Shown here one piece after another: positions 1 to 47,203 of a stretch of 47,203 bases of DNA. The position numbers and the translations under genes are program-made. The stretch's first letter is position 1; each line of letters opens with the position of its first letter. This DNA is from Bacteroides sp. GTDB taxonomy: Bacteria; Bacteroidota; Bacteroidia; Bacteroidales; SM23-62. The stretch lies in assembly GCA_011053095.1 (NCBI GenBank), contig DRHS01000011.1, forward strand, positions 1 through 47,203. The letters are read 5' to 3'. Below the pieces are notes generated by a model. It did no database searches. It was not told where the DNA came from and saw only the letters and a program-made list of their open reading frames with translations.

Positions 1-61
1 CAAAATATGCACTTAAATCACTCTACACGGGGTTCTATTTTGCGTTAAAATCATATTTATC

Positions 62-73
62 GGCAATATTGCC
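62..73. promoter_or_regulatory. Perfect 12-bp palindrome upstream of the sugar-acid operon
   Basis: GGCAATATTGCC is identical to its own reverse complement. It lies about 120 bp before the first start codon of the plus-strand operon and about 20 bp before a second, larger dyad. Its size and position suit a dimeric repressor or activator site, but no regulator gene lies in the window, so its function is inference. Confidence 0.35.
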
Positions 74-92
74 ACATCATTTATCAAATTCC

Positions 93-109
93 GAGAATAC
101 AGTATTCTC
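93..109. promoter_or_regulatory. 17-bp dyad (8-1-8), candidate operator
   Basis: GAGAATAC and GTATTCTC are perfect inverted repeats separated by one A. The dyad lies about 85 bp upstream of the first gene of the plus-strand operon (start 194), in a 193-bp region with no gene. Odd-spaced dyads of this size are typical of GntR- or LacI-type operators. No T-run follows, so a terminator is unlikely. A possible -7 element (TATCTTTA, 146-153, one mismatch to TAnnTTTG) follows, but no well-spaced -33 box was seen. Confidence 0.4.
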
Positions 110-193
110 CGTCGTTTGAAAAAGGGGGTTATCGGAGCGGACTCATATCTTTAAATACTCAACCGAAATAATAACACATTAAATCCACTCGAT

Positions 194-1585
194 ATGAAAA
201 ACAATCAAATTTCCAGAAGGTCATTTATTACTAAATCCGGACTGGTTACAGCCGGAGCTACAGTTGGCATGAGCGCGCTGGCAAATTCACGCATACTGGG
301 TGCAAACGAAAAAATCCGTGTTGGATTTATCGGAGTGGGAAACCGAGGTTCACAGTTACTGGGATGGTTTATGGATAATGATGATGTTGAAATAGCCGGT
401 TTAAGCGACGTTTATGAACCATATTTAGCACGTGACCGCTCGGCCGTTCACGAACGCTATCTTGCTCTTGATAAGGTTCCAAAGCTCGATGAGAAATTTC
501 CAAATAAAGTTAAGAGATATAACGATTTCAGGGAATTGCTCGAACAGAAAGATATTGATGCCGTTTGTATAGCCACTCCGGACCATTGGCATGCAGTTCA
601 GACCATTCAGGCCATGGATGCGGGAAAGGACATTTATATAGAGAAACCCCTTACAATTGTTCTCAAGGAGGGGAGGGCGATGGTTGATGCCCAAAAAAGA
701 ACCGGAAAAACGGTTGCTGTGGGACTCAATCGCCGGGGAGCCCCTGTATACCAGAAGCTATCGAAAGAAATTCTTGGTGGGAAAATTGGAAAAGTTTCTA
801 CTGCCCGTGCACTTAGAATCAGCAATATGACCCCGGATGGAATAGGGAAGATGAAACCTGAAGATCCGCCATCAGACTTTGACTGGGACATGTGGCTTGG
901 TCCTCGGCAATTCCGACCATACCAGTATAATATATCCCCTTACTCATTCCGTTGGTGGAAAGAATATTCTTCTCAGATGGGCAATTGGGGCGTTCATTAT
1001 ATGGATGTCCTTAGGTGGATGATGGGAGAAACTGCCCCGAAGTATATTACTGCTCATGGAGGTAAATATGCTGTCAATGATGACCGGGATATTCCTGATA
1101 CCATGGAGGTATTATTTGAATTTGAATCAAACAAGATTATACAGTTTAGCATACATGAAGCCAGCAGTGGTGGCGGTATTCAGGGCGGTGAAGTTGAACT
1201 CAACGGCACAAAGGCCAGCCTTATAGCCAATGAGAGAGGGTATAAATATGTTCCTGCACGAAAAGGACAATTCCAGAAATGGATAAGTCAGATTAAAGAG
1301 GAGGAGTATATACTAAAAGAGGATACCAGCCTGAAAGAGCGGGGGATTTCGGAGAACTCAAGCGTTAACCTCATCAGAAATTTTCTGGATTGCCTGAAAA
1401 CGGGTGATACACCATTGTGTACCCTTGAAGACGGACACAGGTCAACAAGCTTTGCACACCTGGCAAATATTGCCCTTGAAACGGGTCAGAGACTGGAATG
1501 GGATGCAGAAAAAGAATTATTTACAAATAGCAAAAAGGCCAACGAACTTCTACACTACGATTATCGTGAACCCTGGAAACTTTAG
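194..1585 (+). CDS. Exported Gfo/Idh/MocA-family NAD(P)-dependent oxidoreductase
   Basis: This is a 463-residue protein with a twin-arginine-type signal: SRRSF at residues 7-11, then a hydrophobic stretch to about 30. The Rossmann motif GVGNRG is at 47-52. The family EKP motif is at 150-152, where the lysine is the usual catalytic residue, and the GNWGVH segment ends at H268. The family oxidises or reduces sugar and inositol hydroxyls using a tightly held NAD(P). The Tat signal predicts folding with cofactor in the cytoplasm and export to the periplasm. It is first in a tight run: the next gene starts 6 nt after its stop. The exact substrate is unknown. Exported members of this family paired with isomerase-like TIM barrels act on 3-keto-glycosides in gut Bacteroides, so that chemistry is plausible here. 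Confidence 0.9.
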   Translation: MKNNQISRRSFITKSGLVTAGATVGMSALANSRILGANEKIRVGFIGVGNRGSQLLGWFMDNDDVEIAGLSDVYEPYLARDRSAVHERYLALDKVPKLDEKFPNKVKRYNDFRELLEQKDIDAVCIATPDHWHAVQTIQAMDAGKDIYIEKPLTIVLKEGRAMVDAQKRTGKTVAVGLNRRGAPVYQKLSKEILGGKIGKVSTARALRISNMTPDGIGKMKPEDPPSDFDWDMWLGPRQFRPYQYNISPYSFRWWKEYSSQMGNWGVHYMDVLRWMMGETAPKYITAHGGKYAVNDDRDIPDTMEVLFEFESNKIIQFSIHEASSGGGIQGGEVELNGTKASLIANERGYKYVPARKGQFQKWISQIKEEEYILKEDTSLKERGISENSSVNLIRNFLDCLKTGDTPLCTLEDGHRSTSFAHLANIALETGQRLEWDAEKELFTNSKKANELLHYDYREPWKL

Positions 1586-1591
1586 ACCATT

Positions 1592-2563
1592 ATGAAAGAC
1601 CGCAGAGAATTCATAAAAAAAACCGCACTTACCGGAATGGGACTTAGTCTGGCAGGATCCTCCCTGCTTAATGGATCTCCCGGATTAAGCCAACCTCCTT
1701 CTCTAAATGAGATCAAATTTCCGGTATGCACTTTTACAAAACCCCTTCAGTTTCTTGGATATGAGGATCTTGCGGATATACTGGCCGAATCTGGAATGGA
1801 CGGTGCCGACCTTGGTGTGAGAATGGGCGCCCATGTGGAACCGGAAAGGGTAGAGGATGAACTTCCCAGGGCTGTTGAGGTATTAGGGAGCAGGGGCATC
1901 CAGGTTCCCATGATGGTGACCCGGATAAATGATCCTGCAGATCCCACAGCTGAACCAGTCCTGAAAACAGCCTCTGAACAGGGTATAGGAATCTATCGTA
2001 TGGCATATTATAAATATGATTTACAGCTTGGAATTGAAAAGAACCTTGAGATAAACAAATCTAAACTTAAGGGACTCGCAGAGATCAATGAGAAACACAA
2101 AATCCACGGAGCCTACCAGAACCACAACGGCCGATATGTCGGTTCACCTGTATGGGACTTATGGATTCTTTTGAAAGACCTGGATCCTCAGTGGACTGGA
2201 TGTCAGTATGATATACGGCATGCTGTAGCGGAAGGTGCAAATTCATGGACCCTGGGAATTGAGCTTCTGAAAAAACATATCAAATGTGTCGTGGTAAAGG
2301 ATTTTAAATGGGAAAAGATAAATGGAAAATGGAAAATGGTGAATGTTCCCCTCGGAGAGGGAATGGTGGACTTTGATGAGTTTTTAGGGTATCTTAAGAA
2401 TTTTTCTTTTGAGGGACCCGTGGACATTCATTGTGAATACCCGTTTTTTGACAGTAAAGACAAGTCCCTGACCCTCGAACAGAAAAGGAAAGCAGCACTT
2501 TCGTATATGAAAAAGGATGTAGAATTCATTCGTCAGAAAATGATGGAATTTGGACTTAATTAA
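1592..2563 (+). CDS. Exported sugar phosphate isomerase/epimerase-like TIM barrel (AP endonuclease 2 superfamily)
   Basis: This is a 323-residue protein beginning MKDRREFIKK, a twin-arginine-like export signal followed by a hydrophobic segment to about residue 27. The rest resembles the xylose isomerase-like TIM barrel family. Likely metal ligands lie in YQNHNG (near 176), the YDIRHA segment (D206, H209), VKDF (near 235) and HCEY (E282). The family performs keto/aldose isomerisation, epimerisation or lyase reactions through a metal-bound enediolate. Despite the usual family name, an exported member is unlikely to use a phosphorylated substrate. It is 6 nt downstream of the Gfo/Idh gene and 10 nt upstream of the enolase-superfamily gene, so the three probably act in sequence on one sugar in the periplasm. 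Confidence 0.85.
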   Translation: MKDRREFIKKTALTGMGLSLAGSSLLNGSPGLSQPPSLNEIKFPVCTFTKPLQFLGYEDLADILAESGMDGADLGVRMGAHVEPERVEDELPRAVEVLGSRGIQVPMMVTRINDPADPTAEPVLKTASEQGIGIYRMAYYKYDLQLGIEKNLEINKSKLKGLAEINEKHKIHGAYQNHNGRYVGSPVWDLWILLKDLDPQWTGCQYDIRHAVAEGANSWTLGIELLKKHIKCVVVKDFKWEKINGKWKMVNVPLGEGMVDFDEFLGYLKNFSFEGPVDIHCEYPFFDSKDKSLTLEQKRKAALSYMKKDVEFIRQKMMEFGLN

Positions 2564-2573
2564 AACCAATCCC

Positions 2574-3965
2574 ATGTTAACAAGAAGAGAATTCGTAAAA
2601 AAAACCGGCACAATTGCAGCTGTCTCCTCCCTGGGACTGGCTTCAACTGTGTGTAAAACTAAAAACAGATCCATGCTACCAATATCGATACAGAATGTAG
2701 ATTCTAATTTTGAACGCGAACCCCTTATCAGGCCCTTTGGATTCAAGGGAGGGTATATGTCTGAGATATGGCAGACTATGAGCTGGATGCAGAGTACATC
2801 AGGGATCGAAAAAGTTGGATTGTGCACTCAGAATGTACTTTGGTCTGATGCAAAAGTATTTGGCGCTCACTCGGAGGCGGGTGGTAATTCAATTATGTAC
2901 CTGCTTACCGAAAGGGCAATGCAGATAGTGAAAGGGCAGAAATTCACTTCACCGGTTGAGCTTCTTGATACAATCCTTGAAGAGGTCTATAATTATGGGG
3001 TGCAGATTACAGGGAATCCTGATCTGAGAAAGACATTTGCCCTGAATGCCCTTGTCGGACTTGATAATGCCGCATGGTTGCTATACGCCGCTGAAAACGG
3101 GATTACAAATTTTGATGACCTTATCCCTGAAGAATTCAAGCCTGCTCTCTCTCATCATCATGAGAAAGTGGCAAGTATTCCCCTTATGGCCTATTCCATT
3201 CCCATAAGTGAAATCAAGGAGGCAGCAGACCAGGGATACTTTTTCATGAAGATAAAAATAGGCCAACCAGGTACCCAGGAAGAAATGTTGGAGAAGGATA
3301 AAGCCAGGTTGAGCGAGATCCATAATGCGATCGGCCATATGGAAACAGAGTATTCAGAAAACGGAAAACTTCCGTATTATTTTGATGCCAATGGAAGGTA
3401 CGAGGAGAAAGAATCCCTTCTCCGCCTGTTGGATCATGCAAAAAAGATCGGAGCATACGATCAGATAGCTGTTATTGAAGAACCGTTCCCGGAAGAAAAG
3501 GAAATTGATGTATCCGATATCGAGATAAGGCTTGCAGCAGATGAGTCAGCCCATACAGATGAAGATGCACTGAAAAGAATTGAAATGGGTTACAGTGCAA
3601 TCGCCTTGAAGGCAATTGCCAAAACCATGAGCATGACCATGAAGATCGCAAATGTTGCAAAAAAACATGATGTACCCTGCTTTTGTGCAGATCTCACTGT
3701 AAATCCGATACTGGTGGACTGGAACAAGGCAGTAGCTTCAAGGCTGGATCCTTTTCCGGGACTTGGAATCGGACTGCTTGAAACCAACGGGCACCAGAAT
3801 TATAAAAACTGGGAAACTATGTTCACATACCATCCATTCAACGGAGCTTCCTGGACACAAACCAAAAATGGTGTATTTGAACTTAACGATGATTATTACA
3901 AGAAGAGTGGGGGAATACTAACAGAATCGGATCATTATATGAAAATGTTTAATAAAAAGTCCTGA
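2574..3965 (+). CDS. Exported enolase-superfamily enzyme (mandelate racemase / muconate lactonizing type)
   Basis: The ATG at 2574 is preferred over an upstream in-frame TTG at 2550, because it follows the previous stop by 10 nt and puts the export signal MLTRREFVKK at the N-terminus (463 residues). Enolase-superfamily landmarks follow in order: FMKIKIG with K226/K228, the metal ligand D271 in FDAN, E303 in the IEEP segment, the AADES segment (D323/E324) and ALK (K346). The family abstracts a proton alpha to a carboxylate and catalyses racemisation, cycloisomerisation or dehydration of sugar acids. An exported enolase-superfamily protein is unusual. Its stop overlaps the next start (TGATG), which implies translational coupling to the DlgD-like reductase. 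Substrate unknown; a sugar-acid dehydratase or epimerase is the best guess. Confidence 0.85.
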   Translation: MLTRREFVKKTGTIAAVSSLGLASTVCKTKNRSMLPISIQNVDSNFEREPLIRPFGFKGGYMSEIWQTMSWMQSTSGIEKVGLCTQNVLWSDAKVFGAHSEAGGNSIMYLLTERAMQIVKGQKFTSPVELLDTILEEVYNYGVQITGNPDLRKTFALNALVGLDNAAWLLYAAENGITNFDDLIPEEFKPALSHHHEKVASIPLMAYSIPISEIKEAADQGYFFMKIKIGQPGTQEEMLEKDKARLSEIHNAIGHMETEYSENGKLPYYFDANGRYEEKESLLRLLDHAKKIGAYDQIAVIEEPFPEEKEIDVSDIEIRLAADESAHTDEDALKRIEMGYSAIALKAIAKTMSMTMKIANVAKKHDVPCFCADLTVNPILVDWNKAVASRLDPFPGLGIGLLETNGHQNYKNWETMFTYHPFNGASWTQTKNGVFELNDDYYKKSGGILTESDHYMKMFNKKS

Positions 3966-4981
3966 TGGCAGATACAAGCACACGCCGGATTGATTACAAG
4001 GAAATTAAAAACACCCTGTATGGTGTCCTTCTGAAGAATGGATTCTCGAAAGAGGATGCTGATATTTGTTCAGGTCTGTTCACAGATACCAGCCTTGACG
4101 GTGTTTACTCACACGGTTTGAACCGTTTCCCGCTTTTTATTGAGAATGTCAGGAAAGGTTTTGTCAAACCGGATAAGCAGCCAACCCTTAAACAATCTCT
4201 GAATAATTTTGAGAAATGGGATGGTAACCTGGGACCCGGAAATCTGAATGCAAAGTTTTGTATGGACAGGGCCATTAATCTGGCCAGGGAGTATGGAACG
4301 GGAATCGTTTCAATCGGAAACTCCAATCACTGGCTTAGAGGCGGGGCCTACGGTCTGCAGGCTGCAAATCAAAACTGCATCGGTATCTGTATGACCAATA
4401 CCATGCCCAATATGCCTCCATGGGGAGGTAAAAAAACAACCATTGGGAACAATCCGTTCATCATTTCAGTTCCACATAAACCCTACCCGGTTCTGCTTGA
4501 TATGGCCATGTCACAGTTTTCCTATGGGAAATTCGAGATTCTGAGAGAGCAGGGCAAAATGCTGCCCATGGACGGGGGATATAACAAGGATTTTGAGCTC
4601 ACCAATGATCCGGACCAGATCCTTGAATCAATGATGGCCCTGCCAATGGGTTACTGGAAGGGATCAGGACTTGCTATTATGATAGATATGCTTGTAGCTG
4701 TTCTTTCAGGAGGAATGACAACCTCAGAGATTGGAGAACTTGAAGCAGAGTATGGACTTTCACAGTTGTTTATTGCCCTGGATACTGAACAGTTGTCAAA
4801 TGTAGGTTTAGCTGATAGAATTATACAATCAATTATTGATTCTGTCAATAACACAAATCCGATCGAATCTGGTGGTAATGTATTTCACCCGGGTGAGCAA
4901 ACATATCTGAGAAGACTTGAGAATGAGAAGCTGGGCATTCCTGTGAATCCGGATAAGTGGAAACAAATTACAGAACTGTAG
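3965..4981 (+). CDS. dlgD: 2,3-diketo-L-gulonate reductase-like protein (Ldh/YiaK family)
   Basis: This is a 338-residue malate/L-lactate dehydrogenase-family (Ldh_2) protein without a signal peptide, so cytosolic. It closely resembles E. coli YiaK/DlgD by eye: VYSHG with the catalytic histidine at H50, NRFP just after it, WDG and NHW motifs, a PPWGGKK segment, and PMGYWKGSG in the C-terminal half. DlgD reduces 2,3-diketo-L-gulonate to 3-dehydro-L-gulonate with NAD(P)H. Its start codon overlaps the enolase-superfamily stop by one base. In context it would take up the chain after substrate oxidation outside the cytoplasm. The precise diketo acid used could differ from the E. coli substrate; family assignment is firm. 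Confidence 0.88.
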   Translation: MADTSTRRIDYKEIKNTLYGVLLKNGFSKEDADICSGLFTDTSLDGVYSHGLNRFPLFIENVRKGFVKPDKQPTLKQSLNNFEKWDGNLGPGNLNAKFCMDRAINLAREYGTGIVSIGNSNHWLRGGAYGLQAANQNCIGICMTNTMPNMPPWGGKKTTIGNNPFIISVPHKPYPVLLDMAMSQFSYGKFEILREQGKMLPMDGGYNKDFELTNDPDQILESMMALPMGYWKGSGLAIMIDMLVAVLSGGMTTSEIGELEAEYGLSQLFIALDTEQLSNVGLADRIIQSIIDSVNNTNPIESGGNVFHPGEQTYLRRLENEKLGIPVNPDKWKQITEL

Positions 4982-5049
4982 TTCTGCAGCATACGAAATA
5001 TTTTTTATAGCGAATATTGAGTTTATTGAATATTTAGGTTTATTGCATA

Positions 5050-6552
5050 ATGAAATTTTCAGTAAAATATATCGGGCTGTTTCTGGGTATTCTGTTTTTT
5101 CTTTTTATCCTTCTTTTTACTGACTTGAAACCAGGCCATCCTGAAGTCACCCGGACCCTCGCTGTTGCAGTGCTTATGGCTACCTGGTGGGTCACGGAAG
5201 CCATCCCTCTCTCTATAACTGCCCTCATTCCCCTGGTAGCTTTCCCTATGCTTGGGATACTGAATGGAAAGGAAGTCTCTTCAACCTATATCAATCATAT
5301 CATATTTATTTTTATCGGTGGATTCATTATGGCTCTTGCCATGGAAAAATGGAACCTCCATAAAAGAATTGCACTCAAAATACTCATGGTCATTGGGGTA
5401 AGTCCCGGGAGGATTCTGTTTGGTTTTATGCTGGCAACTGTATTTCTGTCAATGTGGATATCCAATACAGCTACCACCATGATGATGATCCCGATCGTGA
5501 TGTCTGTCATTGTCAGCCTGGAAGAAACTGTTAGTGGAAAAAACATGTCCAAATATGCCACCGGTCTGTTCCTGGCTATCGCTTACAGCGCTTCGGTGGG
5601 AGGGATGACCACTCTTGTGGGATCTCCCACCAACCTGATTTTCCCCAAGATACTGACCTTGATGTACCCTGGTGCCCCCGAAACATCCTTTGCAGACTGG
5701 TTCTTTTTTGCGCTTCCCATTACATTGATAATGTTTGCAGCCATATGGTTGGTGGTATATTTTATTTACCGGCCGAAAGAAAAATGGACGGGCATCGATC
5801 AGCAACATTTCAAAGAACAGTACCGGGAACTTGGAAGAACAAGTTTCGAGGAAAAAATAGTTCTCTCCTTGTTTGTTTCTCTGGCCCTGCTATGGATCTT
5901 TCGTGCCGGTATTGAATTTGACAATTTTCGCATTCCCGGTTGGTCCTCCCTTTTCGGACATCCGGAATACATAAATGATGGCACTGCAGCCATGCTTATT
6001 GGCATTATTCTCTTTATAATACCAACACGATCAAAAAGTGCAAAGAGGATAATGGACTGGAAGACTGCACATAAACTACCATGGAACATCGTTCTATTAT
6101 TCGGCGGTGGGTTTGCCCTTGCCAGGGGATTTCAGTCCAGCGGCCTGGCTCTCTGGTTTGGTGAACAACTTTCCTGGACCCAATCCATCCACCCCCTGTT
6201 GATTCTTCTGGCTGTTGTGACCCTGATGTCATTCCTTACTGAACTAACATCAAATGTGGCCTCTACACAAATGCTGCTGCCTGTTTTTGCAGCGCTTGCC
6301 GTTACCAGCGGGAATAATCCTATTTTATTCATGATACCGGCCACTCTTGCATCATCACTCGCCTTCATGCTGCCGACTGCAACCCCGCCAAATGCAATCA
6401 TTTTTGGTACTGATAAAATACGGATTGGGACCATGATAAGGACCGGCTTCCTTTTAAATATGCTGGGAATAATTGTTGTGGTCATAGTAACCTGGCTGTC
6501 AGGGGAAAAGCATTTCGATATTGTACCCGGGGTGATGCCTGATTGGTTATAG
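5050..6552 (+). CDS. DASS/SLC13-family sodium:carboxylate symporter
   Basis: This is a 500-residue polytopic membrane protein with 11 or more hydrophobic segments. The N-terminal WWVTEAIPLSITALIP segment (about 38-53) is characteristic of SLC13/CitT transporters. Two inverted-repeat sodium and substrate motifs are present: SNTATTMM followed by GSPTN, and SNVASTQML followed by ATPPN. The family moves di- or tricarboxylates or sulfate with sodium. It lies 68 nt after the DlgD-like gene on the same strand, so a sugar-acid or other dicarboxylate product of the exported enzymes is a reasonable cargo. Its 3' end is 4 nt from the convergent aldolase gene. Confidence 0.9.
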   Translation: MKFSVKYIGLFLGILFFLFILLFTDLKPGHPEVTRTLAVAVLMATWWVTEAIPLSITALIPLVAFPMLGILNGKEVSSTYINHIIFIFIGGFIMALAMEKWNLHKRIALKILMVIGVSPGRILFGFMLATVFLSMWISNTATTMMMIPIVMSVIVSLEETVSGKNMSKYATGLFLAIAYSASVGGMTTLVGSPTNLIFPKILTLMYPGAPETSFADWFFFALPITLIMFAAIWLVVYFIYRPKEKWTGIDQQHFKEQYRELGRTSFEEKIVLSLFVSLALLWIFRAGIEFDNFRIPGWSSLFGHPEYINDGTAAMLIGIILFIIPTRSKSAKRIMDWKTAHKLPWNIVLLFGGGFALARGFQSSGLALWFGEQLSWTQSIHPLLILLAVVTLMSFLTELTSNVASTQMLLPVFAALAVTSGNNPILFMIPATLASSLAFMLPTATPPNAIIFGTDKIRIGTMIRTGFLLNMLGIIVVVIVTWLSGEKHFDIVPGVMPDWL

Positions 6553-6556
6553 TTTC

Positions 6557-7438
6557 TCAGTCCAGTTTCTTCAGCAATGCCAGCAGCTCTTTATTTCTGA
6601 TTTCCTCAAGCGGAGCAAGCGGCATCCTTGCAGGGCCGCCATACAGTCCAATGCTGTCTATCGCAGACTTTAAAGCCGGTATTCCCCATTGTCTGGTCAC
6701 AAAGGTGTTCAGGGCAATGACAGATTTCTGAATTTTTACGGCCTCTTTGAGCTTACCCTGTAAGAATGCATTCATAAGGTCAAGGCATTTCTGCGGGCGG
6801 ATATTGGCCAGGGCAAGGATCCCACCGGCAGCTCCGGCCTCCAGGGCAGGAAATAAGAAATTCGCCGATCCTATAAGGGTTTGGAAATCATCGCCGGTTT
6901 CCTTGATCACCCGGCTCATTTTTTCCATATCACCTCCTGAGTCCTTTAATCCGATGACATTGGAATGAACTGAAATCCGCAGGATTAATTCTGCATCCAT
7001 ATCCACTCCTGAATTGGCTGGCATATTATAAATAATGACCGGTATGGGTGATTCATCCGCAACAGTATGATAATGATTCACCAGAACATCGGGAGTCATC
7101 TGGCCTTTGTAATAAAAAGGATTTAGCACAAGCGCGGCATCTGCTCCGTGTTTTCCGGCGAGTCTTGTCAGCCGGACAGTTTCCCTGGTTGATTGTCCCC
7201 CGCAACCAGCTATCACAATCTTCCCGTAAGGCACAGCTTCTCTGGCAATTGCATAAACCTCTTCTTTTTCCTTGTCTTCGAGCATAACCAGTTCACCGTT
7301 TGAACCAAGGACCAACACACCAGTAAGGTCATATTTCATGAGAAATTCAATATTCTCGCGGATCATTTCCGGGTAGAGTTCCTCATTGACATGAAAGGAG
7401 GTGGGAAGTGGAGGAATTATTCCCTCAAGATTTATCAT
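6557..7438 (-). CDS. Dihydrodipicolinate synthase-family aldolase, HOGA1-like (4-hydroxy-2-oxoglutarate aldolase type)
   Basis: This is a 293-residue class I aldolase of the DapA/NanA family, with no signal peptide. The Schiff-base lysine is K165 in GLKDSGGD and the partner tyrosine is Y137 in IIYNMPANSG; GSNGE near residue 46 is the pyruvate carboxylate loop. The PANSG and GLKDSGGD motifs and the C-terminal LYGGPARMPL segment resemble the 4-hydroxy-2-oxoglutarate aldolase subgroup (human HOGA1) more than true DapA. Such enzymes cleave a 4-hydroxy-2-oxo acid to pyruvate and an aldehyde. It is convergent with the DASS transporter gene (4 nt apart) and divergent from the nucleotidyltransferase gene. 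It could finish the sugar-acid pathway; a 2-keto-3-deoxy sugar acid aldolase is the main alternative. Confidence 0.88.
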   Translation of the reverse strand: MINLEGIIPPLPTSFHVNEELYPEMIRENIEFLMKYDLTGVLVLGSNGELVMLEDKEKEEVYAIAREAVPYGKIVIAGCGGQSTRETVRLTRLAGKHGADAALVLNPFYYKGQMTPDVLVNHYHTVADESPIPVIIYNMPANSGVDMDAELILRISVHSNVIGLKDSGGDMEKMSRVIKETGDDFQTLIGSANFLFPALEAGAAGGILALANIRPQKCLDLMNAFLQGKLKEAVKIQKSVIALNTFVTRQWGIPALKSAIDSIGLYGGPARMPLAPLEEIRNKELLALLKKLD

Positions 7439-7455
7439 TTAGCAATGGTTTTGAA

Positions 7456-7476
7456 TTCTTACTATAAATATAAGAA
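7456..7476. promoter_or_regulatory. Inverted repeat in the divergent intergenic region
   Basis: TTCTTA and TAAGAA flank a 9-nt AT-rich spacer between the divergent aldolase and nucleotidyltransferase genes (gap 7439-7551). On the minus strand it overlaps TATATTTA, one mismatch from the TAnnTTTG -7 box. It may be a regulator site or chance AT-rich symmetry. Confidence 0.2.
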
Positions 7477-7551
7477 CATATACCACAGAGGACGAAAATA
7501 TATTTTTTCCCTAGTAAAAAAATGATGAAATTAAACGCATAAACAAATGTT

Positions 7552-8388
7552 ATGGAAGTACAAAAGGCTGTAATTACAGCTGCCGGACCCAACCAGAGGA
7601 AACTCCCTCTTCAGACTTTAATTGATAAGGAGGGCATAGAGAAGTCTTTCCTTGAACTTCTTATTGAAGAGGTACTTGCTGCTGGCATCAATGATATCTG
7701 TGTTGTTGTGCAACCGGGTGATGAATTGCCTTATGGCCAGGTCATAGGTGATCATGTACATGGTGTTACCTTTGTACATCAGAAAAAACCACTCGGATAC
7801 GGCCATGCATTATATTCTGCCAGCTCATTTACAGGCAGGGATGCATTCCTCCATCTTGTAGGAGACCATCTTTATGTGAACCGCAGCAGCGAATCCTGTG
7901 CAAAGCACCTTGTTGATTTTGCTGCAAAGCATGAATGTACAGTCTCCACCGTCCAGCCAACCCGTGAAAGCCTGATACCTAATTTTGGAGTAGTAGGAGG
8001 CAGCCGGATGCAGGGAGTGAAAGACGTTTATCAGGTTGAGACTGTAATCGAGAAGCCCACACCTACTGTAGCTGAACAAAAGCTGCTTGTACCCGGACTC
8101 AGGGCCGGACATTACCTCTGTTTCTTTGGTATGCATGTTCTGACTCCGGCAGTTATGGACATTCTGGGTACTGAACTTAAGTCGAGCAATAAAGCCAGCC
8201 TCTCAGCCGCTCTGAACCGGATTGCCCAATCGGAACAATACCTTGCGCTCGAAAAAAATGATTTGAGATACGATATGGGAGAAAAATACGGATTGTTAAA
8301 GGCACAGCTGGCACTTGCCCTGTACGGGAAGGACAGAGACAGGATACTTAATGAACTGGTTGAATTCTTTGCACTGAAGGATGAGTAA
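7552..8388 (+). CDS. GalU-like sugar nucleotidyltransferase with an altered nucleotide-binding signature
   Basis: This is a 278-residue GT-A fold nucleotidyltransferase related to glucose-1-phosphate uridylyltransferase (GalU). Recognisable parts are the N-terminal [20 protein letters not shown] (metal-binding aspartate region), NFGVVGG, VIEKP and the AGHYLCFFG segment. The canonical GxGTRxLPxTKxxPK signature is changed: AGPNQR replaces AGxGTR, the LP is kept, and the TK-PK lysine is not evident. It may therefore use another nucleotide or sugar, or be a non-catalytic partner. Its last 8 bases overlap the start of the 1,108-residue kinase/pyrophosphorylase gene, so the two are almost certainly co-translated and work in one nucleotide-sugar pathway. 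Confidence 0.8.
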
Positions 8389-11300
8389 ATTAATCGAAAT
8401 CATACTATCTGATAAGGCTGAAATAAGGGATCAGTCACTTGATAAATTCTGTCGCACAGCATCAACAGAAGAACTACTTGAGGAATGTGATCAGCTTGAT
8501 TCATTTCGCAGGAAGAGCGAAAACCTGTACCAAAAGGTTCGGGCCCTGTTCTTTTTGTATGCCATCCACCGCTTCCATATTTCAATGAGGGCGGAGATAA
8601 GTCATGAGGGAAGGATTCCCTATGATGCATACGAGCATATGCTTAAACGAAGGTTTGAGCAGGCCATAGATATATTTACCAGGATACAAAAGGACAAGGG
8701 TCCAAATGAAGGTATATCAAGCGGCTTGTCAGAGGCTTTCCACAGACTGGCTTTCCAGACCCTGGCTGACCAGGTGCGATACAGTGTACGCCATACACTT
8801 GGCAACCAGTGGATGTTTCGCTGCGGGCATCCACATGATCAACCGCTTGAAATACGGAAAGAGCTGCTGGAACCCGATTCTGAGACCGGACTGTTTCCCG
8901 TTCTCAATGAGTCTACTCCTGTCAGAATGGATATAACTCACAGTGGTTGGAGTGATATATTTTTTCTGGGAATGGATTTTCCGGAAGGAGCAAAGGTACT
9001 GAATATTTCTGTAAACCTTGAAATCCGGCAGAAAGGCAAATCTTCCGATCCAGAACCTCCGATAAATTCCTATTTCAGGGTTATTGACCAGCCTGTTTTA
9101 AGATTAATTAGCATAGACCTTGAATCGAGTGTGGAAATCACCAGGCTGGATGAGGTCTTTGATTATGCAAAGGATTATTTGGGACTCCTGAAAGCGGCAG
9201 TAATTGCCAGCGGGATCATTCCGCCGGGTATGGAAGGTTCGGGTATGCCCCTGTCTGACCTTCTCAAGAAAATGCTTGGTCCGGGGAAAGGAATTGAACT
9301 GGTAAGCCATGTTAACAATATTCCCAAGGGATCACGTCTGGCGGTTTCTACAAATCTTCTTGCTTCCCTTATATCCGTTTGTATGCGTGCCAGCGGACAG
9401 ACATCCTCCCTCACCGGTTCTCTTGCCGAGGAAGAAAGACGTCTTGTAGCTGCACGGTCAATCCTAGGTGAATGGCTGGGTGGTTCAGGTGGTGGCTGGC
9501 AGGATTCAGGGGGAATCTGGCCTGGAATCAAACTTATCAGGGGTGTACGGGCAGGGGAAGGAGATCCTGAATATGGAAAAAGCAAAGGAAGACTGCTGCC
9601 CGATCATACCATATTGACCCGGGAAGAGGTTGGGGATTCGACCAGGCAGAAGCTGCAGGATTGTCTGGTAATGGTTCACGGGGGAATGGCCCAGGATGTG
9701 GGACCCGTACTGGAGATGGTCACCGAAAAATACCTCCTTAGATCCGAATCTGAATGGAAGGCCAGGATGCAGGCAATCAGGTTTTTTGATGATGTAGTAG
9801 AAAAGCTGAAAGAAGGAGATATTAAATCAATTGCTGCTTTTACCCAGAAGAACTTTACTGGTCCAATAAGAACTATAATTCCCTGGACGACAAATATATA
9901 TACTGAAACACTTATACAAAAAGTTGAGAAAGAATTTGGTGGAAAATTCTGGGGATTCTGGATGATGGGAGGTATGTCCGGTGGAGGAATGGGATTCATA
10001 TTCGACCCTTCAGTGAAACAGAAAGCTCAGGATCGTCTGCAGGAAATCCTGTCTGAAACAAAAAAGATATTTGAATCCGCCATCCCTTTTGCAATTGAAC
10101 CGGTTGTCTATGATTTCAGCATTAATAGCCAGGGATCAGTGTGCAGAATGCTTAATAAGGATCTTGCCATGATGCCTCAGAAATATTATATACTGATGTC
10201 TCCGGCATTGATAAAACGTGAAATTACGGATCTGACACAGGGCCAGCGGCTGGAATTGCAAAACCTGGGACAACAATCTAAGGATAACGAGGCCTATGGA
10301 GATTTTGTAAGGGGACTGTATGAAAGGATGATCCCCAGGTCAGAACAAACCACTGAAATTGAACTGACACTGGAACAACTCCTTGACTCGTACGGATTTG
10401 ACCCGGAAGTTCACCAGCAAATCAAGTCAGACCTCAAATCAGGCAGGATAGGTCTTTCGCAGAACCGCCTGCCTGTAACCAGTACAATACGGGATGTAGA
10501 ACCAGGTGAAATATCAGTAATTGCTGAAGGAGATGAGGGAATATTTCATAGGATGGGACTGGAAGCCCTCAAGGCAGGAAAGCTTGCCATTGTTACCCTT
10601 GCCGGCGGGGCAGGCAGCAGGTGGACACAGGGTGCCGGGGTAGTTAAAACCATCCATCCATTTGCCAGATATTCCGGCAAGCACCGAAGTTTCCTGGAAT
10701 TGCATCTTGCCAAAAACAGATCCGTCGCTAAGATCTGTGGCAGGGAAATCCCACATATTATTACCACCAGTTTCCTGACACATGATGCAATCCAAAATTT
10801 CCTTGACTATTCTGCCTTCTTTGGGCATGCTGGTCAAACATACCTTTCACCCGGCCGATCCATTGGACTAAGGCTAATTCCGACAGAACGGGAACTCAGG
10901 TATCTGTGGGAAGTGCTCCCACAACAAATCCAGGATGAGCAGGAACAAAAAGTCATTGAGAGTCTTCATAACGCATTAATAAACTGGGCAAAAGAAACAG
11001 GAGAGGGAGAGGACTATATTGACAACCTTCCTCATCAGTGTGTTCATCCGGTAGGCCATTGGTACGAGATACCCAATATGATGATGAACGGTACATTGGA
11101 AAAATTACTGAAAGAAAACCCGGGAGTGGAGCACCTTATGGTTCATAATGTGGACACCCTGGGTGCTAATGCAGATCCTGCTGTTTTCGGTCATCATTTA
11201 TCGAAAGGAAATGCAATGACAGCGGAGGTTATTACGAGGCGACTGGATGACAGGGGAGGGGGACTCGCAAAAGTTAACGGGAGGATACAAATTGTTGAGG

Positions 11301-11707
11301 GACTCGCATTGCCCGATGAAAAAATTGAATTTGACCTGAGCTTTTACAATTCCAATACATTCTGGCTGGATATCAACAAAATCCTTGAATCTTTTAGGCT
11401 TGATCGAAAAGAACTGGGTAATCCTGAAAAAGTAAGAGAATCTGTGAGGATGATGGCAAGACGAATGCCTACCTATATAACCGTCAAAGATGTAAAGAAA
11501 CGCTGGGGCGTGGGACAGGAGGACATTTTTCCGGTTGTACAATTCGAAAAACTATGGGGAGATATGACGGCCCTTTCAAACCTTGATTCCGGTTACCTGG
11601 CGGTTCCGCGTATGAGGGGACAACAACTTAAGGAAATTTCCGAGTTAGACGGCTGGCTAAGGGATGGATCTGCTGATTATATTGAGAAACTTTGTGACCT
11701 TGAATGA
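8381..11707 (+). CDS. Bifunctional GHMP sugar kinase / UDP-sugar pyrophosphorylase-like fusion protein
   Basis: This is a 1,108-residue cytosolic protein in three parts. Residues 1 to about 175 are helical and unrecognised. Residues about 180-560 look like a GHMP kinase of the fucokinase/HddA type: [12 protein letters not shown] at 181-192 (motif 1), a poorly matching [15 protein letters not shown] segment (motif 2), [11 protein letters not shown] from 368, and GGMSGGGMG near 530-538 (motif 3). Residues about 700-1108 match UDPGP-type pyrophosphorylases: LAGGAGSRW at 740-748, a lysine at 756, and HNVDTLGAN at 922-930 (the NxDNLGA region). The protein could phosphorylate a free sugar at C1 and transfer UMP (or another NMP) to it. 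The domain order is the reverse of Bacteroides Fkp (pyrophosphorylase then fucokinase). It overlaps the upstream GalU-like gene by 8 nt. The sugar is unknown. Confidence 0.8.
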
Positions 11708-11722
11708 AAAAACATTCATTGA

Positions 11723-13213
11723 CTATCCACCTGCACCATTTTTATCTTTAATAATCAGGGTGAACAGGAACCCGACCAGGAAAATTGCCGATGTACCAAA
11801 TACAATTGTCAGGTAGGTATGGAACTGGTTTCCAAGTGCTTCCTCCGTTAGCAGTAACTGTGAAAGGCTAAGAAATAATATTACTCCTAGTCCCACGACA
11901 ACCCCAATTATTGCTCCTACGACATTCTTGCGCTTCGAGATTATACCAAGAAGGAAAAGTCCAAGCATGCCTCCGCTGAATATCGAAGCCAGTTTCCACC
12001 AGGTGTCCAGTACACTTTTCACATTGATCATTGCAATGGCGATTAAAATACCAGCTATACTTATAAGGAATGAAGATATATACAGTACACGCATGGCTTC
12101 TCTGTCGGTTGCTTTCTTCTTATAAAATCGTTGGTAGTAATCTGTAAGAAAAACAGTCGCAGAACTATTATAGCTTGTGGAGATAGTGCTCATGCCGGCA
12201 GCAAATATTGCCGCTATTAGAAGTCCCCTGATCCCCACAGGAAGTTCATTTACAATAAAATAGGGAAAAACCCCATCACTTCTTGAAGCTTCATGCAATT
12301 CCGGAGGTAACACGGCTATTCCTGAGTGATAGAAAGAGAATAGAGCAGTGCCTATGAACAGAAACAACAGGGATACCGGTATATAGAGCAAGCCGCCAAT
12401 CAGGGCAGATCTTTTTGCATCCTTATCAGACTTTGAAGCAATATAGCGCTGAACGAAGCTCTGATCAATTCCGTAATTCTGAAGGTTCATGAATATTCCA
12501 TATACCAGCACAACCCAGAATGTGGATGCAGAAAGATCGAGGCCAAAACTTCCAAGACTGAATTTATCATAATCCGCAGCTATCCTGAAAATCTGTCCGG
12601 CACCCTCAGGCATCCTGAAAAATATGTATACAGCAGCAGCAAGGGCTCCAAAAATTAGTATGATTGCCTGGATGGCATCCGTCCAGACTACTGCCTGTAT
12701 TCCACCCATACTCGAATAAACCATAACAACTAATCCGGTGATTATAATAACTGTTGCAATATTCCACCCGAATATTGAATTGATCACCAGAGCCAGCAGA
12801 TAGAGGATAGTACCAATGCGCATCAATTGTGACAGGAAATAGCTTGTAGATGCATATACTCTTGCCCAGGGACCAAATCGAAGTTCCAGAAAAGTGTATG
12901 CAGAGGGACTGTCAATTTTGCGGTATACCGGTACAAAAAACTTAACTGCAACAATGATGGCAAAGGGAAGTGATAAACTGAAAGCGAATGCGTTCCAGTT
13001 TCCGAGATAGGCACTTCCAGGCAATGCGAGATAGGAAATGCTGGAAACAAATGTTGCAAAAATAGACAGGGCAATAACCCAGGAAGGAATCATCCGGTTT
13101 CCAAGGGTAAATGCCGAAGCAGTTTTGTTTTTCCGGTAAAATGTGCCACCAAAAATGACAATACCAGCCAGGTATGCAAAAAAGATGACCAGATCTATTG
13201 AAAATTTCGACAT
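11723..13213 (-). CDS. SSS-family sodium:solute symporter (SGLT-like)
   Basis: This is a 496-residue polytopic protein with about 13 hydrophobic segments. Typical SSS features are YTFLELRFG near residue 103, a GGIQAVVWTDAIQ segment near 170, and AAGMSTISTSYNS near 340, which contains the Na2-site serine/threonine region. The family couples sodium to uptake of sugars, sialic acid or carboxylates. It is the last gene of the long minus-strand operon, 66 nt after the GH2 gene, so it probably imports monosaccharides or uronates released by the preceding exported enzymes. It ends 15 bp from the convergent kinase/pyrophosphorylase gene, with no clear terminator hairpin between. Confidence 0.9.
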   Translation of the reverse strand: MSKFSIDLVIFFAYLAGIVIFGGTFYRKNKTASAFTLGNRMIPSWVIALSIFATFVSSISYLALPGSAYLGNWNAFAFSLSLPFAIIVAVKFFVPVYRKIDSPSAYTFLELRFGPWARVYASTSYFLSQLMRIGTILYLLALVINSIFGWNIATVIIITGLVVMVYSSMGGIQAVVWTDAIQAIILIFGALAAAVYIFFRMPEGAGQIFRIAADYDKFSLGSFGLDLSASTFWVVLVYGIFMNLQNYGIDQSFVQRYIASKSDKDAKRSALIGGLLYIPVSLLFLFIGTALFSFYHSGIAVLPPELHEASRSDGVFPYFIVNELPVGIRGLLIAAIFAAGMSTISTSYNSSATVFLTDYYQRFYKKKATDREAMRVLYISSFLISIAGILIAIAMINVKSVLDTWWKLASIFSGGMLGLFLLGIISKRKNVVGAIIGVVVGLGVILFLSLSQLLLTEEALGNQFHTYLTIVFGTSAIFLVGFLFTLIIKDKNGAGG

Positions 13214-13279
13214 CCTTCAAATCTATAAAAACTGGTTTTAATATCGGAATTGTACGTGGATTTATTTTGTCAAATCAGA

Positions 13280-16258
13280 CTAATCCCTGTTAAACAGGCT
13301 TTCCAGATACCCAGGCCAATTGTTACCGTCGATTGGAAAGATCCTGAATTCACCTTTAACACTTTCTATTTCAGCAGAATTATGGGTATTAAGAGATATC
13401 TGGTAGCTTGTTTTATTCCCCTTTCCGGCGCTTAGTAAAACTTGTGAAAAAACAATTCCATTCTCAGTTTCTTCAAGTGAGATGGTTTTTTTATCCATCA
13501 GAATACAAATTCCATTTCCCTCATTATCCGTCATCATCACCAATTCCACATGCTGTTTATTCCCTGAATAATGCAAACTATCCGGAGACAGCTGATGGAC
13601 TCCGTATTTTGACGCATCGTCCTGTCCGTAGTAAGCACTGTATGGTCCGTCGCCAACCCATTTTAAATTATTCATACCGGAGGGGAGCAAAAGTCCCAGT
13701 CCCAGTTCAAGAAAATAATCACTTGTATTTACCGGAGTGAGCCTATAGGAAACATCAATCCAACCCTTGTTGCTAAATTCAAATTCAACAAGAGCATGAA
13801 TGGATTCCTTTGGTTTATCTATACGTGAATATGTATATGTTGTTCGTGTTAAATATCCGTCCTGTTTTTTTTCAGTTGATTTATTCTCCAGTACCTGGTT
13901 GTCAAGCAAATAATGCTTCCAGAAGCTCTTACCGGTTTTCTCATAATTCCTTATTTCCGCCATTTCAGGTTGTCTTCCTGTACGGAGTACCGGAACCATT
14001 GAAAAAAGCTCCTCCTCCTCATCATTATTCAGTGTGACGATTTCCTCAACATCATTATGGAGATAGGTTTGCTTGAGGGGATCGGGACTGACTGGACTTA
14101 GATTTCGGGACAGGTTAACATCCAGGTACTCAGGTAATAGCCTTAAGGAATGATCGTAGATATACCTGGAGTTTTTGTCATAAACTTTATATTTTACATA
14201 CATCACCTGGTTATGCAGTGAATCAGGGGCATTTATAGCATGAAAATATTTTTGAGTGGTATTGGGAGCTTGGTTTAGGTCCAAATTCCCGTTTTGAATG
14301 ACCTTCCCATCAACATGCAATTCAAATTCAACCCTGATATCCGACAGGTTTGTGAAATCAAAGGTATTTGTGATCAGTAAGGGAATGCGTTGTGGACCCG
14401 GTCCTATCTTTAATTCTTCATCGATGAATACAACTGGTGAATACACCTCACGTGTAATCCAGTAGTCCCCCCGGGGAGTTCTGTCTGCATCTACTATACC
14501 ATCCGTGCCTGACTGACCTCTCGAATCAATTACCGTATTATTATCTATCCATTTTTCAACGAGTATATCAGGAGAACCACTGCTTACAGTATACATATCT
14601 TCTACATCTTCGAATACCTTATGGCCATTGGTTTGTCGAATAATTCCCTGGTTGCTCCACATCCAAATACAGCCACCTGCAATTTGATCGTAACTATTTA
14701 TCGCCTTCCACCTTCTCGCTAATCCCTCAAAAGAACCTCCCAGGGAGTGGTTGAATTCCGTGAAAATATATGGCCGGTCCTTATCTCCTGACATTCCAAA
14801 TTCAGAAATAATATTTGCCTCTCGGGGATTCAATGAATAATATACAGGAGCAAAAAATGGATAATGCGGAGCGAGAACATCAATTACTTCAGGCTGCGCC
14901 TCTTCCGTTCTTGCCCCGGGGAATAATATCATTCGTGTCGGATCAAGTTTTTTTACAAGTTTTGCCGTATTTACCACTATCGGGGTTACCGGATTTTCAT
15001 TGCCAATACTCCATACAATAACAGAGGGATCATTTTTGTCTCTCGCCACAGTAGCTTCAGCTCTTTGATACAGGATATCCTGGTAGGAGGTATCTGTCAG
15101 GAGTTCATCTCCGAAACCAAATGGGATTTCATCAATAAGATACATGCCATACTCGTTACAAAGCTTGATAAACAAAGGGTGGGGAGGATAATGCGACAAG
15201 CGTATTGTATTAATATTGCCCTCTTTCATTAATTCCAGATCCTTTACCATTATTTCCCTGTTTATCGCGCGGCCGACACTCGGATATATATCGTGTCGGT
15301 TAACCCCTTTAATGGTAATTTTCTTTCCGTTTAGTTTAAGAATGCCATTGTCCACATAGATTTCCCTGAAACCAACCTTTTGACTTATGCTGTGGACAAT
15401 CCTCTTCCTGTCTTTTAATGTTAATTCCAGGGTATATAAGTAGGGCGATTCGGCATTCCATAGTTCCGGATTCTGAATTTCTGTGTTGACAGAGATACTT
15501 ACAGTTGAATTAATAAACTCTTTTTTTGAAAACTGAGCTACTACATTATTCCCGGCATCCTTCAAAATACCTGATATTTCAAATTCCTTTTTTTTCGGTA
15601 CAGATGGAACATGAGCAATTTCAAAATTGCATTTCAGTATTGCATTACGGAATTCATCATCAAGGTCTGTAACTATGAGATAATCCGAAATATGCAGATC
15701 ATTTACTGCAAACAGGGTTACATCGCGGTAAATACCGGAAAGGGACCATGCATCGTGGGTGTCGAATAAGTACCCTTTAATCTTTTTATATACTTTAACA
15801 ACAAGTGTGTTTTTTGAGTCGAACTTTATCTGATCACTGATTTCAAATTCACTCCTCGTGTAAGCGCCTTCATATTTGCCGATAAATATTCCGTTTACCC
15901 ATAATTCATAACCGAAAAGAACCCCGTCGAATCGTATAAAAACAGATTTACCCTTCCAATCTTCATGAACATCGAACTGCATTCTGTAGTATCCGGTATT
16001 TTCAGACACTTTTTTATTATAAACGGGCTCTTCGAATCCGTACATTTCCCAATTTGAAGGAACTGGAATATTATCCCATCCGGAATCATCATAATCGGGC
16101 ATGTAAAAATCAGAATCCTTAACGTTCAGTTTAAATTTCCATTCGGTTCCACTAAGCAAAACCGATGCATCGTCAGATTCGCTGACCGGAATGTATGCAT
16201 GAGCAGGGTTTATTAAAATAATAACAAACCAGACCAGGGTTAGTGATAACTTTCCCAT
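13280..16258 (-). CDS. Secreted GH2 beta-galactosidase-like glycosidase
   Basis: This is a 992-residue GH2 protein with a signal peptide ending near AHA (residues 19-21). It has the usual jelly-roll sugar-binding, immunoglobulin-like, TIM-barrel and C-terminal beta-sandwich domains. The barrel starts near GVNRHDIYP. The acid/base is E421 in WSIGNENP and the nucleophile is E501 in FTEFNHS. GH2 enzymes release beta-galactose, glucuronate or mannose by a retaining mechanism; the domain layout and length favour the LacZ-type group. It lies 7 nt downstream of the HEAT-containing sulfatase and 66 nt upstream of the SSS symporter, so it likely trims desulfated oligosaccharides in the periplasm. Confidence 0.9.
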   Translation of the reverse strand: MGKLSLTLVWFVIILINPAHAYIPVSESDDASVLLSGTEWKFKLNVKDSDFYMPDYDDSGWDNIPVPSNWEMYGFEEPVYNKKVSENTGYYRMQFDVHEDWKGKSVFIRFDGVLFGYELWVNGIFIGKYEGAYTRSEFEISDQIKFDSKNTLVVKVYKKIKGYLFDTHDAWSLSGIYRDVTLFAVNDLHISDYLIVTDLDDEFRNAILKCNFEIAHVPSVPKKKEFEISGILKDAGNNVVAQFSKKEFINSTVSISVNTEIQNPELWNAESPYLYTLELTLKDRKRIVHSISQKVGFREIYVDNGILKLNGKKITIKGVNRHDIYPSVGRAINREIMVKDLELMKEGNINTIRLSHYPPHPLFIKLCNEYGMYLIDEIPFGFGDELLTDTSYQDILYQRAEATVARDKNDPSVIVWSIGNENPVTPIVVNTAKLVKKLDPTRMILFPGARTEEAQPEVIDVLAPHYPFFAPVYYSLNPREANIISEFGMSGDKDRPYIFTEFNHSLGGSFEGLARRWKAINSYDQIAGGCIWMWSNQGIIRQTNGHKVFEDVEDMYTVSSGSPDILVEKWIDNNTVIDSRGQSGTDGIVDADRTPRGDYWITREVYSPVVFIDEELKIGPGPQRIPLLITNTFDFTNLSDIRVEFELHVDGKVIQNGNLDLNQAPNTTQKYFHAINAPDSLHNQVMYVKYKVYDKNSRYIYDHSLRLLPEYLDVNLSRNLSPVSPDPLKQTYLHNDVEEIVTLNNDEEEELFSMVPVLRTGRQPEMAEIRNYEKTGKSFWKHYLLDNQVLENKSTEKKQDGYLTRTTYTYSRIDKPKESIHALVEFEFSNKGWIDVSYRLTPVNTSDYFLELGLGLLLPSGMNNLKWVGDGPYSAYYGQDDASKYGVHQLSPDSLHYSGNKQHVELVMMTDNEGNGICILMDKKTISLEETENGIVFSQVLLSAGKGNKTSYQISLNTHNSAEIESVKGEFRIFPIDGNNWPGYLESLFNRD

Positions 16259-16265
16259 ATTTGAC

Positions 16266-18107
16266 TTACAGCTCAGCTTTCAGGAGATATTTGCCATAAC
16301 GCTGAGTGAATTCGTATCTGCTGTTTGAAGCTGTTTCTGCAATAGTCTTTACTGCATCATTCCGGATACCTGTTTGCTCTATTGCACTCATTGCATACAT
16401 ACCAACAATCAAATTCTCATGGCTTACTTCTTTGACAAGAGCAGGTATGGGATTATAAGAAGGATCTATATTATACAATGCCAGGTTAGCTGAAATTCGT
16501 ACGGAGGGATCGATGTCTTTGGTTAATAGCTTAACCTGGTCACTCGCAGATTTAACTTTATTTACCCCAAGCCAGGTAGCAGCCCAGTATCGTTCGGATG
16601 CCTCCTGAGATGCGAGTGTTTTCAATAAAACGGCATTATCCTGCTTTTCACCCGCTTCAATTATTTGAATTAACCGTTTATTTATGCCAGCATATTCAGC
16701 CTGTTGCATTGCAGTATATTTATTGCCGTACTTCCTGCCGAGTTCCTCAAGGATGGGCTCTGGAATTAATCCGGGATCATTTGTTTCTTCCATCCATTGA
16801 TACAGTTTTGATCTCAAATGGGTTAGTTCGGATTTGTAATCAGTGTCTGAAGCCAGGTTATTTATTTCATACGGGTCTTTTTCAAGATCATACAATTCTT
16901 CAACAGGACGTGTTGGTAGATAGAATCTGGCTTGTAATTCATCCAGTTCACCATTTATAAACAGTTCACGAGTATGTTTGCTGATTTTCTTGCCATCTTT
17001 ATATTGGTTGCGTTGGGCATGGGGACGGTAACTCAGGAAGTTTCGTATGTATTTATATTCCTTGGTCCTGACCGAACGAATGGTCTCAATAGTTTCATCG
17101 CAGCGGTCGCGTGCAGAGAAAATATATTCCTGTTCTGTATAATTATCTGCAAAAACGTCTAATCCTTGCATATTTTCCGGAATTGGGATACCGGCATATG
17201 CCAGTGAACTTGAAAGAATATCAATATGCTTGACCATATCCAGGCGAACAATTCCTTTATTTTTTCCTTCCGGGAATTTTACAATCATCGGAATTTTAAT
17301 TCCTTCATCGTATAAGAATTGCTTCCCCCTCATATGTGAAATACCATGATCTGTAATAAGAAATATAAGGGTATTGTCATACACTCCGGCCTCTTTAAGG
17401 TCCGATACTATTTGTTTTACATCCTGATCAGTATCAAGCCATGAGCCTAGATATCTCTTCCAGTCCTCTCTCATTATATCATCTTCCAAATAATAGGGGG
17501 GAAGCTGAAAATTTTCAGTATTGGCGATGTTCCTTCTGTTTTTTCCTCCACTTAACTGAATCTGAGAAAAAAACGGAGTACCTTTTGGTGATTCCTTCCA
17601 ACTCGCACCCTGATAACCATCCCTGGCAATAAAATTATAATCCTCTTTGCCTGTCTTCTCATTTAGATTTCCGTTGCATGTAAAATATCCCGCCTGACTA
17701 AACAAGGTATGTGCATATGGTATATCTTCCGATAACACATAACTCTCGTAGAATTCTTCATTCCCACTGCCTTTATTCTTGTCGGTCTGGCTGCGATGAT
17801 TGTGGGAACCCATTGTAGTTTGATACATGCCCGTTACAATGGCGGAGCGTCCGGGAGAACAAACAGGAGCCGTCACAAAAGCGTTTTCAAAGCGTACACT
17901 TTCCCTGGCCAGAGCATCAATATTTGGGGTTTGAATTGCGCTTTCGCCATAACAACTGATATGGCAGGATGCATCTTCAATAATAATCCATAATACGTTG
18001 GGTTTGTTTTCGGTGCCATTCTCTTTTGGTCCGGAACATGATATGCAGGCCAGTGCTACAACACTAAATGTTATCAATATTGCAGCTCGAAAATTAATAT
18101 ATCTCAT
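16266..18107 (-). CDS. Lipoprotein sulfatase (S1 family) with C-terminal HEAT-like repeats
   Basis: This is a 613-residue formylglycine-dependent sulfatase. The N-terminus carries a lipoprotein signal with cysteines at 21 and 24. The sulfatase signature CSPGR starts at C83, the residue to be converted to formylglycine. IEDASCH near 43-49 replaces the more common DD metal motif with ED. ITDHG and RGKQFLYDEGIKIP follow and resemble N-sulfoglucosamine sulfohydrolase-like (S1_8) enzymes by eye. After about residue 470 the protein has alternating helices of HEAT type (AATWLG, SVRISANLALYNI), an uncommon addition. It is part of the minus-strand glycan operon, between the Gfo/Idh gene and the GH2 gene. 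Confidence 0.88.
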   Translation of the reverse strand: MRYINFRAAILITFSVVALACISCSGPKENGTENKPNVLWIIIEDASCHISCYGESAIQTPNIDALARESVRFENAFVTAPVCSPGRSAIVTGMYQTTMGSHNHRSQTDKNKGSGNEEFYESYVLSEDIPYAHTLFSQAGYFTCNGNLNEKTGKEDYNFIARDGYQGASWKESPKGTPFFSQIQLSGGKNRRNIANTENFQLPPYYLEDDIMREDWKRYLGSWLDTDQDVKQIVSDLKEAGVYDNTLIFLITDHGISHMRGKQFLYDEGIKIPMIVKFPEGKNKGIVRLDMVKHIDILSSSLAYAGIPIPENMQGLDVFADNYTEQEYIFSARDRCDETIETIRSVRTKEYKYIRNFLSYRPHAQRNQYKDGKKISKHTRELFINGELDELQARFYLPTRPVEELYDLEKDPYEINNLASDTDYKSELTHLRSKLYQWMEETNDPGLIPEPILEELGRKYGNKYTAMQQAEYAGINKRLIQIIEAGEKQDNAVLLKTLASQEASERYWAATWLGVNKVKSASDQVKLLTKDIDPSVRISANLALYNIDPSYNPIPALVKEVSHENLIVGMYAMSAIEQTGIRNDAVKTIAETASNSRYEFTQRYGKYLLKAEL

Positions 18108-18138
18108 TGGACAAATTTGTATGATTTATATATCTGGA

Positions 18139-19569
18139 TTATAATTTATAATACTCTTCCCACCCTTTACGTGGAGGTTCGCCGACGAGCATCTGGTTTG
18201 CCCAGTCATTGTTTGTAATTTGCTTGGTCGTCCGGTCGAAAATCAATTTAGTACTCATTCTTTGTGCCATTACACCCAGGGTGAAGACCTGGCTCAATGG
18301 ACCGGCTATATCGAATGAAGACCGGCATTTTTCCTGACCTTTACAGGCCAGTAGAAAGTTCTCAAAATGGTCCGATGGACTTTCGGGAACTTCCGGCAAC
18401 ATTGATTTCATTTCCTCTGCTTTCGATTCAGGAATGATCGAGAGGGTTCTGCTATGAGATCTCCCCTTGAAAATCAACTCCTTGCTGTAGATGATTTTAC
18501 CAGGATTCAGTTTGGCCGGTCTCAGAGCTCCATCGCTTGGAGGAGGAATATCAGGATCAGCTTGCGAAATACCATATCCTTCCGGAAGGGGTGGTTGATT
18601 ATCAATTCCATCATACCAGGTTATATCTAGAGCCGGCATATTGCCACGCTCAGGAAATTTAAATACAAGGGTGGACGAAAACGGAAAGAAAAATGAATTA
18701 TGTCCATCAAGCAGGAGTGGATTAACCTCATATGGCAGACCCAGTTCCAGGAATTCGTGTGCCGTATCCAGGATGTGGGCTCCCCAATCACCTAATGCGC
18801 CCATTCCGAAATCATACCAGCAACGCCATTGACCTTCCACAAAATCCTCGTGGTAATCATGATGTTGAGCGGTGTTAAGCCATGTATCCCAATCAAGTGT
18901 TTCAGGTATTGTTTGTCCGTCGGGAAATTTGGTCATACGTGGATCAAATGGATGCCAGCGCCGTTTACTGTTCATATGGGCCGTAATAGCTGTAACATCT
19001 TTGATAATGCCTGCTTCCTTCCAGGCTTTAAACTGGAAATAATTGGCTCCTGAATGTCCCTGATTCCCCATTTGGGTTGCAACATTATATTTTTTGGCAC
19101 CCTTCATCATCAATTCGATCTCGTTAAATGTTCTAGCCATTGGCTTTTCGACATAAACATGTTTGCCAAGTGACATTGCCAGCATGGTAATTGGAAAATG
19201 TGAGAAATCTGGAGTACCAACACTTACCGCATCAATTTTATCACCCATTTTATCAAACATCTCCCTGAAATCCTGAAAGCGCGGGACATCCGGAAGCATC
19301 TTCAGGACCCCCAAAGTATGATCAGCACCCATATCCACATCACACAATGCTACAATATTTGCAAGACCGGTTTCATGTAATGATTTAGTAATACTGCCAC
19401 CCCTGTGACCGATACCAATACAGGCCAGGTTGACTTTTTCGCTGGGAAGGACAGAATTCTTTCTTGCAAAAATTACCTCATTAGGTATAATTGATATACC
19501 TCCTACAGTTAATAAACTTTTCTTGAGGAAATCCCGGCGTTGATTAGTTTCATTCATGTTTCGGTTCAT
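18139..19569 (-). CDS. Exported Gfo/Idh/MocA-family oxidoreductase (second copy)
   Basis: This is a 476-residue protein with a twin-arginine-type start (NQRRDFLKKS), then a hydrophobic segment. The Rossmann motif is GIGHRGGS, the catalytic-lysine motif is VEKPMA, and GDWGAH carries the conserved histidine. It belongs to the same family as the protein at 194-1585 but to a different branch, as the C-terminal halves differ. It sits 17 nt after the FG-GAP gene and 31 nt before a sulfatase gene, within the glycan operon. This suggests oxidation of a sugar in the periplasm as part of polysaccharide breakdown. A start at the second ATG (19557) is equally possible. Confidence 0.88.
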   Translation of the reverse strand: MNRNMNETNQRRDFLKKSLLTVGGISIIPNEVIFARKNSVLPSEKVNLACIGIGHRGGSITKSLHETGLANIVALCDVDMGADHTLGVLKMLPDVPRFQDFREMFDKMGDKIDAVSVGTPDFSHFPITMLAMSLGKHVYVEKPMARTFNEIELMMKGAKKYNVATQMGNQGHSGANYFQFKAWKEAGIIKDVTAITAHMNSKRRWHPFDPRMTKFPDGQTIPETLDWDTWLNTAQHHDYHEDFVEGQWRCWYDFGMGALGDWGAHILDTAHEFLELGLPYEVNPLLLDGHNSFFFPFSSTLVFKFPERGNMPALDITWYDGIDNQPPLPEGYGISQADPDIPPPSDGALRPAKLNPGKIIYSKELIFKGRSHSRTLSIIPESKAEEMKSMLPEVPESPSDHFENFLLACKGQEKCRSSFDIAGPLSQVFTLGVMAQRMSTKLIFDRTTKQITNNDWANQMLVGEPPRKGWEEYYKL

Positions 19570-19586
19570 TTTATTTCACAATTGTT

Positions 19587-20519
19587 TTACTTATTCCATC
19601 CAGGTAAAGATACTGAAGCCTGGTAATTGGAATAATTATATAGTTCATTTCTTTTCGGTTTATATAATTTCCCGGGGATTGGGTTATCATGCTGAGTATA
19701 TACCCATATTTCATTAGGATCCCATACCACAATTTCATCACGGCAATCACCGGTAATATCCAGCACTGCGTTGCACATATCCGGATGACCGTCATCAGGA
19801 AAATCCATCACCTTTCTTCCCCATCCATCATAAGCCCCACCTTCATCTACATTTGCATTGAGAACATAGAACTCTTCGGAGCGACCTGTCCAGTTCAAAG
19901 GCAAACACATACTTCCATATTGCATGGGTTCAAAATCGTGGTAAATATTCCCCTCTGAATCATATAAATGGATGATTCCCTGGTTCCCCCAGAAATTTAT
20001 TGAAACTGCCTCGAGTCCGGGTTTGTCATCGCGGAAATTTGCGACTGCAGGATTTTGTACATGCCCTATATAATGGTGCTTTAAAATATTTCCCTTAATA
20101 TCTGTAAAAATCATTCCTTCATCACTTGCTGAACAAAGTAACCGTGGCTCCTGATCATCATTAAATTTAACAATTGCCGCACCATCAGCATGGTCGTTAA
20201 TTCTATCATCAAACAGAGTGTACCCCATCATTAATTCATCTTTGCCATCTTCATCAACATCATATGCATAAGGGTAGTGTCCGGTATTACACTCATTTTT
20301 CCATAAGACTTGCAGTTTGTTATCCAGTGCCCAGACATGCTTGTATCTGTCTTTAATAATTATGTCACCATCATAGCCCTTGCCTTGCAAATCACAAAAA
20401 TAGAAGCAGTCTCCCAGGATGCGTTCAAAAATATTTTGTCCTGAAGCAGTAGGCTTACCTCCAGGGGTTAGTGGGGTAGGTGCCTGATATTTTGTTTTTC
20501 CGGTTTTCCTTTTTGCCAC
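19587..20519 (-). CDS. 3' part of a frameshifted FG-GAP / rhamnogalacturonan-lyase-like gene
   Basis: This 310-codon frame continues the protein at 20468-21475 in the -1 frame. Its first codons (20519 to about 20468) overlap the upstream frame. It contains propeller-type repeats with acidic calcium-binding-like loops (YAYDVDEDGKDEL, VLDITGDCRDEI), a DIIIKDRYKHVWALD segment, and a C-terminus ending NYQASVSLPGW, which resembles the end of rhamnogalacturonan lyase (PL11-like) proteins. It has no signal peptide of its own, so as written it cannot be a separate exported protein. The likely cause is loss of one base near the A-rich stretch at 20484-20518, or a sequencing error. Confidence 0.7.
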   Translation of the reverse strand: MAKRKTGKTKYQAPTPLTPGGKPTASGQNIFERILGDCFYFCDLQGKGYDGDIIIKDRYKHVWALDNKLQVLWKNECNTGHYPYAYDVDEDGKDELMMGYTLFDDRINDHADGAAIVKFNDDQEPRLLCSASDEGMIFTDIKGNILKHHYIGHVQNPAVANFRDDKPGLEAVSINFWGNQGIIHLYDSEGNIYHDFEPMQYGSMCLPLNWTGRSEEFYVLNANVDEGGAYDGWGRKVMDFPDDGHPDMCNAVLDITGDCRDEIVVWDPNEIWVYTQHDNPIPGKLYKPKRNELYNYSNYQASVSLPGWNK

Positions 20520-21475
20520 AGAATATCTCCATCAAATGTCATGGCTGTAAGGCAGCTCAATTCTGTGTTACGGTCTTTGTGTCCGTGATGTACAACCTGT
20601 CCGATTAATACATCAATTTCACCATCTCCATTCAGATCACCAAAGCGCAAATTCCTACCAACTCCAAAATCATTGGTTTTTATACTTTTCCATAAAACGG
20701 GTCTGGGATTGTTATCAATTAACTTTTGTTCTGCAAGATCAGCCTCCCTGCGCAGGTATTCATATTCAGATTTATCATTCTGATTGCTTGTAATTTCAAC
20801 AGGATTAAAGTAGGCTGGTCCATCTGCAAGAAAACCGATTTTGCCTTTTTTGTAAGTTGTGTCCGAAACATTAAACTGCGGTCCGGATTCTATGCTTGCA
20901 GATATCTGGTCTGCAAGAAGCTCAATTCTCACTTTTATATCATCTTCAATATTATACGAAAAATGTTCTGATGCTAAAACTTTCTCAAATGGCTTATGAT
21001 AACCTGTTGCATGTTTTACCATTTTAAGAAAAGCTGTGTCCTGTCTTACACCTAATATATAGTAACAACGGTCATTGTTGTATCTAAAGACTACTCCGCA
21101 CTGTTTCTCTTTATCCAAGGAGCTGAATGAGGTAAGTATGGTATAATTTTCCCAGAACAGGTCTCCTGCCACCACCATCGGATGCCAATGGTTATTTTTA
21201 TTGACTCCATTTTGCAATAGAACCTTCTTTTCATTTACTTTCCGGACATACCAGGATGCTGGTAAATTAGATCTGAAGGTTGAAATAGCCCAATTTCCTT
21301 TTGGTTTGGCTTCGTGCAGATAATGATATTCGGTATGAGCACCGACGTCGCTGCCCAGAGGTCCACGTGGCATCACGGAATAATCGTCCGTAAACAATAA
21401 TACCTGATCGTCTTCCTGATTACATGAGGTTATTATAAGGGAAGAAATAAAATATAGGCATATAAGTTTTTTCAT
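20468..21475 (-). CDS. 5' part of a frameshifted FG-GAP / lyase-like lipoprotein
   Basis: This is 335 residues from the ATG at 21475. That start overlaps the upstream stop as ATGA and places MKKLICLYF with lipobox TSC at the N-terminus, better than the ATG at 21490. A concanavalin-like (LamG/DUF1080-type) domain spans about 20-230 (CGVVFRYNNDRCYYILG). It is followed by a first FG-GAP-like blade, FGDLNGDGEIDVLIG, near residue 290. The frame then runs off at GKPEKQNIRHLPH, while the expected continuation is found in the -1 frame from about 20519. Together the two frames would encode about 640 residues of a secreted propeller protein, possibly a polysaccharide lyase. Confidence 0.7.
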   Translation of the reverse strand: MKKLICLYFISSLIITSCNQEDDQVLLFTDDYSVMPRGPLGSDVGAHTEYHYLHEAKPKGNWAISTFRSNLPASWYVRKVNEKKVLLQNGVNKNNHWHPMVVAGDLFWENYTILTSFSSLDKEKQCGVVFRYNNDRCYYILGVRQDTAFLKMVKHATGYHKPFEKVLASEHFSYNIEDDIKVRIELLADQISASIESGPQFNVSDTTYKKGKIGFLADGPAYFNPVEITSNQNDKSEYEYLRREADLAEQKLIDNNPRPVLWKSIKTNDFGVGRNLRFGDLNGDGEIDVLIGQVVHHGHKDRNTELSCLTAMTFDGDILWQKGKPEKQNIRHLPH

Positions 21476-22812
21476 AATGTTTTGTGCCATTGTTCCATAT
21501 CAACAATATAGAGCTGTCTCGCTCCCTGGTAGAGACCCTGAAGAGAAACCTTTTTATAATCCCTGCTCCAACATGGGTGTCCGTCGACCCGCAAGGCCTT
21601 GACAGGTCCCTTAAATTCCTCGGAATTCACGGTCGGAACAGTGCATATCCTTTCAATCCGGTCCGTATGCACATCAAGTAAAAGCAGGTCCGTCGTGGCT
21701 GATCCGTCTTCATGATATTCCCTTTGATCCGTTATAACATACCGACCCTCCGGCTCAATACTGGGATGGCCGGAACTGTTAAATGTTTCGCTTAGCACCT
21801 TGAAATCAGTACCATCATACTTGAACTGGCAAACACGTGTTGTATTACCATCGGGTTTCATATTGCGGATTAGGTGTATCCCGTCAGGATGCCAGTTGGG
21901 ATGTCCTCCCAGGGGATAGTCCCAAACCGGATCTCGCCCGGTAAACTGAACGTCACTTCCATCAGAATTCAGTGTAAAGACCATGGGATTTCGTCCATTG
22001 GTGCCGTCAAATCCAGGGAAGATACAGCGCAGTACCTGCAAAATTCGTGTACCCTGTGGATTATATTTAGAGTGCCAGAAGTAGAATGTTCCGTCTTGCC
22101 GGGGCATGGATTCCGGAACACGTGACGCAACATCTGCTACAGAGTACAGGAGGATACTTTCACCGGTATCCAGGTCGGTTCGCCAGACTCCTTCATCCTC
22201 AGTTGCCTCTTTGGATAAGCTCAGTGGATTTTCAAGCTCTCTGGAAGGCATTCCGTAACCCTGCTGTGTCACATTAAGCAACTCCAGAGGAAATCCAATT
22301 CCGTATTTGCCATCCCGGGATACATTGTACATCGACCGTGAATACGCCTTTGTAGTGCCGTTGGACAAATCCAGCTGAATCATCACAGCCTTCCCGTCTA
22401 TCAGGTCGTTTGTATAGATAAACTGATCCGAACCGCCCCACTGTACGTTGGTTCCGGTCTGGAAACCCCATGTTTTTGTTGAAAAAACGGTTTCAATCGT
22501 CTGCTCCTCCAGGTCTATCACACACACTTCTGCTACATCTCCCAAAACCGGGATATGATCCTGAAATGGTAATTTGCTGACTGCCAGATAACGTCCTGAT
22601 GGACTAAAGGGTGTAACGTCAAAATAGGTGTGTACGTAATACCCGTCTTCCGGAGTTACCCGAATCACCGGAGCAAGCTGACCCTCTGACTGATGTGTTT
22701 TGAAATCGTAGCTACGCTTTTTTCCTGCTGGCCTTTGACAGGACCAAATACCTGGCATAATTAAGATGGCCGAAAATCCGGCTGATGTATGAAGAAAGTG
22801 ACGACGATTCAT
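21472..22812 (-). CDS. Exported TolB-like beta-propeller protein, possible polysaccharide lyase
   Basis: This is a 446-residue protein with an export signal starting MNRRHFLHTS and a possible lipobox WSC near 24. The body is a WD40/TolB-like propeller with repeats such as FSPSGRYLAVSK, WHSKYNPQGTRIL, GHPNWHPDGIHL, GHPSIEPEGRYV and GHPCWSRD. Oligogalacturonate lyases (PL22) and ulvan lyases (PL24/PL25) share this fold and use His, Tyr and Arg in similar loops, so a lyase role is plausible. The neighbouring GH105 would act on the unsaturated products. It overlaps the frameshifted FG-GAP gene by 4 nt and is 18 nt downstream of a sulfatase gene. The enzyme class is not proven from sequence. Confidence 0.65.
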   Translation of the reverse strand: MNRRHFLHTSAGFSAILIMPGIWSCQRPAGKKRSYDFKTHQSEGQLAPVIRVTPEDGYYVHTYFDVTPFSPSGRYLAVSKLPFQDHIPVLGDVAEVCVIDLEEQTIETVFSTKTWGFQTGTNVQWGGSDQFIYTNDLIDGKAVMIQLDLSNGTTKAYSRSMYNVSRDGKYGIGFPLELLNVTQQGYGMPSRELENPLSLSKEATEDEGVWRTDLDTGESILLYSVADVASRVPESMPRQDGTFYFWHSKYNPQGTRILQVLRCIFPGFDGTNGRNPMVFTLNSDGSDVQFTGRDPVWDYPLGGHPNWHPDGIHLIRNMKPDGNTTRVCQFKYDGTDFKVLSETFNSSGHPSIEPEGRYVITDQREYHEDGSATTDLLLLDVHTDRIERICTVPTVNSEEFKGPVKALRVDGHPCWSRDYKKVSLQGLYQGARQLYIVDMEQWHKTL

Positions 22813-22830
22813 AAGCTAATTATCTTTTTG

Positions 22831-24384
22831 TTATTCCGTTTCTGTTTTGATCCAGTCTTCAGGATAAACTGATTTTCCGTGGTATCTTTCAGCCGCTTTA
22901 AGTGTTGCTTCCCAAAATATTCTCTCTTCCTGAGGCCATTCTAAAACATAGACGTCTTCAGCATCTGTTTTTGGAAGCCATTTTTTCATTTCTTCTTTAA
23001 CACTGGCATAAGCCGGATCATCAGCAAGATTTGTCCATTCCATTTCATCCATGGAATGATCATAGAGTTCTTCACCTCCATCACTGTAAATGGTATAGCG
23101 CCAGCGTTTAGTACGTAAACTATGGTTGCCCTTCCCATGGGTTGTAAGAGCAGGACGGTCCCATGATGCATCGGTATCCCTCATAAGTGGGACCAGGCTG
23201 GTTCCTTCAAGTTCAGCCTTTGGTTCCAATCCGGCAAGTTCAACCAGGGTGGGATAGATATCCAGAAAACTGACGGGTATTTTGCATCTGGCAGGCTTAT
23301 AACCGGGCGCTACAATCATCAGGGGAGCCCTGGTGGATTCCTCCCACAATGTACTTTTACTCCAATGACGTTTTTCGCCAAGGTGCCAGCCATGATCACC
23401 CCAAAATACCAGTATTGTATTCTCGGCATACTGACTTGATTCGAGAGCATCCAACACTCGCCCGACCTGTGCGTCAATAAAACTGATGCAGGCCAGGTAA
23501 GCCTGAACCCCTTCACGCTCCTTGCCTGCAGCGGTGACCGCCTTATAGTAGCTATTATTAGTGTAATTCAGTGCCTTCGGGGGCAAATCATCCAGGTCGT
23601 CTTCAATAATAAGTGGCAGGGTAATGGTTTCTGGATTATACATATCAAAATACTTTCGGGGAGCATGCCATGTCAGGTGGGGAAGTTTCCAGCCTCCTGC
23701 AAGGAAAAAGGGCTTGTCATAATCCTTTCCAAGCATATCAATGAGGTGCTGTGTAATTTTTCCATCTTTCATCTCATGATCTTCAACGTCAAGAGGACCC
23801 CAATCCATACTTTCATTATTCACACCGTTCATATTTTTTATCAGGGGTTTAGCTCCATCCATACCCTGGGATCTCAGGTTTGGATAAAACTCATCCCATG
23901 AGGCTGGATCAGGAAATTTTCCATGGGTAATTTTGCCGACCCCGGTTGAGAAATAACCATGTTGTGAAAAATAACGGGGGAGGGTTACTGCTTCAAATCC
24001 CACAGGAGACATCCTAAGCGCCTGCCTGTTCCCATAGCATCCCGTTGTGGATGGGTTTAATCCACTCATTACGCTTGCCCGAGAGGGATTGCAAATAGGG
24101 GCTGAACAATGTGCTTGTTCAAATAGAACCGCCCTATCTGCCAGCCTGTCCAAATTCGGAGTGATCGCATCCGGATGTCCATCCAGACAACCAATCCAAT
24201 CATTCATATCATCGGAAATCAGAAACAGGATATTGTACTGTTTCTGTTCAGGAGTTTGACCATAGCCGGCGTGGAGGAAGCAGCTAGCCATAAACACGGT
24301 AAGCAAAATTATTGACATCAACCTTCTGGAAAAACATTGAATGAATTTTCCATCACCATATGTGATTATTCCGTATTTATTCAT
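22831..24384 (-). CDS. Secreted sulfatase (S1 family), iduronate-2-sulfatase-like
   Basis: This is 517 residues from the first ATG. A second ATG at 24318 (residue 23) begins directly with the signal peptide MSIILLTVFMASCFL and may be the true start. Metal site SDD is at 57-59. The signature CNPSR starts at C98 (first-ATG numbering), the formylglycine site. WGDHGWHLGEKRHWSK carries the second metal-ligand group and resembles S1_7, the iduronate-2-sulfatase/choline-sulfatase group. It should remove sulfate esters from oligosaccharides and needs a formylglycine-generating or anaerobic maturation enzyme, neither of which is in this window. It is 60 nt after another sulfatase gene. Confidence 0.9.
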   Translation of the reverse strand: MNKYGIITYGDGKFIQCFSRRLMSIILLTVFMASCFLHAGYGQTPEQKQYNILFLISDDMNDWIGCLDGHPDAITPNLDRLADRAVLFEQAHCSAPICNPSRASVMSGLNPSTTGCYGNRQALRMSPVGFEAVTLPRYFSQHGYFSTGVGKITHGKFPDPASWDEFYPNLRSQGMDGAKPLIKNMNGVNNESMDWGPLDVEDHEMKDGKITQHLIDMLGKDYDKPFFLAGGWKLPHLTWHAPRKYFDMYNPETITLPLIIEDDLDDLPPKALNYTNNSYYKAVTAAGKEREGVQAYLACISFIDAQVGRVLDALESSQYAENTILVFWGDHGWHLGEKRHWSKSTLWEESTRAPLMIVAPGYKPARCKIPVSFLDIYPTLVELAGLEPKAELEGTSLVPLMRDTDASWDRPALTTHGKGNHSLRTKRWRYTIYSDGGEELYDHSMDEMEWTNLADDPAYASVKEEMKKWLPKTDAEDVYVLEWPQEERIFWEATLKAAERYHGKSVYPEDWIKTETE

Positions 24385-24444
24385 GCGGTCTATTTATTTC
24401 AATACCATACTATTGTTGACATAAGAAAGGATGCTCTTCTTCTT

Positions 24445-26073
24445 TTATCTATCAAGCTGAGGATCAGGGAATTCGCGCATCGGACTGTATCTGATATAGG
24501 AATCGAAAACTTCTGTATCGGGTCCTACTACGCGGGGATCTCCGGATTTCTTCAGTTCTGCTATCAGCACTTCTTTCATCTCTTTTTCAATGTCTGAGTA
24601 CTCAGGATCGCCTGCCAGATTTACAAGACAATAGGGATCCTCTTTCACATTGAAAAACTCAAACTCGGGACGTTTTGCTACTGACAAGTCGTAGTATGGC
24701 CTGACACTTTCATCCTGCATGTTTTCAATAATAAATGACTTTGTAGGTGCTGCATCTATATCCGTAAATGCCCATGCGGAATGGTGCACCCCTTCTTCAT
24801 CAATACCGTACATTGGCCAGAGTTCATCTGAAGTTCCTGCGACAATTCTCTGAGGTGCTCCTGCCGGCCAACGGTCGGGCTTCATATTCCAGGTAAACAG
24901 GAAATCCTTGCTGCGGATCATGCGTTGAGGGTACCCCCAATTCAGGTAACGTGATGAGGAGTGACGTTCGCGGCCCGAGAAAGCATATTTTTCTGATGGA
25001 TCAGAATCATCCTGCTCCTTTGAATTCAAAACCTTAAGAAAACTCTTACCGGAAATTGGCAACATTTTATCAGAGCCGGCCCCTGTAACTTCCAGGATGG
25101 TGGGAGCTATATCTTCAAAACTCACCGGCTGATCAATGGTACGACCACCAGGAAAGTCCTTTGGGAAACGTACAGCCAGGGGCACATGAATACCGTAGTC
25201 ATAACCATTTGCTTTTGCCCGGGGGAATGCCATCCCGTTATCAGAAGTAACAATTACAATTGTATTTTCCAGTTCTCCAATTTCTTCCAGATATTCCAGC
25301 ATTCTCTGAAGATGAAGATCGAACCATTCAATTTCAATGGCATAATCGAGCATATCTCCACGAACAATCTCATGGTCCGGAAAAAAGCCGGGCACTTTTA
25401 CATCTTCCTGATTTTTATCGCTCCTTTTCCATGAATCCTGCTCGAAAGCCCTATGGGGTTCTCTTGCACCGTACCAAAAAAAGAAGGGTTTATCCTGACG
25501 AACATTTTCCATAAAATATTTGAAATTTGCATAATAATTTGTACTGGCTATTCCACCTGCAGGACGCTCATCGCCAGGATCTCCTTTCTTATATTGAATG
25601 TTGCTGTGTTCAATTCCACCCGCATCAGTTTTTCGCCATAAAGAATCTTTTTCGCTTCGTGCATATTGAAATGGAGAGACTCCTTTTCCTGTCCGTCCAG
25701 TCACATATCCACTTCCCTCAAGTTGATCTACAAATGGAATATATTTTTTCATCCATGAAGAAGCATGCTGACCTGATTGTTCATTTTGCCAGTGATAGCG
25801 TCCTGTTACGATAGCACTCCTCGATGGGGCACATCCGGGTGATCCGGCAATACAGTTGCTAAAATAGATGCCTTCCTGAGCGATCCGGTCAAATGCAGGA
25901 GTATTAACAAAGTTGCTCCCGGCAAAACTTGTATGCGCAAAGGACTGGTCATCACTAATAGCGAAAAGTATATTAGGCCTTTTTGCAGGTGTTTGGGTGC
26001 AAGCTGACAGGGTGATTATCAGTACAGAAAAGAGCATAGCAAACACCGGATTAATCAGGTTCAATTTTTTCAT
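24445..26073 (-). CDS. Lipoprotein sulfatase (S1 family)
   Basis: This is a 542-residue sulfatase with lipobox LSAC (C25), metal motif SDD at 40-42, signature CAPSR with C81 as the formylglycine site, and TSDNG in the second metal site. The segment YDYGIHVPLAVRFP is the usual region after the second metal site. The C-terminal part (DPYCLVNLAGDPEYSD) is the typical sulfatase C-terminal domain. It probably acts on a different sulfate position from the neighbouring sulfatases. It lies 86 nt after the GH105 gene in the minus-strand operon. Confidence 0.9.
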   Translation of the reverse strand: MKKLNLINPVFAMLFSVLIITLSACTQTPAKRPNILFAISDDQSFAHTSFAGSNFVNTPAFDRIAQEGIYFSNCIAGSPGCAPSRSAIVTGRYHWQNEQSGQHASSWMKKYIPFVDQLEGSGYVTGRTGKGVSPFQYARSEKDSLWRKTDAGGIEHSNIQYKKGDPGDERPAGGIASTNYYANFKYFMENVRQDKPFFFWYGAREPHRAFEQDSWKRSDKNQEDVKVPGFFPDHEIVRGDMLDYAIEIEWFDLHLQRMLEYLEEIGELENTIVIVTSDNGMAFPRAKANGYDYGIHVPLAVRFPKDFPGGRTIDQPVSFEDIAPTILEVTGAGSDKMLPISGKSFLKVLNSKEQDDSDPSEKYAFSGRERHSSSRYLNWGYPQRMIRSKDFLFTWNMKPDRWPAGAPQRIVAGTSDELWPMYGIDEEGVHHSAWAFTDIDAAPTKSFIIENMQDESVRPYYDLSVAKRPEFEFFNVKEDPYCLVNLAGDPEYSDIEKEMKEVLIAELKKSGDPRVVGPDTEVFDSYIRYSPMREFPDPQLDR

Positions 26074-26159
26074 TGTTTCATTGTTTTTAATTATTGATAA
26101 ATATAAGGAATGAAGGTGATTTTCTCTAAGTCGCTCAAAACATCGAATGCTGACTCATC

Positions 26160-27398
26160 TTAATCATTGGCAATTACAGCTTTTTCCAGTTTCTCATATA
26201 GAATACTTGCCAATATAAATGGACCTACTCCTTTGGGATCATTGTCACGTTTTTTTTCATTTATATAATACTCATAGGTCCCATCCCTGTACGGATCTCC
26301 TCCAAGTCCCGCAACAGCACAAACAGGCGAGAGTGCAATTCCCCCATCTTCCCGCTCTATTATGAGGTTGTCGATTATTCCCTGATAGGCTTTTTCAGCA
26401 TGTTCTAAGTAAGAATCATCAATATAATTCATCATTACGGCTTTCAAAAGAAAGTAAGTAAACATTGAACTTACCGAACCTTCAAGGTAGTTTCCTTCCC
26501 TGTTTCCCTGGTCAAGTACCTGGTACCAGATTCCGGATTCCGGATCCTGAACTTTAATTATTGCCTTTGCCATTCTTTTTGCGATTTCAATGACCTCATC
26601 TCTTTTGGAATTCTGATCAAGGTAATCAAGTATGTCAACCAGGGCCATTCCGTACCAGCCCATACCTCTTCCCCAGAAATGGGGAGCGAGGCCCGTCTCA
26701 TTATTGGCCCATTTCTGCTCCCGGCTTTCGTCCCATGCATGGTACAAAAGACCAGTCTCCGTGTCTCTTGCCATTTCTTCCATGAGAATAATCCAGTCGG
26801 CTGCATCAACCACACTTTCAGGTTCGTCATACTGTTTCCCATAGCGGGCATAAAAAACCGATCCCATATAAAGTCCATCAAGCCACATTTGGTGGGGATA
26901 ACGTTTTTTATGCCAGAATCCCCCGGCATTGGTTCTGGGATGATTGTTTAGTTGTTCCCGGAGTGTTTGGAGAGCGGTCTCGTATCTGATATCACTGGTT
27001 TCTTCATACAATGTAAACAGCATTTTTCCCGGGTTGATCTTGTCAATATTATAATCCTCCATCTTATAACCATAGATAGTTCCGCTCTCATCGATCATAG
27101 TATCAGCATAATCTTGGGCATATTTCAGATAGGCCGGATTTTCCGATTCTTTCCACAATGCCAGAAACGCATCACACATAAGTCCTTTGGTATATGCCCA
27201 TTTTATATTCTCTGATTCCTCCATTCTCCACATTTGGGGATAATCCTTCATTATCGTTTCGGCCATACGGACAGACCAATCCTGAGAGGGTTCAATGGCA
27301 GTTTGCTTCTCAGAAGACTGTTTGCATGACAATTGCAGGGCCATAGAGCATACTATTAATCCTCCGATAAATGAAATCATTATTTTTTTCTTGTTCAT
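26160..27398 (-). CDS. GH105/GH88-type unsaturated uronyl hydrolase, lipoprotein
   Basis: This is a 412-residue alpha/alpha-barrel glycosidase. Lipoprotein signal ends at LSC (C25). PHQMWLDGLYMG contains the catalytic aspartate D174, equivalent to the YteR aspartate, and WGRGMGWYGMAL and EGNYLEGSVS are conserved GH105 segments. GH105 and GH88 hydrate the 4,5-unsaturated uronic acid left at the non-reducing end by polysaccharide lyases, releasing a keto-uronate. Its presence argues that a lyase acts in this pathway and that the substrate contains uronic acid (ulvan, rhamnogalacturonan or glycosaminoglycan type). It is located between two sulfatase genes. Confidence 0.9.
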   Translation of the reverse strand: MNKKKIMISFIGGLIVCSMALQLSCKQSSEKQTAIEPSQDWSVRMAETIMKDYPQMWRMEESENIKWAYTKGLMCDAFLALWKESENPAYLKYAQDYADTMIDESGTIYGYKMEDYNIDKINPGKMLFTLYEETSDIRYETALQTLREQLNNHPRTNAGGFWHKKRYPHQMWLDGLYMGSVFYARYGKQYDEPESVVDAADWIILMEEMARDTETGLLYHAWDESREQKWANNETGLAPHFWGRGMGWYGMALVDILDYLDQNSKRDEVIEIAKRMAKAIIKVQDPESGIWYQVLDQGNREGNYLEGSVSSMFTYFLLKAVMMNYIDDSYLEHAEKAYQGIIDNLIIEREDGGIALSPVCAVAGLGGDPYRDGTYEYYINEKKRDNDPKGVGPFILASILYEKLEKAVIAND

Positions 27399-27468
27399 GC
27401 GGTCATGTTTTTATTAATCGTTATTCAAAGGTTTGTGCCTTTAAGATTCCACTTTTGGTAGAATCAGA

Positions 27469-28974
27469 TTAAAAATCCGCTACATTTTTGGGTCTGTCAT
27501 TGATGCCAAGTTGAACCATTCTTTGTTTAAACTCTGCTTCTGTTTCTCCGGGACTGGGCCAGACATCACTTGGTGAATGCTCTCTTTTCATAATCTCATC
27601 AATCTTTTGGGCAATCTCTGGATATTCGGTGGAGAGGTCTGTACCTTGTCCGGGATTATTCAGTAAATCATAAATCTCCAGTTCCCCCTTTGTATTTTTA
27701 TAAGCGTACCAATTGCCCATCCTCACAGCCTGTTCTTCCTTATATTCCCAGTAAAGAAAATCATGTTTCGTTTGCTTTTCAGTCTCTCCCAGGAGGGTGG
27801 GTAGTATAGAAATTCCATCTGTATCATCGGGTGAGGGGACTCCAATTAATTCTGCAACAGTGGGTAGGAAATCCCACATAGCCCAGATATGATCGCTCTC
27901 CTGTGAATGCTCAATGTATTTAGGCCAGTGTGCGATGGCCGGTACATGAAAAGCACCGTCGAGTATATCTCCCTTCATACCAGCCCTTGGAGAGTCATTA
28001 TTAAAAAAGATGTTGGTGGGAATTTCGCCTTCTCCTGCATTACCATTGGTGTTTCCGTTATCAGAGGCAAATATAACAAGTGTGTTTTCATCGATATTTA
28101 ATTCTTCAAGAAGCTTCATGAGTTTACCTATCTCGGTATCCACCCTGGTAATCATTGCAGCATATACTTTGTGGGACAGTGGCCATTCGTTATTTGTATA
28201 GATACCTAACTCAGGAGCAATGTAGGAGCCATGTGGAGGTGTGTAAGCCAGATATAAAAAGAAAGGATTCTCTTTGTTATTGCGGACAAACTCCAGGGAT
28301 TCTTCACAATATACATCAAAGGCATATTTTGCTTTCGACGGATCCTCTATTCCAAGCGGATGACATACTCCATTTTCATCATAAACCTGCTCACCTTTGT
28401 AATTTTCAATTAAATGATGTGTTCCATTTTCTGGATAGTAAACTCTTTCCGTGTTATGATATAGAAATTCTGGATAATGACAGTGGGCATGGCGTTGGTT
28501 CAGGTATCCGAAAAACTCATCAAAGCCCATTTTATTAGGGATACCATACTGATTGTGCAGTGCGAGTCCCCATTTTCCAAACAAACCCGTTTTATATCCG
28601 GCTTCCTGAAGCATCATTGCAACTGTGTAATCACCTTCCCTCAGTGCCTCCCGATAGTTCTTATATCCGTTTCCCCTAACTCTTGCATGCCCTTGATGTA
28701 ATCCCTGCATAAGAGAAGAGCGGCAGGGAGCACAAACTGCATTTCCAGCATAAGCTTCGGTAAACCGAATGCCTTCCCCGGCCAACTTGTCGATATTAGG
28801 GGTTTGGATTTTCTCCTGTCCATAACACCCAATATCGCCATATCCGAGATCATCAACCAGAATGAAAACGATGTTTGGCAAATCTCTTCCGGAATTACAA
28901 GAGAATTGCATTGTCACAAATACTATTGATAGTGTCAAGATCAACTTATTCAAGAAATATTTTCTATTTTTCAT
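27469..28974 (-). CDS. Lipoprotein sulfatase (S1 family) with CAPCR signature
   Basis: This is a 501-residue arylsulfatase-type protein with lipobox FSC (C26), VDDLGYGD metal motif near 40-47, and signature CAPCR with C81 as formylglycine site. The fourth position of the signature is Cys, where Ser, Ala or Gly are commoner. ASDNGNTNG carries the second metal site. The C-terminus (DLLNNPGQGTDLSTEYPE) is a standard sulfatase end. The gene starts 15 nt after the BNR propeller gene, so it is the second gene of the long minus-strand operon. Confidence 0.9.
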   Translation of the reverse strand: MKNRKYFLNKLILTLSIVFVTMQFSCNSGRDLPNIVFILVDDLGYGDIGCYGQEKIQTPNIDKLAGEGIRFTEAYAGNAVCAPCRSSLMQGLHQGHARVRGNGYKNYREALREGDYTVAMMLQEAGYKTGLFGKWGLALHNQYGIPNKMGFDEFFGYLNQRHAHCHYPEFLYHNTERVYYPENGTHHLIENYKGEQVYDENGVCHPLGIEDPSKAKYAFDVYCEESLEFVRNNKENPFFLYLAYTPPHGSYIAPELGIYTNNEWPLSHKVYAAMITRVDTEIGKLMKLLEELNIDENTLVIFASDNGNTNGNAGEGEIPTNIFFNNDSPRAGMKGDILDGAFHVPAIAHWPKYIEHSQESDHIWAMWDFLPTVAELIGVPSPDDTDGISILPTLLGETEKQTKHDFLYWEYKEEQAVRMGNWYAYKNTKGELEIYDLLNNPGQGTDLSTEYPEIAQKIDEIMKREHSPSDVWPSPGETEAEFKQRMVQLGINDRPKNVADF

Positions 28975-28989
28975 GGCCTTGTTTATAAT

Positions 28990-30126
28990 TTAACGGGGGT
29001 CAATTACAACATGCTTGATGGTCCGTCTTTTATAGGTGTATAGAATGTGAACCAGTCCATCTGAAGACTGGATGACAGCAGGGTAGGAGAATTCCCCTTC
29101 CTGGCGTTCAAGGGTAAGTACAGGTTTCCAGAACTTGCCATCTTCCGAGATGGCAACATTCAGCATATTTCTTCCTGACGGGAAATCATTTCCCCTCTGT
29201 GTATGATTGTAAACCAGAAGTTGTCTGCCATCTTTCAGTGTAACTGCGTCTGTTCCTGCATTTGGATTTGGAAGTCGGGTTAAATTCATTGCGCTCCAGG
29301 TTTCACCGCTATCTTCCGACCAGCTTTCGGATATATATTCCTGTCTGGTTCGGCACAAAATCTGCATTTTACCATTTTTATATAGAAGGATACTGGGCTG
29401 AATGGCCTGGATTTCCTGTCCGTCATGAATCGGACCAATGGTCTCCCAGCTATTTCCATTGTCTATTGATTTTTCGAAATGAACGGACCAAATGAGATTG
29501 CCATCCGGAAGCCTGGTTTCCCGGCTGGATGGACAAATTATGGTTCCATCAGGAAGCTGGATCGGCTTGTTTTTAACTGGACCTATAAGATCTCCGTTGG
29601 GCCCTTTGCCCAATTTCCTTGGAGGAGACCATGTTTTTCCATCATCAGCAGATGTCATAAGCATACCCCACCAGTCCCGCGGTGAAGGACCCACCTTATA
29701 AAACAACATCAGATCTCCTGTTTCAGGCTGAAACAGCACAGGATTCCAACAGGGATATCGAAGGGTATCTGATTGAACACCATCAACAACTTCTGCTGGA
29801 CTGGTCCAACCATCTCCCTCATTTCTTGATACCCAGATCCCTACATCTTTATCCTTTTCCTCCGTACCACCAAACCATGCTGTAATCATCCCGCTTGAGG
29901 TTTCTTCAATTGTAGAAGCGTGGCATTCCGGAGTGGGACTGTTCTCCGTGGTGTAAATAAACTCCTGGAGAATCAATCCTTTATCACCAGGTTTCATAAG
30001 ATCTGGTATCTGGTAAACTTCCTGATCTGTATTCCTAACCGGATTACAGCTTGTAAGTAGAATAATAATGAAAACCGGAATACAAACCCAGGTTTCCCGG
30101 ACAGCTTTAATTTTTGAATACATCAT
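28990..30126 (-). CDS. BNR-repeat (sialidase-fold) lipoprotein
   Basis: This is a 378-residue six-bladed propeller of the BNR_2/sialidase-fold type with lipoprotein signal LLTSC (C27). Asp-box-like repeats (SADDGKTWSPP, SIDNGNSWE, SEDSGETWSA) mark the blades. CHASTIEE near the N-terminus is shared with proteins annotated exo-alpha-sialidase. The FRIP arginine motif of true sialidases is not evident, so a sialidase name would be unsafe; it may act on another sugar or bind glycans. It is the first gene of the minus-strand operon. The 79 bp upstream (30127-30205) hold no exact TAnnTTTG box that I can see. Confidence 0.8.
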   Translation of the reverse strand: MMYSKIKAVRETWVCIPVFIIILLTSCNPVRNTDQEVYQIPDLMKPGDKGLILQEFIYTTENSPTPECHASTIEETSSGMITAWFGGTEEKDKDVGIWVSRNEGDGWTSPAEVVDGVQSDTLRYPCWNPVLFQPETGDLMLFYKVGPSPRDWWGMLMTSADDGKTWSPPRKLGKGPNGDLIGPVKNKPIQLPDGTIICPSSRETRLPDGNLIWSVHFEKSIDNGNSWETIGPIHDGQEIQAIQPSILLYKNGKMQILCRTRQEYISESWSEDSGETWSAMNLTRLPNPNAGTDAVTLKDGRQLLVYNHTQRGNDFPSGRNMLNVAISEDGKFWKPVLTLERQEGEFSYPAVIQSSDGLVHILYTYKRRTIKHVVIDPR

Positions 30127-30205
30127 GATTCTTAACCTGAATTAAAAATATGAATATACTCTGTTTTTACGAAACTTGTCCAGATATTATGAACTCAGGA
30201 AATGG

Positions 30206-31429
30206 TCAGGCAACAAAAGTTAAGGCCTTCCCAATCTTCCCGGCCCGGCCTGTACGCCCGATACGATGAATATAACTATCATGGGTCTGGGGAACCTGAT
30301 AATTAATAACATGGGAAACATCGGATACGTCAATGCCACGGGATGCTACATCGGTTGCAACCAGCACCCGTACCCGTCCATTCTTAAAATCATTCAGGGC
30401 GTGTTGTCTTGCATTCTGGCTCTTATCTCCGTGTATCTGCTCTGCCTTAATACCCACTTTGTTTAACTTTTGACACAATCTTTTAACCTTGTGTTTAGTT
30501 TCCTCAAAAAGTAATACTTTGCTAAACTCCTGTTCACAGAGCATATTATACAGAATATCGAATTTATCTTCACCCGGTTTTAACCGGATTATGTCCTGAT
30601 CGATACTGTCAACAGGACGATCACCGCTGCTTACTTTTACTGTAACAGGATCTCTGAGAATACTGTTAATGAGTGATTGTTGAGATTTATCAAGAGTTGC
30701 CGAAAAAAGCATGGTCTGATTGCGATGATACATTCCATCAATGATTTTTTGTACATCACGGATAAATCCCATATCCAGCATCCGGTCAAACTCATCCAGA
30801 ACCAGGGTATTAAATCTGTTCAGGCTAAGTGCCCTGCGATTAACCAGGTCGAGCAACCTCCCGGGTGTGGCAATGACAACATGACTGGGCCTTCTGAGAT
30901 TCTGCATATCTCTGGAAATATTGGTACCACCAATGAAGCAGGAGCTGTAAAGTCCCAATCCTTTGGTCATGCTCCGAAACTCTTCTTCCACCTGGGTGGC
31001 CAGTTCTCGGGTAGGTACTACTATAAGTGCATATGGGTTGACCTTTTTATGAAGAAGTTGTTCAATGATCGGTATCAGGAAAGCTCCGGTCTTACCGGTT
31101 CCTGTTTGTGCTATTCCTAACAGGTCCTTACCCTCGATCAAATTTTCAATTGTCTTGTCCTGGATCTCAGTAGGTCTCTTGTATCCCTTTTTATCCAGAC
31201 ATTGCTTGAGATTATTGCTGATCGGCAGGTCATTAATGAATCTGTCTGATTTGTATATATTCTCTTCCGTTTGTATTGCTTCTTTCACCAGGAGGGAAGG
31301 ATCCAGGGTGGAGGGTTTATAACCCTGTCTTGAGGGTCTTCTGTTGTTATTAAATGATCTGTTGGACTTGTTTGTCGTCGAAGCAGATTTACTTCTGTGT
31401 TTGTACTTGTAAGATGAATTATTACTCAT
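30206..31429 (-). CDS. DEAD-box ATP-dependent RNA helicase (RhlE-like)
   Basis: The ATG at 31429 (MSNNSS) is preferred over an in-frame GTG at 31444, giving 407 residues. A basic, Ser/Asn-rich N-terminal tail of about 60 residues precedes the helicase core. Motifs are AQTGTGKT (I), PTRELA (Ia), TPGR (Ib), DEFD in place of DEAD (II), SAT (III), VATDVASRGIDV (V) and HRIGRTGRAG (VI). The protein stops only a few residues after motif VI, so it lacks the usual C-terminal basic extension. It likely remodels structured RNA, for example during cold adaptation or ribosome assembly. It does not belong functionally to the glycan genes. Confidence 0.93.
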   Translation of the reverse strand: MSNNSSYKYKHRSKSASTTNKSNRSFNNNRRPSRQGYKPSTLDPSLLVKEAIQTEENIYKSDRFINDLPISNNLKQCLDKKGYKRPTEIQDKTIENLIEGKDLLGIAQTGTGKTGAFLIPIIEQLLHKKVNPYALIVVPTRELATQVEEEFRSMTKGLGLYSSCFIGGTNISRDMQNLRRPSHVVIATPGRLLDLVNRRALSLNRFNTLVLDEFDRMLDMGFIRDVQKIIDGMYHRNQTMLFSATLDKSQQSLINSILRDPVTVKVSSGDRPVDSIDQDIIRLKPGEDKFDILYNMLCEQEFSKVLLFEETKHKVKRLCQKLNKVGIKAEQIHGDKSQNARQHALNDFKNGRVRVLVATDVASRGIDVSDVSHVINYQVPQTHDSYIHRIGRTGRAGKIGKALTFVA

Positions 31430-31624
31430 AAAATTAATATTCACAAACCTCTTCAGGCTTGTATTATGTTGTTATTAAGCACAATCAATAACCGTTTCCA
31501 GGTATTGACATGCCACTAATTATCAGCGATCTCGTATTATCACTGTCCTTAGCTGAATCAGAAAAAAAAGAGAGGGGTTCCTTGTTAATGGGGAAATCTG
31601 CCTTAATAGAAAGTCGGCTAAGAA
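31430..31624 (-). promoter_or_regulatory. Long 5' leader of the DEAD-box helicase mRNA
   Basis: The predicted transcription start (about 31624, from the promoter at 31631-31660) leaves roughly 190 nt before the ATG. Cold-inducible RNA helicase genes commonly have long structured leaders. I see no open reading frame of note or obvious terminator in it. The leader is inferred from the promoter match. Confidence 0.3.
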
Positions 31625-31630
31625 GTTTGC

Positions 31631-31660
31631 AAAAGTAATCAAATTTATTAGAAAACAAAC
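31631..31660 (-). promoter_or_regulatory. Bacteroidota-type promoter for the helicase
   Basis: On the minus strand, TTTG (31660-31657) is followed after 18 nt by TACTTTTG (31638-31631), an exact match to the TAnnTTTG -7 box with suitable spacing to a -33 TTTG. A second TAAATTTG lies between the two boxes. It points toward the helicase gene. Confidence 0.5.
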
Positions 31661-31689
31661 TGTTACATGGAAAAGCCTTAATTATCTCT

Positions 31690-32673
31690 ATGTGGATTGT
31701 ATTGAAAAGACTTGCACTCATAATTACTATTCTTGTTTTCCTGCTGCAAGCACATGCAGCTGAAGGCGGGATAGGAGGGAAGATTGGTATTTCATTTCAG
31801 TTTGGAACACATATTCAGCGCATAGGGGCTATGTATCAGCTGTATTATTTCAATAGTTTTATCCAGGCCAGCCATGGAACATCATTTTTTTATAACGGAA
31901 AATCACTTGGGCCACCGAAGAGGGGACTCGAAATGCAGACTTTGCTGGGACTACAGTTTTACTGGGGACAGGATGTTGGTGGTAAAAAATACCTGCATAG
32001 CGAGTATTCCCTTATGTCCCTCGAAAAATACTCTGCTGGTATAATGTTTAAATATTACCTGGACCAGATCGAGACCAGCCAGTCCACCGGTGGAATAAAC
32101 TTCAACATCGACCAATTCGGGTTTGTATTTGAAAATGATCTTTTTGGTGGACCAAAAGGCATAGAGGATAAATTCCGGACAGGAGCGTTGGGGATCACAT
32201 ACCGTAATGACAGCCTTGAGATCAGCCTGAAGACAACACACTGGACAGGTATTGGAATCAAGGGCATACGTGTTCAGGACTCTCTGTATAATAGCAGATA
32301 CGGATACAGGGACTTGAGCAAGGTCCCTTATGGTAAACATTCTCATGGGATACTGGCATTAGGAATCAATTATATATGGAAATTTCAACAGACCTTACGG
32401 CTAGAAGCAGGTGTTGATGCAGAACAGGTCAGACATGGTTTCCAGAACAGGCTGGTTTATGACTTCATGGTACGCTCAAAAAAATACAAATACCAGAACC
32501 CACATTATCCTATGCTGCAACCAGACGGAACTCCATATACTTTTCGCGAGGGACAAACAATAAGAAAACCCCGATTCTACATGCAGGGGCCGGAAATTCC
32601 TTTATTTTTTACTAATCACATCTATAATTCCATGCTTTTAAAAAAAAGCTTCAGCAGATTGAGTATTTTGTAA
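31690..32673 (+). CDS. Exported protein of unknown function, outer-membrane-barrel-like
   Basis: This is a 327-residue protein with a signal peptide (MWIVLKRLALIITILVF, cleavage near HAAEG at 23-25). The rest is rich in alternating beta segments ending in aromatic residues (YQLYYFNSFIQA, LLGLQFYWGQ, GILALGINYIWKF) and Gly/Tyr/Phe. The FVFENDLFGG and KFRTGALGITYRND segments recall Bacteroidota proteins annotated with a polymorphic toxin type 23 domain, but I recognise this only loosely. It has no obvious catalytic motif. It could be a small outer-membrane beta-barrel or an exported effector. It ends 22 nt before the GH29 gene and may be co-transcribed with it. Confidence 0.6.
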   Translation: MWIVLKRLALIITILVFLLQAHAAEGGIGGKIGISFQFGTHIQRIGAMYQLYYFNSFIQASHGTSFFYNGKSLGPPKRGLEMQTLLGLQFYWGQDVGGKKYLHSEYSLMSLEKYSAGIMFKYYLDQIETSQSTGGINFNIDQFGFVFENDLFGGPKGIEDKFRTGALGITYRNDSLEISLKTTHWTGIGIKGIRVQDSLYNSRYGYRDLSKVPYGKHSHGILALGINYIWKFQQTLRLEAGVDAEQVRHGFQNRLVYDFMVRSKKYKYQNPHYPMLQPDGTPYTFREGQTIRKPRFYMQGPEIPLFFTNHIYNSMLLKKSFSRLSIL

Positions 32674-32695
32674 ACTCAATAAACAAGTTTTGAAA

Positions 32696-33850
32696 ATGGA
32701 ACGAAGAGATTTTATTCAGTTATCTGCCCTTACCGGTATTGGGACTATGCTTATACCCGGATGCATGAATTCTGAGAAACAGCAATTTCCTGCTTTTCTC
32801 AGGGATTATAAGGATACCTGGTTAGATGACCCACGTAAAGCAACTCTGGAATGGTTCAAAGATGCCAGGTTTGGACTATTCATGCATTACGGCTTATACT
32901 CTTTATTGGGAAGGCATGAATGGGTGCAATTCCGTGAAAAAATCCCGGTTCTGGAATATGCCAAACTCAAAGACCGGTTTACCGCTGAAAAATTCGATGC
33001 CGATTTTATTACTGATCTTGCCTTGGATGCAGGCATGAAATACATCAACATTACGAGCCGGCATCATGATAGTTTCTGTTTATGGGATACAAAATACTCT
33101 GATTTTAAAAGCACCAATTCTCCCGCTAAACGAGATCTGCTGGCCGAACTTTCCGTACAATGTAACCAAAAGGGATTGGGATTTTTTCTGTATTATTCCC
33201 ATGGACGGGACTGGAAACATCCCCATGCACCCAATAATGATAAATGGCTCGGATCCGCTCGACCGAAATACGACCCTCCGGACCCTTCCTACAAGTATGG
33301 GGAGGATCATGACCTGGAAGTTTATTTAGAGTTCATGAATAACCAGATCCGGGAGTTGCTCGACATGTTTTCACCCCTTGCGGGAATATGGCTTGACGGA
33401 ATTTCTACTCCCAAGTCAGGAGATCCCTTACTGTTCAAATGTCAGGATCTTTACAACAGGATACACTCGATGCAGCCACAGGTGCTGGTTTCATACAAAC
33501 AGGGACTAATAGGCACCGAAGATTTTCAGGCTCCGGAGAGACACTGGAAAGGATCTGCGGAAAAACCCCTTGAAATTTGTGATACCCTGCAACCAAAAGG
33601 ATGGGGGTATATGATCGAAGACGAAGGAAAGCATAAAACAAAAGAAGAAGTTATCGAAATGCTCAGGTCAGCTGCAGGCTTTCCTGCAAACCTGCTGCTG
33701 AATACCGGTCCTCTGCCATCCGGTGAGATCCATCCGGATGATGTTGCCGTCCTGCGTGCAGTCGGAAAGGAAATCCACAGTATTGGGTGGGAGGGATTTA
33801 CAGGAAAATGCAGATCAAAAAAAGCCGAACATTGTCATTATCTATGCTGA
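32696..33850 (+). CDS. GH29 alpha-L-fucosidase, 3' end altered by fusion with sulfatase debris
   Basis: The start ATG at 32696 is preferred over an upstream TTG (384 residues). It begins [10 protein letters not shown], a Tat-like signal with lipobox PGC near 23. GH29 landmarks are [17 protein letters not shown], the HHDSF segment, and GIWLDGI with the nucleophile D234. GH29 enzymes release alpha-L-fucose by retention. The last roughly 15 residues ([15 protein letters not shown]) are not GH29 sequence: they are the out-of-frame reading of a sulfatase N-terminus, so the original stop codon has been lost. The core barrel looks complete, so the enzyme may still be active. Confidence 0.85.
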
Positions 33851-34049
33851 TGATCTGGGATTTGGTGATGTTGGTGCATATGGTGCCACAGAAATTGAAA
33901 CACCGAATATCGACATGCTGGGTAAAGATATAGGGCAAAGGAAAAACCTTTCAGAAACAAATCCTGAAAGACTCCAGGAGATGATCGTTGCTTTTGAAAA
34001 GATTCGGGGTAAAGATTACGGAAATATACAAAAGCTTGAACTTAAGTAG
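33807..34049 (+). pseudogene. Sulfatase remnant with a large internal deletion
   Basis: The frame encodes a sulfatase N-terminus ([20 protein letters not shown], then TPNIDML) joined in frame to a sulfatase C-terminus ([20 protein letters not shown]). About 400 residues, including the formylglycine signature and second metal site, are missing. The signal peptide is also missing, because the sequence begins inside the 3' end of the GH29 gene. The C-terminal piece resembles the matching end of the intact sulfatase that starts 26 nt downstream (EDIGEKHDMSEENPDKVKEL). It cannot be an active enzyme. Confidence 0.8.
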
Positions 34050-34075
34050 TTTACGTTCATGTAATTATATTATTA

Positions 34076-35476
34076 ATGAATAAAGAAATTGGATTTTCAG
34101 GGTTTCCCCCCTGCTTGATAATTTGTTTGATAACCTTAATTGGATGTCAGAAATCTCCTCCCAACATAGTTCTTATAAATATCGACGATATGGGCTGGAG
34201 GGATGTTGGTTTTATGGGAAGCGAGTATTACAGTACTCCAAACATTGATGTTCTTGCTGAAGGGGGAATGGTATTTACCTCGGCATATTCCAGTGCTTCA
34301 AACTGTGCACCCAGCAGGGCCAGCCTAATGAGCGGTCAATGGACACCGAGACATGGAATTTATACTGTAGGCAGTTCCAAGAGGGGTAAAAGCCGCGACC
34401 GTAAGCTCATACCGACTGAAAACAATACGGTACTTGCGAGTGAAACAACAACAATTGCTGAAGTACTCCGAGATGCTGGCTACCGTACATGCCATGCAGG
34501 GAAATGGCATATCAGTGAGGATCCCGGGGAGCAGGGATTTGACGTTAATATAGGAGGAACATCAGCAGGACATCCTGTAAGTTATTATTCCCCTTATGGA
34601 AATGTTCCGTTGGATACCTCCGGAGGGGAATACCTGACTGACCTTGTTATGAAGAAAGCCATAGAATTCGTTATGGATGACAGAGAAGGGCCATTCTTTC
34701 TCTACTATGCACCCTATGCGGTTCATACTCCAATTTGCCCGGTTGATAGCCTGCTCGCCGGGTATGAGGGTAAAGAGTCCTGGATGGGCCAGGGGAACCC
34801 AGGTTATGCAACGATGATCGAGAACCTTGACCGGAATATTGGGGACCTGATTTCAAGTCTGGAATCCAAAAAAAATACTAAGAATACTCTGATTGTATTT
34901 ACCTCGGATAATGGGGGACATATACGGTATACAAGGCAGGAACCATTGCGTTCAGGGAAAGGCAGTTATTATGAAGGAGGGATACGTGTTCCACTGCTTG
35001 TTTCATGGAAGGGAAAGATTAAGTCACATACAAGTGATGCACCGGTGAGTCACCTGGATCTTTTTCCGACCCTGATTGATGTCGCCGGAATCAGTCCCCC
35101 GGACAGCCTTCGGCTTGACGGCACCAGCCTGATTCCCCATCTCAGGAGAAACAGGCCATTACCGGCCAGACCCCTGTTCTGGCATTTTCCGATCTACCTG
35201 CAAGCATATGATTTCAAAAACGATAATCCCAGGGATTCCCTTTTCAGGACCCGGCCAGGATCAGTCGTGAGGGTGGGGGACTGGAAACTACACCAGTATT
35301 TCGAGGACGGAGGAATAGAACTCTATAATCTCAAAGAGGACATAGGAGAAAAGCATGATATGTCAGAAGAAAATCCTGATAAAGTTAAAGAATTGCTTGA
35401 CCTGCTGGAGAAATGGAGGGAAGCGACCGGGGCTCCGGTACCTGGTGAGCAAAATCCTGAATGGATCAGAATTTAA
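34076..35476 (+). CDS. Lipoprotein sulfatase (S1 family)
   Basis: This is a 466-residue sulfatase with lipobox LIGC (C24), metal motif DDMGWRD near 37, signature CAPSR with C77 as formylglycine site, CHAGKWH, and SDNGGH in the second metal site. GSYYEGGIRVPLLVSW follows as expected. It should hydrolyse a sulfate ester on a cell-surface or periplasmic oligosaccharide. It follows the deleted sulfatase remnant and the GH29 gene on the same strand, suggesting an original fucosidase-sulfatase-sulfatase cluster. Its last 11 bases overlap the convergent T9SS fragment. Confidence 0.9.
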   Translation: MNKEIGFSGFPPCLIICLITLIGCQKSPPNIVLINIDDMGWRDVGFMGSEYYSTPNIDVLAEGGMVFTSAYSSASNCAPSRASLMSGQWTPRHGIYTVGSSKRGKSRDRKLIPTENNTVLASETTTIAEVLRDAGYRTCHAGKWHISEDPGEQGFDVNIGGTSAGHPVSYYSPYGNVPLDTSGGEYLTDLVMKKAIEFVMDDREGPFFLYYAPYAVHTPICPVDSLLAGYEGKESWMGQGNPGYATMIENLDRNIGDLISSLESKKNTKNTLIVFTSDNGGHIRYTRQEPLRSGKGSYYEGGIRVPLLVSWKGKIKSHTSDAPVSHLDLFPTLIDVAGISPPDSLRLDGTSLIPHLRRNRPLPARPLFWHFPIYLQAYDFKNDNPRDSLFRTRPGSVVRVGDWKLHQYFEDGGIELYNLKEDIGEKHDMSEENPDKVKELLDLLEKWREATGAPVPGEQNPEWIRI

Positions 35477-35753
35477 TTATCCGGATCAATTTAGATTGGG
35501 TTTCCCCATTCATAACCTTTAAAAAATAGATACCGTTCTGGCAATTGCAAATTGAAAGGCTGGTCACAAGAGAGTTTATAGTATTACTTCGGATAACCTT
35601 ACCATCCAGGTTAAACAATTTAAACCTGAGATCTAAGCCATTTAAGCCTGGTATTTTTAATTCAAATTGTCCTTTGGTTGGATTTGGTTCGGCTGAGAAG
35701 TCTTCACATTTACCTTGAATGTGTTTACCATTTAGAGTTATTGGTGTTGCCAT
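35466..35753 (-). CDS. Orphan T9SS C-terminal sorting domain (gene fragment)
   Basis: From ATG 35753 this encodes about 95 residues that are almost entirely a type IX secretion sorting domain: AEPNPTKGQFELKI, LRFKLFNLDGKVI, ICNCQNGIYFLKV and KLIRIIKF. The frame extends to 35858 from a TTG but those residues look non-coding. Sorting domains are normally the last 70-90 residues of large secreted proteins, so this is probably the tail of a lost gene. It is convergent with, and overlaps by 11 nt, the sulfatase gene. Confidence 0.65.
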   Translation of the reverse strand: MATPITLNGKHIQGKCEDFSAEPNPTKGQFELKIPGLNGLDLRFKLFNLDGKVIRSNTINSLVTSLSICNCQNGIYFLKVMNGETQSKLIRIIKF

Positions 35754-35917
35754 TTGAAAGTGGTTTTTAGTTTGAAAAGGATTTACCAGTATAACAACTA
35801 CAGAATCGATATTTAAACTGTTATAAAGATAAGTCGCACAAATGGCAGGGTCTGTCAACTATGTAACATAAACTAAAACATATATTACATATCACATGAA
35901 TTATGAAGATTGATTTA

Positions 35918-35925
35918 TAACTTTG
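35918..35925 (+). promoter_or_regulatory. TAnnTTTG -7 box before the small membrane protein
   Basis: TAACTTTG matches the Bacteroidota -7 consensus exactly and ends 6 bp before the ATG at 35932. This would give a leaderless or nearly leaderless transcript. No good -33 TTG is seen at the expected distance. Confidence 0.25.
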
Positions 35926-35931
35926 CGGCAT

Positions 35932-36237
35932 ATGATACACCTTCTTTTGATCGGTGCTCTTGTCTTTTTGATTGTTATTCCTTTCGGATACTGGAGATCG
36001 AATGTCAAGGTATTGTCACTTCAGTGGTTTCTGGCAATTCATGTTCCTGTCATCCTAATTATTGCAATAAGAATTATTTCAGGAGTTGGATTTGCATGGT
36101 ATACCTATATTATATTTGTAACTGCTTTTTTTCTGGGACAAAAAACCGGGGGACTTCTTATAAAGAAAGTCAATCGGGCCTGCCATTGTGTTTCATCCTG
36201 CCTGGTAATGGATCTTTATCGCTGCATACGCATTTAG
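35932..36237 (+). CDS. Small membrane protein of unknown function
   Basis: This is 101 residues from ATG 35932 (an upstream TTG is in frame). Three hydrophobic helices are visible: IHLLLIGALVFLIVIPFG, a segment around FLAIHVPVILIIAIRII, and FAWYTYIIFVTAFFLG. The C-terminus, after KKVNRACHC, is Cys-rich and unlike a normal membrane-protein tail, so the 3' end may be frameshifted. I do not recognise the family. Confidence 0.5.
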   Translation: MIHLLLIGALVFLIVIPFGYWRSNVKVLSLQWFLAIHVPVILIIAIRIISGVGFAWYTYIIFVTAFFLGQKTGGLLIKKVNRACHCVSSCLVMDLYRCIRI

Positions 36238-36325
36238 TCTACCTGTCCTGAAAAGCTGAAAAATCTGGTGATTCGTGCTAAGCCTGCTCGCAAATAACCA
36301 TCAGGCTGATAACTTGAATATTGAC

Positions 36326-36766
36326 TTACACTTTTGATCTGGCTTTTCTTCTGCCTATTTCCTCAACGACTTCGACTTGAACACAGATTTTATCAACAGG
36401 GTTAAAATAGGTTTCCAGAGATTTAGCCAGCACGATGGCTACAGGAATTCCAACTATGGAAAAAAACAATCCAACAATTTGACAAAGAGTTACAATGGCC
36501 AGGATTAAACCAAACGGGAAATAAATAATCCGGACAAATATTCCAAAAGTCCTCCACAGTAGATTTTGCTTAATGTTCAAATCACTTTTACTGACCATAG
36601 ACATTGAAAATGGGGTCAGTAGAAATCTGGAAAGTTGAATAAGACCAAGTCCAATCGGAGATCCGACTACAGTCAAGACAAGTATTCCACCGATAATGAA
36701 TGTGAAGAATGCAGACATAAAACCCAGAAATGGAATATGCCAGATGATGTTGCCTAATGTTCTCAT
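36326..36766 (-). CDS. YccF-domain inner membrane protein
   Basis: This is a 146-residue protein with two repeated halves of the YccF (DUF307) kind: MRTLGNIIWHIPFLGF, VVGSPIGLGLIQLSRF, then FGLILAIVTLCQIVGLFF and VGIPVAIVLAKSLETYFNP. The repeated G-x-P-h-G/h-x pattern after a membrane segment is typical. The C-terminal 25 residues are charged and probably cytosolic. The function of the family is unknown. It is divergent from the GH2 gene on the plus strand. Confidence 0.75.
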   Translation of the reverse strand: MRTLGNIIWHIPFLGFMSAFFTFIIGGILVLTVVGSPIGLGLIQLSRFLLTPFSMSMVSKSDLNIKQNLLWRTFGIFVRIIYFPFGLILAIVTLCQIVGLFFSIVGIPVAIVLAKSLETYFNPVDKICVQVEVVEEIGRRKARSKV

Positions 36767-36803
36767 ACTTGAATTGCAGAGTCGTTTTGGTGAAGATAGT
36801 GAA

Positions 36804-36833
36804 ATTGCAGAATCCTTAGAATGTTTAACTTTA
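36804..36833 (+). promoter_or_regulatory. Candidate promoter for the second GH2 gene
   Basis: ATTG at 36804-36807 is followed after 18 nt by TAACTTTA (36826-36833), one mismatch from TAnnTTTG. The predicted start near 36840 lies downstream of the ATG at 36835, which supports the ATG at 36871 as the real start codon. Confidence 0.35.
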
Positions 36834-36870
36834 TATGATTATCTGTCAAATACAAACTTATTCTAGCCCC

Positions 36871-39669
36871 ATGAACCTGCAAAAACTATTTTTCATCGTC
36901 CTGATAATTCTTTTTTCAACCAGTATCTATTCGCAAAAAACTCAAATTGTTTACCTCTCTGGGACAGACGCGGCCAACACGGTGGATTGGGATTTTTTCT
37001 GCACCGACGGGCAAAATAGTGGAGTCTGGACTAAAATACCGGTGCCCTCCAATTGGGAGTTGCAGGGTTTTGGAACCTATAATTATGGCCGGGATTGGAA
37101 CAAAAAAGACATCAAACTTGGAAAGGAACATGGTTTATATAAATACGGATTCATGGTGTCTGACGACTGGAAAGGCAAAACTGTAAATATTGTATTCGAC
37201 GGTTCGATGACCGACACCAAAGTAAAGATTAATGGCAAATCAGCCGGAGAAATGCACCAGGGTGCTTTTTATCGTTTTAAATATGATATTTCAAAATTAT
37301 TGAAATACGGACAAACAAATATTTTGGAAGTGGATGTGGATAAACATTCATCAAACGAATCAGTTGTACGTGCCGAACGCCAGGCAGATTTCTGGATTTT
37401 CGGAGGCATTTTCAGGCCTGTATTTTTGGAAGCACTTCCAGAGATCCACATGAGCCGTACTGCCATTGATGCAAGAGCTGATGGTTCTTTCAACTCATTA
37501 ATTGTGCTGAATAAATCAAAAGCCAATTATTCTGTTTTAATTGATCTGATTGATTTGGAAGGGAATAAAATTGGGGATCCCATTCAGGCTAAGATTGATA
37601 AGGGAACTACTGAAAGCTTTGTTTCAGGAAAATTTAATAGTGTAAAATCCTGGAATCCCGAGTGGCCGACTCTGTACAACATGAAAATTACAGTTAAAAA
37701 AGGGAACAATGTTCTGCATGAGGTAACCCATCGGATTGGTTTCAGAACCGTTGAATTACGTGCTCACGATGGTTTTTATATAAATGGCGAAAAGGTTGTA
37801 TTCAAAGGTGTTAATCGACATTCTTTCTGGCCCGAAACCGGTCGCTGTCTGAGTGAAGAAAACCACTTAACTGATATTCGTTTAATGAAGGAGATGAACA
37901 TGAACACGGTTCGTTGTTCGCATTATGTACCCGATAAACGTTTTCTTGAATTATGCGACTCTCTGGGTCTTTTTGTTTTAGACGAAGTAACCGGCTGGCA
38001 ACAGGGATATGACACTATTGTTGGTCCAAAATTAATTAAAGAGACTGTTTTGAAAGATGAAAATCATGCATGTGCGGTAATATGGGATCATGGAAATGAA
38101 GGGGGCTGGGATTTTGCCAATGAAAAAGAATTTTATCGCTGGGACATCCAGAAAAGACCGGTAATCTACCCATGGTTACTTCGGAATGGTGTGGAAACAC
38201 ATCACTATCCTGTATATAATTATGGTATTGGGCGAAATGTATTCGGCAACGACCCTTTTATGGCGACAGAGTTGCTGCATGGTTTATATGATGGGGGACA
38301 TGGCGCCGGACTTGAAGATTTCTGGAGAAGTTATGAATCATCTCCACTCCTGGCAGGCGGATTTCTATGGGTCTTTGCCGATGAGGCCGTTTTACGTACA
38401 GATATGGAGGGAACCGTATTTGATGCTGATGGGAATAATGCTCCCGATGGAATTCTTGGACCACACAGAGAAAAGGAGGGGAGTTTCTATACTGTTAAAG
38501 AAATCTGGTCACCGGTACAAATAGAACCGGTAACCATAAATAAACAATGGAATGGCAAATTGCACCTGAAAAATAAATTCATTTATACCAATTTAAAGGA
38601 ATGTACTTTCAGCTGGAAAGCCTTTAGAACAGAAATTGGCTCTACTACACAGATCGTATCGGGCTCTGGTGATGTTACAAGCCCCGAAGCACAACCGGGA
38701 GAAACATCAATGATTAATATTGACTTTGGCGAAGCTCTTTTAAATGCTGATATTTTTCTGTTTACAGCTGTCGATCACCATGGGAAAGAGATCTATACAT
38801 GGAGTTGGCCGGTAATTCAACCTGAAGAAAAGGCAGTTGAATTAATGTCAGTAAATTCCGAAAATTCAGATATTGAGGTGAGTGAAAATGGAAGCCTTAT
38901 AACTGCAACAGTGAATAATCTGAAATTCTTATTTAACAAGGAAAATGGAGAAATTGAGTCAATAATAAATAATAATGTAAATATCTCATTTTCCGGTGGT
39001 CCTGTTCCTGTGGGAGTTGAATCGGAAGTTACCGGAACAAAGTGGGAGAGGGATGAGAATGGCAATTTTGTATTTGAAATTACCTATTCTAATTATCCGG
39101 ACAAAGCAGTTTGGAAAGTGACCAAAGATGGATTGCTCAGTCTTGAAGCCGGGGCTCTTAGAAGAAGATTACGAGAGATCGATTATGTTGGTATTTCATT
39201 TAATTATCCTGAAGAAAACTGTAAATCAGTAAGCTGGATGGGACGTGGACCATACCGTGTGTGGAAAAACAGGACCAAAGGAAGCAATTTTGGAGTTTGG
39301 GAAAAAGAGTATAACAATACAATTACCGGCGTAAGTTTTAATGAACTAATATATCCGGAGTTTAAAGGATATCACGGTAATTTGTACTGGGCTAAACTTG
39401 AAACTACCGAATCACCATTCACCATTATCTCAGCAACTCCAAATTTATACTTTCAACTGTTTACACCTGAAAAACCTGAAGATCTCCGCAGAGGTGATAT
39501 AGCACCTTCTTTTCCTGAGGGCGACATATCTTTCTTATATGACATACCTGGTATTGGAACAAAATTTAAAAAAGCAGAGCAATTAGGACCTCAAAGTCAA
39601 AAAGGTATTTATGGAGGTCATAGAGGGGATGATGGATATCCTATAAAACTGTGGTTTGATTTCAGGTAA
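36871..39669 (+). CDS. Secreted GH2 family glycosidase (beta-galactosidase/beta-glucuronidase type)
   Basis: The ATG at 36871 (932 residues) is chosen because it directly begins a signal peptide (MNLQKLFFIVLIILFSTSIYS) and lies downstream of the candidate promoter; an ATG at 36835 is in frame. The usual GH2 domains are present, with the barrel beginning GVNRHSFWPETGR. The acid/base is E410 in DHGNEGG and the nucleophile E467 in MATELLHG. The HGNEGG and TELLHG contexts differ from the LacZ-like GH2 at 13280-16258, so it belongs to another subfamily and probably cleaves another linkage. It is followed by the BNR lipoprotein gene 68 nt later on the same strand. Confidence 0.9.
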   Translation: MNLQKLFFIVLIILFSTSIYSQKTQIVYLSGTDAANTVDWDFFCTDGQNSGVWTKIPVPSNWELQGFGTYNYGRDWNKKDIKLGKEHGLYKYGFMVSDDWKGKTVNIVFDGSMTDTKVKINGKSAGEMHQGAFYRFKYDISKLLKYGQTNILEVDVDKHSSNESVVRAERQADFWIFGGIFRPVFLEALPEIHMSRTAIDARADGSFNSLIVLNKSKANYSVLIDLIDLEGNKIGDPIQAKIDKGTTESFVSGKFNSVKSWNPEWPTLYNMKITVKKGNNVLHEVTHRIGFRTVELRAHDGFYINGEKVVFKGVNRHSFWPETGRCLSEENHLTDIRLMKEMNMNTVRCSHYVPDKRFLELCDSLGLFVLDEVTGWQQGYDTIVGPKLIKETVLKDENHACAVIWDHGNEGGWDFANEKEFYRWDIQKRPVIYPWLLRNGVETHHYPVYNYGIGRNVFGNDPFMATELLHGLYDGGHGAGLEDFWRSYESSPLLAGGFLWVFADEAVLRTDMEGTVFDADGNNAPDGILGPHREKEGSFYTVKEIWSPVQIEPVTINKQWNGKLHLKNKFIYTNLKECTFSWKAFRTEIGSTTQIVSGSGDVTSPEAQPGETSMINIDFGEALLNADIFLFTAVDHHGKEIYTWSWPVIQPEEKAVELMSVNSENSDIEVSENGSLITATVNNLKFLFNKENGEIESIINNNVNISFSGGPVPVGVESEVTGTKWERDENGNFVFEITYSNYPDKAVWKVTKDGLLSLEAGALRRRLREIDYVGISFNYPEENCKSVSWMGRGPYRVWKNRTKGSNFGVWEKEYNNTITGVSFNELIYPEFKGYHGNLYWAKLETTESPFTIISATPNLYFQLFTPEKPEDLRRGDIAPSFPEGDISFLYDIPGIGTKFKKAEQLGPQSQKGIYGGHRGDDGYPIKLWFDFR

Positions 39670-39737
39670 TCAATCAGTATTGAATCGAGAGACATCTGTT
39701 ACATACATATCAATTAAACTATTTCTTATTATTCAAA

Positions 39738-41981
39738 ATGAAAAACAAAGTGATGAAACTTAAGCTGATTATTACATTATTCTCAACGGCCGTCTTGCTC
39801 ACCACCTGTGGAGGGCCACTTTCGCAACGGACCGGGAACGGCAAAACCGGTTTTCGCGTTCGTTCCGACTTTGCTGCACCATTAAACTCTGAACAAGGGT
39901 GGGCTGGTGCAATGAATGAGAACGTTACTGTTTATGCAGACCAACCTTTCCGCATTCGATTTGAATTGGAGGGTCCTCAGGGACCAGCCAGTGCTCAGCA
40001 TTTCCGGCTTCAGTACCGACGAAATAGCGGTACCTGGACCAATGTCGAGGCACACGACTTTCCCCACCCGGAACGCGAAATTAGTGTTAATTTTAAACGA
40101 TTGGAGGATGGCACCCTACCTGATGGCTGGACTATTGTAGAGACAGAAAACGATCAGAACGTTCTTCAAGCAGAATCTGGCCAAGAGCCTCTAACAGGGA
40201 TTTTTACTCCACCGTGGGAAGTTACAGAAATGGCATCTGAATTCCGATTGGCTCCTGACAACCACGATGGGATCGCTTTCATTTTGGGCTATTCCGACAT
40301 CAATAATTACTATCGCGTACAGCTCGATCCCAATTCTGGTACAATAAGGGTGAGCCAAGTAATCAATGGGATAGAAACAAACCTCGCGGAAAAACAGACC
40401 GCGATTCCTTTTAACCAATGGCTCGAAATCGAAATTCAAACCGAAAACCGCATAATCGAAATAAATTTTCAGGATGATATGCTGGAAATGGATGTCGAGC
40501 TTGATACTGATATCTCTGGCTCAAAGCTCGGATTTCAGGTCCAGTCAGGTAATAATATCGATTTTCAGCAATTCTCCTTCGCAGGAGAATCCAAAACCCC
40601 AAGAGTCAGCATAGTCTCCTGCCCGGGCTACGAACACGGCATATCAACCAACGATCTGCTGAATGGTTCGGATACACCATTCCAGGCTGGTACTGGCATA
40701 AGTCTCGCCGATCTTACACCAGTCTGGAGAAGTGCTAATGCTCATGGCGAATTCGAATGGCCGGTAGTCATTCGCCGATTTGCTGATGGGGCAGTGACCA
40801 ACAATATTGATGACACCTTCGAATTCAAGATGGTCGATGCTGACAGTAACCCACTGGGGAACGAAAATAATCCTGTACTCCGGCTCTCCATCCCGCACGG
40901 CCATGTCGGAGGAACATTTGTAGAAAACCCTGGTCGGATCGGCCCATGGCAGGCCTCCAACGGAGATCTTTACTTCATGATGGAGCCGGCAGAGACGGAA
41001 AATGTGTTCATAATGGTGAAGTCTGCGGACAATGGTCGCACCTGGCGTGAAATGGATAGAGCAAACCGTCCCAGCACAGATGACCTTGAATCGGTTGATT
41101 CACGTCTGGTTGGCAATACGATACACATTATTCATCAAGTGACCCGATCGGCACGTTATCATACTTTCCGTACGTCTGATCATCCAACCCATCCTGATAC
41201 CTGGGATATTCGGGACGAGCTGGCTGGATCCGTTAACGCAATCGCCCAGACTGCGTCGATGGTAGTACGATCAGATGGAAGCATAGTGGCTTTTTATCTT
41301 GGCCAGAAAAAAATACATTATAGTATACGTTCGTCCGAAGGCACATGGAGCCAGGTGAGAACAATTGATTCCGAACTTCAACCCAACCAGGCTGGCCCCC
41401 AGGCAGTGCTCGGTAAGGACGACATCATTCACCTCGCTTACTATGGAATCGACGGAACTATCTGGTATAGACGGTTTCTTCCCGATGAAACAATCACCCC
41501 AAGACAACTACTCGGCACAGGTGCCGGAAATTCTCGAGATGAATATGGAGCTGTGCTTCCTCTTATCTACAATTCACACAAGGACGAGGTCGTCATTATT
41601 TATCGGCTCGCAACCGGAAACCTTTGGGAACGACGGATTGTAAAAGATGTGCCACCTACGGATGCAGTCATGGTAAGCGATCAAAAAGTGGTCACAGACG
41701 CCGTCGATTCACAGCAAGCTGGTGCTGATGCTATACTCGATGGTGATACCGTGCATGTTCTTTTCATAGGGGAGTCGTCCAGAAGCATTTTCAGTATTCA
41801 TGATAAGGATGGATGGCAACCTGCCATGCCTCAGGTTGAAAACATACTGGGATCCTGGGTACGTGGTAACGTATACACCCGCGAAGATGGAGTGAGAGTA
41901 TACGGATACATCTATGATGCTGGCTCCGATGGCGGTGCAGGTATGAACCGATTCGGTGAGCTGGTTCTGAACGACAGGTGA
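39738..41981 (+). CDS. Lipoprotein with LamG-like and BNR propeller domains
   Basis: This is 747 residues with lipobox LLTTC (C24). A small beta domain is followed by a concanavalin/LamG-like domain at about 115-285 (FILGYSDINNYYRVQLDP), then a BNR_4-type propeller from about 370 (GHVGGTFVENPGRIG, SADNGRTWREMD, IHLAYYGIDGTIWYRR). Such proteins bind or cleave polysaccharide; several lyases share the propeller fold. Arginine codons here are largely CGN (CGC, CGA, CGT), whereas neighbouring genes use AGA and AGG more, which hints at a different origin. It probably sits with the upstream GH2 gene in one transcript. Confidence 0.75.
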   Translation: MKNKVMKLKLIITLFSTAVLLTTCGGPLSQRTGNGKTGFRVRSDFAAPLNSEQGWAGAMNENVTVYADQPFRIRFELEGPQGPASAQHFRLQYRRNSGTWTNVEAHDFPHPEREISVNFKRLEDGTLPDGWTIVETENDQNVLQAESGQEPLTGIFTPPWEVTEMASEFRLAPDNHDGIAFILGYSDINNYYRVQLDPNSGTIRVSQVINGIETNLAEKQTAIPFNQWLEIEIQTENRIIEINFQDDMLEMDVELDTDISGSKLGFQVQSGNNIDFQQFSFAGESKTPRVSIVSCPGYEHGISTNDLLNGSDTPFQAGTGISLADLTPVWRSANAHGEFEWPVVIRRFADGAVTNNIDDTFEFKMVDADSNPLGNENNPVLRLSIPHGHVGGTFVENPGRIGPWQASNGDLYFMMEPAETENVFIMVKSADNGRTWREMDRANRPSTDDLESVDSRLVGNTIHIIHQVTRSARYHTFRTSDHPTHPDTWDIRDELAGSVNAIAQTASMVVRSDGSIVAFYLGQKKIHYSIRSSEGTWSQVRTIDSELQPNQAGPQAVLGKDDIIHLAYYGIDGTIWYRRFLPDETITPRQLLGTGAGNSRDEYGAVLPLIYNSHKDEVVIIYRLATGNLWERRIVKDVPPTDAVMVSDQKVVTDAVDSQQAGADAILDGDTVHVLFIGESSRSIFSIHDKDGWQPAMPQVENILGSWVRGNVYTREDGVRVYGYIYDAGSDGGAGMNRFGELVLNDR

Positions 41982-41993
41982 AGCAAACTCCGG

Positions 41994-42013
41994 TGAACAG
42001 GAACAATTGTTCA
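41994..42013. repeat. Dyad symmetry between convergent genes
   Basis: TGAACA (41994-41999) pairs with TGTTCA (42008-42013), and the 12-bp palindrome GAACAATTGTTC (42001-42012) lies within the same stretch. It sits between two convergent genes (stops at 41981 and 42068). There is no T-run, so it is a weak candidate for a bidirectional transcription end. Confidence 0.25.
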
Positions 42014-42067
42014 GTCGGTCCGGTTCTTTATGGCATAAGCGTCAATAGATTTGTCCGTAGAAAGATT

Positions 42068-44197
42068 TTAGGGACCACTTTGTCCTATAATCATGTTCTT
42101 AACTATTTTATTGAAAGCAATCCTGTCATTATCAGAGTATAAAGCTATGAAATAGATCCCGTTGGATAAGTCTTTTACATTGATCAAAACTTCTCCTTTC
42201 TTGTTTGCAATTACGTGTTTTACTACTCTGCCAACAGCATCGTACAAAACAATATTCTGAATTGATATGGAGGATTTAACTGTCAGAAGATCAGTAAATG
42301 GATTTGGAAATACTATTATTTCATGCTGGTCTTCCGGGGAACTTAAACCGGCAGTGATGGATAATTCAACATGGAGGAGGTTGGACCAGGGGGAGGAGCC
42401 AATCTCATTCACTGCTTTTATACGATAATGATAATTGTCCTGGAGAATATTTGTATCTGAATAAGATTCAATATTTTCACCAAGATGAGCCAATTTTTCA
42501 AAACTGGTCCCCCCATCAGTCGACCTTTCCAGGACATATTGGTTTTCATCAAGTGAGATGTCAATCCATTCCAGGTTCACATACCCGGAATTATCCGTAA
42601 ACGAATAATCCGTTTCAGTCAATCTCCCGGGGGCATCAGGAACCAGACCATATGTAAGGCGCTCCAACAATTGGGCCTCATATAATGATTCGGGTGTTAT
42701 ATTTTCACCTGTTCCTTCAATATATCCAACAGGGTTAGGGAAGGGGCCTTTATTGTCAACGGTCGCATCGCAGCCAATGCCATAATTTTGTCCAATCGGT
42801 GGCTTTTGAATGACGATTTGATTATTTGGTGCTGATACATTCCATGCTACCTGATGTGTTCCTGTCCATCCATGCCCTGTACCATAATCTCCCCGGTTGT
42901 AAAGTCCCAATACCCTGGTTGTATTTTTCGAATTATGAGAATTTTTATCATAGAGCAGGGCTTGTCCCCATCTGCGGTGAGATTCTGAAGCTGTGTGATC
43001 GTCCACCGTACTGCAACTGGTAAATACTATACCTGAAACCGTGCTGGTCCCATTTGAAACAAATGCATGCCGTGATTCCGAAGCATGACAATTTTTAAAC
43101 AGGATATTATTACAGGCCGATCCCAGATTAAAGTTATACCTACGCGATCCCGTTATTTTACTTTTAGGCTCAAGGGCTGAACAATCCATTACTGTGCTGC
43201 GGGTGGCATCTTCAAAAAAGAAACCTGCATAACCGAAATATAAAACGCTAACATTTATAGCCCAGCAATCTTCCACCCGGACAAAATTAATTCCACTCCA
43301 GACATGGTCTTCATCTTCGGGCCCGCTTGTTTGGATTTCTATCCTGAGATTCTCGATGCCAGATTCTGTAACAAGCTTGCTTCTTGTAAAAATCCATGCA
43401 TAAGCCTGTGACAATGAGCGGTCAAGTTCGTGATAAATGGGAACATCGACCTGGATTTTATTTCCCTCAATTCTGGTAATAAACCTGTTAAAATACATAT
43501 CAATCTGGCCTGGCTTCCATAATACATCCCCGGCGGTACCACCATAATCTACTGCAGCCAGCCATTTAGATGTGCTTGGATGCCGTATGATAATATTATC
43601 ACCAATGGTATACTTCGATGCATCTGAAACTTCAAAGGTCCGGCTTCCGGCCGGGACATATTCGCTTGTGATATTAATCCGGGATCCGGGCACCTCATCA
43701 CTCCATTTTGTTTTTTTATTACCTCCGATGACAATTAGCTTTCGTTGATGGGGCGTATTACCTATTCCCTGTAAAATCGTGCCGGTTGAGTCTGCACTCT
43801 CACCGGATCCCCGCAGTACTACTCCACTGCTTCCCAAATAGATAATCCCATGAATAGGGTATAGACCGGGGTTTAATAATAGAGCTCCCCGATGTCCATT
43901 GGAGTCCAATTCCAGGGATGATACTGAGTCAATTGCGGCTTGAATATGAGCTGTATTATCGCCGGAGATCGGGCTTATCTCCAATACAACCGGCAGTTCC
44001 GGTAATTCAGCTTCTCCGTTTTTATATCCGGCATAGCTGAAGTCCGGGATACGGTTTCCGTCCTTATCCGAATGATAAACCAGTCTCAGGCTGTCATTGT
44101 AATGCAAAATAGATGACTGAAACTGACAGGATGCCTTAATTGAAAAAACAAGAGATAATCCAACCAATAGATACTTTAATTGATTCGTTTGTTTCAT
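42068..44197 (-). CDS. T9SS-secreted right-handed beta-helix protein with fibronectin III domain
   Basis: This is a 709-residue protein with an N-terminal signal peptide (LLVGLSLVFSIKASC, cleavage near 25). Residues about 80-500 form a pectate-lyase/GH28-like beta-helix: HIQAAIDSVSS, GALLLNPGLYPI, VVLRGSG, IENLRIEI, and several NxxFKNCHASES-type turns. A fibronectin type III domain follows at about 525-615, and a T9SS sorting domain ends the protein (VFPNPFTDLLTVKS, NGIYFIALYS). It is probably a cell-surface or released polysaccharide-active enzyme. The start codon is 1 nt from the stop of the IS-truncated gene upstream, so the two were co-transcribed before the insertion. Confidence 0.82.
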   Translation of the reverse strand: MKQTNQLKYLLVGLSLVFSIKASCQFQSSILHYNDSLRLVYHSDKDGNRIPDFSYAGYKNGEAELPELPVVLEISPISGDNTAHIQAAIDSVSSLELDSNGHRGALLLNPGLYPIHGIIYLGSSGVVLRGSGESADSTGTILQGIGNTPHQRKLIVIGGNKKTKWSDEVPGSRINITSEYVPAGSRTFEVSDASKYTIGDNIIIRHPSTSKWLAAVDYGGTAGDVLWKPGQIDMYFNRFITRIEGNKIQVDVPIYHELDRSLSQAYAWIFTRSKLVTESGIENLRIEIQTSGPEDEDHVWSGINFVRVEDCWAINVSVLYFGYAGFFFEDATRSTVMDCSALEPKSKITGSRRYNFNLGSACNNILFKNCHASESRHAFVSNGTSTVSGIVFTSCSTVDDHTASESHRRWGQALLYDKNSHNSKNTTRVLGLYNRGDYGTGHGWTGTHQVAWNVSAPNNQIVIQKPPIGQNYGIGCDATVDNKGPFPNPVGYIEGTGENITPESLYEAQLLERLTYGLVPDAPGRLTETDYSFTDNSGYVNLEWIDISLDENQYVLERSTDGGTSFEKLAHLGENIESYSDTNILQDNYHYRIKAVNEIGSSPWSNLLHVELSITAGLSSPEDQHEIIVFPNPFTDLLTVKSSISIQNIVLYDAVGRVVKHVIANKKGEVLINVKDLSNGIYFIALYSDNDRIAFNKIVKNMIIGQSGP

Positions 44198-44198
44198 A

Positions 44199-44876
44199 TT
44201 AGTTAAATTCTATTGTTTCACGTTCAACAACAATCATTGGATAATCGGCAATAACCATCTCATCAAATACACATCCTTGTTCATTATTTTTCACATTGAC
44301 TTCATACACTTCTCCGGTTAAAGGATCGAGCATAACGGGATCCGTGAAATTTATCCCTTCTAATCTGATAGTTACTTTTGCCAGTTCGGCCAGGTTCTCC
44401 TGCATGTTCCATGGTAACCACCAGGCAAGAAGGTCATTTCCGTTTTCAGTTGAGTAAGTGGCTACAAGGGGAACTGAAGGAAAAACATCTTCATATTCAC
44501 CAATTCCGTAAAAAACACCCTGATCTATAACTTTCACATTATATTTAACCGGATGAGCTCTATATTCCTGCGCCCATACTGCGCACAGATTCTGATAAGC
44601 ATAAAATGCAGGTTTGGGTTTGTAATCATTCCTGAACAGGATGCACTTTTCATTTACCCCTTCGTAATGTACACGACTACCATTTCTCTCCGAAAAACCA
44701 AAGATTGATTCCATACCCGTCATCTCAGATCTGTTTAGATCGGGGGTCATTGATCCATATTGTACTAAACCTTCGGTAGTTTGTAGTTTCGACTGAGTCT
44801 CCTTTGGGTGTTTTTTATTGCTTTGTGTAATAACCAATTTAAAATCAATTATTATGCAAAAGCAACAAACTATCAT
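44199..44876 (-). pseudogene. 3' fragment of a glycosidase-like gene truncated by the IS91-like element
   Basis: The frame of 225 codons encodes only the C-terminal part of a larger protein: FRNDYKPKPAFYAYQNL, GNDLLAWWLPWNMQ and VMLDPLTGEVYEV. This is the barrel end and C-terminal beta-sandwich of GH-A clan (GH5/GH39-like) enzymes. The first roughly 25-30 codons overlap the integrase promoter region of the insertion element and are not native. There is no signal peptide and no catalytic barrel. The natural part likely ends near 44800. The missing 5' part is not seen right of the element within this window. Confidence 0.7.
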
Positions 44877-45777
44877 GTCGCGTACAGTGGCAAAAGATTA
44901 TGTTCCCATCGTACAGCAAGCCTGTGACAAGGTTACCGGATTTTCCCAACTCTACAAAGAGATGGAACGCTCCATCAGCATTAATGGTAAAAGCCAGAGT
45001 GCTCTCATCAATTATTCCCGACAACTGGCCCATTTGGCACTGCATTACAACTGTATGCCCTTGGATCTGGACCCCGAGCAGGTGATGGACTATTTGCACC
45101 TTGTAAAAAGGCAAGGTACTGAATCGGCCTCCTTTTTCAACTTTACAGTACATGGAATGCGCTATGCCTGCAAAATGCGGGGCTTGGAATACACGCAGTT
45201 TTCCTTGCCCGGATTAAAAGGTCCCCGTAAGCTTCCCATCGTACTTAATGGATCGGAAGTAAAAGCGTTATTAGGAGCCTGCAAATTGCTTAAGCACCGA
45301 CTCATCATCGGGCTGTGCTATGGCTGTGGTCTGCGGTCCAGTGAAGTGCAGAATTTGCAACCATCACACGCAGACCTGGAACGGGGGATGTTACATGTCC
45401 ATCAGGGTAAAGGGTCCAAAGATCGATGCATCCCGCTGGGTATATTACTTTGCCGCGGTATAAGCCAATACCTATTGGAGGAAGTACCCGGCAAATACTT
45501 ATTTGGAAATAAAGCAGGTGATCCCATGACAAGAGCTGGCATCTTGTGGGTCGTAAAACAGGCGCTAAAAAAGGCAGGGATTACCAAAAATGCTCACACA
45601 CATACCCTACGTCACAGTTTCGCCACCCATTTGCTGGAACAAGGAGTTAATATTCTGGTCATCAAAGAACTGCTGGGTCATAAGCAAATAGAAACCACAA
45701 TGACTTATTTACATGTTGCCAAGCCAATGCCTTGCAATGTATTTAGTCCCCTTGATTCTTTATATAGGCTGGCCTGA
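44854..45777 (+). CDS. Tyrosine recombinase (phage-integrase family) of the IS91-like element
   Basis: ATG 44854 is preferred over an in-frame TTG at 44818 (307 residues). A SAM-like N-terminal core-binding domain (about 15-110) precedes the catalytic domain. The catalytic set is complete: R161 in CGLRSSEV, H250 and R253 in HTLRHSFATH, H276 in LLGHKQ, and nucleophile Y285 in TYLHV. Some IS91-like elements carry such a recombinase with the transposase. The stop overlaps the transposase start (TGATG), so translation is coupled. It may resolve or integrate the transposition intermediate. Confidence 0.92.
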   Translation: MQKQQTIMSRTVAKDYVPIVQQACDKVTGFSQLYKEMERSISINGKSQSALINYSRQLAHLALHYNCMPLDLDPEQVMDYLHLVKRQGTESASFFNFTVHGMRYACKMRGLEYTQFSLPGLKGPRKLPIVLNGSEVKALLGACKLLKHRLIIGLCYGCGLRSSEVQNLQPSHADLERGMLHVHQGKGSKDRCIPLGILLCRGISQYLLEEVPGKYLFGNKAGDPMTRAGILWVVKQALKKAGITKNAHTHTLRHSFATHLLEQGVNILVIKELLGHKQIETTMTYLHVAKPMPCNVFSPLDSLYRLA

Positions 45778-46919
45778 TGTCTCCACGACATGAAATGGCT
45801 GATGTGCTAGACCTTCATTGGCCGATGGTTCTGCAATGTGGAAAGTTCAATGCCTGGCAATTACGAACACTAAATGCTATTATGCGCTGCCGAACGGCAG
45901 CTATGGGCTCACATGTAGATGGGTGTACCAATTGTGGCCATTTACGTATCAGCTATAATAGCTGCCGCAACCGTCATTGTCCCAAATGCCAGGGGGTACA
46001 ACGCGAGCGATGGATACAAGCCAGGGAAGCAGAACTTTTACCGGTACCGTATTTTCATGTGGTGTTTACCTTGCCAGATATCATTAATCCGCTTTGCTTG
46101 CATCAGGGGAAAATAGTTTACGGTCTTCTGTTCCAAACAGCCTGGAGTGTGCTCCGCAGTTTTGGACATGATCCAAAATGGCTGGGTGCCCGCACAGGGA
46201 TGATAGCCATTTTGCATACATGGGGACAAACGATAAGCCTACATCCTCACCTGCACTGTATTGTGCCGGGTGGAGGACTTACACCCCATGGGAAATGGAA
46301 AACGGCCAAGACTCAGGGCAAATATCTGTTCCCTGTAAAGGCAATGAGCAAGGTATTCCGTGCACGGTTTATTACAGCCTTAACGAAAGCATTGCCTGAG
46401 AAAATGGATTATGGACTGGTATCAGAGTTATATAAAAAAAAATGGGTGGTATATGCCAAGCGTCCTTTTAATGGACCCGAGAGTGTGATTGAGTATTTAG
46501 GCAGGTATACACATAAAATAGCGATCAGCAATCACCGCATCAGGGATATATCGGAAAGCAAGGTTACTTTCAGCTATAAAGATTACCGGCAAAGTGCGAT
46601 AACTAAAGAGATGACACTTGATGCACTAGAATTTATCCGTCGGTTTGCCATGCACACATTGCCCAAGGCCTTTGTGCGAATACGCCATTATGGTATATTA
46701 AGCAGTACTGCCAAGGCTAAATGCGCGGTTCAGATTAAAGAACAATTGCCTGATATCCCAAAACCTATATCCAATAAACCATTGCTGCAGGTATATAATC
46801 CAAAGGTATGTCCCTGTTGTAAAAAAGAGACCATACGGGAGATATTACGTTTTGACCGCAGAGGACCACCGAAAAATTGGTATGATTTGGCTAAAAAGGT
46901 ATTAGAATGTCTACGTTAA
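45777..46919 (+). CDS. IS91-family transposase (Y2 HUH rolling-circle type)
   Basis: This is a 380-residue transposase. An N-terminal zinc-binding domain is shown by CTNCGH and CRNRHCPKC. The metal-binding HUH-like motif is HPHLHC (H156, H158, H160), and the paired tyrosines are Y240 and Y244 in EYLGRYTHK. The C-terminus has another Cys pair (CPCC). It nicks DNA at the element origin and moves a single strand by rolling-circle replication, often with one-ended transposition that can carry adjacent DNA. It overlaps the recombinase gene by one base and appears full length. Confidence 0.93.
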   Translation: MSPRHEMADVLDLHWPMVLQCGKFNAWQLRTLNAIMRCRTAAMGSHVDGCTNCGHLRISYNSCRNRHCPKCQGVQRERWIQAREAELLPVPYFHVVFTLPDIINPLCLHQGKIVYGLLFQTAWSVLRSFGHDPKWLGARTGMIAILHTWGQTISLHPHLHCIVPGGGLTPHGKWKTAKTQGKYLFPVKAMSKVFRARFITALTKALPEKMDYGLVSELYKKKWVVYAKRPFNGPESVIEYLGRYTHKIAISNHRIRDISESKVTFSYKDYRQSAITKEMTLDALEFIRRFAMHTLPKAFVRIRHYGILSSTAKAKCAVQIKEQLPDIPKPISNKPLLQVYNPKVCPCCKKETIREILRFDRRGPPKNWYDLAKKVLECLR

Positions 46920-47160
46920 AAAACTCACTGCAGCAGCAGTATGGCGAAGCTATGCAATGATGTTACGAAAAAGGTCTAAAAATGCTAAAAGATGACTCCC
47001 AAAAGATATAAAATGAGATAATTTCAGAATTTAAGCCATACGTGTTCCTTCAATTATGCTTAAAGGGTCAGTGCCGGGTCATTGACTCCTGACGCAATCC
47101 AGTTTTTTCTCAATACAATCCCCATAATAGATGCATACTTCAGAACCGGTTTGTACAACC
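46920..47160. other. Non-coding stretch after the transposase
   Basis: No convincing gene is seen in these 241 bp. Only a 36-codon minus-strand frame starting inside the hairpin (ATG near 47171) is open, and it resembles nothing I know. The right end of the IS91-like element probably lies here. Confidence 0.4.
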
Positions 47161-47198
47161 AAGGCTTCATCGTTAGCGCTACGCGCCGACGAAGCCTT
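47161..47198. repeat. Strong stem-loop at the window end
   Basis: AAGGCTTC (47161-47168) pairs with GAAGCCTT (47191-47198), extended inside by TCG/CGA, with a further GCGC/GCGC pair around a 3-nt loop. The stem is GC-rich beside an AT-rich flank. It could be the terminal hairpin of the IS91-like element, a mobile repeat (REP-like), or a terminator; a short AT-rich tail (ATTTA) follows. Confidence 0.45.
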
Positions 47199-47203
47199 AT
47201 TTA

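Follow-up and report, generated by a model that had tools for sequence, protein, structure and literature searches.

Does the run of five genes at the start of the window (the whole stretch of DNA analysed, 47,203 nucleotides) encode one route in which a sugar acid is transformed outside the cytoplasm and then imported, and is that route kept as a unit in other genomes? The first-pass annotation had proposed such a route. All five genes are on the plus strand, and the ORF calls confirm the tight spacing that was claimed for them, with gaps of 6 nt and 10 nt, a 1-nt overlap and a gap of 68 nt. The first three, a Gfo/Idh/MocA oxidoreductase (194..1585; PF01408), an AP_endonuc_2 (xylose-isomerase-like) TIM barrel (1592..2563; PF01261) and an enolase-superfamily enzyme (2574-3965), each carry an RR (Tat) signal. 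They are followed by a cytosolic Ldh_2 family reductase of the DlgD/YiaK type (3965..4981), whose start overlaps the stop of the enolase gene, and by a DASS Na+-coupled anion importer (5050..6552).

As to the last two genes, their first identification holds. The reductase, described as a cytosolic 2,3-diketogulonate reductase homologue, scores 405 bits against NF009750 (3-dehydro-L-gulonate 2-dehydrogenase; cut-off 316) and 301 bits against PDB 1nxu, and the importer scores 296.6 against TIGR00785 (cut-off 198.6), with the di/tricarboxylate transporters SLC13A2/A3/A5 as its closest relatives. The reductase thus falls within the same NCBIfam equivalog as that of the Escherichia coli yiaK (DlgD) 2,3-diketo-L-gulonate reductase pathway, but here neither a TRAP importer nor any further yia/ula gene accompanies it, the importer being of the DASS type. 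A convergent gene for a DHDPS-family lyase/aldolase (6557..7438, minus strand), with human 4-hydroxy-2-oxoglutarate aldolase as its closest solved relative, possibly provides a downstream step; its membership in the module is uncertain.

The conserved unit

The conserved unit is the trio of Gfo/Idh, TIM-barrel and enolase-superfamily genes, not the five-gene set. The genome-neighbourhood search suggested earlier came out negative for five genes and positive for three: the trio keeps its gene order in most relatives within the Bacteroidota and also in several further phyla, while DlgD and DASS follow it in the source genome only, among the loci found. One other locus (L084) has a single, distant DlgD 8 kb away and no DASS. 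As the pair is private to the source genome, the five-gene neighbourhood test fails, and conservation of the five-gene route was rejected. In L025 and L026 the trio is followed by other genes. An anion transporter and a reductase come after it in several loci, the same layout being built in relatives from other parts: an SDR with a D-galactonate-family MFS transporter and an RbsD/FucU-like protein, a TRAP DctM, or an SSS transporter with RraA. Divergence is correlated among the three trio proteins (r 0.57-0.67, against a permuted maximum of 0.30), part of which may be accounted for by shared species history. The trio itself is not invariably complete. One example is the Opitutaceae, which keep the TIM-enolase pair without this Gfo/Idh. 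Another is presented by L134 and L136-L139, in which the enolase gene is found alone or with unrelated genes, suggesting that it may not need the Gfo/Idh or TIM-barrel partners.

The restriction of DlgD and DASS to one genome invites the explanation that they came to lie downstream of an exported trio unrelated to them and share no pathway with it, the enolase acting as an epimerase on peptides or some other acid, and the top fold match of the enolase, dipeptide epimerase 3jva, would agree with this. We nevertheless find it very improbable: the 1-nt overlap between DlgD and enolase suggests translational coupling, no peptide genes were seen around the trio, and both the trio (see below) and DlgD have a uronate context elsewhere, as in L133, from another Bacteroidota genome, in which KduI and a KduD-like SDR adjoin DlgD. 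In Maribacter growing on arabinogalactan, DlgD is induced together with sugar-acid enzymes (PMC11036162).

Predicted export of the three enzymes

The N-termini of the Gfo/Idh (MKNNQISRRSFITKSG), TIM-barrel (MKDRREFIKKTALTG) and enolase (MLTRREFVKKTGTIA) proteins each contain an RRxF motif with a hydrophobic stretch, in agreement with the RR-type signals first reported. These are not chance occurrences, since the motif is retained in relatives (40 of 43 Gfo/Idh, 45 of 48 TIM-barrel and 58 of 78 enolase proteins), the exceptions among the Gfo/Idh and TIM-barrel relatives being incomplete frames (truncated or fragmentary) or variants with a single R. TatC was found in the source genome. By motif, homologue conservation and the presence of Tat machinery, all three are predicted Tat substrates. 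For the enolase, an upstream TTG at 2550 was considered as the start and rejected in favour of the ATG at 2574, as homologues begin at the RR segment. About a quarter of the enolase relatives are without a signal, and at least six gains or losses of this signal have occurred, with the TIM barrel predicted to stay exported throughout. A lipobox-like motif follows the RR in 23 of the 59 exported enolases, versus none of the 89 Gfo/Idh and TIM-barrel proteins.

Catalytic affinities of the trio

The enolase-superfamily protein matches PF13378 (MR_MLE_C) at 47.5 bits (cut-off 29.4). A single-sequence search of PDB returned no match for it, and Foldseek places it with the enolase fold, with 3jva on top (E 5e-19) and with dipeptide epimerases, N-succinylamino-acid racemases and 3,6-anhydro-L-galactonate cycloisomerase as fold relatives at about 16% identity. 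In the alignment, K226xK228, D271, E302, D323 and K346 are invariant across 38 relatives; D271, E302, D323 and K346 align with 3s5s, K346 with the K of its NIK, and the KxK is placed by sequence only. By these alignments the protein carries the MLE-subgroup pattern, a KxK (strand 2), three acidic metal ligands and a strand 6 lysine, and thus shares fold and residues with the dipeptide epimerases and NSAR/OSBS enzymes of that subgroup; it differs from them in its low identity (about 16%), in a Tat signal that is often lipoprotein-like, and in its ties to Gfo/Idh and TIM-barrel genes. A literature search linking the enolase to Gfo, Tat or PULs found nothing on point, and the protein appears to represent a distant, uncharacterised and apparently undescribed branch of the superfamily with a predicted intact MLE-type site. 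Such residues would fit epimerisation, syn-elimination and cycloisomerisation equally, and given this and the relatives without a signal, the earlier proposal of a route that "oxidises and dehydrates" its substrate outside the cytoplasm is unsupported as stated. 3,6-Anhydro-L-galactonate cycloisomerase (5xd7-9), likewise of the enolase superfamily and comparable in fold score, acts on a sugar acid from a marine polysaccharide; its identity to the enolase is 15-16%. The cycloisomerase is cytosolic and acts after an aldehyde dehydrogenase.

Sugar-acid enzymes among the fold matches (5xd7-9, 2pp1) bring up an oxidative aldarate route, in which the Gfo/Idh would oxidise C1 of a uronic acid to an aldaric acid or lactone, the enolase would dehydrate it or open the lactone to yield a 2-keto-3-deoxy-aldarate, and the dicarboxylate would be imported by DASS and processed by DlgD and the HOGA-like aldolase. 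The affinities of DASS and of the adjoining DHDPS-family protein would suit this route, as would the D-galactonate-transporter family MFS partners elsewhere. We consider it unlikely: it leaves the conserved TIM barrel without a role, its net oxidation makes exported NAD(P)H without an evident acceptor, conservation of the trio does not extend to DASS and the aldolase, and the enolase appears to have MLE-type lysines where known aldarate dehydratases (MR subgroup) have a His-Asp dyad on the late barrel strands, Lys346 occupying the strand 6 position in the alignments with a conserved D373 after it.

The other two enzymes recall the Bacteroides 3-keto-glycoside pathway (BT2156-BT2160; NF058561/NF058563) and the Agrobacterium GlycDH/OGE/HYD operon, which pair a Gfo/Idh dehydrogenase with an AP_endonuc_2 TIM barrel (PMC10628242). 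The pairing is the same here, and PF06439 genes (3-keto-disaccharide hydrolase) are found near the trio in seven loci, mostly just upstream of the Gfo/Idh gene. The Gfo/Idh protein, with its EKP motif and distal His present, has as its best PDB relatives the C3-dehydrogenases 8tdf/8tdh and 8tdi, the last a glucuronide-3-dehydrogenase, and the TIM barrel (AF2 pLDDT 91.9) has UlaE, D-tagatose 3-epimerase and the 2-hydroxy-3-keto-glucal hydratase AtHYD among its fold relatives. Redox-neutral cleavage of this type, with the Gfo/Idh oxidising C3, the TIM barrel eliminating and/or hydrating, the Gfo/Idh re-reducing, and the enolase a specialised addition for uronides, would follow from these likenesses. 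However, the Gfo/Idh scores 128.9 bits against NF058561 (glycoside 3-dehydrogenase, BT_2158 family; curated cut-off 750), so that its assignment to that family was rejected, the TIM barrel is only distantly alike, and the trio adds the enolase, which the known pathways lack. Within the window the trio has no PF06439 neighbour, the Opitutaceae retain the other two genes without this Gfo/Idh, and PF06439 is also fused to a PL38 lyase (PMC13027841), suggesting that it may mark lyase loci and not keto-glycoside chemistry. We therefore hold redox-neutral cleavage to be improbable.

Uronate setting and a candidate pathway

Uronate-polymer genes (PF05426 lyases, GH88, KduI/IolB) number 15 near the module versus 2 far from it (p=0.0009, with markers chosen after inspecting which families were present). 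A PF05426 lyase stands immediately 5' of the Gfo/Idh gene in L035, L037, L041 and L058, GH88 and KduI are upstream of the trio in L029 and L031, and KduI/IolB are near it in L036, L042 and L047; in most loci no uronate gene lies as close as three genes from the trio. The comparison of near with far showed no enrichment of sulfatases or GHs, and enrichment of sulfatase, GH2 and GH29 was rejected as not significant. In the source genome, which is 83% complete and was inventoried by family searches, no PF05426 lyase was found.

The sequence itself gives the order of the genes, the signals, the catalytic residues, the degree of conservation and the uronate setting; from these we infer a substrate, reactions and an order of steps. 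The trio would be a Tat-exported periplasmic module for oxidation and enolisation of carboxylated sugars. Its substrates would most likely be uronic acids, or glycosides of them, that the breakdown of acidic or sulfated polysaccharides sets free; the anionic product would be taken into the cell and, in the source genome, reduced by DlgD. We judge the chances of this reading to be evenly balanced. The Gfo/Idh, keeping NAD(P) through Tat export, would oxidise a ring hydroxyl, and the TIM barrel would enolise beside the resulting ketone, leading to elimination, hydration or epimerisation. The enolase may take the proton alpha to the carboxylate through the KxK/K lysines and Mg2+, resulting in C5 epimerisation or syn-elimination. 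In the source genome DASS would serve uptake and cytosolic DlgD reduction; SDR and MFS, TRAP or SSS genes may fill these steps in other genomes. The original notion of export followed by import is therefore retained in part, with the Tat-type signals, the uronate setting and an anion importer and cytosolic reductase behind the trio in its favour, but not as a conserved five-gene route.

More tentatively, and with chances somewhat under even, a new enolase branch, relocated at least six times between periplasm and cytoplasm, may form the core of a hitherto undescribed route in which the trio transforms uronic-acid sugars in the periplasm, before uptake, and bypasses or complements KduI/KduD. 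With that unsaturated-uronate pathway and its GH88 the trio shares a neighbourhood in L029, L031 and L047, but it lies outside the known pathway. Exported redox/TIM-barrel modules have been recognised only recently as an alternative to glycosidases, and if the proposal is true, a third exported enzyme working at the carboxylate would extend this chemistry to acidic glycans, for example glucuronans, alginate and glycosaminoglycans, through a module present in several phyla, often beside uronate lyases and GH88. Gain and loss of the enolase signal next to a constantly exported TIM barrel may offer a natural means of telling which step takes place on each side of the membrane.

The window also encodes a GH88 unsaturated uronyl hydrolase (26160..27398, minus strand), in a separate operon within a sulfatase-rich cluster of the same contig.

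A conserved trio and its distribution

The Gfo/Idh oxidoreductase (194-1585), AP_endonuc_2 TIM barrel (1592-2563), enolase-superfamily protein (2574-3965), DlgD/YiaK reductase (3965-4981) and DASS importer (5050-6552) follow one another on the forward strand, with positions and gaps, by ORF coordinates, exactly as the first-pass annotation had them. Its gene identities are borne out by Pfam and NCBIfam (MR_MLE_C for the enolase), the reductase and the transporter each scoring above their own curated cut-off. The host genome (Bacteroidota, 5.0 Mb, 83% complete) encodes TatC and is rich in Gfo/Idh (39 matches) and GH88 (7 matches). The enolase is rare: within the order, 7 of 295 genomes have it, and in a phylum sample 6 of 395, the window's own included. 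A one-genome-per-species scan yielded 483 enolase relatives, of which the best 80, those retained, fall into Bacteroidota, Verrucomicrobiota, Kiritimatiellota, Lentisphaerota, Planctomycetota, Neomarinimicrobiota, Latescibacterota, KSB1 and Acidobacteriota, as assigned from record titles (MAG labels), a few of them clearly misbinned. Two contigs labelled Thalassobius (L048) and Accumulibacter (L054) carry Bacteroidota-like enolases and are probably misbinned.

In tblastn searches with the window proteins, the order Gfo, TIM barrel, enolase recurs in the loci from Neomarinimicrobiota, KSB1 and Acidobacteria and in the majority of those from Bacteroidota; Opitutaceae keep TIM barrel and enolase without this Gfo. 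As DASS was never found in the relatives' loci, DlgD was found in one only (8 kb distant, 41% identity), and the closest relatives have other genes following the trio (GH29 in locus L025, a URO-D-like gene and a sulfatase in L026), the trio is, on sequence grounds, the conserved unit, and the five-gene operon, earlier read as one route, occurs in this genome alone of those examined. The three proteins have correlated pairwise distances (0.57-0.67; permutations ≤0.30), shared species history contributing.

Export signals and the enolase branch

Among relatives, the RR motif is present in 40 of 43 Gfo and 45 of 48 TIM proteins, the exceptions being fragments or single-R variants, and in 58 of 78 enolases; the 20 enolases without a signal are mostly from Opitutaceae, where the TIM partner still bears one. 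Enolase signal state changes seven times on the IQ-TREE phylogeny, at least six changes being forced by well-supported branches. A lipobox-like motif occurs in 23 of 59 RR-bearing enolases (10 strict) and in none of 89 Gfo and TIM proteins; the window enolase has a Cys in a non-canonical setting. This pattern suggests a functional enolase signal and an enzyme able to act both inside and outside the inner membrane, which would agree with a late place in the sequence of steps.

Exported Gfo/TIM pairs are of an already known kind; we found no description of this branch of enolases, or of its role as a member of the module, in the literature and libraries searched, whose coverage excludes most subscription literature. 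A single-sequence search with the window enolase matched no PDB entry, and its profile matched MLE-subgroup proteins (E 9e-4). Its AF2 model (pLDDT 91.0) matches, at 14-17% identity, dipeptide epimerase (3jva), an NSAR/OSBS-like protein (1wue), 3,6-anhydro-L-galactonate cycloisomerase and talarate/galactarate dehydratase. Residues K226xK228, D271, E302, D323 and K346 are invariant across 38 enolase sequences, the last four aligning with counterparts in 3s5s by profile alignment. In the MLE subgroup, a two-lysine active site is suited to syn-elimination, to cycloisomerisation or to epimerisation by 1,1-proton transfer; the dehydration originally proposed is one option among these.

A candidate pathway for carboxylated sugars

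Among 109 same-strand neighbours tallied, sulfatase and 3keto-disac_hyd (8 each), Alginate_lyase PF05426 (5) and GH88 (3) are represented. A PF05426 protein lies directly upstream of Gfo in four loci (L035, L037, L041, L058). L032 has one as well, a few genes ahead of its enolase, and also a DctM TRAP permease. Locus L031 reads SusD-like, GH88, KduI, Gfo, TIM, enolase, SDR, MFS, RbsD-like, and downstream in L047 are a gluconate-5-dehydrogenase-like SDR, KduI/IolB and a D-galactonate-family MFS. Uronate-polymer genes (PF05426, GH88, KduI) number 15 within three genes of the module and 2 farther (p=0.0009), a clustering that is suggestive, since the markers were picked after inspection. Enzymes of PF05426/PL38 cleave alginate, glucuronan or glycosaminoglycans; in one of them a 3keto-disac_hyd domain is fused to the lyase (PMC13027841).

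The reading we favour is that the trio is a periplasmic oxidation/enolisation module, in which a carboxylated sugar would be oxidised and enolised by the exported enzymes and the product imported and then reduced, with substrate, step order and reactions all proposed. The window's trio-reductase-anion importer layout parallels the trio-SDR-MFS layout of L027, L029 and L031. DlgD homologues (39-49% identity) occur in 21 other genomes of a 296-genome Bacteroidota sample, one (L133) adjoining KduI and a KduD-like SDR, and in Maribacter a homologue is reported to be induced along with sugar-acid enzymes (PMC11036162). The DASS protein has its nearer kin in mammalian di/tricarboxylate transporters rather than in VcINDY, and a convergent DHDPS-family gene is nearest to 4-hydroxy-2-oxoglutarate aldolase. 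Two rival readings are less likely: an aldarate route, and processing of 3-keto-glycosides, the setting in which the first-pass annotation placed exported Gfo/TIM pairs. The TIM barrel model (pLDDT 91.9) is nearest to Art22, SCO6571, UlaE and D-tagatose 3-epimerase, AtHYD 2-hydroxy-3-keto-glucal hydratase ranking lower.

Other genes in the window and in relatives' loci

In Hyunsoonleella (L035, 5216-6100 and 11882-12769; L041 likewise), exported-type glyoxalase/VOC-fold proteins stand on both sides of the PF05426 lyase and trio. Four Opitutaceae loci (L070, L075, L079, L081) have two further proteins, both without a Pfam match, beside TIM-enolase. One is conserved, ~150 aa long (MKVSFTxKEYxRLLEL...) and close to the module in 9 loci; the other, of ~472 aa, resembles an enolase-superfamily N-terminus and lies close by in 7 loci, at a distance in none.

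Within the window, a second Gfo/Idh gene (18139-19569) lies in a sulfatase/GH2/GH88 cluster and has neither a TIM nor an enolase partner; it is adjoined by three proteins with little or no Pfam match (19587-22812). At 7552-11707, a 278-aa nucleotidyltransferase overlaps an 1108-aa protein that matches UDPGP in its C-terminal part and, in its first half, the guanylyltransferase portion of fucokinase/fucose-1-phosphate guanylyltransferase; this has the look of an unusual double enzyme for sugar nucleotides. An Ntox23 (bacterial toxin 23) domain, at 108 bits, is present in a 327-aa protein (31690-32673) encoded between DEAD-box helicase and GH29 fucosidase genes, and an IS91-type transposase (Y2_Tnp, Zn_Tnp_IS91) lies at the contig end (45777-46919).
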